The translations under genes were made by a program, and so were the position numbers. Shown here one piece after another: positions 1-64,000 of a DNA stretch of 64,000 bases. The notes below the pieces were generated by a model. It saw nothing but the letters and a program-made list of their open reading frames with translations. It was not told the origin of the DNA and did no database searches. The DNA is from Rhipicephalus microplus (taxonomy: Eukaryota > Arthropoda > Arachnida > Ixodida > Ixodidae): assembly GCF_043290135.1 (NCBI RefSeq), contig NC_134705.1, positions 99,016,239 through 99,080,238 on the forward strand, given 5' to 3'. Position 1 is the stretch's first letter. Each line of letters starts with the position of its first letter.

Positions 1-1500
1 ACTCCTTCTACCAACTCACCGTCGAAACAAACACGTTCCAATGATTGAAGTTAACATAAATGGGTGCCTCATTCCTAGAATTTCACGCATTCGTGTGCTA
101 GGTTTATTTATTCAAAACAACCGACTTGATACGCACACACTCGAAGCTTTGCGCAATACCATTTAAAACACCGTAGGAATGTTAGAAAGAATCTGAGGGA
201 AAAATGGAGGGCTCCGAGAGTCAGAGTTACTTCGTGTTATACAAGCTTTTGTTATTAGTAAAATCACATATACCCTTCCTTACCATCACCTTAAATTAGC
301 AGAGGAGGAATCGGTCAACACCCTCCTCCACAGAGTTTAAAAATACGCGCTAGGCATTACAATCAATACCTCCAATGCACTACTCCCCCAGACAGGAGTC
401 GTAAATGCCCTATGTGAAATCCGTGAAGCCCATTTAACAGCTCAATACGCAAGGCTCGCGACCACTAGCGCAGGTCGCCACATTTTATCGTCTACCGGAA
501 TAAACTTCACCTCACTCACCAATGCTAAATACAACATTCCCCAAAACATACACAAACAATTACTCATACCGCCCCTTCCTAAAAACATGCATCCAACCTA
601 TCATACTAAGCGCCAAATCCAAAGAGCAAAAGCTCTTCAGAAAAATGGCATAGAGCCAATGACGTGCTCTATGTCGATGCGGCAGAATACCCGTCCTCCT
701 CATCCTATACCCTCTCTGCTGTCGACTATAACGGCAAGGCGCTCACAATGGCATCCGTCACTGTCAACTCTTCGGAGGAGGCAAAGGAGGCTGCCATCGC
801 TTTAGGTCTATCCATCCTCAATATCACTATGATTGTAAGTGACTCCAAAACTGCCATACGCAACTTAGGCGCAGGTCGCATCTCATCAACTGCCCTTTCA
901 ATTCTTAAGAAACATCCTCCCACGCAAGACGTGGCTTTCATATGGACGCCCGCGCATGCGGGGTTGAGGTGCAATGAGGCGGCTCATACCTGTGCTCGAG
1001 GAATGACCGGCCGAGCGCAGGCCTCTGATGGTGCTTTAGACCACGCGGCGTTTTTCAGCGCGAGAGATCGTCTTTTGACCTTCCACGATATAACAAATCA
1101 CTACCGCCTACGGCGCACTACATAGCCCCCTTTAGATCATGGAGCTTCGCGCTACCATGAAATACTATGGCGCCAGTTACAGACTCGTACGTTTCCTACC
1201 CCATCTTTTCGCCATTTTATACACCCTGCGATATACCCTTCCCCTTTGTGCATTTTCTGTCAACAAAGAGCTAACCTAGACCATATCATGTGGGGGTACT
1301 CGAAACCCACCACCCAATTCTCTACACATTAATAGTAAGAAGCCGTGGGAGGCTGCTATGCGCAGCTCGGCACCCGAGGTCCAGGACTAGATGTTGGATT
1401 GGGCCAAGAGGGTAGCGGAGACCTACACTGGGTAGGCCCCTCTGACACTCCACCACCGCACCTTTCCCTCTTGGGATGAATAAAGTTTTTCTCCTCCTCT
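1..1500 (+). pseudogene. LINE 3' fragment: RT thumb, RNase H and C-terminal part of ORF2, plus 3' UTR
   Basis: This is the 3' end of a non-LTR retrotransposon whose 5' part lies outside the window. Bases ~40-660 encode the region after the RT core, including a VLGLFIQ-like stretch near 100 and an 'REAHLTAQYARL' stretch near 430 that matches the same place in LINE-C (36349). RNase H follows at 664-1125 in another frame: YVDA (first catalytic Asp), a later SDS and WTPAHAG. After ~1126 the frame shifts again to a C-terminal segment with an LDHIMWG-like piece. The coding part ends near 1380, and the 3' UTR has AATAAA at 1479-1484. Stops near 165 and 340 and at least two frameshifts make it a pseudogene. 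RNase H after RT is typical of I-superfamily LINEs. Clade assignment is inference. Confidence 0.8.
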
Positions 1501-1730
1501 CCTCCTGCTCTCAGACGCGAGAGCAAGAACGCACGTCCGCTCTCTTCGAAAGTTCGAAAGGGACTGCAACGCCGCATGGAAACAGAGTGAGCGGACGCGC
1601 GCTTGTGTGACGCCGAGGTGCTGCGGGTGGACTCGGCCGTCTGAACCCGATTGCTGCTGACAGAAGGAGTGGCTTTCCTGCATGACATGGACGTCTCAGC
1701 GGTCAAGATGGCGGACCCATGCGCAACTCT

Positions 1731-1807
1731 GCTACCTAAAGGTAGCATATAAATTAACTCTAAACAGTGCTAGGAAGCCTACACAACCGCCTTTTGTAGG
1801 CTTCCTA
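1731..1807. repeat. Two adjacent perfect inverted repeats (hairpins)
   Basis: The first hairpin has 7-bp arms (GCTACCT at 1731-1737 and its complement at 1740-1746) with a 2-nt loop. The second has 13-bp perfect arms (1771-1783 TAGGAAGCCTACA; 1795-1807 its complement) with an 11-nt loop. They sit just outside the 1830-2230 repeat copy and may belong to the terminus of that element. No function is assigned. Confidence 0.7.
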
Positions 1808-1829
1808 AACGGCGCTAACCCCTAGTTTA

Positions 1830-2250
1830 CCCTGAAACATCCGCTTTATACAGCGAGCGAAGTTCTCCTGCCACCGACACGCAGCATCGTTCGCACTGGA
1901 CGCACCCCACGACGCCGAATATGTGATCTACCACGGGATGAACGCGGGATGGATGCGCTGGCACCAAGTAGTTGTCGCGGCTCGCAAAGGCCACTACGCT
2001 ATCCGCTGTTCTAGATCTCGAATATTCTCGTACGCAGAAAGCAAGGAGAAGCAGTATGGCTTGATTTGCTGGCAAGTCGCTCTCTTGTAATGCAGGAAGA
2101 GCAGAAAAAACCACCGACGCGAGGCCTTGGCGCATGGGTTCGTCTTGCTCCGCAAGACCACGACAAGCTCGCTCACGCCAACGACAAGCCCGGTCACCTC
2201 TTTCACGAAATAGGGACGTCAAGTTGGCACAGAGTCAGTTAAACTCCCTT
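1830..2250 (-). repeat. Dispersed repeat family Q, copy A
   Basis: Read on the minus strand this stretch matches the plus strand at 10240-10920. Shared landmarks, in order, are a run around CCTATTTCG, GCTTGTCG, AGCAAGACGAACCCA, a GCGACTT block, AGCCGCGACAA, CATCCCGCGTTC, CCGTGGTAGAT, GGGGTGCGTCCAG and GGATG. Open frames cross it on the minus strand (up to 131 codons), but copy B does not conserve them, so I do not call a gene. It may be the remnant of a DNA transposon. I could not identify the family. Confidence 0.6.
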
Positions 2251-2515
2251 TGTTTACAACATTCAGTTACGTGAACTGCGACTTGACAAGTGACCCGGCC
2301 GCTGGATAAAAAAAAAAAATAGGCCGATCCCCCGTACAGTGGGAATGGATAATATGTGAAGCACAAATTAGGATAGGTGATAGGTCACTTGAAAATCAGC
2401 ACAACGTAAAGAGGCGGAGGTAAATAATGCCGTACGTGACTTCCATGTCATGTTTGCACGTTTCATTTACCTTCGCAATCTATTAACGTCACCTGACACC
2501 AACTTTGGTACATAT

Positions 2516-3048
2516 CCTCTTGACTTCCAGGTAGGATTTAGGTCCACAGAATTTCCTGAAAATTTCCCAAGAGGGTGTGTAGGTGACAAAGGTAAATGTG
2601 AAACTTATTAGTTCCGTGATGCCTGCAGTTTTGGTACTTTGTAATGAAGTTCCAGCGTTCAAATAATTGGAAGCTGGAACCTAAATAACTCGTCAAGTAG
2701 TGAACTTGAACCAACACAAAGCAAGGTTACTGAAGGAAATTGTTAAAATAATGGAATAACAGTTCATTAATCAAAACTTAAAAAGAATATTTGAAAAATA
2801 GAAAAAAATGGACATTGACTTTCGCCGTTAAACTTCTGAAGTGCTGCTCTGTTGAACGCCACCATGTTTTCTTTTTTGTTTCGGAATCTGCTGGCGCAAT
2901 TTCAACAAAATATCGTAAACAGCACTTGTAGATATCTAAAATTTCGGACAACTATTTTAGAGGAGCAAGAGATGCTGAGATCTTTGTAAGGACGGAGTAA
3001 TTGATGTCCAATATCTTGGACAAATCGCCAAAGCTGTAACTCAGAATG
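2516..3048. mobile_element. ~530-bp insertion inside composite repeat copy 1
   Basis: The first ~148-bp unit of copy 1 is interrupted between '...TTTGGTACATAT' and 'ATATGAAGCTAGCG...'. The matching unit in copy 2 (around 6722) is continuous. ATAT on both sides could be a 4-bp target duplication. No terminal inverted repeats or coding capacity are visible. The sequence is A/T rich. The identity of the element is unknown. Confidence 0.45.
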
Positions 3049-4558
3049 ATATGAAGCTAGCGAAAGGGCCGCGAGTGTGCTATGAGCGTAGCATAAAGTC
3101 ATAACTTACATGACATCCATATCATAATCATCATGTTTGAACGTGTCATTTAGATTCGTCGTATTCACGTTACGTAATACTAAATTTGGTGCACGTGGAA
3201 CTTGTGAAACTGCCGTGAGAACGCTATGAGCATAGTATGTATTCATGTTTTACATGAAACGCGTATTACAATGATCAGGTTTGGACGTGTCATTTACCTT
3301 CGTCGTCTGCTCACTTGCAGTGATACCAAATTTGGTACATGGGGAGCTAGCGCAACGGCTGCGATCGCGTCATGAATGACCCAATATACTCCGACGCCAC
3401 GTTGACGTCCGCGCAGGCTAGGCGCAGCGACATCACGCTAGCAAAATGCTTGCACTCTATAGTGTGACGCCAGGCGCGACCAGAGTCCGTCAGCACGGCC
3501 CGGTGGCAACCGACACGAAATGCGACATGCTGCGTTTCGCACCGACTACGTTACTTAGCACCACATCGGCCTCTCTTCGTTACGGAGGGACGCCATGTGC
3601 GCTCAAATGCGCATGCGTAAAAACAACGCAGCGTGGCGTACGCCTGTGAGTATATGGCAGGCAGATTCACAATGAAGGCCCTGGGTAGATCCACTGATTT
3701 CTACTAGGGGGATATCGGCGCCAGGCATGGCATCGGCAGCGTGACGCGATAAAACAAACGCCGGCGCGCACGCGTGACGGGTCACGTAAAAGTGTATTGG
3801 CGCCTTGAGTGTGGCGTGTATTATTGTTCTCCCACGACACGTATCTTATGATTATTATGTGTGCACCATTCGCATACATTCGCTATTCATTCACGTGACG
3901 TAATACCGAATTTTGGCATTTGTGAAGGTAGCGAAATGACCGCGAGCGCATCATGAGTGTGGGACGTAGTCATGTTGTTACATCACACGCATGTCATGAT
4001 CATGTTTGGACGTGTCATTTTGTTATGTCGTCCATTCGCGTAACGTAATACCAAATTTGGTACATGTGCAGCAAGTGAAACGGCCGTGAGCACATCATGA
4101 GCGTAGCATGTAGTCATACTTTTACATGACACGCATCTCGTGATTATCATGTTTGCACCATAAAATCACATACCTTCGTCATCCACTCAAGTCCCGTGAT
4201 ACCAAATTCGATATGTGCAAAGCTAGCGAAACAGCCACGAGCATATCACGAGCTTGGCATGTAGTCCTGTTGTTACATGCCACGCATATCATTATTTTTA
4301 TGTTAGCGTCTGCCGCTTGTGTTCATCATGCAGTCATGTCATACCTTACCAGTTTTGCAGCATGTCATGTGAATGAAACTACCGCATGAGCAGCAAGACC
4401 ACAACATGTAAATCCTGACCTTTATGACATGCATGTCATGATTTTCATAGAATGACCTCTCAGTTATCTTTGTCATACAGTCATGTTGCACAGTACCAAG
4501 TTTGGAATTGATACCATTATCCAAACGGCCAGGAGAGCTAGAAGTCATAAGCGGCTAC

Positions 4559-4560
<2 letters not shown>

Positions 4561-4638
<78 letters not shown>
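4561..4638. repeat. (GATA)n microsatellite
   Basis: About 19 uninterrupted AGAT units form the 3' edge of composite repeat copy 1. The same tract, of different length, ends copy 2 (8545-8588) and the fragment at 61974-62031. Confidence 0.98.
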
Positions 4639-4680
4639 GCACAAAGTTGTCGAAGTTCGCCAAGAAATGCTTCGCATTTA

Positions 4681-5884
4681 AAAACTACGTGCGGCCTGCT
4701 GCGTGTTGCCGAAGTGGCGGGATGGGCCTATAGTTCACCTCGCCCCTGCTCTGGCGCCACTGCTCCTCCCAGAAGAAATGCCTTCACATTAATTTCTATG
4801 CGGGACGGTAGGCCATCGATTCTGAATTGTTATTAGGGGTACCTATCGCACCCCATATGTGAACAGTTTGCCCTAGGAAGGCCAAAAATTTGCAGAGTAA
4901 AGGTCTCAATGAATGCTTTCCGTTTGATTTACTTGAACTGTAAATGAGTTTTCTATTGCAGAAATATTAGGAAGTAGCTTTACTTCTTTCTTCAAGGCAA
5001 ATCAGCGAATCATGCAAACACTGAGGAGAGGGGCCGAAGGGCCCGGACACTCTTAAATTTGAAAGTAGCTTTTCATCTGTCTCTCTCTTACGGGCATTAT
5101 GACAATTTTATGGCAGGTTGATTAGGTTAGTAAATTTGACTCAGTTGATAAATCAGTGGCGCATAAGTAAAGAGCGTCAAAAGAACACACGCATTTATGA
5201 TAAGTGCTTTTAGGTATTTTTTTCTTTTGCCTCTGTTTCTTTACTGGCTACTTTTTTAGCTCTTATCGTTGTTTCTGTTTGGCATATCATTTTCAACGGC
5301 TCACGAAACTCACCTTGTTATTCGTCCTTCCGCACCCCTCCACCCCGAAAAAAACAACAACAACGGCTTTGCCTACGTGCTTGAATTCTAAACCACACAA
5401 AGTACTTAAGGTAGTGTAGGAATTATAACTGAATTATAACCCCGCGTTTTACTTGCACAGCGGCACACAACAGCTTCACGGCATCACACCGCTAGAAAAC
5501 AACGCCTGCTACCAATGCGCGCACAATAAAAATCAACACTCACACACACAAAAACATGTGTCTAGCTGCCCACACATGCGATCACACAAAGCAGTGGTCA
5601 TGCTCAATAAATCTTGCGGCGACCACAATGCTGCACGCACTGGCGTCTACTTTGCGTACGCAACCAATGACGTTCTTCTGCTCCCTGATGGTCCTTGGCC
5701 AAATTTATTCTTCAGCCAGGCTTACCGATGCTATACATTTGAGGAGAAATTGTAGTACTGCAAGCTAGCGTCTCTTCTCGCATTCGACTTGCACAGTGGC
5801 CCACACAGCGGCACAACAGACTCGTTGCGTTATAGCGCTAAAAAGAAAAGCATCTGCTCACGTTCACACTATAAAAACTGTTCC
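4681..5884. other. Gene-free spacer
   Basis: I see no supported gene, tRNA or element boundary here. The sequence has short A- and T-rich runs and an ACA-rich stretch around 5530-5560. Open frames are short and lack recognisable domains. Confidence 0.5.
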
Positions 5885-6544
5885 TAAAGGGCCACTCACC
5901 AGGTTTGAAAATTTCGAGCTGACAAGCGCAATGCGTAGATGATCACGTCTGTCCAAAAAATCAACGCTACGCGCCACGTAAATGGGTAAAATTTTAGTAT
6001 AAACACTGATCTCCCTTCCTTTTGCGGGCGCGCGCATAGACAAAGAGGGGATGACGTGCGCGTATGAATGGCCTTACATACACGGCAATGTAGTGACGTT
6101 GGTCTTCTACATAGACGACCATGTTCTGACATTGCCAACAGTGACACGTGACATAGCGAAAATTACTTATAAGAACACGCGTAGTTTGTGCATTTTTTGC
6201 TTGAAGAGACAAATAAACCTCGATAAATACTGAAACGTAATAAGGGATAGCGAGCGTTTTTTTTTTCATTTTTTTCCACGTGAACTGCAACGAGATGCGG
6301 GGCTAATGTGCTGGCGTTTCGCATGCGTTCGTGTCCGCGAGATTGTGCGGTCAGAGTGTAGAGGGATGTGGCGGATTGACTGACTTGACCGGAAGACAAT
6401 ACGTCCGCGCGGTATGGTTGTTTATTCTCCATCTGCCGAGCTGCGGCGGCACGCGAGTACGGACTGCCGCCTTGAAAGGAGGAAACGAGAGGAGGAGGAA
6501 AGCGTACGAGGGAGGATGTTTGCGGCATATACAAAAAATTGGCA
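5885..6544. repeat. Diverged dispersed repeat, related to 25764-26520
   Basis: The segment starting CAGGTTTGAAAATTT (5900) shares ordered landmarks with 25776 onward: CAGGTTTGA, GCAATGC, CTACGCG, a T-run near an ACGT motif, GCGAGATGCG/GAGATGCGGG, then CCATCTGCCGAG/CCATCTCCGAG. Divergence is high. No protein is evident. Confidence 0.45.
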
Positions 6545-7091
6545 GAACTCACGTACAGTGGTAATCGATGATATTCGAAGCACGAATGAGAAATGTTGAT
6601 ATGTCATTTTAAAATCAGCACAACGTTACAAGCTGGAGTTAAATGATGCCAGAAAGGACTTCCGTGCCATGATTATCAAGTTTGAATGTGTCGTTTACCT
6701 TCGTCATCTATTCACTTTACCTGATAGCAAATTTGTGTATGTGGAGCTAGCGAAACGGCCGCGAGCACACTATGAGCATGGTACGTTGTTATGTTCTTAT
6801 ACAGGACACGTGTGTCAGGATTATCATGTTTGCACCAGTCATATATCTCATCATCCATTGACGTCACGTAACACCAAATTTTGTTATGTGGAGCTAGCAA
6901 AACAGCCATGAGCGCATCATGAAGGGCCAATATACTCCAATGTAGCGTTGACGTGCGTGCACGCTTAGCACAGTGGTGCTACATTAGCAAAATGCGAGCA
7001 CAATATAGCCGGATGCCAGCGTCCGTCGGCGTGGCCCCACGGCAACCGGCGTGCAATTTGTCAAGCTGCACATCGCGCCGATGCGTTACCC

Positions 7092-7342
7092 GCCACGCCG
7101 CGGTGGTCTAGTGGCTCAGGTACTCGGCGGCTGACCCGCAGGTCGCGGGTTCGAATCCCGGCTGCGACGGCTGCATTTCCGATGGAGGCGGAAATGTCGT
7201 AGTCCCGTGCGCTCAGATTTGGGTGCGCGTTAAAAAACCCCAGGTAATCGATTTTTCCAGAGCCCTCTACTACGGCGTCTCTCGTAATCATATGGTAGTT
7301 TTGGGACCTGAAAACCCACAAATGAATCAAATCAATCAAATT
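7092..7342 (+). mobile_element. tRNA-headed SINE (Ruka-like)
   Basis: The head reads GCCGCGGTGGTCTAGTGG with a Pol III A-box-like stretch and a B box GGTTCGAATCC at ~7149. The body ends in the tail region CAAATCAATCAA. A 12-bp perfect target duplication, GATGCGTTACCC, flanks it (7080-7091 and 7343-7354). It is nested in composite repeat copy 2. The tRNA-like head is not a functional tRNA gene. Confidence 0.92.
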
Positions 7343-8115
7343 GATGCGTTACCCAGACAACACTGCATGTCTTTCTTTTCGGGACGGGGGAGGCCGGACG
7401 CGCTGAAACGCGCAGGCGTCAAAGCAACGCTGCGCGGCGTGCGCCTGCGAAAATATGGCACGGCTGGTGCCTGGTGTGGCAACGCCGGCGTAACGCGACG
7501 AAATGAACGCCGGCGAGCACGCACACCGGGTCACGTCGAAATGTATTGGCGCATTGACTGTGGCATGTAGTCATGGTCTCGCAGGACACACATCTCATGA
7601 TTATCATGTTTGCATCAGTCACATACATTCGTCATTCATTGGTGCCACATAATACCAAATTTGGCATATGTGAGGCTAGCGAAACGGCCGCGATGGCATT
7701 GTCAGTATGGCATGTAGTAATGTTGTTTTATGACACGCATGTCGTGATTATCATGTTTGGTTGTGCAATTCACCTATGTTGTCCCTTCGCGTCACGTAAT
7801 ACCAAGTTTGGTACATGTAAAACTAGCAAAACGGCCGCGGGCGCATCGTGGATGTAGCTTGTAGTCATGTTATTACATGACACACATCTCATATTTATCA
7901 TGTTTGCTCCAGTCACATACTTTTGTCATCCATTCACGTACATTAATACCAAATTTTGTATATGTAACGCTAGCGAAACGGCCGTGAGCGCACCATGAGC
8001 GTGGCATGTAGTCATGTTATATGACACACATGTTACGATTTTCATGTTAGGGTCTGTCGTTTGTGTTCGCCATGCAATCATCCCATACCACACAAGTTTT
8101 TCAACATGCCATCTG

Positions 8116-8355
8116 GATGATTGATATTTTGTGTTTAACGTCCAAAAACCACCATATGATTCTGAGAGGTGCCGTAGTGAAGGGCTCCCATAATTTCGAC
8201 CACATGGTGTTCTTTAACGTGCACCCAAATCTGAGCAAATGGGCCTGCAACATTTCTGCCTCCATTGGAAATGCTGCCGCCGCAGCCGGGATTCGATCGC
8301 GTGACCTGCGGGTCAACAGCCGAGTACCTTAGTCACTAGACCACCGCGACGGGGC
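8116..8355 (-). mobile_element. tRNA-headed SINE (Ruka-like)
   Basis: The minus-strand copy starts on the plus strand with GATGATTGATATT and ends with the reversed tRNA head (CACTAGACCACCGCGACGGGG). The target duplication TGCCATCTG lies at 8107-8115 and 8356-8364. It is nested in composite repeat copy 2. Confidence 0.9.
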
Positions 8356-8544
8356 TGCCATCTGAACGAAACCACCGCAAGAGCTGCAGTACATGAAAAT
8401 TATTCATGATATTCATTAAATGCATGCCATAATTTTCATGTTATGACTAGTCAAATATGTTCTTCATACAGTCATCTTACGCCATATCAAGTTTGGTATT
8501 GATAACATTATCGAAATGGCCAGGAGAGCTAAAAGTCCTAGGCG

Positions 8545-8588
<44 letters not shown>
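8545..8588. repeat. (GATA)n microsatellite
   Basis: Eleven GATA units close composite repeat copy 2. Confidence 0.97.
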
Positions 8589-8640
8589 CGATCAAAGTCG
8601 ACAAAGGTTGCTATGAAATGCCTCTCGTTTGAAACACAGT

Positions 8641-10239
8641 GTAAGAGATGACACACAGAGTTCAGGGAACACAGTTTATGTTACGTGGGGGTGCGGTGGC
8701 GCGTGTTCCGACGCTCACCACAGGGCTTCCCCCCTGCCCCCCCCCCCCAGAGACGAATCTGAAGCTCAAGTGAACGCGGTGAGCCAGAGGCACTTGGTCT
8801 TGGTCGCATAGGTGTATCAGCCGCGGGGGCAAAGGGGCACTAGCCCCCCACTGAGCAAAGTTGGCGGGGGGTTCAGCTCCCCCACTTTAGACAGCGGTCC
8901 GTCTTGGCTGCACGCTGGAAAAACAAACAAGTAAGGCGAATTTTCCTGTCACAACAATAATCACTCAATTAAGTTCATTTGGTGGAATGAAAAATTTGCG
9001 AGGCAATGTTACAAAATAGTGCAATTTTGTCAACATTTCCGCTGTGATAATTTTCCTTGTGTGCTTTTTGTCGTGTCGGTCGCCTATGCGACTCTTTCGT
9101 GTCTTCAGCTGTAGTAGTACAGAACAGGCATGCACTGAACAGGGGCCCTATAATAATATATTCTTTGTTTATGTTTTTATTCTGCCGTGACTCGTTGATG
9201 AAGTTACAGATGCGAACGAGCAAACTTTTTTAACCGGTAAAAGCATTTCCTGTTTCCAGAAAATAATTTTCTTGGATAAGGATAGATCGTCACAGCTGCT
9301 CCGTCGAAGCTGTTGTGAGCCGATGAGAGTGACGAGTCGTTCTTGATGTTTAAGTTTTCTTTACGGAAACTCCAAAAAAATTTTCCGCTTTAGTCTCTGA
9401 TAAACCTGATCAGCCTTGTTTACAGTAACTTGGAGCAATAGCGGTAGCTTGCAAAGTAACCATGAATGAAGCAGTGGACTTAGGCTCAGTAGAAAGCTCA
9501 GATTTTAAGCTTACACCACAACTTGACCCACCGGACAAGTGAGAAGGTGAAAGACCATTGTTTTTAGCACAATGAAGGCTTAGTTAAAATACATCTCGGA
9601 CAGCAAAGAAGCACACACGTGTAGCGCTGCTTATTTCTCTCTATTTCTCTTTCTATCAGACAGTGGGAGCTCACAGAGATGCATATGCACACAAACTAGT
9701 AAACACCATTATGCTGCAAGTAGAACTAATATGTTATACTAATAATCCATATCGCCACCTGCAATAAATAGCCGCTGCATATGTAATTGGCAGCTAGCCT
9801 ACTTCAATTACATTTAGAAGGAGATGCTTTCCAGCTTCGTAACGTCATTTAACAAGAGGCGAGTTTGTGGAACAAAGAAAATTTTAAATGCCGAAGAACC
9901 AATGACAAAAAATATGCCGTATCAAAAATAGATTATCCTCTTATTCTTTACATGGTCGTTTATAAGTGGTCATTACGCGATGGATCAATTACGCGTCAAT
10001 TTTCGCCTCGCGTAACAAGCTGGTGCTGTGTGCTCGACAAAGACTGTTTACACCAACCAAATACAGCTAACGACCATTTAGATACGAAGCAATGAGGGTA
10101 GCTTAACGTTATCATCGCCAAAATTTGGTCTTGCAATGGAAAAATTGTTTAGCCCGTTTGTATTGGCGTATTTATGCAGGCGCCTGGGGGCCCCTTAGAA
10201 ATGGCAATACAAATACGATGAATGTAAACAATGTAAACA
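8641..10239. other. Gene-free spacer
   Basis: Nothing codable was recognised. A C-run lies near 8740 and a G-rich/C-rich palindromic patch around 8825-8885 (GGGGGCAAAGGGGCACTAGC... GCTCCCCC). The remainder is A/T rich with short chance open frames. Confidence 0.5.
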
Positions 10240-10920
10240 ACAACAAACGAGCGTTTAAACCACTTTGTTCCTACTTCACGTCCTATTTCGCACAAGAGGT
10301 GCCCGAGCTTGTCGCGGTCTTGCAGAGCAAGACGAACCCACAAAGGCTGCTGGCGTCATCGGTTTCTTCTGCTTTTCATGAATTGCAAGACAGCGACTTC
10401 TTAGTGCAGTAAGCAGAACTGCTTCCTCATCCTTCATGCGTGCGAGAATCACTGAAGCTTACACCATGGGTAGTTAGTGGCATTTTCTAGCCGCGACAAG
10501 AACCGGGTGACTGAGCATTCATCCCGCGTTCGTCCCGTGGTAGATGGCAGATTCGGCAGGGTCCACCATAGAGGTCTAGTGGCTACGGTACTCGGCTGCG
10601 GATCCGCAGGTCGAGGGATAGAATCCCGGCTGTGGTGACGGCATTTTCATTGGAGATGAAAATGCTATAGGCCCGTGTGCTCAGATTGGTTTGCGCGTTA
10701 AAGAACCTCTGGTGGTCGGAATTTCGGGAGCCCTCCATTAAGGCATCTTCATAATCATATGGTGGTTTCAGGACGTGAAACACCCCATATCAATTATTCA
10801 GTAATCAATCATTGGAATTGGTGGCGTGGGGTGCGTCCAGCGTGAATGACACTGCGTTTCGGCAGCAGGGAAATTCCAGCCACTACAAAAAACGGATGCT
10901 TCAGCATGAACTTAGAGTAA
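10240..10920 (+). repeat. Dispersed repeat family Q, copy B (with nested SINE)
   Basis: It matches 1830-2250 in inverted orientation with the same landmark order. The SINE at about 10563-10822 splits it: the match stops at GCAGATTCGGCAGG and resumes at GGCGTGGGGTGCGTCCAG. After GGATGCTTCAG the two copies diverge sharply. That could be an element end or a former exon edge. Confidence 0.55.
10563..10822 (+). mobile_element. tRNA-headed SINE (Ruka-like), diverged
   Basis: The head reads GAGGTCTAGTGGCTACGGTACTCGG with a degenerate B box (AGGGATAGAATCC). The body has GTTAAAGAACCTC and ends CAATCAATCATTGG. It is clearly older than the other copies. No clean target duplication was found, but the repeat Q break supports the limits. 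Confidence 0.8.
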
Positions 10921-11690
10921 GGCGGGTGCTGCGCTAAGAGCTCGAAGATTTCTTTGAAGTAATGGCTGATGTAGGTTTTGTTGGTGACACGTATTGATTT
11001 GTTTCAACAAGCGCCGTAGGCACGCGTCACGTTTATTGCGCGTGATTTGATGAGTTAGCGGTGCAGTGAGCGGTGGTCATTGCAGGCGTTGCGGGCGAAT
11101 GGACGATGCGGCAGCTGCAGGCGCTGCGGCGAGTGCGCGGCAGGCCAAGGAGAGAGGTACGTCAGCGCGCATTGCGAGGAGAGCGTGATGTCAGCGAGAC
11201 ACCACGCCAACACCTCCGGCACGCGGCAAGTTTGTACGGAGGAACTCGTTACGCAAGGAGCTTTTCCGTGTTTTATGACCGACTTCTCATGCTGCACAGC
11301 TGTTCACTGGCCACACCGTATATTTAGGCAGTGGGCCTTGACCTCCAAAGTGGTTCCACTGGAAATTTTTCCTGTGCGTTGTTGAACAATAAAAATTCGC
11401 AGCGTGAGCGTTAACTAAAACCAGGCTGCTGGGCCCTGTGTCCGATCGGAGTTTTTGTCCCCTACTGCAATTTGCAGTGATTGGCATACTCCAGTAAAGA
11501 AAGCCGGGCAGCACGGCGTGCTTTGCCTCTCCCCAGGTTTCTTTCCTGCGACACCGCAACGAGAGCCAACGTTAACGTTGCCGCCAGTGTAGGCGCTAGC
11601 ACCCACTGGTTCACAATTACTAATGGTTTTCTTCAGTGGGTGATGGCTGAATTTTTCAGGGGCGAAGCTCTTTAAGCTGTGGTTTATGCG
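10921..11690. other. Gene-free spacer
   Basis: A GC-rich patch at 11080-11200 has alanine/arginine-rich open frames in several phases on both strands, which suggests composition and not coding. AATAAA at 11388-11393 is isolated. No domain is recognised. Confidence 0.45.
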
Positions 11691-11694
11691 TCCG

Positions 11695-11833
11695 TGATGT
11701 ATGTAGCGTGAGGAAGAAGATGGACACATGCAGAAGCGCATTGCTATCGCCTGGCTCACTCGGCTGTTCGCTCCCTGGCTACACTTTGCCTCCTGCTGCT
11801 GCCGCTGCTGCCGCCGCTGCCGCCACTGCCATT

Positions 11834-11869
<36 letters not shown>

Positions 11870-12060
11870 GCTGCCGCTGCCGCCGCCGCCGCCGCCGCCG
11901 CCACTGCTGCCGCCACCGCTGCCGCTGCCGCTGCCGCCGCTGCCGCCGCTGCCGCCGCTGCCGCCGCTGCCGCTGCTGCCGCTGCTGCCGCTGCTGCTGC
12001 CGCCGCTGCTGCTGCTGCTATCTTCCCAGTCGCTGTGTACCTCAATAAACCCCCGTAACA
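11695..12060 (+). repeat. Probable 5' LTR of gypsy-4
   Basis: The sequence ends AATAAACCCCCGTAACA at 12060, directly followed by a primer-binding-site-like TGGTGAAGGTGCTGGG. This is the same layout as gypsy-2 and gypsy-3. The 5' limit (TGATGTATG at ~11695) is a guess because no second LTR is present for comparison. Most of the LTR is taken up by the GCN trinucleotide array. Confidence 0.5.
11792..12019. repeat. GCC/GCT trinucleotide array
   Basis: About 76 near-continuous GCN triplets, mixed GCC, GCT and CAC. They create artificial poly-Ala, poly-Pro and Ser/Gly open frames on both strands. The array lies inside the presumed gypsy-4 LTR, upstream of its AATAAA. Confidence 0.95.
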
Positions 12061-12062
12061 AG

Positions 12063-12078
12063 TGGTGAAGGTGCTGGG
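12063..12078 (+). other. Primer binding site, gypsy-4
   Basis: TGGTGAAGGTGCTGGG lies 2 nt after the LTR end. It is near-identical to the sites of gypsy-2 and gypsy-3, which fit the 3' end of a tRNA-Ala. Confidence 0.6.
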
Positions 12079-12103
12079 TTATGCCAACCTGGAACTTCGC
12101 AGC

Positions 12104-13580
12104 CGAAAACTCAAGCCAGCCTCTGCAATGCTGGATGAAGTACCAAATCAACTGAAGCAACAACCTGCTGTCCTGGTTCCCACATTGGTTTGCCCTGGCC
12201 CATCGCGTCAACGCGATTCACCAATCTTCAGCAGTAGAGAGGAGAAGGATGTTGAAGACTGGCTCGCCGAATACGAACTGGTAAGCGTAATCACCCGCTG
12301 GGAGGGCGCTGCGAAGCTCAGCTACGTGTCATTTTATTTAGGTGGTGTCGCCAGCGTGTGGCACCGAAACCACCAACGTGACTTCCCGACGGGGGCTGTT
12401 TTCGAAACGCACGTGACGGAAGTATTTGGGCGCACCGCTGTTCACAAGCTTTGAGCCAAGCAACGGTTGCGCGGCCGCGCGCAGCAGAATGGCCCTTGTA
12501 ACCGCGCTGATGTCGCAATGGCCGATGCCTATAAGATCAGGATTGATTGATTGATTGATATGTGGGGTTTAACGTCCCAAAACCACCATATGATTATGAG
12601 AGACGCCGTAGTGGAGGGCTCCGGAAATTTAGACCACCTGGGGTTCTTTAACGTGCACCCAAATCTGAGCACACGGGCCTACAACATTTCCGCCTCCATC
12701 GAAAATGCAGCCGCCGCAGCCGGGATTCGAACCCGCGCCCTGCGGGTCAGCAGCCGAGTACCTTAGCCACTAGACCACCGCGGCGGGGGCCTATAAGATC
12801 AGGCATATCTTAAAAGGAAGTGAAGACGACGCCTTTCAGATGCTGCTAGCAAAGAACCCGTCCACAATGTCCAAACTTGTCAGTCTTTGCCAAAGTTTCG
12901 ATGAGCTGCGCAAACAACGCACAGCCACGTGCCGCTCTCATCCACAGGTGACTTCAATGTCGGGATCGGCTGTTGCTTGTGACAACTCATTTCTGCTGCT
13001 ACAGAATAAGGATTTCGTTTGTGAAGAGGTCGCTCGCTAGCTTTCGCTTATGCCACTTGTTCACGACCAGTCAAGTTCCCCGTTGGTGCCCCCTCTCCAA
13101 AACATCATCAGGGACCAGGTCGCCGAAGAGGTCTCGCCTTCGCTCCTCAGGCTCTGACTGCTGCTCCCCTGACGTACGACGCAGTCGCTTCCAGGCCTGT
13201 AATGCAAGGTTACAGCCCTCATAGTCCGCCTATTCGCCCGCCAATATCGCCACCCTCCCGCCCTGTCGTACAGTATGCATGAGCCGACGACCCTTAGCGC
13301 ACGCAAGACAACCGTCCCTTTTGTTTTCATTGTGGCCTTGTTGGTCATGTGGCCCGTTACTGCCGCTTTCGTGCAGCACCTATCTCCAACAGTGTTCGTC
13401 CACCATGAATCGCGTATGCGCCACGTCAACACCGCCGCAGTTATTCAGACTACTACTATTCTGATCCCACCTCCAGGACCCCACCCTCCCCCCACTGCAC
13501 GCCTTTTCCTCGTCGCCGCTCCCTGTCCCCATGCACCAACGGGGGAGCCCTGTGCGCCAGGAAATCTAAGTAGCGCAGTT
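12104..13580 (+). pseudogene. gypsy-4 gag remnant
   Basis: Gag of a decayed Ty3/gypsy retrotransposon. The stretch EKDVEDWLAEYE (~12243) is the hallmark also seen in gypsy-2 (EDVEDWLEHFE) and gypsy-3 (EDVEDWLDQYD). Further on, the WHRNH and FGRTAVHKL segments correspond to their FENHEA and later region. A SINE splits it at 12542-12788. A single CCHC knuckle, CFHCGLVGHVARYC, is encoded near 13320. Internal stops (for example 12452, 13038 and ~13160) and frame changes abolish coding. Upstream lie the PBS and LTR. Downstream the protease-RT remnant follows without a gap. The same lineage as gypsy-2/3 is inferred from the shared motifs and PBS. Confidence 0.8.
12542..12788 (-). mobile_element. 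tRNA-headed SINE (Ruka-like) inside gypsy-4 gag
   Basis: It runs from ATTGATTGATTG to the reversed tRNA head ending CGCGGCGGGG. A perfect 15-bp target duplication, GCCTATAAGATCAGG, lies at 12527-12541 and 12789-12803. The gag reading is continuous across the site if the SINE and one duplicate are set aside, which dates the SINE after gypsy-4. Confidence 0.95.
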
Positions 13581-13664
13581 CAGGAGGCGAGAACTGCGCT
13601 TCCGGTGAAATGCATAAGGCCTGGAATTTCTCCAAGAAACGTTATTAAAGGCGCTAAAGAAGGT

Positions 13665-15066
13665 ACATGAACGCTAGCCCTTGTCGACACGAGCGCTGCC
13701 CTTTCAGCGATTGATGCGCGCATTTGCCGCCATATTGGAAAAGTCATGACGCCTGTTTCTGGACTATCCTTTCATACAGCCAACGCGCAGTACGTCCAGC
13801 CATCCGGTGCCTGCGCAGCCCGTGTCGTCATCCAGGATGTGCTTTATGTGATCGAATTCATTGTGCTGCCATCTTGATCTCACGACGTCATATTAAGGTG
13901 GGATTTCCTCTCTACACATTGTGCGATCGATCATCAATTGCGCCCGCTTTGAACTCAAGTTGTTCCCATTTCCGACAGATGTCATCAATGACAAGGACAC
14001 ATGTCGTAAAATCACAGTTTGTGACGACACCATTGTGCCTGCCCAGTTTACTGTATTTGTCTCCATCTCTTGTCACTCTGAAGGCGGTGGCTCAGTGCTT
14101 TTCGCACCATCTGCACGTCTAGTTCGCCGCCGATCACTGCCATTTCCATTTGCCGTTTTCGAGTTCCATCCAGTCGCCTCTGTGATGTACATAACCAATC
14201 CATCACTCGAGCCAATCCCTTTGCGAGGACGAGAAACCCTCAGCAAAGCTGTGCCGCTGGCGTCATCTTCAATATTCGACACCATGGACGACCCCACTGA
14301 TGTGGCCACCCTCGAGACATCAACTTCTCGGCCACTACCACGATTTTTCACACCAGCTATAGCCAGCGACCTTACGACGACACAACGAGACCAACTTCTT
14401 CGCTTGCTCGACGATTTCTCTTTCTTTTTTGACTGTCAAGCAAGGGCACTCGGCCGCACAACGAGTGTTTCGCATACTATCGACACCGGAAGCCATGCGC
14501 CCAGTCGACAGTGTTTTTACCGAGTATCGGCGAGTGAGAGGCATCTTAGTGATGACCATGTGAATGATATGCTTAAACGCGGTGTCATTCAACCTTCCAA
14601 CAGTCCTTGGTTCATCACCTGTCGTCCTTGTTTAGAAGAAAGATGGCACATTACGATTTTGCGTCGATTATCAGCGGCTTAACAAGAATACCCGAAAGGA
14701 TGTGTACCCACAACCACTAATTGATGACGCACTCGACTGCTTGCAAGGAACAGAGTTCTTTTTCTCCTTGTATTTCCGCTCTGGCTACTGTCAAGTGCCC
14801 ATGGCTGAGACAGACCGCTCGAAAAACGTGTTTGTAACACCAGATGGATTATACTAATTCACTGTAATGTTATTCGGACTCTGTAACGCGCCCGCCACCT
14901 TTGAACGCATGATGGGCGGCATCTGACGCGGCTTGAAGTGGCACACTTGCCTCTGCTATTTAGATGATATGGTCACCATTGTGCCAGATTTCCTGACCCA
15001 TCTACAACAGTTGCATCAAGTTTTGACCTGTGTCCAAAATGCTGGTCTCCAGCCTAACTTGAAAAA
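13665..15066 (+). pseudogene. gypsy-4 pol remnant (protease to mid-RT)
   Basis: The protease remnant begins LVDTSAALSAI (~13680): the canonical DTG is changed to DTS. The RT region starts with VIQPSNSPW (14586) and a mutated segment, then FCVDY-like, YPQPLIDDALD, RSGYCQV, VTPDGLY, FGLCNAPATFERMM and CYLDDMV (~14960; YLDD box kept). It stops at ~15066, where a (GTA)n tract begins. RNase H, integrase and the 3' LTR are missing. Numerous stops and frameshifts are present. The abrupt end at a microsatellite suggests a deletion or recombination breakpoint at the tract. Confidence 0.82.
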
Positions 15067-15082
15067 GTAGTAGTAGTAGTAC

Positions 15083-15121
<39 letters not shown>

Positions 15122-15163
15122 CAGCAGTAGTAGTAGTAGTAGTCTTGATTGTAGTAGTAGGTA
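15067..15163. repeat. (GTA)n microsatellite
   Basis: About 30 GTA/TAG triplets with a few interruptions abut the truncated end of gypsy-4 RT. Confidence 0.95.
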
Positions 15164-15269
15164 GCCACCTCGCGTTTAGTTCACTGGATTGCGGTACTAT
15201 ATTCATATATGATGAGTTTATGATGAAAATATGTGAGATGGTGGTACTTAGAGTGTTGACTAGATAGAC

Positions 15270-15545
15270 GAATGGACGCAAGGACGGGGAAATAGACAAG
15301 CAGACACGCGGACGCAAGGATGGACAGATAGACAAGCATACGAACGGATGCATGGACGCGCAGACACAATCACAGCATATCCACCGAGTGAATGATGATA
15401 AAAGGGCCAGACGGACAGACGGATGAATGGACGCACCGACGGATGCGTGGACGGCCGGATGATCACAGGGTTGGACGCACGGGTGGACGTACAGATGCAC
15501 GAACGAACGCACGGATGGACGAAAGCGCGGACGGACTGATGGACG
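15270..15545. repeat. Degenerate octamer minisatellite (GGACG-type)
   Basis: The run is an imperfect 4/8-bp periodicity built on GGACGCA, GGACAGA and GGATGCA words (for example GGACGCAAGGACGGG, GACAGACGGATGAATGGACG). A long minus-strand open frame across it has only low-complexity Arg/Ser/Val/His content and is not called a gene. Confidence 0.8.
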
Positions 15546-15790
15546 CTTCACCCAGTCTTCAACATTCACTCCATGAATATGCTATTTTTTCAGCGCCAGT
15601 CTTTCTCAACACGGAATTTACTTCTGTGCGTTGTGGCACGCTGCCCTTGTCCCATTCGTTATCCAATAGAGCATACCAAGTACGCATGCGGTACCAATCA
15701 GTCTAATCAGCGGTATCACCGCGTTTTTACAGAAAGTTGTGAGGGACCAAAGTTTGGTAGAGATAGAAACAGGACTTAGCGGGGAGCATA

Positions 15791-16037
15791 TTGATTGATA
15801 TGTGGGTTTTAACGTCCCAAAACCACCACATGTTTGTGAGAGATGCAGCAGTGGAGGGCCTGAGAAATTTCGACCGCCTGGAGACTGGGATTCTTTAATG
15901 TGTGCCGTAATATGAGCCCAGAGACCTGCATTATTTACGCCTCCATGGAGAATGCAGCCGCCATAGCCAGGATTCGACCCCGCGACCAGCGGGTCAGCAG
16001 CGCAGTACCCTAGCCAATAGACTACCACTGCAGGGCG
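15791..16037 (-). mobile_element. tRNA-headed SINE (Ruka-like), diverged
   Basis: TTGATTGATATGTGGG is followed by AACGTCCCAAAACCACCA, the TTCTTTAA motif and the reversed tRNA head with a degenerate B box (GGATTCGACCCC). It is more diverged than the 12542 and 16301 copies. No clear target duplication. Confidence 0.88.
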
Positions 16038-16300
16038 AGGGTTCGCAGGCCCTTCCTAATATATCTATATTTATAGTAAAACAACATAAGCGAAGTCATT
16101 CTGCAGTCGAAGTGCTGTGTAAGCCCGTGCCCAGTGGTACAAAGTGTACGTTATTAGTATTACGTACGGCAATATAAATCAGGTGATGAGACAAAGAAAT
16201 AATTGATTAGCAGGTTCATGAATATATTAATCACTTTGAGAAATATAAGTCATTAAGTCATTAGAAAAACACTTCTTACGCCAGTGTCGTTGCGCAAATG

Positions 16301-16544
16301 ATTGATTGATTGATATGTGGGGTTTAACGTCCCAAAACCACCATATGATTATGAGAGACGCCGTAGTGGAGGGCTCCGGAAATTTCGACCACCTGGGGTT
16401 CTTTAACGTGCACCCAAATCTGAGCACACGGGCCTACAACATTTCCGCCTCCATCGGAAATGCAGCCGCGGCAGCCGGGATATGAACCCGCGACCTGCGG
16501 GTCAGCAGCCGAGTACCTTAGCCACTAGACCACCGCGGCGGGGC
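16301..16544 (-). mobile_element. tRNA-headed SINE (Ruka-like), young-looking
   Basis: Full-length copy, nearly consensus with 12542-12788. The target duplication TTGCGCAAATG (16290-16300) / TTGCGCACATG (16545-16555) has one mismatch. Confidence 0.93.
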
Positions 16545-16555
16545 TTGCGCACATG

Positions 16556-17484
16556 GCCGACAGCCCTGATGATACTATGAAGAGCTTCGGATAATGTAAA
16601 ATAGAAGCATGCCACAGAAAGTGTTATAAGAGTTTTAGATCTGAAGCACCTCTTTGATGCACACGTGTAGCGCCGTACGCACGTGCATATGAACGCACCA
16701 CAACGCGTCTCGTTCACCGCAGGTGTTGGAGCAGTGCCAAGTAGGTCACGCCACACCTGCATGTTCAAGACACGCTCCCTCACACGCTGCCCGCGCAAGT
16801 GCACCCTGGCGTCACTCTCTCTTTCACCATCAGCACGCTCGCCTGCCTGCCGCACCCGGCTCCTCCGTCCACTGGCAACACACTTCTCTGTCGCTTCACT
16901 CCCTCCACCACCCGTAACGCTCAACCACAAGTCGAGTGGAAACACTCTTCCGGCTTGTTTTTCTGCGATGAAACACACACGGAACCCAACCCGCCTCCCG
17001 TGTCTTTGCATTTCGAACAAACATTTACTCCAGTAAACGCACTACCGAGTTTCGCTTGGAACCTTTCTTCCAACACTCGCGTTGACGCCCGTTTTAACCA
17101 GGTAAACGATGTGCACACCGCTGCTGCTTCGCATCGCTTCATTGTTTCTTTCAAAAGACGATGCATAATATTTCAGTTCTTTCGCACCAATTGAAAAATC
17201 AGGGCTTATAAAAAAGTTACCGATTTTCTCCACCATAATTTTTAACGAAGTAAAATTGAAGACGCCCAACCTCATTACAATTGTAAGATTACACTCCAAA
17301 AAAGCATGATCCAAATGGAGTTAGTATTAAGTTTTTGAAGCGTCCAGCTTAGCAAGTTTGCATTCACAGTGTACATGGACATTTATTAGGTGTAAAGGGC
17401 TCAGTGCGAATCCTACGTAGGCCTGCCATCGCTGAGAATAAAGCGTCAATTAAGGTAACTAGCTGAGTTTCCAGACCCAGAATC
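16556..17484. other. Gene-free spacer
   Basis: There is a C/A-rich plus-strand patch at 16680-17160 with open frames in all phases on both strands, none with a recognisable domain. An AATAAA at 17437-17442 lies just before the LINE fragment. Confidence 0.45.
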
Positions 17485-17850
17485 TGATATCGGGCATGCT
17501 AGAGACTGGCACCGACTACGAACACCTACCCCAATTTACGAATTCTAGGCAAAATTCACCCAACGCAGCACCCGGACACATGTCCATGGTGTTGGGAGCG
17601 GCTATCTCTTACCCGCATATTGACGACGTGTAGGCTCAGGTCACCCAAAATAAATTCGCTCTTATTAGGAAGAAACTCATTTGAAAGGAAATGGGAGGAC
17701 TGGCTTGCGAGCGAGAATTGAGAGAGCTAAGTTGCTCGGCTCGATCCGCCCCAGTGAGCCGCTAAGGCCAGTGGGGCCTTGCACTAAGGGACCCACCCAT
17801 ATTCGCCTTAATTCCCTCAAGTACGGCAAAGCTTCTACTACTACTACTCA
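17485..17850 (+). pseudogene. LINE ORF2 C-terminal fragment and 3' tail
   Basis: A short relic. One frame reads HPDTCPWCWERLSLTRILTTC (~17568-17630), matching the C-terminal zinc-knuckle position of tick LINEs (compare CPHCEENSSDIFHMVWAC in LINE-C). After a frame change, WEDWLAS (17692) and ASGAL...GTHPYSP follow, then a (CTA)4 tail at ~17837. Several stops. No RT or RNase H is retained, as expected for a strongly 5'-truncated insertion. Confidence 0.65.
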
Positions 17851-20800
17851 GTGATGCGAATACAGAATGCATAGTTAACTAACTGAGGAGAATGCGTGTT
17901 GTGTAGAAAGATTGCAAGAAGGCTTCAGCGCGTTACATGGCCAGTTACAGCAATGACAATATGAAAGTGCTGTTGAACTATTCGGAAACCATTTCACCAA
18001 GAACGTCCCCCTGATGTACTGTCCACATAATATAAAAAATAATACTTAGAGTATTTCTCATTTAAAAAAATGCGTTGCTCCTGTGGGACCTGTGCATATT
18101 ATGTACAGAATTACAACACAATTAAACTTTAAAAAAATCTCAATGTCACGAACGTGAAAAGAAAATTGATAGTATTAGTTGCTCCCACAAGTAGCGACGT
18201 GCCGGCCATCTGGTGTTTTATTGAATATTCTTCCGACATGTGCTCACGTGACCAACAGTACACAAACACAGTTCAAAGCAGCACATTTTCTGAAACAGCA
18301 ATTTTGGATGCGGAGTTCTTCAAGGGGCAATCTGCTGCCTGCTGTCGGCGTCACCTGTCGTAAAGTAGGCAAAATCACATATAGCATAGCCGGCTTTATT
18401 ATATTGGGCGAGAGCTCATAATGGCATTTCCCAGGAGCTAATACTGTGATCTTGAAGGTTTGAAGTTTCCCGAAGCATACTAGTGTCAACGGGTGTAAAA
18501 AGTTTACACAAGACTATTTCATGCGCTAAACTGGACAAAATCTTTCTAGACTGCTTCGAGGAATATACACAATCGCTCGTTCACCTCGAAAAGATTTTGG
18601 GAATGGCGTTTATTGCAGCCAAAAGAAAGCAAGAGCTTGTGTAAGAAAACGGCTTTAAGTATAATGTAATGAAAAAATTAATAACAAAAACCGACGCGCG
18701 CTTTCTTGATTCTTCATATTTCCTTTTAGGTCTCTTTTCCTTCTAGTCCACTGCCTCTTCTGGTACCCAACCTAGCGTGGATTGGTTAAAACTTGGCTTT
18801 ATTTAAACAGTGAATCTGTTTAATATAATTTTAATAGACGCAGCATGTAAAAACAAGAATAAAATAAGCGAATATCCACCTGCAAGCATGCTGCGCTTCA
18901 CCTGCATGCATGCTATGCACTATCAAAACACTATCATGACTATAAATGGTCGAATGGGGAAATTTCACCAGTAATCACTGCTTGAATAAACAATTTGCCA
19001 GGCGGCACAGTCACTGGGCAAGCTCGAGGAGATTTCCACAGGTGGTAGTAGTAGACCCTTTCGCTGTTTACAAACACATGCCCTTCATAAATGACATCGG
19101 ATTTCATCCACCAATGTGCCTCAACAGCTTTGGGGGGGGGGGGGGGCAAAAAGGGCTTCAGAAAATAGCCTGCTCATTTTCTACAACTATTTTCCCTTAT
19201 TTAGCTGATTATATTCAAATAAAAGTTATTTTGAGCTACATAAAAATTGAAAAGATTCTCTTGAAGCTTACACAAGTTCTTTTTGTCTGAAAAATTAAGG
19301 AGCGGGTTTCCTTGCTCTTGAAAAAAATGAAGACGCGCTTCCAGTTTTGACGTTAGGAAGTAGTAAGTAAAGAGACTGGAAGTATTTTGGGGCGCAGCAC
19401 TTGCAATCCTGAAACTTTATAGGCTTTCTTCGGGCAGCTATTCTGAGTACACATAAAAGGCGCCCCCTGCGCCATAAATTACCGTAACTTTCATGAGAAA
19501 AGGTAGCTCCCGCGATGCCATTATTCATAAATTTGTTGGTAAGCGAAGTACTTCCTACGCATCCGTAATGGGTTACGTGCACTCTGTGTTGTAGATCAAG
19601 ACGATGAAGAAATATGACTGACCCTTTTATAATGCGTTGGAATCATTCAATGACATACTCGTCGTGCAATTGGCATTTTGTGACATGTCGTCATAATTTT
19701 GCTCTTTTACGACACTATATTACACATGTTAACACAATTCCTTGCCTGACAGGACACTGCATAGGATATTTTCGCAAACGAGTTGCAGGTGCCGGCGTGG
19801 TCAGTGCTTGAAGACTTGGCTTAAACGTGGATTATCCGTGTTTAAATTGGGTCAATCTGTACAATTTTTTTCCCATTTTTCGCGGTAGTGGTTAGGGGCA
19901 CCAGAGGCGATGGCGGCGCATATCTACAAAACCCAAATAGGCCCTTCTTGTGTTCTCATCACAACTTTTCCTATATTACAAAAGGACCTCAAACCAGAGC
20001 CAAGGCTCAGTGCGGCTGCTTATTAGTGTGGACTTCTACCATTGAGATGTGTCGTTGGGGTTTACGCCATAGTTTTGAAAGCCAGGTTTAGAGCCCGGAA
20101 TCGCAGGTGTTGATAAAGCTGGTCATGATGAATTGATGACTACAATCCGCAAAAGTGGTCAAGGTTATCAATTTTACCTTTTTCTAATTTATTTTACTGT
20201 TTTGTACATTTGTACTACTTTCTTGTACAATGTAAAGGGTTATCGATGCAGTACCATTAATACTTTTGCCTTTGACAAACATGGTCATTTCTAGTTTTAT
20301 GGAGATAACGGGGTCATATGGATTTTCGGCTTGGGAAATTCGCAATATCCATGCTTGGTTGACATTGTTGAGACAACAAATAATAAAAGTACCTTTTTTG
20401 AAAGATACTACAAGAAAAAATCAAGGTAGGTATGACATGTCTCATGGACTTCAATTACTCGTTTTTATTTACTTCAAAGGCCCCAATGGAGGTCTCTAAT
20501 AATTGGTCGGCTTGAACAAAAGAATTGTAATCGCCAGAATGCTTCAAAGTTGAAAGTTACTTCTTACTGTGCATGCCGCAAAGGTCATGCAACTTTATTC
20601 AGAGTGTAGAAAATCACTTGAAGTTTTCGCAGCTTTAGAAAAACGTAAAAGCAAAAATGATTAGTATGGGTGCATGGGGAAATTTTGTTGACATATTGTG
20701 AGGATAAAAGATGATGTAGGGTGCACAGTAAAAGAGCTTGCGAAGAGATAGAGTCGTGATGCACTTACACAGCTGAAGTTATCCCCAGTTTCAATGTTGT

Positions 20801-21421
20801 TGTGTTCTAGGCAGGGGTATTCATGGAAAGATGGGCAAGAAGAAAACAGAATAAAAATGTTAGCGAAACCTGCTTTTGGTCAAGTGCAATGTGGTATGGC
20901 TATATATTGCCAAACTTGATAATGATAAAATTATCTGGGCAAAAAAGAAAGCTGAGACAGGAAAACTGAGGATCGCTTTCACTTTTGTTGCATTTTCTGT
21001 GTGTTAAGGAAGGCAAACTTTATTAGCAGTAAAAAACCAAGTTTTTGGCGCTAGTAATAGCCGGGCAAAACACTGTTTCAGGCTTCCGAAAAAACAAATA
21101 TAGGCGCAATGAACTTCGACAAAATTCAAAATTTTGAAGAAACACGTGTGGGATCTATGTCTGCGACATGAAGTCAAACAGAAATGCTTTAGTTTATGAC
21201 GGTAAAGAGGCCCTAATGGTTTAGCACAGCCATGCATATTTTTTCGCAGGGTTCGCAGAATACAATCTATTTCTAGTGCAGCATGGTGAGTTAAGTGTCC
21301 AACGTCGAATAAACTTGCTTCTGAGTCTCTCTCTTTATAACATGGCTAAGAAGGGCTACACAGGTTCGAATAGCCAAAGTGCATTAGGCCAGAAGAGCCT
21401 TTTTGCCTCGTTGTTAACTTG
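17851..21421. other. Gene-free A/T-rich spacer
   Basis: In 3.5 kb I found no supported gene, RNA or element end. The only notable items are a G-run at 19131-19146 and short chance open frames. This may be genuine host intergenic DNA or old unrecognised repeats. Confidence 0.5.
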
Positions 21422-21426
21422 GTCTA

Positions 21427-21586
21427 TGATGTATCCGTGACGTCACGCCAGCCGAAGCCGCCGTTATCACCACTGCTTCTTCTCCTTCCCTTCCCCTTAA
21501 CCCCTCTCGCACAACGCTACATTAACCCGCGCTATCGCAATAAAGTTTTCGTCTTGGCCCAGCCACGGACTGGCGTGTTCGTTTCA
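21427..21586 (+). repeat. gypsy-1 5' LTR
   Basis: 160 bp, TG...CA, matching 25556-25715 with one difference (a G/A about 30 bp in). The host duplication GTCTA precedes it (21422-21426). It contains a perfect CRE palindrome TGACGTCA (21438-21445), a pyrimidine-rich stretch and AATAAA (21539-21544). Confidence 0.97.
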
Positions 21587-21587
21587 G

Positions 21588-21604
21588 TGGCGACGAGAAT
21601 GGGA
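21588..21604 (+). other. gypsy-1 primer binding site (tRNA-Ser type)
   Basis: TGGCGACGAGAATGGGA starts 1 nt after the LTR. It complements the 3' end of the tRNA-Ser(GCU) type (…TCCTCGTCGCCA) with one mismatch, from knowledge of that tRNA's conserved end. Confidence 0.75.
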
Positions 21605-21632
21605 TAAAAGCGGTGCGGCAACTCCGTCCGTC

Positions 21633-22718
21633 ATGACCGCCGCACCCACGGGAGGATACGCCAGCCCGCCGCAGTTCGACGAGGCGAGCGACAAGTGGCC
21701 CGCGTACCAGGTTCGGCTGGAAGCCTTCTTTGAGGGAAATGGCATCACGGAAGACAACAAGAAGCGGGCCCTGCTGGTGACTGCACTGTCCACCCACACC
21801 GTCGACGTACTGAGCGGACGTTGTGCTCCGGATAAGGTGAATGAACTTTCGTACCCACAAGTGATAGCCTTGCTTAAGCAGCACTTCTCGCCGCAACCGA
21901 ACGAGATAGCACAGTCTTATAAGTTCTTCACCCGCAATCAGCTGCCCGGCGAACCGGTCAAGGATTTTGTCGTGGCGATTCGACAGATAGCGGACACCTG
22001 CAATTTTGGTGCTTCGTTGGACAGAATGCTACGAGATCGCATCGTGTGTGGTCTGCACAACGTCGGAGTGCGTCGGCAGCTACTCGCGAAACCACAGCTG
22101 ACGAGGAGCGAAGCGGAAGAAATTGCGATATCTACCGAAATGGCCGAGGCCAACGCGCAAGAGATAGTAAGCCCCACCGCTGAGGCAAGTGTGCATGCGC
22201 TGGGAGGCCAGTCCTATCGCCCACGAAGCCGGCCACAGATTGTTGGGTGCTACCGCTGCGGAGCAAAAGGGCACGGACCCGAGGATTGCCGCTTTCGCTC
22301 GGCGTCATGCTTCAAGTGTAAACAACAAGGTCATATCGCTCGAGCCTGTTGCCGCCGTGAGAGTGGGTTCGGGGTGGTACCGCCAGAACGCCAAGTACAC
22401 GCCTTGTCGCGGGAGGAAGACACTGGCACGGACGGTATGTTCGCGCTGGAGGCAGCGGACAGTCACATCGGCCACGTCGGCATTACGCAACCCATCGTGC
22501 GCACCTTGGATTGTGGTGGGGTTCCAGTGAACATGCAGGTCGACACAGGCTCGCCGGTTTCGGTCATCACGTGGCCCACATATGAGCGGAACAAAACAGT
22601 GTGGCCGAAGCTGCGTGGTTCGCCATTGAAACTCACCTGCTTCCTGGGACGGCTTCCAGTGCGGGGACAACTTCAGCTCAAGGTTTCGTGCGGAAACAAG
22701 TCGACGGCTGGATCTTAG
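21633..22718 (+). CDS. gag: gypsy-1 gag-protease
   Basis: 361 codons starting at the first ATG after the PBS. An N-terminal capsid-like region is followed by two CCHC nucleic-acid-binding knuckles (CYRCGAKGHGPEDC, residues ~206-219; CFKCKQQGHIARAC, ~226-239) and then an aspartic protease core with VDTGSPVSVI (DTG ~304-306). The frame ends at TAG 22716-22718, within the protease-to-RT linker. The pol region continues in the same frame directly after it, so gag-protease-pol is one reading frame with a single stop. Gag packages the RNA and protease would process the polyprotein. Two knuckles plus a Ser-tRNA PBS fit Mag-like Ty3/gypsy elements; that clade call is inference. Confidence 0.93.
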   Translation: MTAAPTGGYASPPQFDEASDKWPAYQVRLEAFFEGNGITEDNKKRALLVTALSTHTVDVLSGRCAPDKVNELSYPQVIALLKQHFSPQPNEIAQSYKFFTRNQLPGEPVKDFVVAIRQIADTCNFGASLDRMLRDRIVCGLHNVGVRRQLLAKPQLTRSEAEEIAISTEMAEANAQEIVSPTAEASVHALGGQSYRPRSRPQIVGCYRCGAKGHGPEDCRFRSASCFKCKQQGHIARACCRRESGFGVVPPERQVHALSREEDTGTDGMFALEAADSHIGHVGITQPIVRTLDCGGVPVNMQVDTGSPVSVITWPTYERNKTVWPKLRGSPLKLTCFLGRLPVRGQLQLKVSCGNKSTAGS

Positions 22719-25544
22719 CAAGTCCTTGGTTGCTCCGGCCCAAACCTCTGCGGACGCGACCTGATTCAAGCGTTCTACATGCTCGAGGCACCGGTAATGA
22801 ACGTGAACACGTCAGGTGAGCAACTGCCGTTACTCGGTGCTGACGACGTTAACGTGGACCGGTTGCTAGCAGAATTCGCTGATGCGTTCGCGCCAGGTTT
22901 AGGGCTCATAAAAGGGCCACCGGTACACTTCGAGACGCGAGAAAACGTGGTGCCGAAGTTTTGGAAAGCACGCGAAGTTCCGTATGCTTTTCGGCCAAAG
23001 GTCGACGCGGAACTGGACCGCCTTTCGGGCGCGGGTATTATTGTACCGGTGCCTCATGCGGAGTGGGCGGCGCCAGTGGTACCGGTAGTGAAACGGAATG
23101 GCTGCATCCGCCTTTGCGGCGATTTTAAGCTAACGGTCAACAAAGCCTGTCGCACTGAGCAATATCCGTTGCCACGGGTGGAGGATATCCTGGCTACATT
23201 AAATGGCGGTGAAGTTTTTACCACGATAGACTTGCGGGAGGCATACAACCAGCTTCCGTTGGATGAGGAAGCCATGCAACTCACGACCATAAACACGCAT
23301 AAGGGACTGTTCAGCTTTACTCGCCTGCCTTTTGGAGTGGCGTCCGCGCCGGCCGTGTTCCAACGGCGTATGGAGACCATTTTGCAGGGACTTCCGGGTG
23401 TTCAGGTCTACCTAGACGACGTCATCGTGGCAGAGAAACGCAATGACTGCACCACCCTGCACGAAGTATTCAAGCGTTTCCGGGAATACGGCGTGCGCCT
23501 GAACGCAGACAAGTGCAAGTTCCGCCAACTAGAGGTGGATTTTTTGGGGCATCGAATCAGCGCTCGAGGTCTTCAACCAAAGACGGAAAACATAGACGCC
23601 ATTCTTAAGGTTCAGGCACCACGGAATTCCGCAGAATTAAGGTCCTACCTCGGCATGGTAACGTACTACCACAAGTTTCTTCCCAATGCATCGACCGCCA
23701 TGGCACCCCTATATCAACTACTCCGGAAGGAAGCTAAGTGGAAGTGGGATACCGCTCAACAGCAGTCATTCAGCAGTGTGAAAGACCTTCTGAAATCCGC
23801 AGACTTTCTGGCGCATTTTGACCCACACAAGCCGCTAGTCCTGGAATGCGATGCCTCCCCGGACGGAATAGGCGCAGTGCTTTCACACGATATCGGGGGC
23901 GGGGTACTTCGGCCCATAGGGTTCCGCTCTCGGTTATTGACTGGAGCTGAGAAAAATTACTCGCAGCTGGAGCGTGAAGCCTTGGCACTTGTGTTTGGTG
24001 CGTCGAAATTCCGACAATACTTGCTCGGCAATACTTTCACATTGATGACGGACCATAAGCCGCTTGTTGCACTTTTTCACCCAGACAGGCCAGTGCCCGT
24101 GATGGCCGCTGCGCGAATCCAGCGGTGGGCCCTGCTGCTGAGCGCCTACGATTACGTCATCAAACACCAGCCCGGGAAAGACAACATTCCAGCAGATGCC
24201 CTCAGCCGACTCCCCACGTCAGCAACTTCCCAGCCAGAGACGCAGGAAGAAACTGTGGACGGTGAGTATGTCCTGCTCACGGAGACCCTCAATGATGGTG
24301 TCATGTCTGCGAAGCAACTGGGCACTCTCACGGAGCTTGATGACGATTTAGCAAAGGTGCAAAAATGGGTGCAGGAGGGATGGCCAAGAAATTTGGGGCC
24401 TAAGGACCAGCACTTGATGCCATACTTCAACCGGAAAGCTGAGATAACGGGGAGTTATGGGCTTCTATACTGGGGCCATCGAGTGATCGTCCCTAAGAAT
24501 GCCCGAGCAGTGATGTTACGTCTGCTGCATGATACTCATCAAGGGATTTGCTCAATGAAGCGGCTAGGGCGCTCCTTGATGTGGTACCCCCGGATCGATA
24601 ATGACATTGAGCACATGGTTAAGTCCTGCACCAGTTGCATCCAAGCTGCCCCTATGCCCCCAAAGAAACCCCCTGTTGCGTGGCCAGAAACGGATGAGCG
24701 TTGGTCGAGGCTGCATATCGATTTTGCGGGGCCGATCGATGGTCACATGCTACTGATTGTGGTGGATTCACATAGTAAGTGGATAGAAGCGATACCCATG
24801 AAGGGTTCCACCACACACGCCACCATAGAGGCTCTGCGCACCTTGTTCAGTACATTCGGGTTGCCCCGGACGCTGGTATCCGATAATGGCCCACAGTTTT
24901 CGAGTTGGGAATTTAACACCTTCACGAAGCTGAATAACATAGTACACCTCCGAACAGCACCGTATCACCCCCAGTCCAATGGGCTCGCGGAGCGGGCGGT
25001 TCGTACGGTGAAGTATTCATTGAAGAAGAATGTACAAGGGTCACTGAAAACCCGCCTGGCTAGGATTTTGCACAGGTACCGCAGGACGCCGCAGGCCGGG
25101 GGCCGGACACCAGCGCAACTCCTAATGGGCTACGATCTTCGCTCCAGGCTGGACAACGCAGTGTCCATTCCGCCCTCACCAGTTGACCGTCCCCCCCTCG
25201 ATGGGTGGCAGCCCGGGGAGCCAGTCTGGGTGAGGAACTTCGGGCGAGGCGAGCCGTGGACTCCAGCCAGCATTACATCGACAGACGGAGCCCGCCTGGT
25301 GAATGCCGATGGTCCGGAGGGGGAAACCATTAGGCGCCACAGCGACCAGGTGAAGCCACGGGAGTTGGAGCATGACCAGGGAGAAGTCGGTGACTCTCGG
25401 TGCCTCGAAACTGCCGGCGGGGCCCTAGCAGGAGGAACACCGAGGCGAGCGCCAACAATGAGCGAGATCGCCGGGAGCCCCTCAACTCCGGTGTTGCGTC
25501 GCTCGGGCCGGCAACGCAAACCCCCAGACCGTTACTCACCGTAG
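22719..25544 (+). CDS. pol: gypsy-1 pol: reverse transcriptase, RNase H, integrase
   Basis: It continues the gag-protease frame after the TAG and is open for 941 codons (first ATG 22779). RT carries FTTIDLREAYNQLPL, LPFGVASAPAVFQRRM and the YLDD active site (23409-23420). RNase H has LECDASPDGIGAVL (~23840) and later a TDHKPL. Integrase has the HHCC zinc domain (HDTHQG...CTSC, ~24530-24640) and catalytic residues in DFAGPIDG (~24720), VSDNGPQFS (~24885) and YHPQSNGLAERAV (~24963). The C terminus ends RSGRQRKPPDRYSP. It copies the element RNA and integrates the DNA. No frameshift was seen. Without readthrough of the TAG or an internal start, pol would not be made from this copy. Confidence 0.93.
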   Translation, partial: QVLGCSGPNLCGRDLIQAFYMLEAPVMNVNTSGEQLPLLGADDVNVDRLLAEFADAFAPGLGLIKGPPVHFETRENVVPKFWKAREVPYAFRPKVDAELDRLSGAGIIVPVPHAEWAAPVVPVVKRNGCIRLCGDFKLTVNKACRTEQYPLPRVEDILATLNGGEVFTTIDLREAYNQLPLDEEAMQLTTINTHKGLFSFTRLPFGVASAPAVFQRRMETILQGLPGVQVYLDDVIVAEKRNDCTTLHEVFKRFREYGVRLNADKCKFRQLEVDFLGHRISARGLQPKTENIDAILKVQAPRNSAELRSYLGMVTYYHKFLPNASTAMAPLYQLLRKEAKWKWDTAQQQSFSSVKDLLKSADFLAHFDPHKPLVLECDASPDGIGAVLSHDIGGGVLRPIGFRSRLLTGAEKNYSQLEREALALVFGASKFRQYLLGNTFTLMTDHKPLVALFHPDRPVPVMAAARIQRWALLLSAYDYVIKHQPGKDNIPADALSRLPTSATSQPETQEETVDGEYVLLTETLNDGVMSAKQLGTLTELDDDLAKVQKWVQEGWPRNLGPKDQHLMPYFNRKAEITGSYGLLYWGHRVIVPKNARAVMLRLLHDTHQGICSMKRLGRSLMWYPRIDNDIEHMVKSCTSCIQAAPMPPKKPPVAWPETDERWSRLHIDFAGPIDGHMLLIVVDSHSKWIEAIPMKGSTTHATIEALRTLFSTFGLPRTLVSDNGPQFSSWEFNTFTKLNNIVHLRTAPYHPQSNGLAERAVRTVKYSLKKNVQGSLKTRLARILHRYRRTPQAGGRTPAQLLMGYDLRSRLDNAVSIPPSPVDRPPLDGWQPGEPVWVRNFGRGEPWTPASITSTDGARLVNADGPEGETIRRHSDQVKPRELEHDQGEVGDSRCLETAGGALAGGTPRRAPTMSEIAGSPSTPVLRRSGRQRKPPDRYSP

Positions 25545-25555
25545 GGGGAGCGGAA
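25542..25555 (+). other. gypsy-1 polypurine tract
   Basis: The purine-rich AGGGGGAGCGGAA lies immediately before the 3' LTR, in the position of the plus-strand primer. Confidence 0.85.
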
Positions 25556-25715
25556 TGATGTATCCGTGACGTCACGCCAGCCGAAACCGCCGTTATCACC
25601 ACTGCTTCTTCTCCTTCCCTTCCCCTTAACCCCTCTCGCACAACGCTACATTAACCCGCGCTATCGCAATAAAGTTTTCGTCTTGGCCCAGCCACGGACT
25701 GGCGTGTTCGTTTCA
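25556..25715 (+). repeat. gypsy-1 3' LTR
   Basis: 160 bp, one difference from the 5' LTR. It is followed by GTCTA (25716-25720), the second copy of the 5-bp target duplication. CRE at 25567-25574. AATAAA at 25668-25673 would serve polyadenylation. Confidence 0.97.
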
Positions 25716-25720
25716 GTCTA

Positions 25721-27925
25721 ACCACAGAGGCTCAATTTTTCTTTTGTCTGTAAGCTCATTAAAAGACCCTTACGCAGGTTTGAGAATTTTGTGAAGCCAA
25801 GAGGAATGCACGCAATGGGTGCTCACTATTTCATCTGCCAAGATTTGCAGTGCTACGCGTGCCATAAAGAGGCGAAATATCAGACTGGTAGAGGTGATGG
25901 TGGAAGCAAAATATACAACAAGGAATTGTCCGGCGTACCAAAATTAGTGCATGCCATTTCGAGAACTATTCGAGATGACGTGTGTAAGTTGTGCAATTTC
26001 TTGCCTGAATAGGAGTATGAAGGTTGACAAAAGTATGAAAACATGCAGACGGAACCTATACACGTCATTTTTTTAACTTCGTATCGAGCGAGATGCGAGA
26101 CTAAGCTGCCTCCATTTCGTTTGCCTTGGTATTCTCGCCGTTCTCGCATCGTGCCAGTGCCGCCATTCACAACGCTTGGCGTGTTTTGGGTGCATCGTCT
26201 CTTCGATAAGTTCCAGCGGTGCGATTCTGTGTATTGTGGTGAGGATACGTGATCAATGCCGACCTCTCCAAAAGTGCGTGCATAAAGAGATCCACATCAC
26301 AGAAACAGGCTGTATAATACGCAGAACGTCAAAACGACAGAACGTCGCTTGTAAGCACGGCCTGACAGATACATGTCATGTGAATTAACCTTACGCGTGC
26401 ATGACGTGCTGATGCGTCCACGTCGTGTAATCCTCCATCTCCGAGTTGCTCTGATAGCAAATAGGAAAGGGAAGGAATTTGGCTTGTGAAGTCTACATAC
26501 AGTGAGTGGCGAAGGTTTCAAGCTCATCTCCTCACATTATGTTTTTGCAGCTTGTAATGAACCAAGTAAAAATTCTAGTAATACAAAGATTTCCATCGGA
26601 CACGTAACAGCTTCCTCTGTCTAAGTAACATTTTTATGTGACCTAGTGCAGCGCCATTTAAGAAGTAAATCACAAATAAAACAAAAGACACACATGGACA
26701 CCGTTTCTAACTACACATTATTTTTCACTGATGACACTCCACGGTTTAGAATGCGTTCTTCACCGTCCGGCCGCTGCACACCTCCTGTTCCCTACGGAAG
26801 TGACAGACGCCGGAGAGATGCCGAGCAGACGACGCGGCACGAACGAATACATGTGTAGAGGGTAATCTACCCTCCTGTTGGTTAAAAGGCCTTGTAGGCT
26901 TAACAGTGCTAAAAGTAACATATTACATGTGGTATCGGTTGCACCCCTTACTCTTCCGGAAGCTCAATTTCGCAGGGTAACATGAATACCAGACTGTAGT
27001 GGTGCTTAAAAGCGAAAATTGAGGTTAAATAAAGTTTATAGAGGCAAAGTTTATATAGGCAAAGATATAGACACTTATAAAAATTTAGGCACCAACGTCC
27101 AAAATAGACATTGATAGGCTTTATAAAAAAATTATAAAAAGCTCTTCTTATCCTCTAATTTGTGTTTATTTGTCAAAATGACACAGCAGGAATGCAAGAA
27201 ACACAATAGAAATTTACCTATAATCTAGTCTTTAGGTATTATCATTTTCGTAGAATACACTGAGCTTATTTTGCAGTTGATTCGTAAGTATTATTGAATG
27301 AATAAAAATGACACAGTAGTTCTAAATGCTGTTGCAGAGTAAGTTAGTAAATTTGTAGGAAAGAAAATTGATTCGCGAACGTACAATAAGGAGTTAAAGT
27401 AATGAATCTCGTTATATATATTGGCGAGTTCCATAAATACCAGCAACACTGAAAAAACACCCCGAAATGTCCAAGCAACACTAGGCTCATCTGTAATTGT
27501 GCCTAAAAACGCAATTCAGAGTACGCAAAAACGTGGCGTTCATTCAAGCGAAAACAAGTTTGAACGTGAGAGAGATGCTTCGTATACATATGAGCATTTT
27601 GTGTGATCGAGGTGGTATGTATGACCGCAAGACGCGCGGGACCACTCATGCGCAATGGCGGGAGTTGATACTTTCTACAAGCACCTACAACAAATTCACT
27701 TTTGACACTAGTCTGTTGGGAAGAAACATGTATTTGTAGAATATTGTTTTTATATACACAAAGAATGGACGAAAGACATAGCATCAAGTTTCATCAGATG
27801 ATACCTGAGGTGTCTTGAAGAAATGATTATTCATGAATACTTTTCTTGATGGGGCGTTGCGACACAATCTGAACATCTATTTTTCATTGGTTTTTCTGGC
27901 GCCGTGAAATGCGTTGATATCGTTC
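25721..27925. other. Gene-free spacer with diverged repeat
   Basis: Bases ~25764-26520 share ordered landmarks with 5885-6544. A 7-bp-arm palindrome, GAGGGTA-ATC-TACCCTC, lies near 26859. The rest is A/T rich without supported genes. Confidence 0.45.
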
Positions 27926-28035
27926 ATTGATTGATTGATATGTGGGGTTGAGCGTCCCAAAACCAACATTTCGTTATGAGAGACGCTGTAGTGGAGGGCT
28001 CCGAAAATTTCGACCACCTGCGGTTCTTTAACGTG
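27926..28035 (-). mobile_element. Truncated SINE fragment (Ruka-like)
   Basis: It begins ATTGATTGATTGATATGTGG and runs through GTCCCAAAACCA to TTCTTTAACGTGG, then stops. The tRNA head and the half next to it are absent, so it is a 5'-truncated minus-strand copy. Confidence 0.88.
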
Positions 28036-28492
28036 GACGATATCTTTGCGCTTGTGATAACGCCAAAATTGGAGCTGTTATAATTTGAATTCACAAAAGA
28101 AAAAAAACTACCTAGACATCCGACTACAGCCACAGACATCGGCTACTCCTGTTATGGGAAGTGATGTAATGTCTTGTGACATGACGATAAAGGACGTTCG
28201 TTTTTGATTGGTTTGACGAGACAAGTTGCGTGTAAAATTTATACGGTTGTAGCTAGGCCATACGAGTGAATATTATAAACAGTAAAAAAACGTTTTATGG
28301 TTTTACGGGAAGAAATATTTTCTGTTTACACGACCCTCGTTTTTCTAGTCTGCGATCGTGGTGCGCGAGCAACTGACGACGAAAACGCATGCAGCGTTTT
28401 TAGTGAACCAATAAACGTGGTTGATTTCCTCCGCCATAGGAAACGGTAAATATGAAAGTAACAATTGTATACAAAATAGTATACTTGGCGAT

Positions 28493-28523
28493 AACTTTCT
28501 GTGGCAGCACAGCCAAAGCTACG
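28493..28523 (+). repeat. Outer inverted-repeat arm, left
   Basis: The 31-bp arm (starting AACTTTCTGTGGCAGCACAG) pairs with 30251-30281 on the opposite strand with one mismatch. The two arms bracket 1.79 kb. Confidence 0.85.
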
Positions 28524-28942
28524 TGGGCGGAGCTTCTGCAAATGCGCTACTACTCCAAGTAGTCTGTTTTCGTGCAACAACGGTTTTGGTTTCGCAAACG
28601 CATCCAACACTTACTTTTTTCGAACGACCATCATACAATAAATCTTACATTTATTTGGGAGAAGTAAACAAAATGTTCATTGTTTAAAGGGAAACACACG
28701 AATCTTCTTTGAAGCGTTAAGATATATTTGAGAAAGAAAGGTATGGTCGAGCATGTACTAGGTGATTGAAACAACGCAATGCCAAAAAAACCATTTCCTA
28801 AATTTCAGTGCATTCTTGGTCAGCATCATTATTTTAATTCTTTTAGAGATGCAAGAGGTTTCTGGAGATGCTCTAGTTATTTTTTAGGGGACGCGAAGAC
28901 AACCACGAGAAGCATGAATATTGGCACCGATTAAGAGGAAAA

Positions 28943-29458
28943 CTCATAAGCGCAAAAATGCACGCGACCGCGACGAGCGATGCTATGAGCGACGAAACAG
29001 GGCGTTCGCGCGACGTGTCGCGTGCTCGTTTTCGCGCGATCGCTCAGTTCTCCAGATTTGGAAAGCGTCGCTCATCGCCCGGAAGTGCTAGGTTCAAGCA
29101 GCCAATAGCGAAAAACCGCAAAAGACAAAGATTACGCAGGTGCACGTGACCCTGCCGAATCACGTTGCGCAACAAAAAATAGCGCAATGTTTACGCATGT
29201 GCATATGAAAAAAAGTGCCGCAAGGCATTCATGAACACTTTCCGTTCCATTATGCAACAATATATTTTATTTTTAAATTGCATACCGTTCACTACGCGGT
29301 TTTCTTGGTGCGAGTAGACGGCCTCATGCCAGCAACAGTGGAGTTGGCTTGCCGAAGCTGTCGCGTTAACGAGGTTTGCCTGCTCTAGCGACTGATCACG
29401 CGAAGACAATCTACGTCGCATCGCTCGTCGCTGTAGCGTGCATTTTCGCGCTTATAAG
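28943..29458. mobile_element. 516-bp MITE-like element with 40-bp terminal inverted repeats
   Basis: The arms 28943-28982 and 29419-29458 are reverse complements over 40 bp with 4 mismatches (core AAAATGCACGC...GCGACGAGCGATG). The interior is GC-rich on the left and non-coding overall. I could not fix a target duplication, so the superfamily is open. Confidence 0.6.
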
Positions 29459-30250
29459 GGTTGGGCTTCAGTCTTGAGCGTGCGTCTAACATTCATAAAT
29501 CCAAGTGGGTGAAACGTAACTTTTACTTGACCAAGAACGCTGTTATTGCACAATAAGCAGGGTAATATACATAAACGCGTGTGTTACACAGGCAAAGTGC
29601 AAGAAACGACTCCCTCCGTAGACGTCGACCGGAGCGGCGTTACGGTACGCGATCTTCAGCGTTGTTTGATGAACAATATTAGGGCAGTGAAAACACGGAC
29701 CACGTTTGCAAATGTAGGAAAATGTTCATTGGTATTACGCACAGTTTCTAACCACATTTTCTTCCAAGCAACTTTTGTTGCTGAAGAGTGGCAGGTCGCC
29801 CGTGTCACTTTCAAGGCGGCTATAGCGATTAGAGTCCCACTTTAACTGATGGTATCACATGGCACCCAAATTATCGGTAATTGCATGAGTGGGAAAGAAA
29901 ATAATTCACAACGCACCACTGTGTTCACTTCTCCCTGCTCAATGAATACAGATCACATAATGAACACGCACTCATGCACACTCACAAGCTCTGACGTAAA
30001 CTTTCTGCAACAGAGCGACGCCATTGTTGTTAACCGGGGCAGAGAAAAGGTGAAATGGTACCAGGAAACCAGAAAACTAAAAACACAAAAGAACAAAATA
30101 CCTGTATGGTTGATGCTTTCTAATAAAACAATCTTGAGCATAATGTGTACACCTTTTGTTATTATAGTTTTGTTAAGCCAATCAGTGCAAAAAAGTTAGC
30201 GTTCATGGACTACATGCAGAACCTTAGTAAAAAAGGGCATGCGTGGGCTT

Positions 30251-30281
30251 CGTAGCCTTGGCTGTGCTGCCACAGAAAGTT
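30251..30281 (-). repeat. Outer inverted-repeat arm, right
   Basis: Partner of 28493-28523 (30 of 31 bp). The similarity decays on both sides, so these may be relic ends of an element or two opposed copies of a short repeat. Confidence 0.8.
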
Positions 30282-31808
30282 GTCACCGAGTATAGTTTCG
30301 TGTTTACTGTATATTGATAACAGAGAGCTTGCACAATGTCTATTGGTGTTTAAAAGCTATAGTACCGCCTAACGTGGACGCATCCACGTTGACGCTCAGT
30401 CATAAGTGTCCGTTACGACAAATTAAGTCCACCATTAGCAAATAAAGAAACGTTGTTGTTATTCGGTCGTTACAGCGACGCAGGTAGCGCCATGTATCTG
30501 TGCTCCAAAGCTGTCACACGGTGATAAACTGCGATGCAGTTCGGTCTCTCAGTTGTCACGAACCAATGAACGTGTCTTCACGCTTCGCGACGCTGGCGTG
30601 CACGCACACGACATCACCACCTCGTTCGCCATTTCGACCTACCGCGCACTGATACGGCAACGTGTACTCAGTGAAAAATTCTGCGGTGGTGGTTCAGTGT
30701 TTATAGAGTGTTACATATTAGAAGGACGGTGATTTGACGACGCGTGGAGCATGCAGTGCATGTCTCGGACTGGACTGATTTAAACGGCCAGCATTTGACG
30801 CGTTTCAACGGTGCTCTGGGCAACACAGTCACGCCGTTTTTCGTTTTTTCAACGAGGAGGCTCCCTTTATTCTAAATTTTATGGTGCAGAAACACGGCAT
30901 GACACGCTCAATGATATCCTTGTCCGCAGTTGTGTCCAATAGGTCACGTGACAAGTGTAGCATATTTCAGTGGTGCAGCCATGGCAGCACACGCTTAAGC
31001 CAAATGTTGCGATTTGACAAGTTTTTCTTGATAGTTTTTGCGCTGAAAAGTTTAATAATCTTCTTGGATGTTCCTTTCGGTAAGAGCAGCCAGATGCGTG
31101 TTAAGCTGTAGTGTGTGATTGATTTTCTGAAGCATAGACAGTTGGTGTGCCACTTCTTCCCGAAGAAAGTGCTCTATGTTACCGAGAGTGACATATCGTA
31201 TGTCTGGTTGCGGGCAAACGTAAAACCCGAAAGTGAGCTGGCAGTAATGTGACCGAGGGGAGGGGCACAGGTGGACACCCAGGCACCAGGACAAAAAGAA
31301 CTCTAGCGAGGCTTCTTGCTCACACAAAGGACATACGATTTATTTACATATATACAGAACTTGGCAAACTAGGCGAGCAGATACGCCTTTATGTGGCACA
31401 TGAGAGGGCCAGCGAAGACAAAAAAGAGAGCTCTGAGCGAACACGCAAAGCGCTTTTTATACCCTTCGTACGCGCATCTCCGCAAACACAAGCTCTATGT
31501 CCCAGAAATCCTGCCGCGCGTTTCTTACAGCGCACACAGACACCACTTGCGTTCCAGGAGGACACAGACCGCGTTTGAATGGTATGCCGATGAGTGTCCC
31601 TTAGGTGCCGTGGCCTGGCTATGCCAGTCATAACGGTCCGTCCGCTGCCCGAAGAGGGCTGCAGTGGCGTTGCTCTCTGAAGTGGCTGTTGTACGTCTTC
31701 CCGGGCGTTCCACTGATAATTAACCACAACCCAAAGACACACACCACACAGCACACCGCATCGTGCAGCACAAAGCACGTCGCACAGCAAGCACATTTCG
31801 CCGTCGCC
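30282..31808. other. Gene-free spacer
   Basis: No supported gene. Bases 31240-31880 contain overlapping open frames on both strands with no recognisable domain. The region ends at the LINE-C target duplication. Confidence 0.45.
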
Positions 31809-32028
31809 GCAATCCACCGGGGGGCGCTGCAAGCACGCGATGATATAGGAAGTGCTGCGCTTCAGCTCCGCTGATTTTCGGCTGGAACCACAGACAACTT
31901 CATAGTACGCCGTCAAGACCAGCATAAATCGTTTCCGCGACTCACAGACAACACGTGGATACCAGTGTCATCCAGGTGGGCCAGTTTTTAACAACTTTAC
32001 GGCCGATCACCACCCGACCACGTTGGCG

Positions 32029-33689
32029 ATGCCGTCAAGCCAAAGTGCGACGCCGATGCCCGGCGGCGTGGGACCGGCTTTCCGAGGCAACAAGGACGCT
32101 ACTCGCATGCAGCGTGGATACGACCCACATGCCATGACGTGGGAGACGATTACGACTTCCGAAACGCCAAGCTCTGCTTCTTCACTGAGGTTTCAGAGCC
32201 AAGCTCTCAACGACGCGGTTAAACGCCGCTCGCAAGCCAACGCCAAGAAGGCGGCGTCCGCCACTGCCCCGGCATCCGGCATGCCAGTTGACAAGAAGCA
32301 GCCTCCCGCTTCGCGCGCTGTGGGACGCAAGGGCAAGGTTCTCACCAAATGGAAGCCTCGCCCGTTTCCGATACTGAGTCGGGACGACTATGTAATAGTC
32401 GTAAAGCCACGAGAGTGCATCTCATTGCATGATGCTTTCTCAGAGAACTGGTACGGGTCCTCGTTTGAGGCATACTTCGGGCCCGAGCTAGCTGAGACGC
32501 TGACAGTTATTTTGTCGAGAGAGCAAAATTTGATCGTGATTCACACCGTGGACCCTGACACGGCGGACAAAATCATCGGGGACTTCGCGGTAAACATCGA
32601 GCACAGGCAGGTTCTGCTCAGCGGGTACCTGCGACAAGATGGTAGCAATGTCTACCATGGAGTTATCGTAGTCCGCAACACAGACACGATGGAGACGCTC
32701 CGAGAGAGCGTACGCTGGAGGTAAGGCACCATCGTCGAGGTGCGTAAATTTGGCACATCGACCAAGCCGCGTGTCCCCTTCGCCGGCAAGCAGAAGCCAC
32801 GCTTTGTTCACTACGACACAATGCTGATCCCCGTCAAACCCTACTACCGGACGATCCCGGCCTGCGGCAAGTGCGGTGTCGTCGGCCATCGGATGGACAC
32901 TTGTCCCAAACCACGACCGTATACGTGTGGCCTGTGTGGACAACAGGTTCCGCTTGTGGAGGAGGGGGTGCGGGCCCCTTATGAATGTGTACCAGTATGT
33001 TCTGTGTGCGGTGGAGCACACGCCACAAACTCTCGAGCATGTACGGCCAAGTACCATAATTCCAAGGTGGCCGCACAACAGGGCGGAAAGTCCAAAAGGT
33101 CGTCCAAGAAACGACGCAAAGATCACACTCCCAGTCACCCACAACACCGGGAAGTCACCAAGACAGACAAGCCTGCTTCTCCTACTGGAGGAACCGGAAA
33201 GCAGCCAACGGCGCAACCATGCGGCGAAGCCGGTTCATGCGCCAACGCCGTCAAAAACAGAAACCAGGTGGGTGGTACGGGTAGAGCTGCCTCCTAATCC
33301 CCCCCATCCTTCCGTCTTCATCACGTAACACCAACCAAAATATTATTGCCAAGCTTCAGGCACAAATAAAAGCGTTACAGAAAAGACTAGCGGCAGCCGA
33401 GGCCAAACAGGCCCAACTAGTCTCCCCTCCTCCTCCCCCCGCAGTAGAGGTAATAGAGATAGAGACTGGGGCGGCAGCAACGGACGCGGTAGCCGCACTC
33501 GAGGCTCGTGTGAACACCCTTGAGGTCCGTATAGACAGCTGTATAACTGTCCTCGAAACTCAAATCTCAGCGGCTGTAAATACCGCCATTGCTAAAATGA
33601 CAGAAACCATCCCAACCCTGATAGCCCAACAAGTTGCGCGTTTCACCAAACGAGCCGGCCCAATTAAGGACGTATTGGACATACCTTAA
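32029..33689 (+). pseudogene. LINE-C ORF1 (RNA-binding, CCHC)
   Basis: The Gag-like ORF1 protein normally binds LINE RNA. The reading runs from ATG 32029 to ~33297, with one in-frame TAA at 32722-32724. A basic N-terminal half is followed by zinc knuckles CGKCGVVGHRMDTC (~32863), CGLC... (~32935) and CSVCGGAHATNSRAC (~33000). The frame changes near 33300-33327, after which a coiled coil (AKLQAQIKALQKRL; ALEARVNTLEVRI) runs to TAA at ~33687. The order of knuckles then coiled coil is taken from this copy. One nonsense and one frameshift mutation make it non-functional as read. Confidence 0.82.
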
Positions 33690-33820
33690 AACGCCTCGAC
33701 GACAGATCGAATTCAAGGATGATAACAGCTGCTCTGTCTCCGGAATCGAGGACACCCCCTTCCCCGTGCGTGCTGGCTCGGGAGGACCACCACCGCAATC
33801 GCTCGTTAACTCCACTGACC

Positions 33821-36800
33821 ATGGCGGGCACCCTAAGAATTCGGAAGTCCCCACGATTCAATACGGCCACTCCCATCCAGATTACCCAGTGGAATTGTCG
33901 GGGCTTTAAGGCTCACACTAAGCGGGCCAACCTCCGGCTTTTTCTCGAAGCATTTCGAAACCTTCCTGCTGTGGTAGCCTTCCAGGAGCCAGGGAGTGCT
34001 GCCACACTCACAAACTATTCTACGTTTCAGCAGGACCTTTTATCTTGTATCTGCGTGCACAAAAATCATACGGCCAACCTAGTTGATCTCGACCTTAAGT
34101 CAGCTTTCTCGTACGTGATGGTGACACTCCTTCTGCTGCATAAACATGACCCGCCCCTGCACAAGCTAAACATTTATTGCTCACCGAAACTAAGCAACAT
34201 TACATTCGCAGACCTTTTTAGCCGCGCCATAAAGGCTGCAGGCTGGGACCCTCTGGTGATCGTGGGTGATTTTAATGTCCCCAGCACACTTTGGGGGTAG
34301 GCACGTGAAGAGAAACGTGGACGTAAGTTGGCGGGAACTTATGTCCACGTTGGGCCTAACTCTTCACACCGACCCTGCTTACCCAACACGCGTGGGTAAC
34401 TCCGTGACCCGGTACACATGTCCGGACCTTACCCTCACAAAAAATATCCAGTATGCGGATTGGGTCAACACTGAGGAGACCCTCGGCAGCAACCACTGCA
34501 TATTCAACACCGCCATTCGCACCTATCCTTTGACAATACAATACGGAGGCAAAATTACCCGATTACACGAAGTTTCGGCAAATATACGCCAATTTGACAC
34601 CCATTGAGGAGCAAGGATACCATGCTTGGTCCCAGCAACTGGTTTCCTCATTACGCTCCACAGAACACAAATTAAACTCTCCGAAGTGACTCCGGTGGTG
34701 GATAACCACATCCTTCACCTCTGGGAGGCCCGGCGCAGCCACGTCTGCTGATGGCGCCAGCAAAAACACAACCGAAAGCTCAAAATTCGCATCGCTGAGC
34801 TCACCCAGCGAGCAGCAGAGTATGCGGCCCAGCTCGCTGACTCTAACTGGGTGGACCGTTGTAACACAGCCGTTCGAAAAATGTCCAGCCGGAGTACCTG
34901 GCGTCTCTTCCGCGCTTTGATTGATCCGACCCAAACTCGAACAGAGACACAAAAGCATCTGCAACGAGCATTTCACAGCTTCGACGGAGACACAGCCAAA
35001 TTGGCTTGTAAACTCCGAGACCAATATCTATGCACACAGCAGGACTCCCTAGGGCTGGCGTACTCGTATGCATTAACGGAAAACGCGGAGCTGGATTAAC
35101 TGTTCCAGTTACACGACTTGAAGGCAGCCCTAGTAAAAATGTGGCGAGGAACGGCAACGGGAAGGGATAAATATACCGTGAAATTGCCAATCTTACTGAC
35201 TCGGCCTACACCATGCTCCTTGCCTACAGCAATTCCACTTGGATCGGGAAAACAAGCCTACCAATTGAGTGGAAGACCGCCCTGGTCACCTTCATACCCA
35301 AAGCGGGCAAAGCCATTAACACTGACAACCTCCGCCCCATCTCCCTGACTTCTTGTGTGGGAACATTAATGAGACGATGGTGCGCGACAGGTTGTCCGCG
35401 TTCCTGGAGACAAAAAATGCATTTGCAGACACCATGTTCGGGTTCCGCCCACACCGGTCCGCGCAGGATGTCTTGCTTTACCTCGACCGTGAGATCCTCG
35501 ATCCAGTCGAAAATCCCCTGAATGACAAAGTTGTGCTCGCTTTGGATCTGAAGGGGGCCTTTGATAACGTGACCCACGAAATTATTCTAACACATCTCTC
35601 ACAAGTGGATTGCGGCCGAAACACTTTCCTCTCTGACCGACAATCATACATTCAGATTCAGGACATTGAACCCGGCCCTTACCGATTAGGCACGAGAGCG
35701 ACTCCACAGGGAGCGGTCCTCTCGCCCCTCCTATTCAGTGTGGCAATGATGAGACTCCCCGCTCAGCTGGCGAAAGTCGAAGGCATACAGCCTGCGCTGT
35801 ATGCCGACGACATCACCATATGGGCGTCATACGGCTCGGCAGGAGACATAGAGGCAAGCCTGCAGCAAGCGGCGGACATCGTGGATGACTATGCCCATTA
35901 TTGCGGCCTTCAGTGCTCCCCGTCCAAATCGGAATTGGTGCACATACGCCCATCACCAAAGTGCACCACAAAAATTCACCTCTCCCTTCACAGCGGGCCC
36001 ATACCCGAACGCGATGAGATTGGAGTACTAGGGCTTTTTATACACAAAAATCGCAGAGTAGACCCAACATTGGCCAAATTGCTTAAGGTGGGGGACCAGG
36101 TGGGCCGGATGGTTCGCCGGGTTTCCAACAAGCGCAGGAGTTACAATGAGCGAATGTGTTGCGGCTGGCGCATGCATTCGTAACCAGCCGAGTCCTGTAC
36201 TCTGCTCCATACCTCCACCTATGCAAATCCGACGAGAATGCCCTCGAAGTCATTCTCCGCAAAATCTACAAGCGCGCCCTCGACCTTCCTGTAGCACCTC
36301 TAACCAGCGTCTTTTGGGCTTGGGAATGGTGAACACCTTCAAGGAACTGAGAGAGGCGCACTTGACAAACCATTATACTAGACTCTCTAAAACACTGTCG
36401 GGTTGCCGCCTCCTTGCATGGCTACCCATCAATAATTCAATACACACGGAAAAGCGCGTACGGATTCCAGAAGTTTGGTGATACTCCTTGCACGTGCGCC
36501 CTCTTCCGGCTAACATGACCCGAGACGACTACAGTGGCCGACGCCTCGCGTGGGCGGGAGCCTTGGCTCGACACTACGGCCACAAATTCGGAGTATTCTA
36601 CGTGCACGCCTCCGGCCCGCACCACGATGGTTGGTACACGGCTGCGGTCGTCCACCAAAACACCGTGATAAACGGACTCACAATCCGTGCACATAATATT
36701 ACGTACGCGGAGGAGATCGCCATCGCACTAGCCGCCGCAGATCAGGACTCGGGGGTCATCATCACCGACTCAAGGGGTGCCTGTCGCAACATTGAACAGA

Positions 36801-37308
36801 GATACATTCCGTACTATGCTTATAAAACTTTGAAGAACAGCAGCTACCTAGGTGCCCCTACGCACCGAACGATCATATGGGCTCCGGCTCACACGGGCCT
36901 TGATGGTAATGAGACGGCCGTTGTCACCGCCCACGCGCTCACTCTCAGGGCACCATCCTCGTCCCCTACCGATCCGGAACTCGAACCCAATCCCGCCTAC
37001 ACCTTCAAGGAGCTCACACAATTTTATCAATCCGGCCATAACGTCTATCCGAAACCCTGTAAGGCTTCACGAAGGCGGAGGAGCGAATCCTCTTTCGCCT
37101 TTATACCAAAACTCTATTGTGCCCGGCAATCATAAAACACTTTGACCCCGCTTGCACGGGGAAGTGCCCGCATTGTGAGGAAAATTCCTCTGACATTTTT
37201 CACATGGTGTGGGCATGCCAAAAAACCCCAAACCTTACCCCACTACCCAACCCTTCGCGGGAGGACTGGGAGGCAGCCCTGCTTGGCTGCTCTGACCTGA
37301 CGGCCTAA
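33821..37308 (+). pseudogene. LINE-C ORF2: AP endonuclease, RT, RNase H, CCHC
   Basis: Endonuclease starts QITQWNCRGF (~33878) and includes VAFQEPGS and IVGDFNVPSTLWG (~34260); a TAG follows at 34298. The frame then shifts near 34330 (TCPDLTLTKNIQYADW). RT has LPIEWKTALVTFIPKAGK, NLRPISLT, then in another frame ALDLKGAFDNV, TPQGAVLSPLLF and the YADD site (35800-35811). RNase H (36599-36935) has YVHA, where other copies have YVDA, then AEEIA, ITDSRG and WAPAHTGLDGNE. A C-terminal knuckle CPHC...FHMVWAC lies near 37170. At least four frameshifts or stops. The protein would nick target DNA and prime reverse transcription. This copy is dead. Confidence 0.88.
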
Positions 37309-37470
37309 CGGGCACTGGTCGAACGTGCCCGGGCCGCGGCCAACAATAATGGGCTTCTGTAAGAGGGAGCCCATCTAGTGTTTGCACGGGGCGGCCCCTT
37401 AAGGACCGTTCCCACCCTCCCTGTAAATACCATCTGTAAATAAATGTTTTTCAGGAGCAGCAATCCACCG

Positions 37471-37702
37471 CACACCCGCGTCCACTGGGTTCCAACATGC
37501 AGCTCCGCAGCTGCCTTGTCCCAGTCACTGCTGCCTGGCGATTGTCTGCTCGACCATGGAACGAATACCAGCAAAAGGGCCCCAGTTCACAGTCTAGGTC
37601 ATCGTTCCTTCTTTGCTCAGCTGTGGGGCCAGTAGGCGTAGTTGTACCCTACATGGTTTAGCGGAAAGCAATGCACTAGAGAAGCATACTTACATAAAGA
37701 GA
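37471..37702. other. Short spacer between LINE-C and LINE-S
   Basis: No gene or repeat recognised. Confidence 0.5.
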
Positions 37703-37730
37703 GGACACTCCCGTATAGCCCTGTGGCCCA
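37703..37730. repeat. 28-bp sequence matching the P-element subterminal region
   Basis: It begins GGACACTCCCGTA and ends GTGGCCCA, matching 46068-46095 (23 of 28 positions). It abuts the 3' end of LINE-S. It could be an old P-type terminus into which LINE-S inserted, or part of the LINE tail. Confidence 0.5.
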
Positions 37731-38051
37731 GAGAGAGCGAGAGAGATAGGTTTATTTACAGAAAGGCGGAGAGGTCAGCCTGAGCCATAGCTTGCACTAG
37801 CCTGCTACTCTACACTGGGGGAGGGGAAAGGGAAAAAGAAAGCATAATGGATGGCGATTGTGAGATAGAGAGGTGAGTATGTAGTATTCTCTTTAGCCGA
37901 GTCCAGTTGCTTATAGTCCAGTTGCTTCCAAAAAAGTTATAACCGCTCTTATGACAACAATTGCACTGTTGGTGTCTGGCCAAGGGCTGAGCATGGTCTC
38001 ATCAGTTAATGACCTACTGCAATATCGTTCAGGAGAAGAAATCAATGTTTA
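37731..38051 (-). other. LINE-S 3' UTR
   Basis: On the minus strand it carries AATAAA (37751-37756) before a CTCTCTC-rich end. It also holds an imperfect direct repeat, GTCCAGTTGCTT, at ~37902 and ~37917. Confidence 0.65.
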
Positions 38052-39607
38052 TCATTCCCGTGCGTATGCTGGGCCGACACAAAATATGTGCTCAAGTGTT
38101 TCTGGCGCATCACAGTGTTCACAATCAGGACCGGTGTCACTATGACTGATGGTATGTGCGTAATGTCTGGTGTACGCCACATCAAGACGAATGCGGTGAA
38201 TCATACTTGTGAATTGCCGTTTCAATTTAGGGGGCATGCGGAACCTCATTTCCGGGTCCCATTTGTGAAGTCGCCAGTGTCGCCGTTCCGGTTTGGTCCA
38301 GTGCTGAAGTGTGTAGCTGCGCCTCACGCAGCGAAGCAGGGCGTTCGTGTCAGCTCATGAAAACGCAATGCGTACTTCAGGGGCACTGCTTAAGGCTTTT
38401 TCAGCTTCAGCGTCGGCCTCTTCGTTTTACATCACGCAGAAGTGCGCGAAAATCCACTGGAAAGTGATAAGATGGACATTTGTTGAAGCAACCTGAATAG
38501 GTTCTGTGATTTCTATTGCTAAGCTGTAATACGGGCCTTGCTTCATGATGCAATAATGGTTTGCAAAGCGGGTTTGGCATCACAGAAAATCGTCCAAGCA
38601 TGAGGTCGCTCTCCGGAAATAAATCTTACTGCCTCCCGGATAGTGACAGGCTCTGCGGCAATTGATGTGGTTTTATGGTCCACTTTGAATCATCGAGCGA
38701 TATCCATGTCTGGGATGACAAAGGCTGTGGTGGAGGTGTTTTGTGTGGTGAACCCATCGGTGTACACGTGCAGAGAATCACCGTATGTTGTATAAATGTG
38801 ATGTAAGGTCAATTGTCTGAGGCCGACAGAAGAAACGAGCGACTTTTTCGTAATTCCAGGTATCATAAAAGAAACAGGTGGTTTAGGCAGCATCTATGGA
38901 GGCAATGCAGTGATATTTGGCGGGGAAAACCTTGATGGTATAATATTCTCATGCCGCGATATTACTCTTGAGAAACTGCACTCTGGGTGAGTGGCGGGTA
39001 GTACTGATATTGGGCGCTGTCTGTGTCGGCTCAGTAATTGGAGGTGAACTCTAAGTGGCTTGCAGAGCATGTATACACTGATGGGACAAGCCCGAGCCTC
39101 TGCGATTATCCCCTTTGTTGAAGTACAGCGCGGTAGACCCAAGCATCTTCGTAAGCATTGAGCTTCAACACTCTGTAGCGTCTTCACACAACTAGGTCTC
39201 ATATTGGAGAGCACCGACATGCTGTATTGAATGTATCCCACAAATAGAGCATAATACAATTGAAGCAGCGATGATTCTGATAGGCCCCATCTTGCTCCTG
39301 CCACGTGGTGAAGAACGAGAGCAAAGCTCTTCAATTCAGATTGAAGTACTGCGACATGTCTCGTCCACGATAGACCTCTGTGTACGAAAACCCCAAGAAA
39401 CTTGTGGTGCGTTACAGCAGGTATCGCTGTCCCATTATTAAAAATAGGGTATTGCGACATATGCTTGCGTGTGAACGCAAACACTGCGCATTTGTTGATT
39501 GAAAGAGTGAGCCCCTGACGTCGTAGATATTTGTATGTGATCGTCACCGCCCGCTGTAGTCGAGCTCGCAATTGCGGGCGAGTAGTTCCGGATGCCCATA
39601 TGCATAT
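38052..39607 (-). pseudogene. LINE-S ORF2 3' part: RT thumb, RNase H, zinc knuckle
   Basis: It starts (minus strand) just after the RT active site, with an IWASGTT-like continuation at 39600, then QLRARLQRAVTITYKYL, INKCAVFAFTRK, a GLFIQ-equivalent FLGVFVHRGLSW, and the long thumb open frame to 38894. RNase H begins HVYTDGF (~38765; first catalytic Asp kept) and continues through NEEADAEAEKAL (~38415). The C-terminal knuckle is CEHCDAPETLEHIFC (~38110). Stops and frameshifts break the RNase H. Gypsy-2 sits directly upstream. Confidence 0.85.
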
Positions 39608-39923
39608 TGCCGCAGAGACTGCCTTCTACCAGGAGAACCAGCGCGACGCTATGCAAGCGTCTACAACTACCAGGAGAACCAGCGAGACGCTATGCAAGCG
39701 TCTACAACGTAGCGCACCTGCGCGCGCTGTAGCAACGCGAGTCATTGCTCCTCGTGCTTGGGCTCGCGACGGTGGCCTGATCGACGGGTTGTGAAAAAAG
39801 GTGTTCGAGAGAGACGCTAGTGTGGAACGCTTTAGCGGACTCAGTTATTTACCTATTTTTCTGGGCACAAGTTCGCCCTTTAATAAAGCTATTGTTTGTG
39901 TCACCCTCTTGCAATACGTGACA
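39608..39923 (+). repeat. gypsy-2 5' LTR
   Basis: 316 bp, TGCCGCAGAG...ACGTGACA, identical by eye to 44952-45267. ATAT at 39604-39607 is the target duplication. It contains a 41-bp tandem duplication (39627-39667, 39668-39708; one difference) and AATAAA (39882-39887). Confidence 0.98.
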
Positions 39924-39926
39924 TTC

Positions 39927-39943
39927 TGGTGGAGGTGCGGGGG
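39927..39943 (+). other. gypsy-2 primer binding site (tRNA-Ala type)
   Basis: TGGTGGAGGTGCGGGGG lies 3 nt after the LTR. It complements a tRNA-Ala 3' end of the CCCCGCATCTCCACCA form with one mismatch in 16. The tRNA identity is inferred from memory of insect tRNA-Ala. Confidence 0.65.
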
Positions 39944-39944
39944 T

Positions 39945-41345
39945 ATGATTGGAAGTCCCTCAGGCGCAAGAGAGCGGAGCCCCGACCCTCAACGACTGGA
40001 ACCTGGCGAATTGACTCCTGTACACCAGCGTTCGAGCCGTCGTCTTCGAGGAGACCCGCCTGAATTCGGACCGCTCACCACTGCTCCAGCAACGCAAGCA
40101 GCTTTTACAAACGACCCCACAACGATGGCCACCGCAGGTTCTACATCCGAGCTCATCGTGTCACCACCGTGCCTGCCTGAGCCCTTCCACGGTGACTCGC
40201 ACGAAGATGTAGAAGACTGGCTGGAACATTTCGAGCGAGTCGCAAGGACCAATGCCTGGGATGAGACAAGGAAACTTGGACGCGTGTACTTTGCGTTGCA
40301 GGATTCAGCGAAGGTGTGGTTCGAAAATCACGAAGCGGTGATAACAACATGGGAAGATTTTCGACAACACTTGCTCACTGCGTATGCCAGCACCGACCGC
40401 CGAGAGAAGGCAGAGAACGCTCTCCAGTCCAGGAGTCAACGCACGAATGAGAGTGTCAGCATGTATGTCGAAGACATGTGCCGGCTCTTCAAACGCGCTG
40501 ATCCGAACATGACGGAAGAGAAGAAACTGCGCCACCTAATGCGTGGAGTCAAGCAGGACTTGTTTGCTGGGTTAGTTCGCAATCCACCACGCACGGTTGC
40601 CGAGTTCCGCACCGAAGCAACAACCATAGAGAAGGCGCTACAGCAGCGTGCCCGTCATTACAACCGAGACGCCAGTAGCGCACCAGTGGACGTCCTATCG
40701 GCAGGCCAAAGTAACAACAGTGAAACGCTAAGAGAACTGGTGCGATCCATTGTAAGGGAAGAGATTCAGAAGTTGATGCAGCCACAAGTGATGCCAACAG
40801 TCTCGACCCTCGCCGCCGTCATTCGTGACGAAGTCCGGCACGCCATCCTTCAGCCGGAACCTGAGCCGCAACCTGTTCGACTGGAACAACCACTGCAGAC
40901 ACGTCGCATGCCAACGTACGCGGACGCTCTACGCCAGCCTGCCGTGCACAATGCTTCTTTCGTAGCCCCCAGTACACGCCCGTCGGCTTCGCATGGCTCG
41001 CCCTTTCTCGGAGAGCTGAGACCACGAAAAAGCGACGTGTGGCGCACACCCGACTGGACGCCGCTTTGCTTTCATTGCGGAGAGGCTGGACATCTTTACA
41101 GAACGTGCCCATACCGGAGGGCCGGCCTGCGGGGGTTTTCTGTGAACGCACCATGCCCGCGTAATGGTGAAAGACCCATGGAGATAGAAGATTACCTGTC
41201 AAGGCAGCAACTCCCATCTGCTAGTTTTCAGCACCAGCCAAGGTCACCGGCGCCGAAACGTTACCGATCACCGAGCCCCCGGCGTCCAAGTTCCCCATTC
41301 TCAGGTCCACCAAGACGTTCAACGAGCCCGCGGCAGGAAAACTAA
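39945..41345 (+). CDS. gag: gypsy-2 gag
   Basis: 466 codons from the first ATG after the PBS, uninterrupted. The capsid-like part contains EDVEDWLEHFERVAR and WFENHEAVI, a segment shared with gypsy-3 and gypsy-4. One CCHC knuckle, CFHCGEAGHLYRTC, lies at residues ~374-387. The C terminus is Arg/Ser/Pro-rich, ending PRRSTSPRQEN. It packages element RNA. The pol frame (-1) is open from 41225, overlapping the gag end by ~120 nt, so pol is probably made by a -1 frameshift. The last codons GAA AAC before TAA (41343-41345) form an A-run where slippage is plausible. Some upstream in-frame sequence lies in the LTR, so the ATG at 39945 is preferred. Confidence 0.93.
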   Translation: MIGSPSGARERSPDPQRLEPGELTPVHQRSSRRLRGDPPEFGPLTTAPATQAAFTNDPTTMATAGSTSELIVSPPCLPEPFHGDSHEDVEDWLEHFERVARTNAWDETRKLGRVYFALQDSAKVWFENHEAVITTWEDFRQHLLTAYASTDRREKAENALQSRSQRTNESVSMYVEDMCRLFKRADPNMTEEKKLRHLMRGVKQDLFAGLVRNPPRTVAEFRTEATTIEKALQQRARHYNRDASSAPVDVLSAGQSNNSETLRELVRSIVREEIQKLMQPQVMPTVSTLAAVIRDEVRHAILQPEPEPQPVRLEQPLQTRRMPTYADALRQPAVHNASFVAPSTRPSASHGSPFLGELRPRKSDVWRTPDWTPLCFHCGEAGHLYRTCPYRRAGLRGFSVNAPCPRNGERPMEIEDYLSRQQLPSASFQHQPRSPAPKRYRSPSPRRPSSPFSGPPRRSTSPRQEN

Positions 41346-44300
41346 GTCCAGCGACCTGTGGAGGCAAGGCCGCTGTTGTTCGACAAGGCGAAGATCCTCC
41401 GTCAAGACCCGAGGGTAGCAGCGACAGGCAGAAAAGAACGACTAAGATAAGTAAGGAATCAATTTCTTCGGACTTGCGCGTTACGGTGGACGAGCGGGAA
41501 TTGAGCGTTTTAGTCGATACCGGTGCGGATTATTCAGTCGTCAGCTACGCGTTCGCGAGGGATCTCAAGAAAGTTTTGACGCCGTGGAGTGGTCCACAAA
41601 TAAGAACGGCTGGGGACCACAGGATAACACCAGTGGGAAGATGTACCGCGAGAATAGGAATTCAGGGTGCTACTTACGTGGCTGAGTTTATTGTGCTTCC
41701 GGAATGCTCAAGGGACGTAATTCTCGGGATGGATTTCTTGCTAGCGAACGGTGCCATAATCAACCTACAAAATTCTAGCGTTTCCTTCTCGACGAAGCTG
41801 GCCATAGACGAGAAGGAGGTAGAGAGCACTGCATTGCGGGTTATCGACGAAGACATAACCGTGCCACCACGATGCAGCGTGCTGGTTGGCGTCAGAAATG
41901 ACACATTTGCCGATTCCGAAGGCATAGCGGATAGCAACGTCGAGCTGCTACTAAAGAAAGGTATTTGTGTAGCCCGGGGCATCATTCAATTACGTGATGG
42001 GTGCGCCAGTGTGTTGCTCACAAACTTCGGAAATGCAATACAGCATGTTGCAAAAGACACTGCCATTGCCTTTCTGCACAGCTTTACTGCAGCGACAGAT
42101 TTGTGTGGCCTCACGTCAGCACCACCTGCTTCGGGAAGTACGGATGATGTCGGAGCTGCGGTTTCAATAAATAGAAGTCTATCATCAGGCGAAAGGCAAA
42201 TCATACAGGACCTCATAAGAGACTTCTCAGAGTGTTTCTCCACCTCGTCAAAAGTACGTCGCACGCAGATCGTTAAACACCGAATAATAACTGACGAGCA
42301 AACAAGACCTGTTCATCAAAACCCGTACAGAGTTTCACCCAAAGAACGAGAGGTCATAAAGGGTCAAGTGCAAGAGATGCTGGAGGATGATGTCATCCAA
42401 CCATCCAACAGTCCGTGGGCATCGCCAGTAGTGCTTGTGAGGAAAAAGGACAACACGTTGAGATTCTGCGTTGACTACCGGAAACTGAACAGCGTGACCA
42501 AGCGCGACGTATACCCCTTGCCACGTATCGATGATACATTAGATCGCCTACGGCATGCCAGATATTTCTCGTCATTAGATTTAAAAAGCGGGTATTGGCA
42601 AATTGAAGTGGATGAAAGAGACCGCGAAAAGACGGCTTTCGTAACTCCGGACGGCTTGTACGAATTTAAAGCACTCCCATTCGGCCTTTGTTGTGCGCCG
42701 GCGACATTCCAGCGCATGATGGACAGTGTTCTATCGGGTCTCAAATGGCAGTCATGTTTAGTATACTTGGACGATGTTGTGGTATTTTCTGCAACCTTTG
42801 AACAGCATATAGAACGACTACGTTCAGTGCTTCACGCCATCCAGTCGGCCGGCTTGACTATTAAACCGGAAAAGTGTCAGTTTGGATATGAAAAGCTTCG
42901 TTTTCTCGGTCATGTGATCAGCGCTGAAGGTGTTGGCCCGGATCCGGACAAAACTGCGGCCGTTGCGCGATTCCCCAAGCCGAGAGACAAGAAGGAGGTG
43001 CGTCGATTTCTGGGCTTGTGCGCTTACTACAGACGATTTATAGAAAATTTCTCGAAAATTGCTGAACCTCTGACCAGACTCACAAAAGAGGAAGAATCAT
43101 TCGTTTGGCATAAGGAACAAGAGAGAGCTTTCGAGGAACTAAAGAACCGTTTACAAGCCCCACCGATCCTCGCACATTTTGATGAAACTGCGGACACGGA
43201 AGTCCATACAGACGCAAGTAATCTTGGTCTCGGCGCGGTATTAGCTCAATGGCAAAATGGAGAAGAGAAAGTCATAGCCTATGCCAGTCGCACCCTGTCA
43301 AAAGCTGAAAAGAACTATTCTGCAACGGAAAAAGAGTGCTTGGCAGTTATATGGGCGATTAGCAAGTTCAGGCCATATCTCTACGGCAGGCCGTTCCGCG
43401 CCGTCAGCGACCACCATTCACTTTGCTGGCTGGCGAGCTTAAAAGACCCGTCGGGACGACTTGCGAGATGGAGCCTCAGGCTCCAAGAATACGATATTAC
43501 AGTTGTATATAGGTCGGGAAGAAAACACAGCGATGCTGATTGCTTATCACGCTCGCCACTGGACTCTACCTCTTCGGAAGAGGACGACTTTCCGTTCCTT
43601 TGTGTTGTGAAGGCTTCAGATATCGCCGAGCAGCAACGATCCGACACAGAACTGCTCCCATTGATAAAATTCCTCGAAGGGCACGACTCCCAAGTTCCAC
43701 GTGTATTTAGGAGAACATTATCGTCGTTCTGCCTCCGTGATAATGTACTCTACAAAAGGAACTTCAGAAGCAACAAAGAAAAGTTCTTACTCGTTGTGCC
43801 GCAAGTCATGAGACGTGAAATATTACACGCTTGCCATGATGAACCGTGCTCGGGTCACTTAGGTGTCAGCCGGACATTCGCCAGAATTCATCTGAAATAT
43901 TACTGGCCCAAGCTGTTAGCATCGGTACAGCATTATGTGAAGACATGCCGCGAATGTCAAAGGCGCAAAACACCACCTCTGAAAACTGCCGGCCTGCTCC
44001 AGCCCATAGACCCACCTGAGACTCCTTTTCAGCAAATTGGAATGGATCTTCTCGGGCCGTTTCCAATGTCATCCTCAGGAAAGAGGTGGATTATTGTCGC
44101 AACCGACTATTTAACGCGGTACGCAGAAACTGGCTGCCTGGAACGAGGAACGGCTGCGGAAGTTGCCAAGTTCTTCGTTCACAACATAGTTCTGCGACAT
44201 GGCGCCCCGATGGTAGTTATCACCGATCGCGGAACAGCATTCACATCGGAGTTGATGCAGTGCCTGATGAATATGACTAATACCACTCATAGAAAAAGTA

Positions 44301-44884
44301 CTGCGTATCATCCCCAAACGAACGGGTTGACGGAACGCCTAAACCGCACCATAGCGGATATGTTGTCGATGTACGTGGACATAGAGCATAAGACGTGGGA
44401 CGAAATCCTACCTTATGCAACGTTCGCCTACAATACGGCAGTACAGGAGACCACCCGCATTCCTCCATTTGAGCTGGTCTATGGCCGTATGGTGACTACA
44501 ACACTCGACGCTATGCTCCCTGTCGATAACGACAATTATGAGCCATCTGACGTTGAAGAATTCCTACAAAGAGCTGAAGAAGCGCGCCAACTAGCGCGAC
44601 ATCGAATACGTCAACAACAATGTAGGGACGCGAGCTACTACAACCTGCGCCGCAGAGAAGTCAAATATCAGCCAGGCGATCAAGTGTGGGTGTGGACACC
44701 AATACGCCACCGTGGGCTGTCAGAGAAACTTCTTCGACGCTACTTTGGTCCATATAAGGTCATCCGCCAACTCAGTGACATAACTTATGAAGTTATTCCT
44801 GAAGGACAAGAGCGCTCAAGACGTCAAAACCATGCAGAGGTCGTACATGTAGCCCGCATGAAGCCCTACTTCGAGAGATGCTGA
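41225..44884 (+). CDS. pol: gypsy-2 pol: protease, RT, RNase H, integrase
   Basis: Open -1 frame (first ATG-like codon at 41474; real entry probably by frameshift). Protease: LVDTGADYSVVS (~41510). RT: FCVDYRKLNSVTKRDVYPLP, SLDLKSGYWQIEV, LPFGLCCAPATFQRMM and YLDD (~42760). RNase H: VHTDASNLGLGAVLA (~43203) and SDHHSLCWL. Integrase: HHCC zinc domain (HACHDEPCSGHLG...CRECQRRK, ~43830-43970), catalytic motifs GMDLLGPFP (~44041), VITDRGTAFTS (~44217) and YHPQTNGLTERLNR (~44308), and a GPY/F module LLRRYFGPYKV (~44732). All catalytic motifs are present and no stop was seen over >1,100 codons. With identical LTRs this is the best candidate for a recently active copy. Confidence 0.95.
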   Translation, partial: FSAPAKVTGAETLPITEPPASKFPILRSTKTFNEPAAGKLSPATCGGKAAVVRQGEDPPSRPEGSSDRQKRTTKISKESISSDLRVTVDERELSVLVDTGADYSVVSYAFARDLKKVLTPWSGPQIRTAGDHRITPVGRCTARIGIQGATYVAEFIVLPECSRDVILGMDFLLANGAIINLQNSSVSFSTKLAIDEKEVESTALRVIDEDITVPPRCSVLVGVRNDTFADSEGIADSNVELLLKKGICVARGIIQLRDGCASVLLTNFGNAIQHVAKDTAIAFLHSFTAATDLCGLTSAPPASGSTDDVGAAVSINRSLSSGERQIIQDLIRDFSECFSTSSKVRRTQIVKHRIITDEQTRPVHQNPYRVSPKEREVIKGQVQEMLEDDVIQPSNSPWASPVVLVRKKDNTLRFCVDYRKLNSVTKRDVYPLPRIDDTLDRLRHARYFSSLDLKSGYWQIEVDERDREKTAFVTPDGLYEFKALPFGLCCAPATFQRMMDSVLSGLKWQSCLVYLDDVVVFSATFEQHIERLRSVLHAIQSAGLTIKPEKCQFGYEKLRFLGHVISAEGVGPDPDKTAAVARFPKPRDKKEVRRFLGLCAYYRRFIENFSKIAEPLTRLTKEEESFVWHKEQERAFEELKNRLQAPPILAHFDETADTEVHTDASNLGLGAVLAQWQNGEEKVIAYASRTLSKAEKNYSATEKECLAVIWAISKFRPYLYGRPFRAVSDHHSLCWLASLKDPSGRLARWSLRLQEYDITVVYRSGRKHSDADCLSRSPLDSTSSEEDDFPFLCVVKASDIAEQQRSDTELLPLIKFLEGHDSQVPRVFRRTLSSFCLRDNVLYKRNFRSNKEKFLLVVPQVMRREILHACHDEPCSGHLGVSRTFARIHLKYYWPKLLASVQHYVKTCRECQRRKTPPLKTAGLLQPIDPPETPFQQIGMDLLGPFPMSSSGKRWIIVATDYLTRYAETGCLERGTAAEVAKFFVHNIVLRHGAPMVVITDRGTAFTSELMQCLMNMTNTTHRKSTAYHPQTNGLTERLNRTIADMLSMYVDIEHKTWDEILPYATFAYNTAVQETTRIPPFELVYGRMVTTTLDAMLPVDNDNYEPSDVEEFLQRAEEARQLARHRIRQQQCRDASYYNLRRREVKYQPGDQVWVWTPIRHRGLSEKLLRRYFGPYKVIRQLSDITYEVIPEGQERSRRQNHAEVVHVARMKPYFERC

Positions 44885-44937
44885 AGCATTCCCCCTTGCG
44901 TACTTCCCCCAACCGCGCATCGGGACGATGCGTATTT

Positions 44938-44951
44938 CGGAGGGGGAGTAA
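44938..44951 (+). other. gypsy-2 polypurine tract
   Basis: The GGAGGGGGAGTAA-like purine tract immediately precedes the 3' LTR. Confidence 0.85.
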
Positions 44952-45267
44952 TGCCGCAGAGACTGCCTTCTACCAGGAGAACCAGCGCGACGCTATGCAA
45001 GCGTCTACAACTACCAGGAGAACCAGCGAGACGCTATGCAAGCGTCTACAACGTAGCGCACCTGCGCGCGCTGTAGCAACGCGAGTCATTGCTCCTCGTG
45101 CTTGGGCTCGCGACGGTGGCCTGATCGACGGGTTGTGAAAAAAGGTGTTCGAGAGAGACGCTAGTGTGGAACGCTTTAGCGGACTCAGTTATTTACCTAT
45201 TTTTCTGGGCACAAGTTCGCCCTTTAATAAAGCTATTGTTTGTGTCACCCTCTTGCAATACGTGACA
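44952..45267 (+). repeat. gypsy-2 3' LTR
   Basis: 316 bp, identical by eye to the 5' LTR. ATAT (45268-45271) follows as the second target duplicate. AATAAA at 45226-45231. Confidence 0.98.
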
Positions 45268-45271
45268 ATAT

Positions 45272-46040
45272 TTCGTCAGCGTATGCACTGATCTTCACCG
45301 TGCTGGGAAGTTGTGCTGCTAGGCCGATCATTGTGACATTGAATAGAATCGGGCTGAGAAATCCTCCTTGGGGAACACCACGATGAACCTTATATCGATC
45401 GGTGTCTCCGTTATTTGACGTCATGTAAATGATGCGGTCCCTAAGGTAGCTAAACTCCCAGCATACAGTCATCCACCGATGTCGAAATCTTCCAGTGCGT
45501 CAAGAATCGCATAATGTAGCACATTATCGTAGGCACCCGTAATGTCTAGAAAGACCGCCACCAGTAGTCTGCGTCGGCTTCTTTCCTCTTCAACGCTGGT
45601 GATCAAGTCAACCACACCGTCAATGGCAGATTGACCTCTTCTGAAGCTGTTCATAAAGGCAGGAAAGGAGTTGTTGCTCTCTAGAAGCCACTGTAATCTT
45701 GACAGAACCATTCTTTCCATTACTTTCCCGACACAGCTGGCTAAGGCGAGTGGTCTGTAGGAGGAAAGTGCATAAGGACACTTCCCCGACTTAAGCAATG
45801 CAATAATGCGACTGATTTTCCAATTACCTGAGACTTCTCCTGACTGCCATGAGGTGTTATAATGAGATAACAGGATATGTACTGCTTCTGTACCAAGATG
45901 GTTGAGTGCAGCATACGTGATTCCGTCAGGTCCCGGTGCCGATGAGCGTCGAAAGGCAGAAATTGCAGCGTCAAGCTCATGCATTGTAAAACGCACATCA
46001 AGGCGCTCGTCAGACGATGGAGGCGCAATGGTAGTAAGAG
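45272..46040 (-). pseudogene. LINE-S ORF2 middle part: RT fingers and palm
   Basis: Minus-strand reading from the P-element side: TTIAPPSSDERLDVRFT, then SSAPGPDGITYAAL (~45920), LLKSGKCPYALSSYRPLAL (~45770), VAVFLDITGAYDNV (~45550; catalytic Asp), a 1-nt frame change near 45470, GVPQGGFLSPILF (~45370) and finally YADE at ~45275, where YADD is expected. The P element begins directly upstream (46041) and gypsy-2 directly downstream (45267). It would copy LINE RNA at the nicked target; this copy is split and mutated. Confidence 0.9.
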
Positions 46041-46076
46041 CATAGAGAAATAAAAAAGGTGAAGAGTGGACACTCC
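46041..46076 (+). repeat. P-element terminal inverted repeat, left
   Basis: It starts CATAGAGAAA and ends GGACACTCC at 46068-46076, pairing with 52875-52908 with a 2-bp length difference. It is the transposase-side 3' terminus. Confidence 0.88.
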
Positions 46077-46095
46077 CGTAGACCCCAGCGGCCCA

Positions 46096-47753
46096 ATCGA
46101 CTCTAGCACACCTAGTGGTTGATGAGAGCAAGTGGCTTGCGCTTCCGGTTTCGGTTTCACTGGCGCAACTTTTGAATTACTTTGCATAACCGACGTTTGG
46201 CTATGTCGTAAGTTCATAATTTCAGACCACTATTCATCGCCCAAATGGATAGTTTTTGTAGGTCGTTTTGATTTAGCGATTCCCTGTTTTGTTTTGTTCA
46301 GTGGTTCGTGCGAATCGGTCGTGACGTAATTTTTATTTTGATTAAGTTATAAAAAAAAGAGATGCAGGTAATGATAATTCACTATCGTTTTATTCATCGC
46401 GCTTGTGTTTTTCTTTTGGAACAAGTGATCAATGTATATATCAGTCAAAGAAACAGAGCATCCGCAATGTTTTATTCAAAGGCAAGGTAGAGTATGAGAA
46501 TATAAAAAGCACAATATGACAAAGGTAGACAACAAATGCATCTCGCCTTACAAATAAATTGTAACAAATATTGTAACAAATACATAGAGAACACAGACAA
46601 CGCACACATCGCTAGAGTTGGCAGAAGCCGAGAAACTGGTGAAGTATGACACACCGGGCCAGTGGGTAACTAAGGATCTATGGCAAAAACATAGCGCACA
46701 ATGCTGATGAAGAAGGAAGAAGTGACATATACACAGCAATGAAGTCGCGAATCACGCCTGGGCTTAACTGAAATAATGCATAGAAAAAAAGAGCGCACAG
46801 AAACCACACGACACAATATAACAGAAAGGCAAAGGTGCAGTGTGCTGGCTGTGCTTAAGAACAGCTAGTCCAAAATGAAAAAAAGCAGACTTGATGCCTG
46901 CTTGTCCTCAGAAAGGTAGGGCTTTGCAGCTTGCTCACTACGTGAAAGACAAACTTTATGCTACAACACTGGCAGGTCTTGTGGCTTTTGTTATGCGTCG
47001 CCTTCATCAAAAACTTAAGATCCCAAGTGATTTGCGTTTGGGTGTTGCTGTGACGCTTGCGAGCTAAAATAGATTGTAGTCATCACTTTATCCAGAATTG
47101 TGGACTTTAAGTGGTGCTACGAGAGCGGTATTACAGGGCTAATAAATAGCAGAAGGAAACCACTTTGGCTCATTATTTTTCACAAAGGCTCTACATCGTA
47201 CGTTATCACTCACAAGCTATATGAAAATAAAATGGCAGCGTCCGCAGCCCCATCAAACACTACAAGTTTGGGTATTCTTTTGAAAATTTTGATGGGCAAG
47301 ATGAGGAGGTTGATGAGAAGCTAAAATACGAAAAGCGTGATAACATGAACCGTGCCCACTTCATACTGTGTTCCTTACCCGCTCGAAGACATTTCAACAA
47401 GCGGTTTTGTTATCGATATATTACTTGAGCTGGAGAGATAAAGCATACACAGTGACCAAGCGACCCACAGTAAAGTGTACAGTTCGCCCGTATTTGCTAC
47501 AAAAAATACAGACAGGATGCCCAACATTCTTTTTAAGGTTATGCAAATCACTTCGAGCGAATACACAGTGTTTGTACTCCTCATAGCGGGTAACCAAAAC
47601 AATGAATGCAACGAAGGAGTGGTTAGTCCAGTTGAACTGAATATAAGCATATAAGACCATAATGAAGTCTGCTGTAACGAAGTAATAACATAACAAAGCT
47701 ATTGCAGGATTCGGCTCAACTCCAATACTTTAGTGTAAACCCGCCGCTAATTG
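46096..47753. other. P-element 3' non-coding region
   Basis: 1.7 kb between the transposase stop and the left terminus. Minus-strand AATAAA occurs at ~46470. Open frames here are short, without domains. This may hold long 3' UTR or fragments of older repeats. Confidence 0.5.
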
Positions 47754-50700
47754 CTAACCTTTGAACTTGTCAAGCTGCATGCCCGAGATTGAAGACTGGA
47801 ACCTAACCCTGTCTAAGTTTCGGTTCACAAAACGCACATGCCAACATAAACGAACCCGGCAAAACATTTTCAGAAACTTAGCGCGACACCCAGCAGAGCA
47901 GAAATGAAAATCGCCAACACTTGACAGATGGTGATACAAAACATCGCACACTTTCAGGTGATGTGCAGTGGCCTCAATTATGGCAAGAAAGCGAGATTCA
48001 AGTTGTTGTACGTATGCAAAAGCTGCTTCTGATGGCACAGTGAGATTCCCAAAAAGTTTGCTGGGGACGTGGTATGCTTTGAGCATTGTGAAATACTGGT
48101 GGGTACCCTTAAGCGTCTCACTGTCGTCTTTCAGTAACTGTGGGCAACTGCAACCGTCACATGCATTCCGAAGGAAGTGTTTGATGAGAAAACCAGCTAC
48201 ATAATATGCAGCGGAGTCATCGATAATATGGGAGTGAATGTTTGTCGCAAGTTCAGAGAGATCGTCTAGAGCGGGAAAGTCGTCAGGCTGTGGCTGTGCA
48301 CACTCCTCATTATCCACAAGAGACGCACTGGTGAGGGAGAATGGCGACAGCTGTTCCTGGAGGAGGTCACATTCATCATCCTCGACATTTCCGTATTCTG
48401 ACAGCTTGAAGAGTTTTCTTATGCAGATGTGCTTCAGGCCACAAATAAATTGTGCTACATTGGGGTTGGTGTTGCAACCCTGTTTTTGCCTAATGTGGCC
48501 AAATATGTTCTCCAGAGGATCCTGTTGAAGCCTGCGTGTTAACAGGTATTCAAAATTGTAATTTTTGGAGAGGTCGTCCCATAGTTGACAAATTGCCTGA
48601 ATTGTAATTTGCCAACCTACGATGGTTTGTGGTTGACGTCTGCCAACAAACTGCCATGATGCAATCCAGGGAAGCTGGCCTCGGAGGAAGTCAATCAGCT
48701 CTGAATCATTTTTCATGATTGCATGCCGCAGCTTTTGCGAAGTTCTTTTTTTACTCGAGCTGTTCAAGGCATCGAAAATCCTGTCCATACGATCACAAAA
48801 TTGAGCTGTAGTGATGGCCGAGGCAGGCAGCACCTTCGCATACACCATTGCCGTGATAGCAATCGAAACTGATGCACTGAAGACCTGAGTTGCTCTGCTG
48901 ACCTTCATATTAGAAAAAGGTTTCTGATGAACGTGCCGTTCAGTCAACTTTGGAGCCAATCGCAACCGCAACTCATGTGAGGATTGGTAAAGGCTTACAA
49001 TGTGCGACCAGTTAACGATGTCATCCCCAATGTATAACTTGTGTGCTTGGACATTATTGCGCGTTGTTTTAATTAAATGCGGAACATCAAAAATGTAATA
49101 TACCCGCTCACCATTAACTTCAAAAAAAGGCTTTGCTACAGTCACTTTTAGTTGGTTAGCGAGACTTACATTTGAACTGCCCTGGTCACAAATGACTGCT
49201 TTCACTGCAATATTAATGCTCCTAAGCTCCAAAATGAGTGACACCAGCAAGTTATGCATAACAGATGATGGTGTTGATGTGTGCCCTATAGTAAAAGCAA
49301 CCGGTTGAACCCACTTTCTCGAAACACCAACAAGAAGAAAAACCAGTGCTCGATCAGCGATGGTTGAAGTGCGATGAGTGCCATCATCTGTAAAACCCTG
49401 GACAACGTCTCTTGAAGCATCATAGTACAAATTCTTTTTGAGTGCTATTTCGTCGAAAACTAAAGCGCACACTCGGTCCCGTTCATTCCAAGCTTGAGTA
49501 TTTGTTGCAATGGAAGAAAGGATTCCTGGAATTATGCCTGGAGTCATCTTTACATTAGCTAGCCACCTCCTTAATGAACGCCGGGAGGGCAAAGAAAAAT
49601 ACGGAGCCAGAAATCGGTATGCTCGCGGACCTCGGAAGTTTAAGTGAAGAGCGAATTTCTTGAACCACACGGGAAACCGCTTGCCCTTGCATTTGGGCCT
49701 CAAGCGAACATGTGCAGAAAGAAGTTTAAAAACCTCCTCGGTGACGTGCGGTCGGATAACTTCAAGGGCCTTCGTAGTCGATGACGGTGCTTGGTGAGGC
49801 TGTCTCTGCAGTCTTTTGATAGTTTTCCGCTGTGCTGCTACTTTGGCTTGCAGATGTTTAATGGTTTGCTTGTACTTCATTGATGGAGACATTGTCGCTG
49901 GCACACAGGAACGCACTGCAATAAACAAAAAAATTGATGTAAAAGCGAAGAACAACTAATCCCATACGAGCACTTTCCTCGCTCTTTCAGACCCAAGGTC
50001 TGAAACTTTCTGTGGTACAAAGTTTTCGATTCCACTACCTAAAAACAAACCATTCACAATGTTGACAATGCACAAAAAAAATGAAAATCACTGAGAGCCC
50101 ACCCTTACATTTTGTAAGTGCACACGTAGTGTCCTTTTGAGGATAGTTTCCTCAGAATGTCCTAAACATAAAATAGCACATTAAAAACTGCTGCAATAAA
50201 AGCATAGTCACCATTTTCTCTAAGGCACTCAGGCGTGGAGCTGTTGGCGGAGACGTCTTCTGGAGGGTCTTGTGAAGCTTGTTCAGTGCCTCGGACAATG
50301 CTGTCGGAACAATCTTGCGAGCGGCCTGCGGAAGTCTCTATATCAATCCACTCTGGTGTTGAAGTGAACATACAACTTACCGGCCACACAAGTTCCTTTT
50401 GTGACAGCTGAACGACTGGTTAAGGTTTTCTCCGGCAAGACGAAATCATCAGAAATTCTTTCACCAGCTACAAGGGAGCTGCCACCTGCAGAGGTTTGGT
50501 CAACAGTCAATTTGGGTAAAAAAAAAAAGAAATCGCGACACTGAACGCACCCTGTTCATCGGGGCACCTCAATGTGTGGGAGCCGCTTTCTGAAGCCTCT
50601 ACCGCAGGTCCTGAAGAGATGAAATTACGACAATGTGTCAGTAAGAGGCTTATAATAACACAAACTGAAGCTCATCCGCACCTTGCAGTGCAGCTTCTGC

Positions 50701-51619
50701 AGCCATGTCACAGTCACTACTTGAAGCGACGCTCAGAGAACCTGCATATATGTGCAGTTGGTACAAGTTACAAAGCTTGTAGCATGGGGAAGCTTAAACA
50801 GCTCTTTCAAACGCATAAATTGGTCGAACGTGGAAAAAAAGAGACGGCACCAACTAGGAAACAAGTAATTTGTGATTTTTGGAATTATCAACAGTGGCAG
50901 CTTTCACTGATGAAAGGTATACGTACATGTGCACTCAGGCTTGAAGATAACGTGAAATAGCCCTTTAAAGTCTTTCAAAACAAGTTGCGCAGGTCCAGAG
51001 CATCAAAAAATGACAGAAATGTAAAGCTGCTGTTAGGAAGGTAATAGCCCACAATTCACAGAACTTAAGACTTTCCAAGTGTTACTTCTGTAGTGAGGTT
51101 TCTCTATCGGCTACAGAGATCTTCACGGTTAACTGTCGCCACTGATTCAATACAAGTGGCTGCTATTGCACATATTTGAGTTTCAGTCAATCACTTACAT
51201 GGTGCAGCTGGTTGCACACTGGGAACAGCCATTCTTGTAAGCCTTGTGTGCCCAGGGTCCATGAAACTTTGAGCAGTAAAATGGTCGCTACAAACCCTGT
51301 ACGTTGCGTACAATAGGCTGGCCGGCTTACTCAGGAGATCATCGCGTCCAGCATACTGCATCCATGCTTTCATCCTGCATTGGCAATGAACTATCAGCTG
51401 AAAGGGGAAGTGCTTGAATAGTGATTTTTTATTGTTACCCTCACTTAGCAAGTACGAACAGTAAGCCTACAGACATGCAAACCATACAAAAGCTTTAACA
51501 CACCTGCCGTCCCGTGGTACGCGGAAGAAACTCGTCCCAGGCTTCTTGTGGGTTCTGCCATTGTTGAAGCACCACGATACACAGCAGTAGCTGCCGTAGC
51601 TTGGACCGCCGGACGGCAT
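47754..51619 (-). CDS. P-element transposase, THAP9-like (five exons, 890 aa)
   Basis: My gene model on the minus strand is exon 1 51619-51504, exon 2 51374-51199, exon 3 50485-50381, exon 4 50325-50212 and exon 5 49915-47754 (stop). All introns are GT-AG, phases agree, and the total is 2,673 nt (891 codons). Exons 1-2 encode a THAP zinc finger: YCCVSWCFNNG, FFRVPRDG, MKAWMQYAGR, CSDHFTAQSF and MAVPSVQP, i.e. the C2CH ligands, the invariant Trp and the AVPx motif. A coiled coil starts exon 5. The RNase H-like core has VFDEI (Asp ~325), CDQGSSN (Asp ~414), FDVPHLIK and QDPLENIFG (Glu ~639), matching the P/THAP9 DDE arrangement. The length is near human THAP9. It would bind the ends and catalyse cut-and-paste transposition. 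The exon 4 donor (GTGACT) is the weakest link. No coding defect seen. Confidence 0.88.
50486..51198 (-). other. P transposase intron 2
   Basis: 713 bp, donor GTAAGT, acceptor CTCTGCAG. A plus-strand open frame of 128 codons lies inside (50574-50960) but has no recognisable domain. Confidence 0.7.
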
Positions 51620-52874
51620 GGCGTCAGCGCGGTCTGAAAATGTTAGTAAGTGGATGCTTCGCTGTCAAATTACAAAAAAGATATGTGCACGTCATAAGTG
51701 TACCAGCAAACCCCTTTGAATGATTAGCTAATCGATGCACAATACAAAACCAGTGATACATCTCTGACCCATAAAACTCTGACTTACAAAGATATACGTC
51801 AAGACCACGAACAAAGATCTTCAGAAGTTTCCAGGCCGCTATCCCTTGTAATGCAATGGTATCGCGGCCTGGGAACATTAGAACACCTTCGTGCGTACGC
51901 AGTATCAGCAGTACATTGGGAAGAAAAATCGTAGTTGAAATTTGTGCGGTAAAATTATATTGGAAACGTCAAAAAAATTTGTGGGCAGCTTGCACTAGTG
52001 GCACAAGGCTAGCGAAGAAACGAAGATGATGGCCACTTGGCTAGTCCAGATTTGCCTCCGGCACACCAAGAATTATTCGTGTTCCGAGCCTTCGGGAAAT
52101 GCGTCGTGAAGCATGCGAGGCCCAACAAACGCTTCTCAATATTTTGCACCGAGCCTACGACCTAGCTGCCCAGCTATGCTCAGCGCACAGACGCTCGCGT
52201 CCGTGGCAGACGCAGCACGCGTCGCCTCGGCTTGACGCCGTGCCGCCTTTTCTATACTGCATACGTTGCACAATGTTCCCGTCTAACCGCCGCATAGAGC
52301 CACAAACTTTCTTTTTAGCGAACCTCCCAGTCCTTACAAGCTTCAGAAAAAGGTTACAACTGCGTGAATGACACGCCACGTAAGAAACAAACTCGCACAC
52401 ACGAAGCGCAACGTGTGTGTGTGCATCTTTCTATGTTTGTTGCATGGTGTCTTTTTCGCGCAGGCGTAACCGTTTTCTGAAAAAATGACCCAACAAGACC
52501 AACAACATGTCATTCAACAAGCTTCGCTTGAAAACGTGCCTCACCTGTTATCTCACGCTTGAAAACGCCGACGCAGCCGACGTTGACGAAAGCGACGAAA
52601 GCGTCTCGCTGTCAGTCATGCATGGGCTTGTCGCTGGATAGATGGTGTTTATGACAGTACGGCTGAAGAAAAATAATCGCGTAAGGTGTGTTGAATAAAT
52701 CGTTTTTATGTATAAAGAACATACCAAATTTGGGCGTGTAATTATTAATTTGTGAAAACAATTCTGTTGCATTGATTATAACTGTGTTTTTTTTTGCGCT
52801 TGCGCCCTCTGACGTGTGGTGGGAGCACTAGTTCGTTACGTAGTCGTGACGCACTTCCTGAGGCCAGGTTTCGC
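51620..52874. other. P-element 5' non-coding/promoter region
   Basis: 1.26 kb upstream of the transposase ATG. It includes a GC-rich stretch at 52090-52260 and GTGTGTGTGTGC at ~52411. I cannot point to a defined promoter motif. Confidence 0.4.
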
Positions 52875-52908
52875 GGAGTGTCCGCTCTTGTCTTCTTCTT
52901 TCTCTATG
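52875..52908 (-). repeat. P-element terminal inverted repeat, right
   Basis: The reverse complement begins CATAGAGAAA and ends GGACACTCC (plus-strand 52875-52883). It is the terminus on the transposase promoter side, followed by the GTAAGAG duplication. Confidence 0.88.
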
Positions 52909-52915
52909 GTAAGAG

Positions 52916-54000
52916 GCTCAATAGTGGCAAGACCATCAGTAGTGGTCACGATGAGGCTACAGTAGTCGCTGGCTATCTCTACTTCAGTCCGCCCTTGATG
53001 CAGAGCAACAGCTTGAAACGGTTGATGTTGTTGGGGAGCTGCCTGCAGACCTCGTACCACCCACCAGATCTTAGATAGAGTTTGCCTAAGTTTCAGAGAT
53101 CGACAGAATTTTTTCAACGCTGCCTGTCAATCTTATCAAGATACCGAAGAACGTGTTGAGCTCGACGACAGGCGGAAAGGGCTGAAGGCAACTTTGTTCG
53201 TCTGTATCGGCGTTCTGCACGGCGACGGATTGCATGAAGGGCGTCGTATTGGGAGTCAACTGCTGATCTCTGCAATGGTGGGTTAACCTGTTTGGTTGTG
53301 ACACGCAGTGAAGAAGCATTGATGTTCTCTACCTCGAATGGATCAACCGTGTGCTCACAACCGGACTTGACAGATGCCTTGAAAAGTTTCCAGTCGGTTC
53401 GACGGATGTAGCGTGTGTGTGTGCGGCGCAACCACCTGAACTGAACATATGTTGGAAGGTGGTCACTGCCGCGAGTGTCCAAATCAGTGCACCAACATGC
53501 GGAAGACAGAAGGCTTCTGGAAACGAAACAGAGGTCGAGGCAGCTGCTGTAGGGCGTGCCACGAATAAATGTAGGTGATCCGTCGTTGAGCACGCTTAGT
53601 CCATTGTTGCGTATAAAATTGGCCAAATTCCTTCCACGATAATTCATTGTAGTGCTACCCCAGAGAGGATGATGTGCATTACAATCGCCAATCATAATGT
53701 GTGGTCTTGGTGCTGCTTGAAGAATGGTCGCCAGGTAGAAGCAGTCTATCTGTGCGCTTGGGCGTATGTATCCTCCTATAACTGAAAATGTCCGCTTTCT
53801 ATGTGTTCTATAGTCAGGCTCACGTAATAATTGCTGGTATGCGACGTCACTGCATGTCTCAAGAACGTCAAATCACGGCATATACAAACGAGAACTTCGC
53901 TCGTGCGTGGATCAATGCGGGACCAAATCTGGATATATCCAGATATACGAAAAGTTGAACCATATTCGGTTCACATATGACGATAACAGGCAATTAATAT
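52916..54000 (-). pseudogene. LINE-S ORF2 5' part: endonuclease body and linker
   Basis: Read on the minus strand from gypsy-3: LPVIVICEPN, RISGY, VLVCICRDLTF, then SVIGGYIRPSAQIDC (~53770) and MIGDCNAHHPLWGS (~53690), where GDFN is usual but Phe is Cys, then NNGLSVLNDGSPTFIRG, CLDLCFVS and SDHLPTYVQF (catalytic SDH), all AP-endonuclease motifs. The linker runs through ALHAIRRRAERRYRR and KIWWVVRGLQ to ~52916, where the P element interrupts. Two or more frame changes occur in 53700-54000. Confidence 0.85.
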
Positions 54001-54186
54001 TGTCACGTTACAACGTAACTGTAAGCTGCGGATAATGGCACACAAGGACGTCAAACTGATTCGAAGAACGGCTGTATGACTATTGTTTTTCTCTGCACGC
54101 GCATCTTTGTCCTCTTCTGAACAGCGGCACATACAAGCACGCCAGCATCTGTGTAAATAATACTTGTAGAACTTGTACTAGTGGCA
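54001..54186 (-). repeat. gypsy-3 3' LTR
   Basis: 186 bp (TGTCACGTTA...AGTGGCA in plus orientation), 5 differences from 59312-59497. The ATAT duplication precedes it at 53997-54000. Confidence 0.97.
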
Positions 54187-54200
54187 TTACCCCCTTCACA
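54187..54200 (-). other. gypsy-3 polypurine tract
   Basis: On the minus strand GTGAAGGGGGTAA directly precedes the 3' LTR. Confidence 0.8.
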
Positions 54201-54316
54201 AAGGACATCGTCCCGATGTCATAACATAATTGCCAGATGAAAAGACGTACGATAAGCAGTACACAAGGGGGTGTTCACAATCACTGTAAGTCTACTCAAG
54301 GGAGTGTGACGAATAG

Positions 54317-57300
54317 TCAGTGTTGGTAAAATGGTTTCATCCTCGAAACATGGACGACGTGTCGCTGCTGTGAACGGCGAGATTGACGAGCCATGTCCTC
54401 GTCAAGAACCTCGTAGTTCACTTCGCTGAGACGACGGAGAACTCTATAGGGACCAAAATAGCGGCGTAACAACTTTTCCGACCGGCCCCGTTGTCGAATA
54501 GGAGTCCACAACCATACTCGTTCTCCGGGTTGGTAAGAGACATCGCGACGACGAGCTTTGTACCGCAGCGAGTCGATGCATTGTTGCTTATGGATTCATT
54601 CGACTGCAAGCTTACGAGCCGCGTCTGCCAGTCTGATAAATTCGTTCGTCTTGACACTAATCTGGTGTCTGTCTGGTAGAAGCATGGCATCCAGCATTGT
54701 AGTGACCTCCCTGCCATGAAGCAACCGGAATGGTGTGAATCCAGTTGTTTCTTGCACAGCGGTGTTGTAAGCGAACGTGACGTAAGGGAGGATGTCATCC
54801 CAGCTTTTGTGGTCTTGTTCAACGTACATGGATAGCATGTCGGCGATCATCTTGTTTAGTCACTCTGTAAGACCGTTGCTTTGTGGGTGGTATGCAGTAG
54901 TTTTTCGATGTACTGTGCCGCTAAGCTGCATGACGTCTTGTATTATCCGGACGGTAAAAACTGTGCCACGATCAGTTATGACAACTGCTGGTGCTCCATG
55001 TCGGAGGACGATGTTTTCCATACAAACGTGGGCAGTCTCAATGGCGGTGCCACGTTGTAATGCCTTCGTTTCGCAGTAGCGCGTCATGTAATCAGTAGCG
55101 ACTACAATCCAGCGGTTGCCGTCACGAGACTTGGGAAAAGGTCCGAGTAGATCCATGCCAATTTGTTGGAACGGTTGTGTCGGAGGAGCGACGGGCTTCA
55201 AGAAGCCGGCTGGGCGCTGATGTGGAGCTTTACGGCGCTGGCACTTGTGACACGTCTTCACGTAATGCTTCACGTCTCGACTGAGCCTAGGCCAGTAGTA
55301 GTGTTGGCGAATCCGGGCCAAGGTACGTGCGAATCCCAAGTGGCCTGAGGAAGGCTCATCGTGACAGGCGGACAAGACATCGGCACGTAACGCTGGCGGG
55401 ACAACAAGCAGGTACTCAGTCGCGTAAGGGTCGAAGTTTTTTTTATAGAGGATATTTCTGCGGACGCAGAACGATGATGACGAGCGGGCAAATGCTGGTG
55501 GTGGATGCGGCGTACGGCCTTCGAGATATTCGATGAATTGTCGAAGCTCGGAATCGTTCTTCTGCCGTTCAGCCAAGTCGGATACACTAACGGCGCAGAA
55601 AAAACGGCCGTCGAGATCGTGATCACCTGACGCTGTCTTAAGAGGAGCTCGGGAAAGGCAGTCCGCGTCACTATGCTTCCGGCCAGACTTGTACACGACT
55701 GTCAAATCGAACTCCTGAAGGCGTAAGCTCCACCTGACCAGACGTCCGGAAGGGTCTTTAAGGTTCGCCAACCAGCAGAGCGCATGACGATCGGTAACAA
55801 CTATGAACGGGCGACCATACAGGTACGATCAGAATTTAGCTATTGCCCAGACAACAGCTAGGCGCTCCTTTTAAGTTGTGTAATTCGCCTCCGCAGATGA
55901 TAAAATGCGACTCGCGTAAGCAATAGGGCGTTCGACGCCGCCTTGCCACTGGACGAGAACTGCACCAAGGCCGATGTTACTAGCGTCTGTGTGTAGTTCA
56001 GTGTCGACATATTCGTCGTAGTGTCCGAGTAAGGGCTCAGACTGGAGACGCTGCTGGAGCTTGGAGAAAGCGCGTGTTTGCTCAAGGCCCCACACGAAGG
56101 GAACGTCGTCTTTTGTCAGACAAGTGAGGGGTTCGGCAATGTTTGCGAAATTTTGCCCAAAGCATCTGTAGTATGCGCAGAGGCCTAAAAATCGACGCAC
56201 ATCACGTTTGTTGGTAAGTGGTGGAAAATCTGCGACAGCCAATGTTTTGTCTGGGTCAGGCCGAATACCATGAGGGCTAACAAGGTGACCGAGGAACTTT
56301 AATTCGTTGTAACCAAAATGACATTTTTCTGCTTTCAGTGATAGGCCTGCCGTGCGAATTGCAGCAAACACAGATCTAAGTCGCTGCAAATTCTGCTCAA
56401 ACGTTTGGGAGAAGACAACGACGTCGTCTAAGTAAACAAGGTATGCTTCCCACTTGAGACCGGAGAGCACTGTATCCATCATCCTCTGGAATGTCGCAGA
56501 GGCAGAACACAGACCGAAGGGCAGCACCTTGAATTCGTACAGACCATCAGGCGTTATGAATGCTGTTTTCTCTCGGTCGCGTTCATCAACTTCGATCTGC
56601 CAGTAGCCACTGCGTAAATTCATTGAGGAGAAGTAGCGGGCGCGTCGGAGGTGGTCTAGTGAGTCGTCGATGCGCGGAAGCGGATAAACGACTTTCTTTG
56701 TGACTTTGTTGAGTTTGCGGTAATCAACGCAAAATCGGAGAGAGCCATCCTTCTTTTTTACTAGTACGACGGGGGACGACCATGGACTGTTCCAGGGTTG
56801 GATTACGCCATCTTCGAGCATCTGCTTCACTTGAGAACGTATAGCCTCTTGTTCCTTTTGTGATACTCGGTAGGCGTGCTGACGTATGGGTCGCTCAGCA
56901 TGGTCAGTGACAATGCGGTGCTTTACGGCTGGCGTTTGTTTTATCTTGAATGTAGACGCGAAACAGTCGCTAAACATGTGGAGGATACAGCATATTTGCT
57001 CTTTCTGCGCACATGACAGGTTCGGATTGACATCGACTGCATCGGCTACCACGGTGTCACTTTCAACGGCTGTAGAAATTGGGGCTATCGTCGCACACGC
57101 TTCATCGTCAATGGATTCGAAATGAGCGATAGTTGTTCGCTTGGCCAAATGTTGGTATGCTCCACTAAATTTGGTTACCAACAACTCAGTCATCCCACGT
57201 TCAAATTGAATTATTCCGCGGGCAACGCCGATTTGCTGAGACAAGAGCACCGAAAGGTTGGCTTCAGCGATACCACTACTGTCATGGTATATGTCGCCCT

Positions 57301-57790
57301 GTACTGTAACGAACATACTGGTGCGTGGCGGAAGTGTGACGGTGTCGTCGACAATGCGAAGCGCAGTCTTCTGCGGATTGGTATCTCTAGGCTTCAGGCC
57401 ATCATCGTCAGCAAACGTTACGATGCAGTCTCGAAGATTTATAACAGCGCCATGCTCACGAAGGAAATCCATGCCAAGGATAACTTTCCGGGAGCGTTCG
57501 GGAAGCACAACGAAAGAAGCAATGAACGTCGACTCACAGATTTGCAGCCTTGCGGTGCATCTCCCGATTGGTGTCAAGAGATGACCACTGGCGGTCCGAA
57601 GGTTTGGTCCATGCCCCCAAGGAGTCGTGACTTTCCTGAGTTCAGCCACAAGTTCAGCGCTTATAACTGAGTAGTCGGCGCCGGTGTCGACCAGAGCAGT
57701 CACTGGATGGTCGTCAACACGAACGGCAATGCCAACAGAAACGGGTTCGTCAGCGATGTGAGGTGTCGGCTGAAAGGAATCGTCGAAGGT
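54317..57790 (-). pseudogene. pol: gypsy-3 pol: protease, RT, RNase H, integrase (stops)
   Basis: Protease LVDTGADYSVIS (~57695). RT has FCVDYRKLNKVTKKVVYPLP, SMNLRSGYWQIEV, LPFGLCSASATFQRMM and YLDDVVVF (~56430). RNase H HTDASNIGLGAVLVQW (~55965) is cut by TAA at ~55872 and TGA at ~55832. Integrase carries CHDEPSSGHLG...CHKCQRRK, GMDLLGPFP (~55150), VITDRGTVFT (~54975) and YHPQSNGLTE followed by TGA (~54859). Another TGA lies at ~54595. The end is LLRRYFGPYRV (GPY/F, ~54460) to the stop near 54317. It is otherwise one frame, -1 relative to gag as in gypsy-2. Four in-frame stops inactivate it. Confidence 0.92.
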
Positions 57791-57861
57791 CGGTGGATGG
57801 GTCGGAGGAGGCTGTTTTGATGATAGCTTAACAGCGGTCCCACCCCCGGAGGCCGCTGATT

Positions 57862-59285
57862 CTAGTTTTTCCGGCGTGGACTTGGGGACCTAGCGGATCG
57901 TCCCGCAACAACATCGGCGAAAGTGGAGTATTGATTTGAAGACGTACAGCGTCGAGGAGACGGAGAGCGTGATTGGCGGCGCTGAAGATTCGGAGACGGT
58001 AGACTTGCCAAGTATTCTGCGATGGCGCGGGGTCGTTCAATGTCCCTGGGCCGACGAGCGTCTGGCCGAAATCCAGGTAGGCCCATATGTCTGTACGAGC
58101 ACTCCCGGTACAATTGACCTGGCTCACCACAGTGGCAGCATAGTGGCCGATTGTCGGAAGCGCGCCACACGCTAGATTTCCGCAAATTAGGTCGCAGATT
58201 CTCATAGTGGGCCCGAGAAGTACTGCGGTATCTGCAGGCAAGTCGGTCGTTGGTTTTCATAGCGTGGCCCGCCCGAGAAGTGCTGTGGTGTCTGCAGGCT
58301 AGTCGGTCGGGCGGAAATAGCTGGCTGCCGGTGCAGGAGTACGTACAGCTTCCGCATACGTTAGCAGAGAAGCTTCGGTTGAAGGTGGCGCTAATGGTCG
58401 TACTAGCTGCCGCACCTATTCACGGACAACGTCTGTCAGAGCAGCCACTTGAGGCTGTGAAGGCACTGCGTGAAGCTTTTGAAGCTCGTCACGTACAATG
58501 CTACGGACTAGCTCAGTAAGTTCTCTCACGCTCGTGACATCGGGTGTTACCAAGGGTGCTGACAGACATGCAAGGTTGTCGGACCGTTCATACTGCGAAG
58601 ACCGCTGTCTTAGCATTCGCTCCATGGTCGTAGCTTCACGGAGGAATTCTGTCACGGTAGCTGGTGGGTTTCGCACAAGTCCTGCAAACAGCTGCTCTTT
58701 GACACCCCGCATCAGAGTGCGTACCTTTTTGTCTTCCGTCACTGCAGAATCCGCTCGACAGAACAGACGAGACATTTCCTCAACGAACATGGCCACGCTT
58801 TCATTAGGTCTTTGATTGCGAGAATTGAGGAGACGTTCGGCTTGTTCTTTCCGGTCGGCGCTACCATACGTGTTCCGCAGCTGAGTGCAAAACACCGGCC
58901 AGGTTGTCAGGGTGGCCTCGTGATTCTCGAACGAAATACGCGCCGAATCCTCCAGGTAAAAATAAACATACCGCAGTTTCCGGTGCTCATCCCACTCGTT
59001 GGCGACGGCGACTTGATCGTATTGGTCCAGCCAGTCTTCAACGTCTTCGTAAGGCTCCCCATGGAAGGGCTTTGGCGTTCGAGAGGCTGGTAGCCATGGT
59101 GCTGGTGGAGTCGCGGTCGGTTCAGTCTGGCTTGCAGTTGTCGCATATGCCATGGTTCTGGAGCGTTCCAGACGAGGGCTGAATTGGGGTGGTAGGCCTA
59201 GTTGCCGCCGACTGCGTCGAAGGTTGGCTGTTTCTAGTAAGGCATCAATGTTGGGACCGAGATCTTCCTCGTGGGAACAGTGCAT
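57862..59285 (-). pseudogene. gag: gypsy-3 gag (frameshifted)
   Basis: It starts at 59285 just after the PBS. EDVEDWLDQYDQVAV, FENHEATLTTW and FAGLVRNPPATVTEF correspond to gypsy-2 gag. The first frame stops at ~58416. The reading then resumes in another frame from ~58260 with one CCHC knuckle, CCHCGEPGQLYREC (the conserved His is replaced by Gln), and an Arg/Ser-rich end SPSPRRKN at 57862. The broken interval holds a 39-bp imperfect tandem duplication (58211-58249 and 58271-58309). Confidence 0.9.
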
Positions 59286-59292
59286 AGACTAT

Positions 59293-59310
59293 TACCCCGC
59301 ACCTTCACCA
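59293..59310 (-). other. gypsy-3 primer binding site
   Basis: On the minus strand TGGTGAAGGTGCGGGG starts 1 nt after the 5' LTR. It is the same class as gypsy-2 (tRNA-Ala-like). Confidence 0.65.
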
Positions 59311-59311
59311 G

Positions 59312-59497
59312 TGTCACGTTACAACGTAACTGTAAGCTGCAGATAATGGCACACAAGGACGTCAAACTGATTCGAACAACGGCTGTATGACTATTGTTTT
59401 TCTCTGCACGCGCATCTTTGTCCTCTTCTGAACAGCGGCACATACAAGCATGCCAGCCTCTGTGTAAATAATACTTGTAGAACTTGCACTAGTGGCA
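59312..59497 (-). repeat. gypsy-3 5' LTR
   Basis: 186 bp with ATAT at 59498-59501 as target duplicate. Five differences from the partner LTR in 186 bp indicate an older insertion than gypsy-1 or gypsy-2. Confidence 0.97.
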
Positions 59498-59596
59498 ATA
59501 TTTAAAAACCCATTGTCTGAAGTCTGACAGATGGCTACGTTGACCACGAGCATTCCATTGCATAACGAGCAACTGGCGCATGCGTTCTTCAAACAT
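59498..59596 (-). pseudogene. LINE-S ORF2 start (endonuclease N terminus)
   Basis: From ATG at 59596 (minus) the reading includes LVMQWNARGQRS, the standard first endonuclease motif, and FRQWVFK up to the gypsy-3 LTR. The frame continues on the other side of gypsy-3. It lies ~15 nt after the ORF1 stop, a spacing usual for two-ORF LINEs. Confidence 0.85.
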
Positions 59597-59611
59597 CAAT
59601 ACCATACTCAC

Positions 59612-60911
59612 TTATTGAAGAATCACTAGAAGAGGCTTCAAAATCTCAAGTAGCTGCACAGCCGCCTTAGCAGCGAAAGTGTTTAGGCTGCTGAAGATCT
59701 TACTCATTGAACCCATCAAAATTATAAACATAGCCTTGACATCTGCGTTGCCCATATTTTTGTTCTCTTCATTGTGGGTAGGGGCGCTATGTAATGATGG
59801 CATTACTGCGGCTCTTGACGGCAGTGAAGGCCACTGAGTCTCCGACGTGGTGCGAGCCAATGACTGGTTGCCTTGTTCATGCGTGGACTGTATTGGCACT
59901 TCAGCATCTGTATCCTCCTTTTTAACCGACAAAATTGGGCTAGGAAATGGTGAGGGCACAGTTTTGTGTGTCGAATTCGATAAGCTATGAGCACTGCTGC
60001 TTTGTTTGCGTCGGTGTCGCTAACAATGTTTACGGCGCCATCTTCTTCAGGATACTCATTTCAAATCTCATTTTGGGACATTCTTTTGATGTTGCGTCGT
60101 GGTTGCCTGAGCAGTTGGGGCATTTGGCCACAGCATTGCAGTTATCACCATCATGCAGGCCACCGCAATGCTTGCAGGTTACTGGACCCTGGCAAACTGC
60201 ACTTACGTGCCAAAATTTTATGCATTTATGACATTGCAGAGGTTTTCGTACGTAAGGACGTACCGAGTGCCTCACGTACCCAACTTTTACATGTGTGGGT
60301 AACGTCTTCGACTGAAACACTACTTGCACACATCGCGTCCGCCAAAAACGGTGGAAACCAAGCAAGGGAGCCGACAATGACAGCAGTTTCTCGAGACTCG
60401 AGTCTTTTATTTCTTCATCAACATCGTATATAGCTCTTGTTGTCGTTTCTTTGTCGTACGCGGAGAATGCGCGAACTGGAATGCTTCCTAAGTGAACAAT
60501 CGCTTTCAGCGTGTCCAATAAGGCCTTCGCAGTGACCTCCGCAGACAGGATGTTCTTTCGAGTATTTATGCCTATTTCTACGACTTTCCTTGGGGCGATG
60601 AGCTCAAAGTAATTCGACAGGCTCTGCCTACTCAGAGATTTCAAGATGCCTGTCTTCGATATCGGCACATACGACTGCATGCTACTCACCTTTGTCTGTG
60701 CTTGCCGGCCAGTCGGCGATGTCCGGCTTATTTTCCTCTTCAGGCGTCGGCTTGGTACGACCACGTAGTCACTGTCCAAAGCCATATCTTCAACAGAGTC
60801 ATCAGAATTGTCAATGTAGACCACGCTTGGAACGGGGTGAGAGCTTGCGTCAGACGCACTATGATGTGGTCGGCCCGGTCCCGGTTGCTGAATGCGGTTT
60901 TGGTCCCCCAT
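59612..60911 (-). pseudogene. LINE-S ORF1 (Gag-like, three CCHC knuckles)
   Basis: Start taken at the Met of MGDQNRIQQPG (60911); the frame is open further upstream to 61013. After a Ser-rich N terminus, a central domain (VEIGINTRKNILSAEVTAKALL) leads to three knuckles: CHKCIKFWHVSAVC (~60230), CKHCGGLHDGDNC (~60180) and CPNCSGNHDATSKEC (~60125). The first frame stops at 60030. The C-terminal part (…SVKKEDTDAEVPIQS … LLEILKPLLVILQ) follows in another frame to 59612. It would coat LINE RNA. A frameshift near 60000 disables it. Confidence 0.85.
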
Positions 60912-61050
60912 TATAAAGAACGTCCATCCGCGGTGGGTCGAATATTGAAAAGTCTTGGCAAAAGAGTTTGAAAACTCACAGAGCTCGAAGCAGAGACTGT
61001 TCTCTGTGACCACTTCTTCCTCTCTACTCGGGGTAGTTCGTGGCCCTGCT

Positions 61051-61555
61051 ACTGCACTGCTTTCATTGCCACGAGTGGCTGATCAGACCCAATAATGTTT
61101 TTTGCATAAATAAAAACAAATTGACAGATCCCTCATACCTGCGAATCGACGTTATCCGAAGCATGCGGAGGGAAGGTGACCATGTTGCATTTTTTTCTAT
61201 GGGCGACACGCCATAAAACGACGCTAAATATACGTACAAATATCACACGCACAGACATATTTGGAAGAGTTCCAGATGTTTATGTAACCAGTTATGTGCA
61301 TTTGCGCAACGATGCCAACTGGAACATGAGTATTAGCAACACCAGAAGCTGATATGAAGCGATGTTGCTCGCGAGGTTGCTGGCCCTGAACACTGCTACA
61401 TAAATCAACTTTAGCTCCTGTCTTAACTACAAAGGACGTTAACCGGACGCGACGGCTGTATCAAAGAACATATGTAGTGTTTATAAAATTAAGTAGATAG
61501 CACTGCAACCACTATTGACGTTTCAGGAAGATTACTGCTTATTTGGAAAGTAGTT
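61051..61555. other. Gene-free spacer
   Basis: No gene or repeat identified. It includes the uncertain 5' edge of LINE-S. Confidence 0.45.
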
Positions 61556-61562
61556 CCAATAG

Positions 61563-61626
61563 CTGGCGTAGCTCTGTGGTGATCTGCTGAATTGCCGCGC
61601 AGAATGTTTGGGTTCGATTCCAGCTG
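61563..61626 (+). repeat. tRNA-Gly-like head of another SINE-type repeat
   Basis: CTGGCGTAGCTCTGTGG (A-box-like) and GGTTCGATTCC (B box) are spaced as in a tRNA. The anticodon region TTGCCGCGCAGAA resembles tRNA-Gly(GCC). Stems are imperfect and an A/T-rich tail region follows, so this is a tRNA-derived repeat and not a tRNA gene. Confidence 0.6.
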
Positions 61627-61904
61627 AGAGCATGACTCATTTATTCTTTGCATTGGTCGGGTCGATGCTACCGATGTCGGATATTTCTTAACTCTCGCGC
61701 GTTGAAATTGCCCGTGTGTGTTCTCGTCGTTCCTGGGTAAATACAAAGTGCCAATCACATGCGGCACATACCCGCATGCCAGCGGCACAGGTCCGCTCAT
61801 GAGTATGTGCTAATGTCTGGCGGGAAATGTTTGACGACGTACGCGACGGGATTGTGACAATATTCATGTCTTGACCAGCGCGTCAGATTCATAAAACGAT
61901 CTTA

Positions 61905-61973
61905 CCCTTTCTTGCTAAATTTGGTTCACGCCAAGCCAAGGGGATGATCACAAGAGACGCAAGCGTAAGCGGC

Positions 61974-62031
<58 letters not shown>

Positions 62032-62078
62032 TGCTCAAATTCACCGAAGTTTGCAAAGAAATGTTCCGCAGTTAAAAA
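61905..62078 (+). repeat. Composite repeat, 3' end fragment (copy 3)
   Basis: AAATTTGGTTCACGCC, AAGCGTAAGCGG, a (GATA)n tract at 61974-62031, then a CAAAGAAATG..CGCAGTTAAAA end, equivalent to the ends of copies 1 and 2. Confidence 0.65.
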
Positions 62079-63394
62079 GGCAAGCATAACAAATTTTGGC
62101 TAAAATCTTTGAGGCGTATATGTACGTGCCAGAAAAATTGCACTAATTTTACTGAGTTTCAAACACTTTAGACAAGAAACTTTACCTAACATGCACACCA
62201 AATTTGGTATAGAAAGAAGGATCAGTGCTTTTAAAACAACTTTTTCTTTTCAAACAACAACCGAGTGACATCGCAGGAAGCTCAGAAGGCAGCCTCGTGA
62301 CCAATAGTTTTTTTCTGTCGGAAATATTCTACTTTTCCACTGCTTTCAATGCAGTAAAATAGTACAATTTTTCGTCAAATATATTTGAGATTGTCGCCAA
62401 AATGGCTCAGACGTTTGACATGGAAGGACCAATTTTCGAATTTACAAAGTGCATGTCCTTCAATTCTTTTTTTTGTGGCATGTTTCAATGCAGTCAACTC
62501 AAAGGGATGTTTCGGAATGTCGACAGAACAGACGCAAACTTTTACAACGCTATGTTAGTCTCCAGGAGGGATGATGGTGGAAGACGTCGTGAGTAATTTT
62601 CAAGCATATCACTAACTTTCTAGCGGTTACTGTATACTTCGTAAACAACCGTAAACAAACTGCTAATAAAACTAGACTTCAAAGTATTGTCAATTTTAAA
62701 GATCCCAGGGAAATTTACACATTCACGTGCCGGACTTTTCTCCAAATTCCTCCCTTCACATTGGATGTTGTTTGACGAATGATGAAAATTTGTAAAAAAA
62801 GTGTAACCAGGTGGTGAAGTAAGCTTTATTCTCCAGTCTTCAAACCTAGGAAGTCTCAAAGGCGGAAGTGATCTATTGCTACTCACTCGATCTATTAAGC
62901 TTCCCTTCTTCCGCCGACATCTTTCTGCAGATAACGTGGTTTTTCAGCACCTCTAGGAATGTAATAATTGCAGTCTTTCTGCACGCAACATTATTTCACA
63001 CTGCTTTCCAGATTGGCACAGCCACGTGTTTATACGACTTTTGATTGGTTCCTGCTTAATCTGCAAGTCAATTTTCTGAGTGACCGTTTAGCGTTGTTCA
63101 TGTCGGATCCGTCAAAGGGCCAGGACTATTTTGATACCAAAACCTGCCGTGTAAGTGGACTAATTTAACGTTTTTGAACGTTTTTCCTCCCAATTCGGCC
63201 ACCGCTCGGGCTAAGCCTAACAAGGCAAGCGCACGCCGGTGTGACTCCAGGCACGTCACTGTTCCCGGGCGCCCTGTTCGCTGTTTGCAGGGTTTTTTGC
63301 GAGAAAAATGGAATGTGTGGTGGAGGAGGACATAACCCCGACGAGATGACAGAAGACCACAGTCGGTAGTCTGCAGGCGCCAGAAGAGCGAGCG
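62079..63394. other. Gene-free spacer
   Basis: No supported gene. The last ~200 bp (GC-richer) may be the 5' UTR of the following LINE. Confidence 0.45.
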
Positions 63395-64000
63395 CATGCT
63401 TGGCAGGCGCTAACTTTAATGGTACTACTTGTGACGAGATAAATTCAACAACGGCCGAGGCTCCGCGAGGTCGCAGCAGTGGCAATAACATTAAAGCTAG
63501 TATCATCCGCACTGGCCGGATGCCCCAGCTCTCCAGGCAGGATACCAAGATCGTGATTCAGCCCCAGGTAATACACTCGTCGAAAGCCCAAATGCTATTG
63601 ACAACACGATTGTAAATGAAAGGAATCCACTCACCTTGGCAGCCAAGTGCATTGGCAGCGCTGACACGGCAATCACCATCTTAGACGGTCATAAAGCCCC
63701 AGTTTTTGTACGCTACGGCCCCACCCTTGTGCAGGTTTCACTATCGCGAGACCATAGACATTTACTACGCTTGTGGTCGGCTCGGTCAACGTGCTGATGT
63801 GTGTCTTAGCCCAGGCGACGTCGTATGTCGCTGGTGCGGGGCTTCGAATCCTGATTCACAGCACTAGCGTACCCCCAAGTGCTGGCTGTGCAGTAGGCAA
63901 CACATTATGGCTGACAAGGACTGCCGGCGAAAATTGCTGATCCCATAGGTCGTCTCACGCCACAAACCAAGGCCAAGCCATGGCTCCTAATATGAGCGGG
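63395..64000 (+). pseudogene. LINE ORF1 fragment, running off the window
   Basis: An early stretch, RTGRMPQLSRQDTKIVIQPQ (~63510), matches the start of the conserved central domain of tick LINE ORF1. After frame changes, zinc knuckles appear: YYACGRLGQRADVC (~63755; the usual His is Gln), CRWCGASNPDS (~63830) and CWLCSRQH...DKDC (~63880). Stops and shifts show it is decayed. ORF2, if present, lies beyond 64000. Confidence 0.72.

What the first reader, a model, noticed from the sequence alone, without database searches (positions are those of the whole stretch)
46041..52908. Apparently complete P element with an intact THAP-domain transposase in a tick
Sequence shows inverted termini, a 7-8 bp flanking repeat and a five-exon gene whose introns are all GT-AG and whose phases sum exactly to 891 codons. 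The protein has a THAP finger and D/D/E-type motifs as in Drosophila P and vertebrate THAP9. P elements are best known from dipterans; a structurally whole one in a tick, sitting in a LINE, is unusual and could be active or recently active.
Basis: partly seen in the sequence, partly recalled or inferred. Interest (0 to 1): 0.88.

Follow-up and report, generated by a model that had tools for sequence, protein, structure and literature searches.

The report
Complete P element in cattle tick
This 6.9-kb stretch of DNA, likely from the cattle tick, is a structurally complete P element, the fruit-fly type of cut-and-paste jumping gene, and its predicted transposase keeps every listed catalytic and GTP-contact residue, so it could still be able to jump; close relatives of its protein are annotated in other ticks, so it is a good new member of a known kind.

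The parts
46041..52908 (-). complete P-superfamily transposon, 6,868 bp, gene on the minus strand
   Evidence: TIRs, TSD, gene and restored LINE frame
46041..46076 (+). terminal inverted repeat at the 3' end of the gene; starts CATAGAGAAA
   Evidence: 29 identities, 5 mismatches, 2-nt gap with the other end; score reached by 1 of 5000 random pairs
52875..52908 (-). terminal inverted repeat at the 5' end of the gene; starts CATAGAGAAA on the minus strand
46034..46040 (.). target-site duplication GTAAGAG, copy 1
52909..52915 (.). target-site duplication GTAAGAG, copy 2
51504..51619 (-). exon 1 (116 nt): start codon, first half of the THAP domain (C13, C17, P35)
   Evidence: match to P0001, GT donor
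51199..51374 (-). exon 2 (176 nt): second half of THAP (W43, C67, H70, F71, P90; Pfam PF05485 8.2e-10)
50682..50741 (-). exon 3 (60 nt, phase 1/1, skippable)
   Evidence: absent from annotated products P0079, P0082, P0095 of other copies
50551..50610 (-). exon 4 (60 nt, phase 1/1, skippable)
   Evidence: absent from P0019, P0082 and P0095
50381..50485 (-). exon 5 (105 nt, phase 1/1, skippable)
   Evidence: absent from P0019
50212..50325 (-). exon 6 (114 nt, phase 1/1, skippable)
   Evidence: absent from P0083
47754..49915 (-). exon 7 (2162 nt incl. stop): long predicted helix at the place of the coiled coil (223-248), HTH (PF12017), split RNase H (PF21787, PF21789) with GTP-binding insertion (PF21788), C-terminal region
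   Evidence: D365, D454, E679 and 8 GTP contacts conserved
46041..47753 (-). 3' untranslated part; AATAAA at 46476, 46394, 46337
47263..47325 (-). stretch of the 3' untranslated part whose translation is the C-terminus of the truncated copy LOC142776736 (P0094/P0095), which suggests that this copy is internally deleted
   Evidence: 20 of 21 residues identical, E 1e-10
53117..53872 (-). host LINE, endonuclease part
   Evidence: PF14529 5.8e-21
45472..46040 (-). host LINE, reverse transcriptase part, in one frame with 52916-53126 once the element and one TSD are left out
   Evidence: PF00078 1.6e-11; 260-aa frame across the junction
37672..37731 (+). probable decayed remnant of a second end of the same family
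   Evidence: 34 nt at 85%, E 6e-4; alignment extended to the tip with gaps

Best explanation
The 6,868 bp at 46041-52908 are a structurally complete P-superfamily DNA transposon, with inverted ends, a 7-bp target duplication and a seven-exon transposase gene model free of internal stops, and it is predicted to move by GTP-dependent cut-and-paste transposition. Likely mechanism, inferred from Drosophila P: the N-terminal THAP finger binds sites near both ends, a coiled coil brings monomers together, GTP held by the insertion domain positions the 3'-terminal G of each end in the D365/D454/E679 active site, both ends are cut and joined to staggered target positions, and repair leaves the flanking duplication. 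Exons 3-6 each add or remove a piece of a disordered linker between the THAP finger and the catalytic core, so alternative splicing would change the reach of the DNA-binding domain rather than the enzyme (inferred). Shown: anatomy, intact frame, conserved residues, multicopy family in R. microplus, truncated THAP-bearing products. Inferred: enzyme activity, recent mobility, repressor function of the truncated copies.
Against: The TSD is 7 bp, not the 8 bp of Drosophila P and zebrafish Pdre2. The TIRs are imperfect (29 of 34 paired columns plus a 2-nt gap), where Drosophila P has perfect 31-bp ends. TIR plus TSD of this size turns up in 7 of 100 simulated windows. No convincing subterminal inverted repeat was recognised. 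No DNA of a second full-length element could be compared; LOC142769029 may be the same locus in another haplotype. Splice sites rest on annotated relatives, not on reads seen here.
Confidence: 0.92

Rival explanations
1. A domesticated THAP9-like host gene that happens to be flanked by repeats.
For: Intact long frame; human THAP9 is enzymatically active yet lacks TIRs and internally deleted copies (PMC7776569, passages).
Against: TIRs and TSD are present; the insertion splits a LINE frame; nine gene ids in one species that group by species, not by orthology across ticks.
Confidence: 0.02
2. A recently dead element: the frame is intact only because the insertion is young, but ends or protein no longer work.
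For: 8 of the 9 annotated R. microplus gene ids have truncated products, as in a decaying family; imperfect TIRs.
Against: 3 of 3 catalytic residues, 8 of 8 GTP contacts and the THAP ligands kept; no stop or frameshift in 930 codons. My third search took only 225-716 aa proteins and so favoured truncated copies.
Confidence: 0.3
3. The element is mobile but belongs with the Galileo branch of the P superfamily (7-bp TSD) rather than with P proper.
For: 7-bp TSD as in Galileo (PMC2775673, passages).
Against: Ends start CATA, as in zebrafish Pdre2 (CATACCTGTCAAC, PMC10983969, passage); TIRs are about 35 nt, not the long ends of Galileo. No Galileo transposase was in my trees, so this is not excluded.
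Confidence: 0.15

Closest known systems
Rhipicephalus microplus LOC142769029 (P0001), annotated only as uncharacterized protein
   Same: 928 of 930 residues, same seven-exon product
   Different: window has E125 and D657 where P0001 has Q and G; whether it is the same locus or another copy cannot be told
Drosophila melanogaster P element (transposase 6p5a/6pe2)
   Different: 6.9 kb against 2.9 kb; longer protein with a spliced linker; imperfect about 35-nt TIRs; 7-bp TSD
Zebrafish Pdre2 / zfTHAP9
   Same: TIR starts CATA; zfTHAP9 has an about 100-residue disordered insertion between THAP and dimerization domains, which its authors found in none of the other homologs they compared (PMC10983969, passage). 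The tick protein has a 113-residue low-confidence linker at the same place
   Different: 13-bp TIR and 8-bp TSD; splicing of the zebrafish linker not looked at
Ixodes scapularis LOC115328397, LOC120847938, LOC121836326 proteins
   Same: P transposases with all five domains in the same tick clade; their last 720 residues are 97.5-99.9% identical among the three loci, again a multicopy family
   Different: 62-63% identical to the window over 736 columns; much longer repetitive linker
Drosophila KP repressor
   Same: The LOC142776736 product keeps THAP and about 266 residues and then runs into the element's 3' sequence, as an internally deleted copy would
   Different: repressor function untested; deletion inferred from protein models, not from that copy's DNA

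Membership tests
P element superfamily | P-type transposase: HTH, split RNase H with DDE, GTP-binding insertion domain | tested here: met
P element superfamily | N-terminal THAP zinc finger | tested here: met
P element superfamily | terminal inverted repeats; a CA/CAT start is recalled as typical | tested here: met
   36/34 nt, imperfect, CATAGAGAAA
P element superfamily | target-site duplication of 7 bp (Galileo) or 8 bp (P, Pdre2) | tested here: met
   7 bp GTAAGAG; LINE frame restored
P element proper (Drosophila P, Pdre2) | 8-bp target-site duplication | tested here: not met
   7 bp exact; 8 only with one mismatch. Filed at superfamily level for this reason
P element superfamily | subterminal inverted repeats and THAP-binding sites | tested here: inconclusive
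   only a weak 14-nt pair 46466-46479/52691-52704; no binding data
P element superfamily | multiple copies including internally deleted ones | tested here: met
   nine annotated gene ids in R. microplus; LOC142776736 joins residue 266 to 3' untranslated sequence. Seen as proteins only
Galileo/1360 branch of the superfamily | transposase grouping with Galileo or 1360; 7-bp TSD | tested here: inconclusive
   TSD length fits; no Galileo or 1360 transposase was compared
Domesticated THAP9 gene | single-copy, no TIR/TSD, orthologous across species | tested here: not met
Active transposon | excision and integration by the encoded protein | not testable with these tools
   needs an assay

The most novel reading that the evidence does not exclude
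A live P-element family in the cattle tick: a full-length source element makes transposases of different linker length by splicing four in-frame cassette exons, while several THAP-bearing, internally deleted or truncated copies act as KP-like repressors. That would be a P-type transposase/repressor system, with the makings of P-M-like hybrid dysgenesis, outside insects.
Probability: 0.25. Interest if true: 0.7.

Novelty: new member of a known kind. Interest (0 to 1): 0.42.

Why it matters
It is a complete, assay-ready P element from a chelicerate, with its ends and target site defined to the base. If active it would test whether GTP-dependent P transposition and KP-type repression are general in arthropods, and it could serve as a tick-native transformation vector for the laboratory. 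Its linker, built from four skippable exons at the place where zebrafish THAP9 has a disordered insertion, offers a natural test of what that linker does. It also shows that some tick genes annotated as uncharacterized proteins are transposases.

Tried and rejected
Domesticated gene: rejected (see rivals). P0043 (HPB51_008492) first looked like an internal deletion joining QGSSN to the 3' part; the DNA shows a GTAAGT donor at the left break (49169) and a CATCAG acceptor at the right one (near 46704), so it is a splice or gene-model fusion and I do not count it as a deletion. LOC142776736 has no AG just before the 3' piece (47325) and its one junction residue (Q) is not given by simply joining the window's bases; I read it as a deletion with a changed or added base, but its own DNA was not seen. 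BLASTP had placed its end at residue 292; that tail is misaligned, and the transposase part ends at 266. Searching IMG/VR and GTDB contigs for relatives gave none. The subterminal repeat search gave only short pairs that I judged, without a test, to be within chance. The wider tree (28 rows: 26 hand-chosen of the 98 proteins found, the window and 6p5a) gives a tick clade of 12 rows at 100/100, two of whose rows (lgn) name no organism; the Drosophila P branch is long and meets the Amphiura row, so I draw no order of descent or horizontal transfer from it. The copy tree used 16 rows; of the tick hits P0016, P0022, P0027, P0043, P0094 and others were left out, and P0004 was cut. Paper searches: P element with Rhipicephalus microplus gave 3 papers, none on a tick P element by title (listing); P element, THAP9 and tick none; P elements, ticks, horizontal transfer, arthropods and transposase none; three of P transposon, P elements, tick, chelicerate none; THAP domain with Rhipicephalus two, a flea genome and ants (listing); listings showed none by title. 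This is no proof that nothing is in print.

Full report
What is there. The window holds, at 46041-52908, a 6,868-bp element whose ends are inverted copies of each other. The first 10 nt (CATAGAGAAA) are identical and the pairing runs over 36/34 nt with 29 identities, 5 mismatches and a 2-nt gap; 1 of 5000 random pairs of 40-nt pieces from the window scored as high. Directly outside both ends stands GTAAGAG. A scan of the whole window for perfect 10-nt inverted pairs, 1-20 kb apart and flanked by perfect 7-nt direct repeats, returns this pair alone; 7 of 100 simulated windows held any such pair, so the ends gain their weight from what follows.

Insertion site. The DNA on the two sides encodes parts of one non-LTR retrotransposon on the minus strand: an endonuclease domain at 53117-53872 and a reverse transcriptase at 45472-46176. 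With the element and one 7-bp repeat left out, a 260-aa reading frame runs through the junction. The LINE itself is decayed: endonuclease and reverse-transcriptase parts are in different frames. An 8-bp duplication with one mismatch would leave the same empty site (6,868 + 7 = 6,867 + 8); the exact repeat is 7 bp.

The gene. Guided by the annotated R. microplus protein P0001, the minus strand gives seven exons with GT-AG introns and 930 codons plus stop, no internal stop, 928 of 930 residues identical to P0001. From this the window is likely R. microplus. Exons 3, 4, 5 and 6 (60, 60, 105, 114 nt) start and end in phase 1, so each can be skipped in frame. P0094 and P0095 are two annotated isoforms of one locus and differ in which exons they use, which points to alternative splicing; I saw no reads. 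The skippable exons encode residues 98-210, within the stretch 93-220 that the AlphaFold2 model leaves at pLDDT under 50. Zebrafish THAP9 has an about 100-residue disordered insertion at the same place, proposed there to be a linker for reaching distant repeats (PMC10983969, passage).

A family, not a host gene. None of the eight listed products reaches E679, and 7 of 8 loci carry a precomputed THAP hit. The last search took only proteins of 225-716 aa, so it favoured truncated copies, and clusters at 90% identity can hide full-length ones (P0001 stands for 90 sequences, which may include isoforms). In a tree of 16 rows all ten R. microplus rows, the window included, form one clade (98/99) apart from R. 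sanguineus and Dermacentor copies, so copies likely multiplied within the R. microplus lineage. Ixodes scapularis likewise has three full-length loci with 97.5-99.9% identical C-terminal 720 residues.

A KP-like copy. The product of LOC142776736 (P0094, P0095) follows the transposase to VIRP (residue 266) and then ends in FSFSSTSSSRPSKFSKEYPNL, 20 of 21 identical to a translation of 47325-47263, inside this element's 3' untranslated part. No AG acceptor stands before that piece in the window's DNA, so an internal deletion is the likelier reading, though the single junction residue is not explained by a clean join. Such a product keeps THAP and the long helix at the coiled-coil place and loses HTH and catalytic domain. 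Small non-autonomous Drosophila P elements often encode repressors such as the 207-aa KP protein (PMC7776569, passages). Repression is not shown here.

Comparison. Ends starting CATA are shared with zebrafish Pdre2 (PMC10983969, passage); a 7-bp duplication is shared with Galileo (PMC2775673, passages). I therefore file it in the P superfamily and leave open which branch. Novelty is limited: Petersen et al. 2019 (PMC6327564, passages) name the P superfamily among those present in all investigated species, and Ixodes scapularis is one of them. What is added here is a complete element with defined ends and target site, its cassette-exon linker, and the set of truncated copies in the cattle tick. 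Activity is open.

Noticed in passing
39605-45267 (+): An LTR-retrotransposon-like insertion in the same LINE, with gag- and pol-like frames (by eye, no domain test) and 319-bp terminal repeats that differ at 1 position: apparently a young insertion beside the P element.
   Followed up: partly
21426-25717 (+): Another LTR-retrotransposon-like unit: 163-bp direct repeats 99.4% identical around frames of 405 and 941 aa. Domains were not tested.
   Followed up: no
54001-59500 (-): A third LTR-retrotransposon-like unit with 189-bp repeats 96.8% identical; part of it (54681-56872) is 65% identical at DNA level to 42326-44517.
   Followed up: no
37672-37731: Probable decayed second copy of this P family's end, next to a GA-rich simple repeat.
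   Followed up: partly
7092, 8118, 10573, 12543, 16299 (about 240 bp each): Dispersed repeats of about 240 bp in both orientations, about 77-98% alike, perhaps a SINE or MITE.
   Followed up: no
P0043 (HPB51_008492), matching 49547-49170 and 46703-46653: An R. microplus gene model splices part of this P family's exon 7 and 3' part onto exons with a BAG domain; the rest of it does not match the window. Chimeric transcript or annotation artefact.
   Followed up: partly
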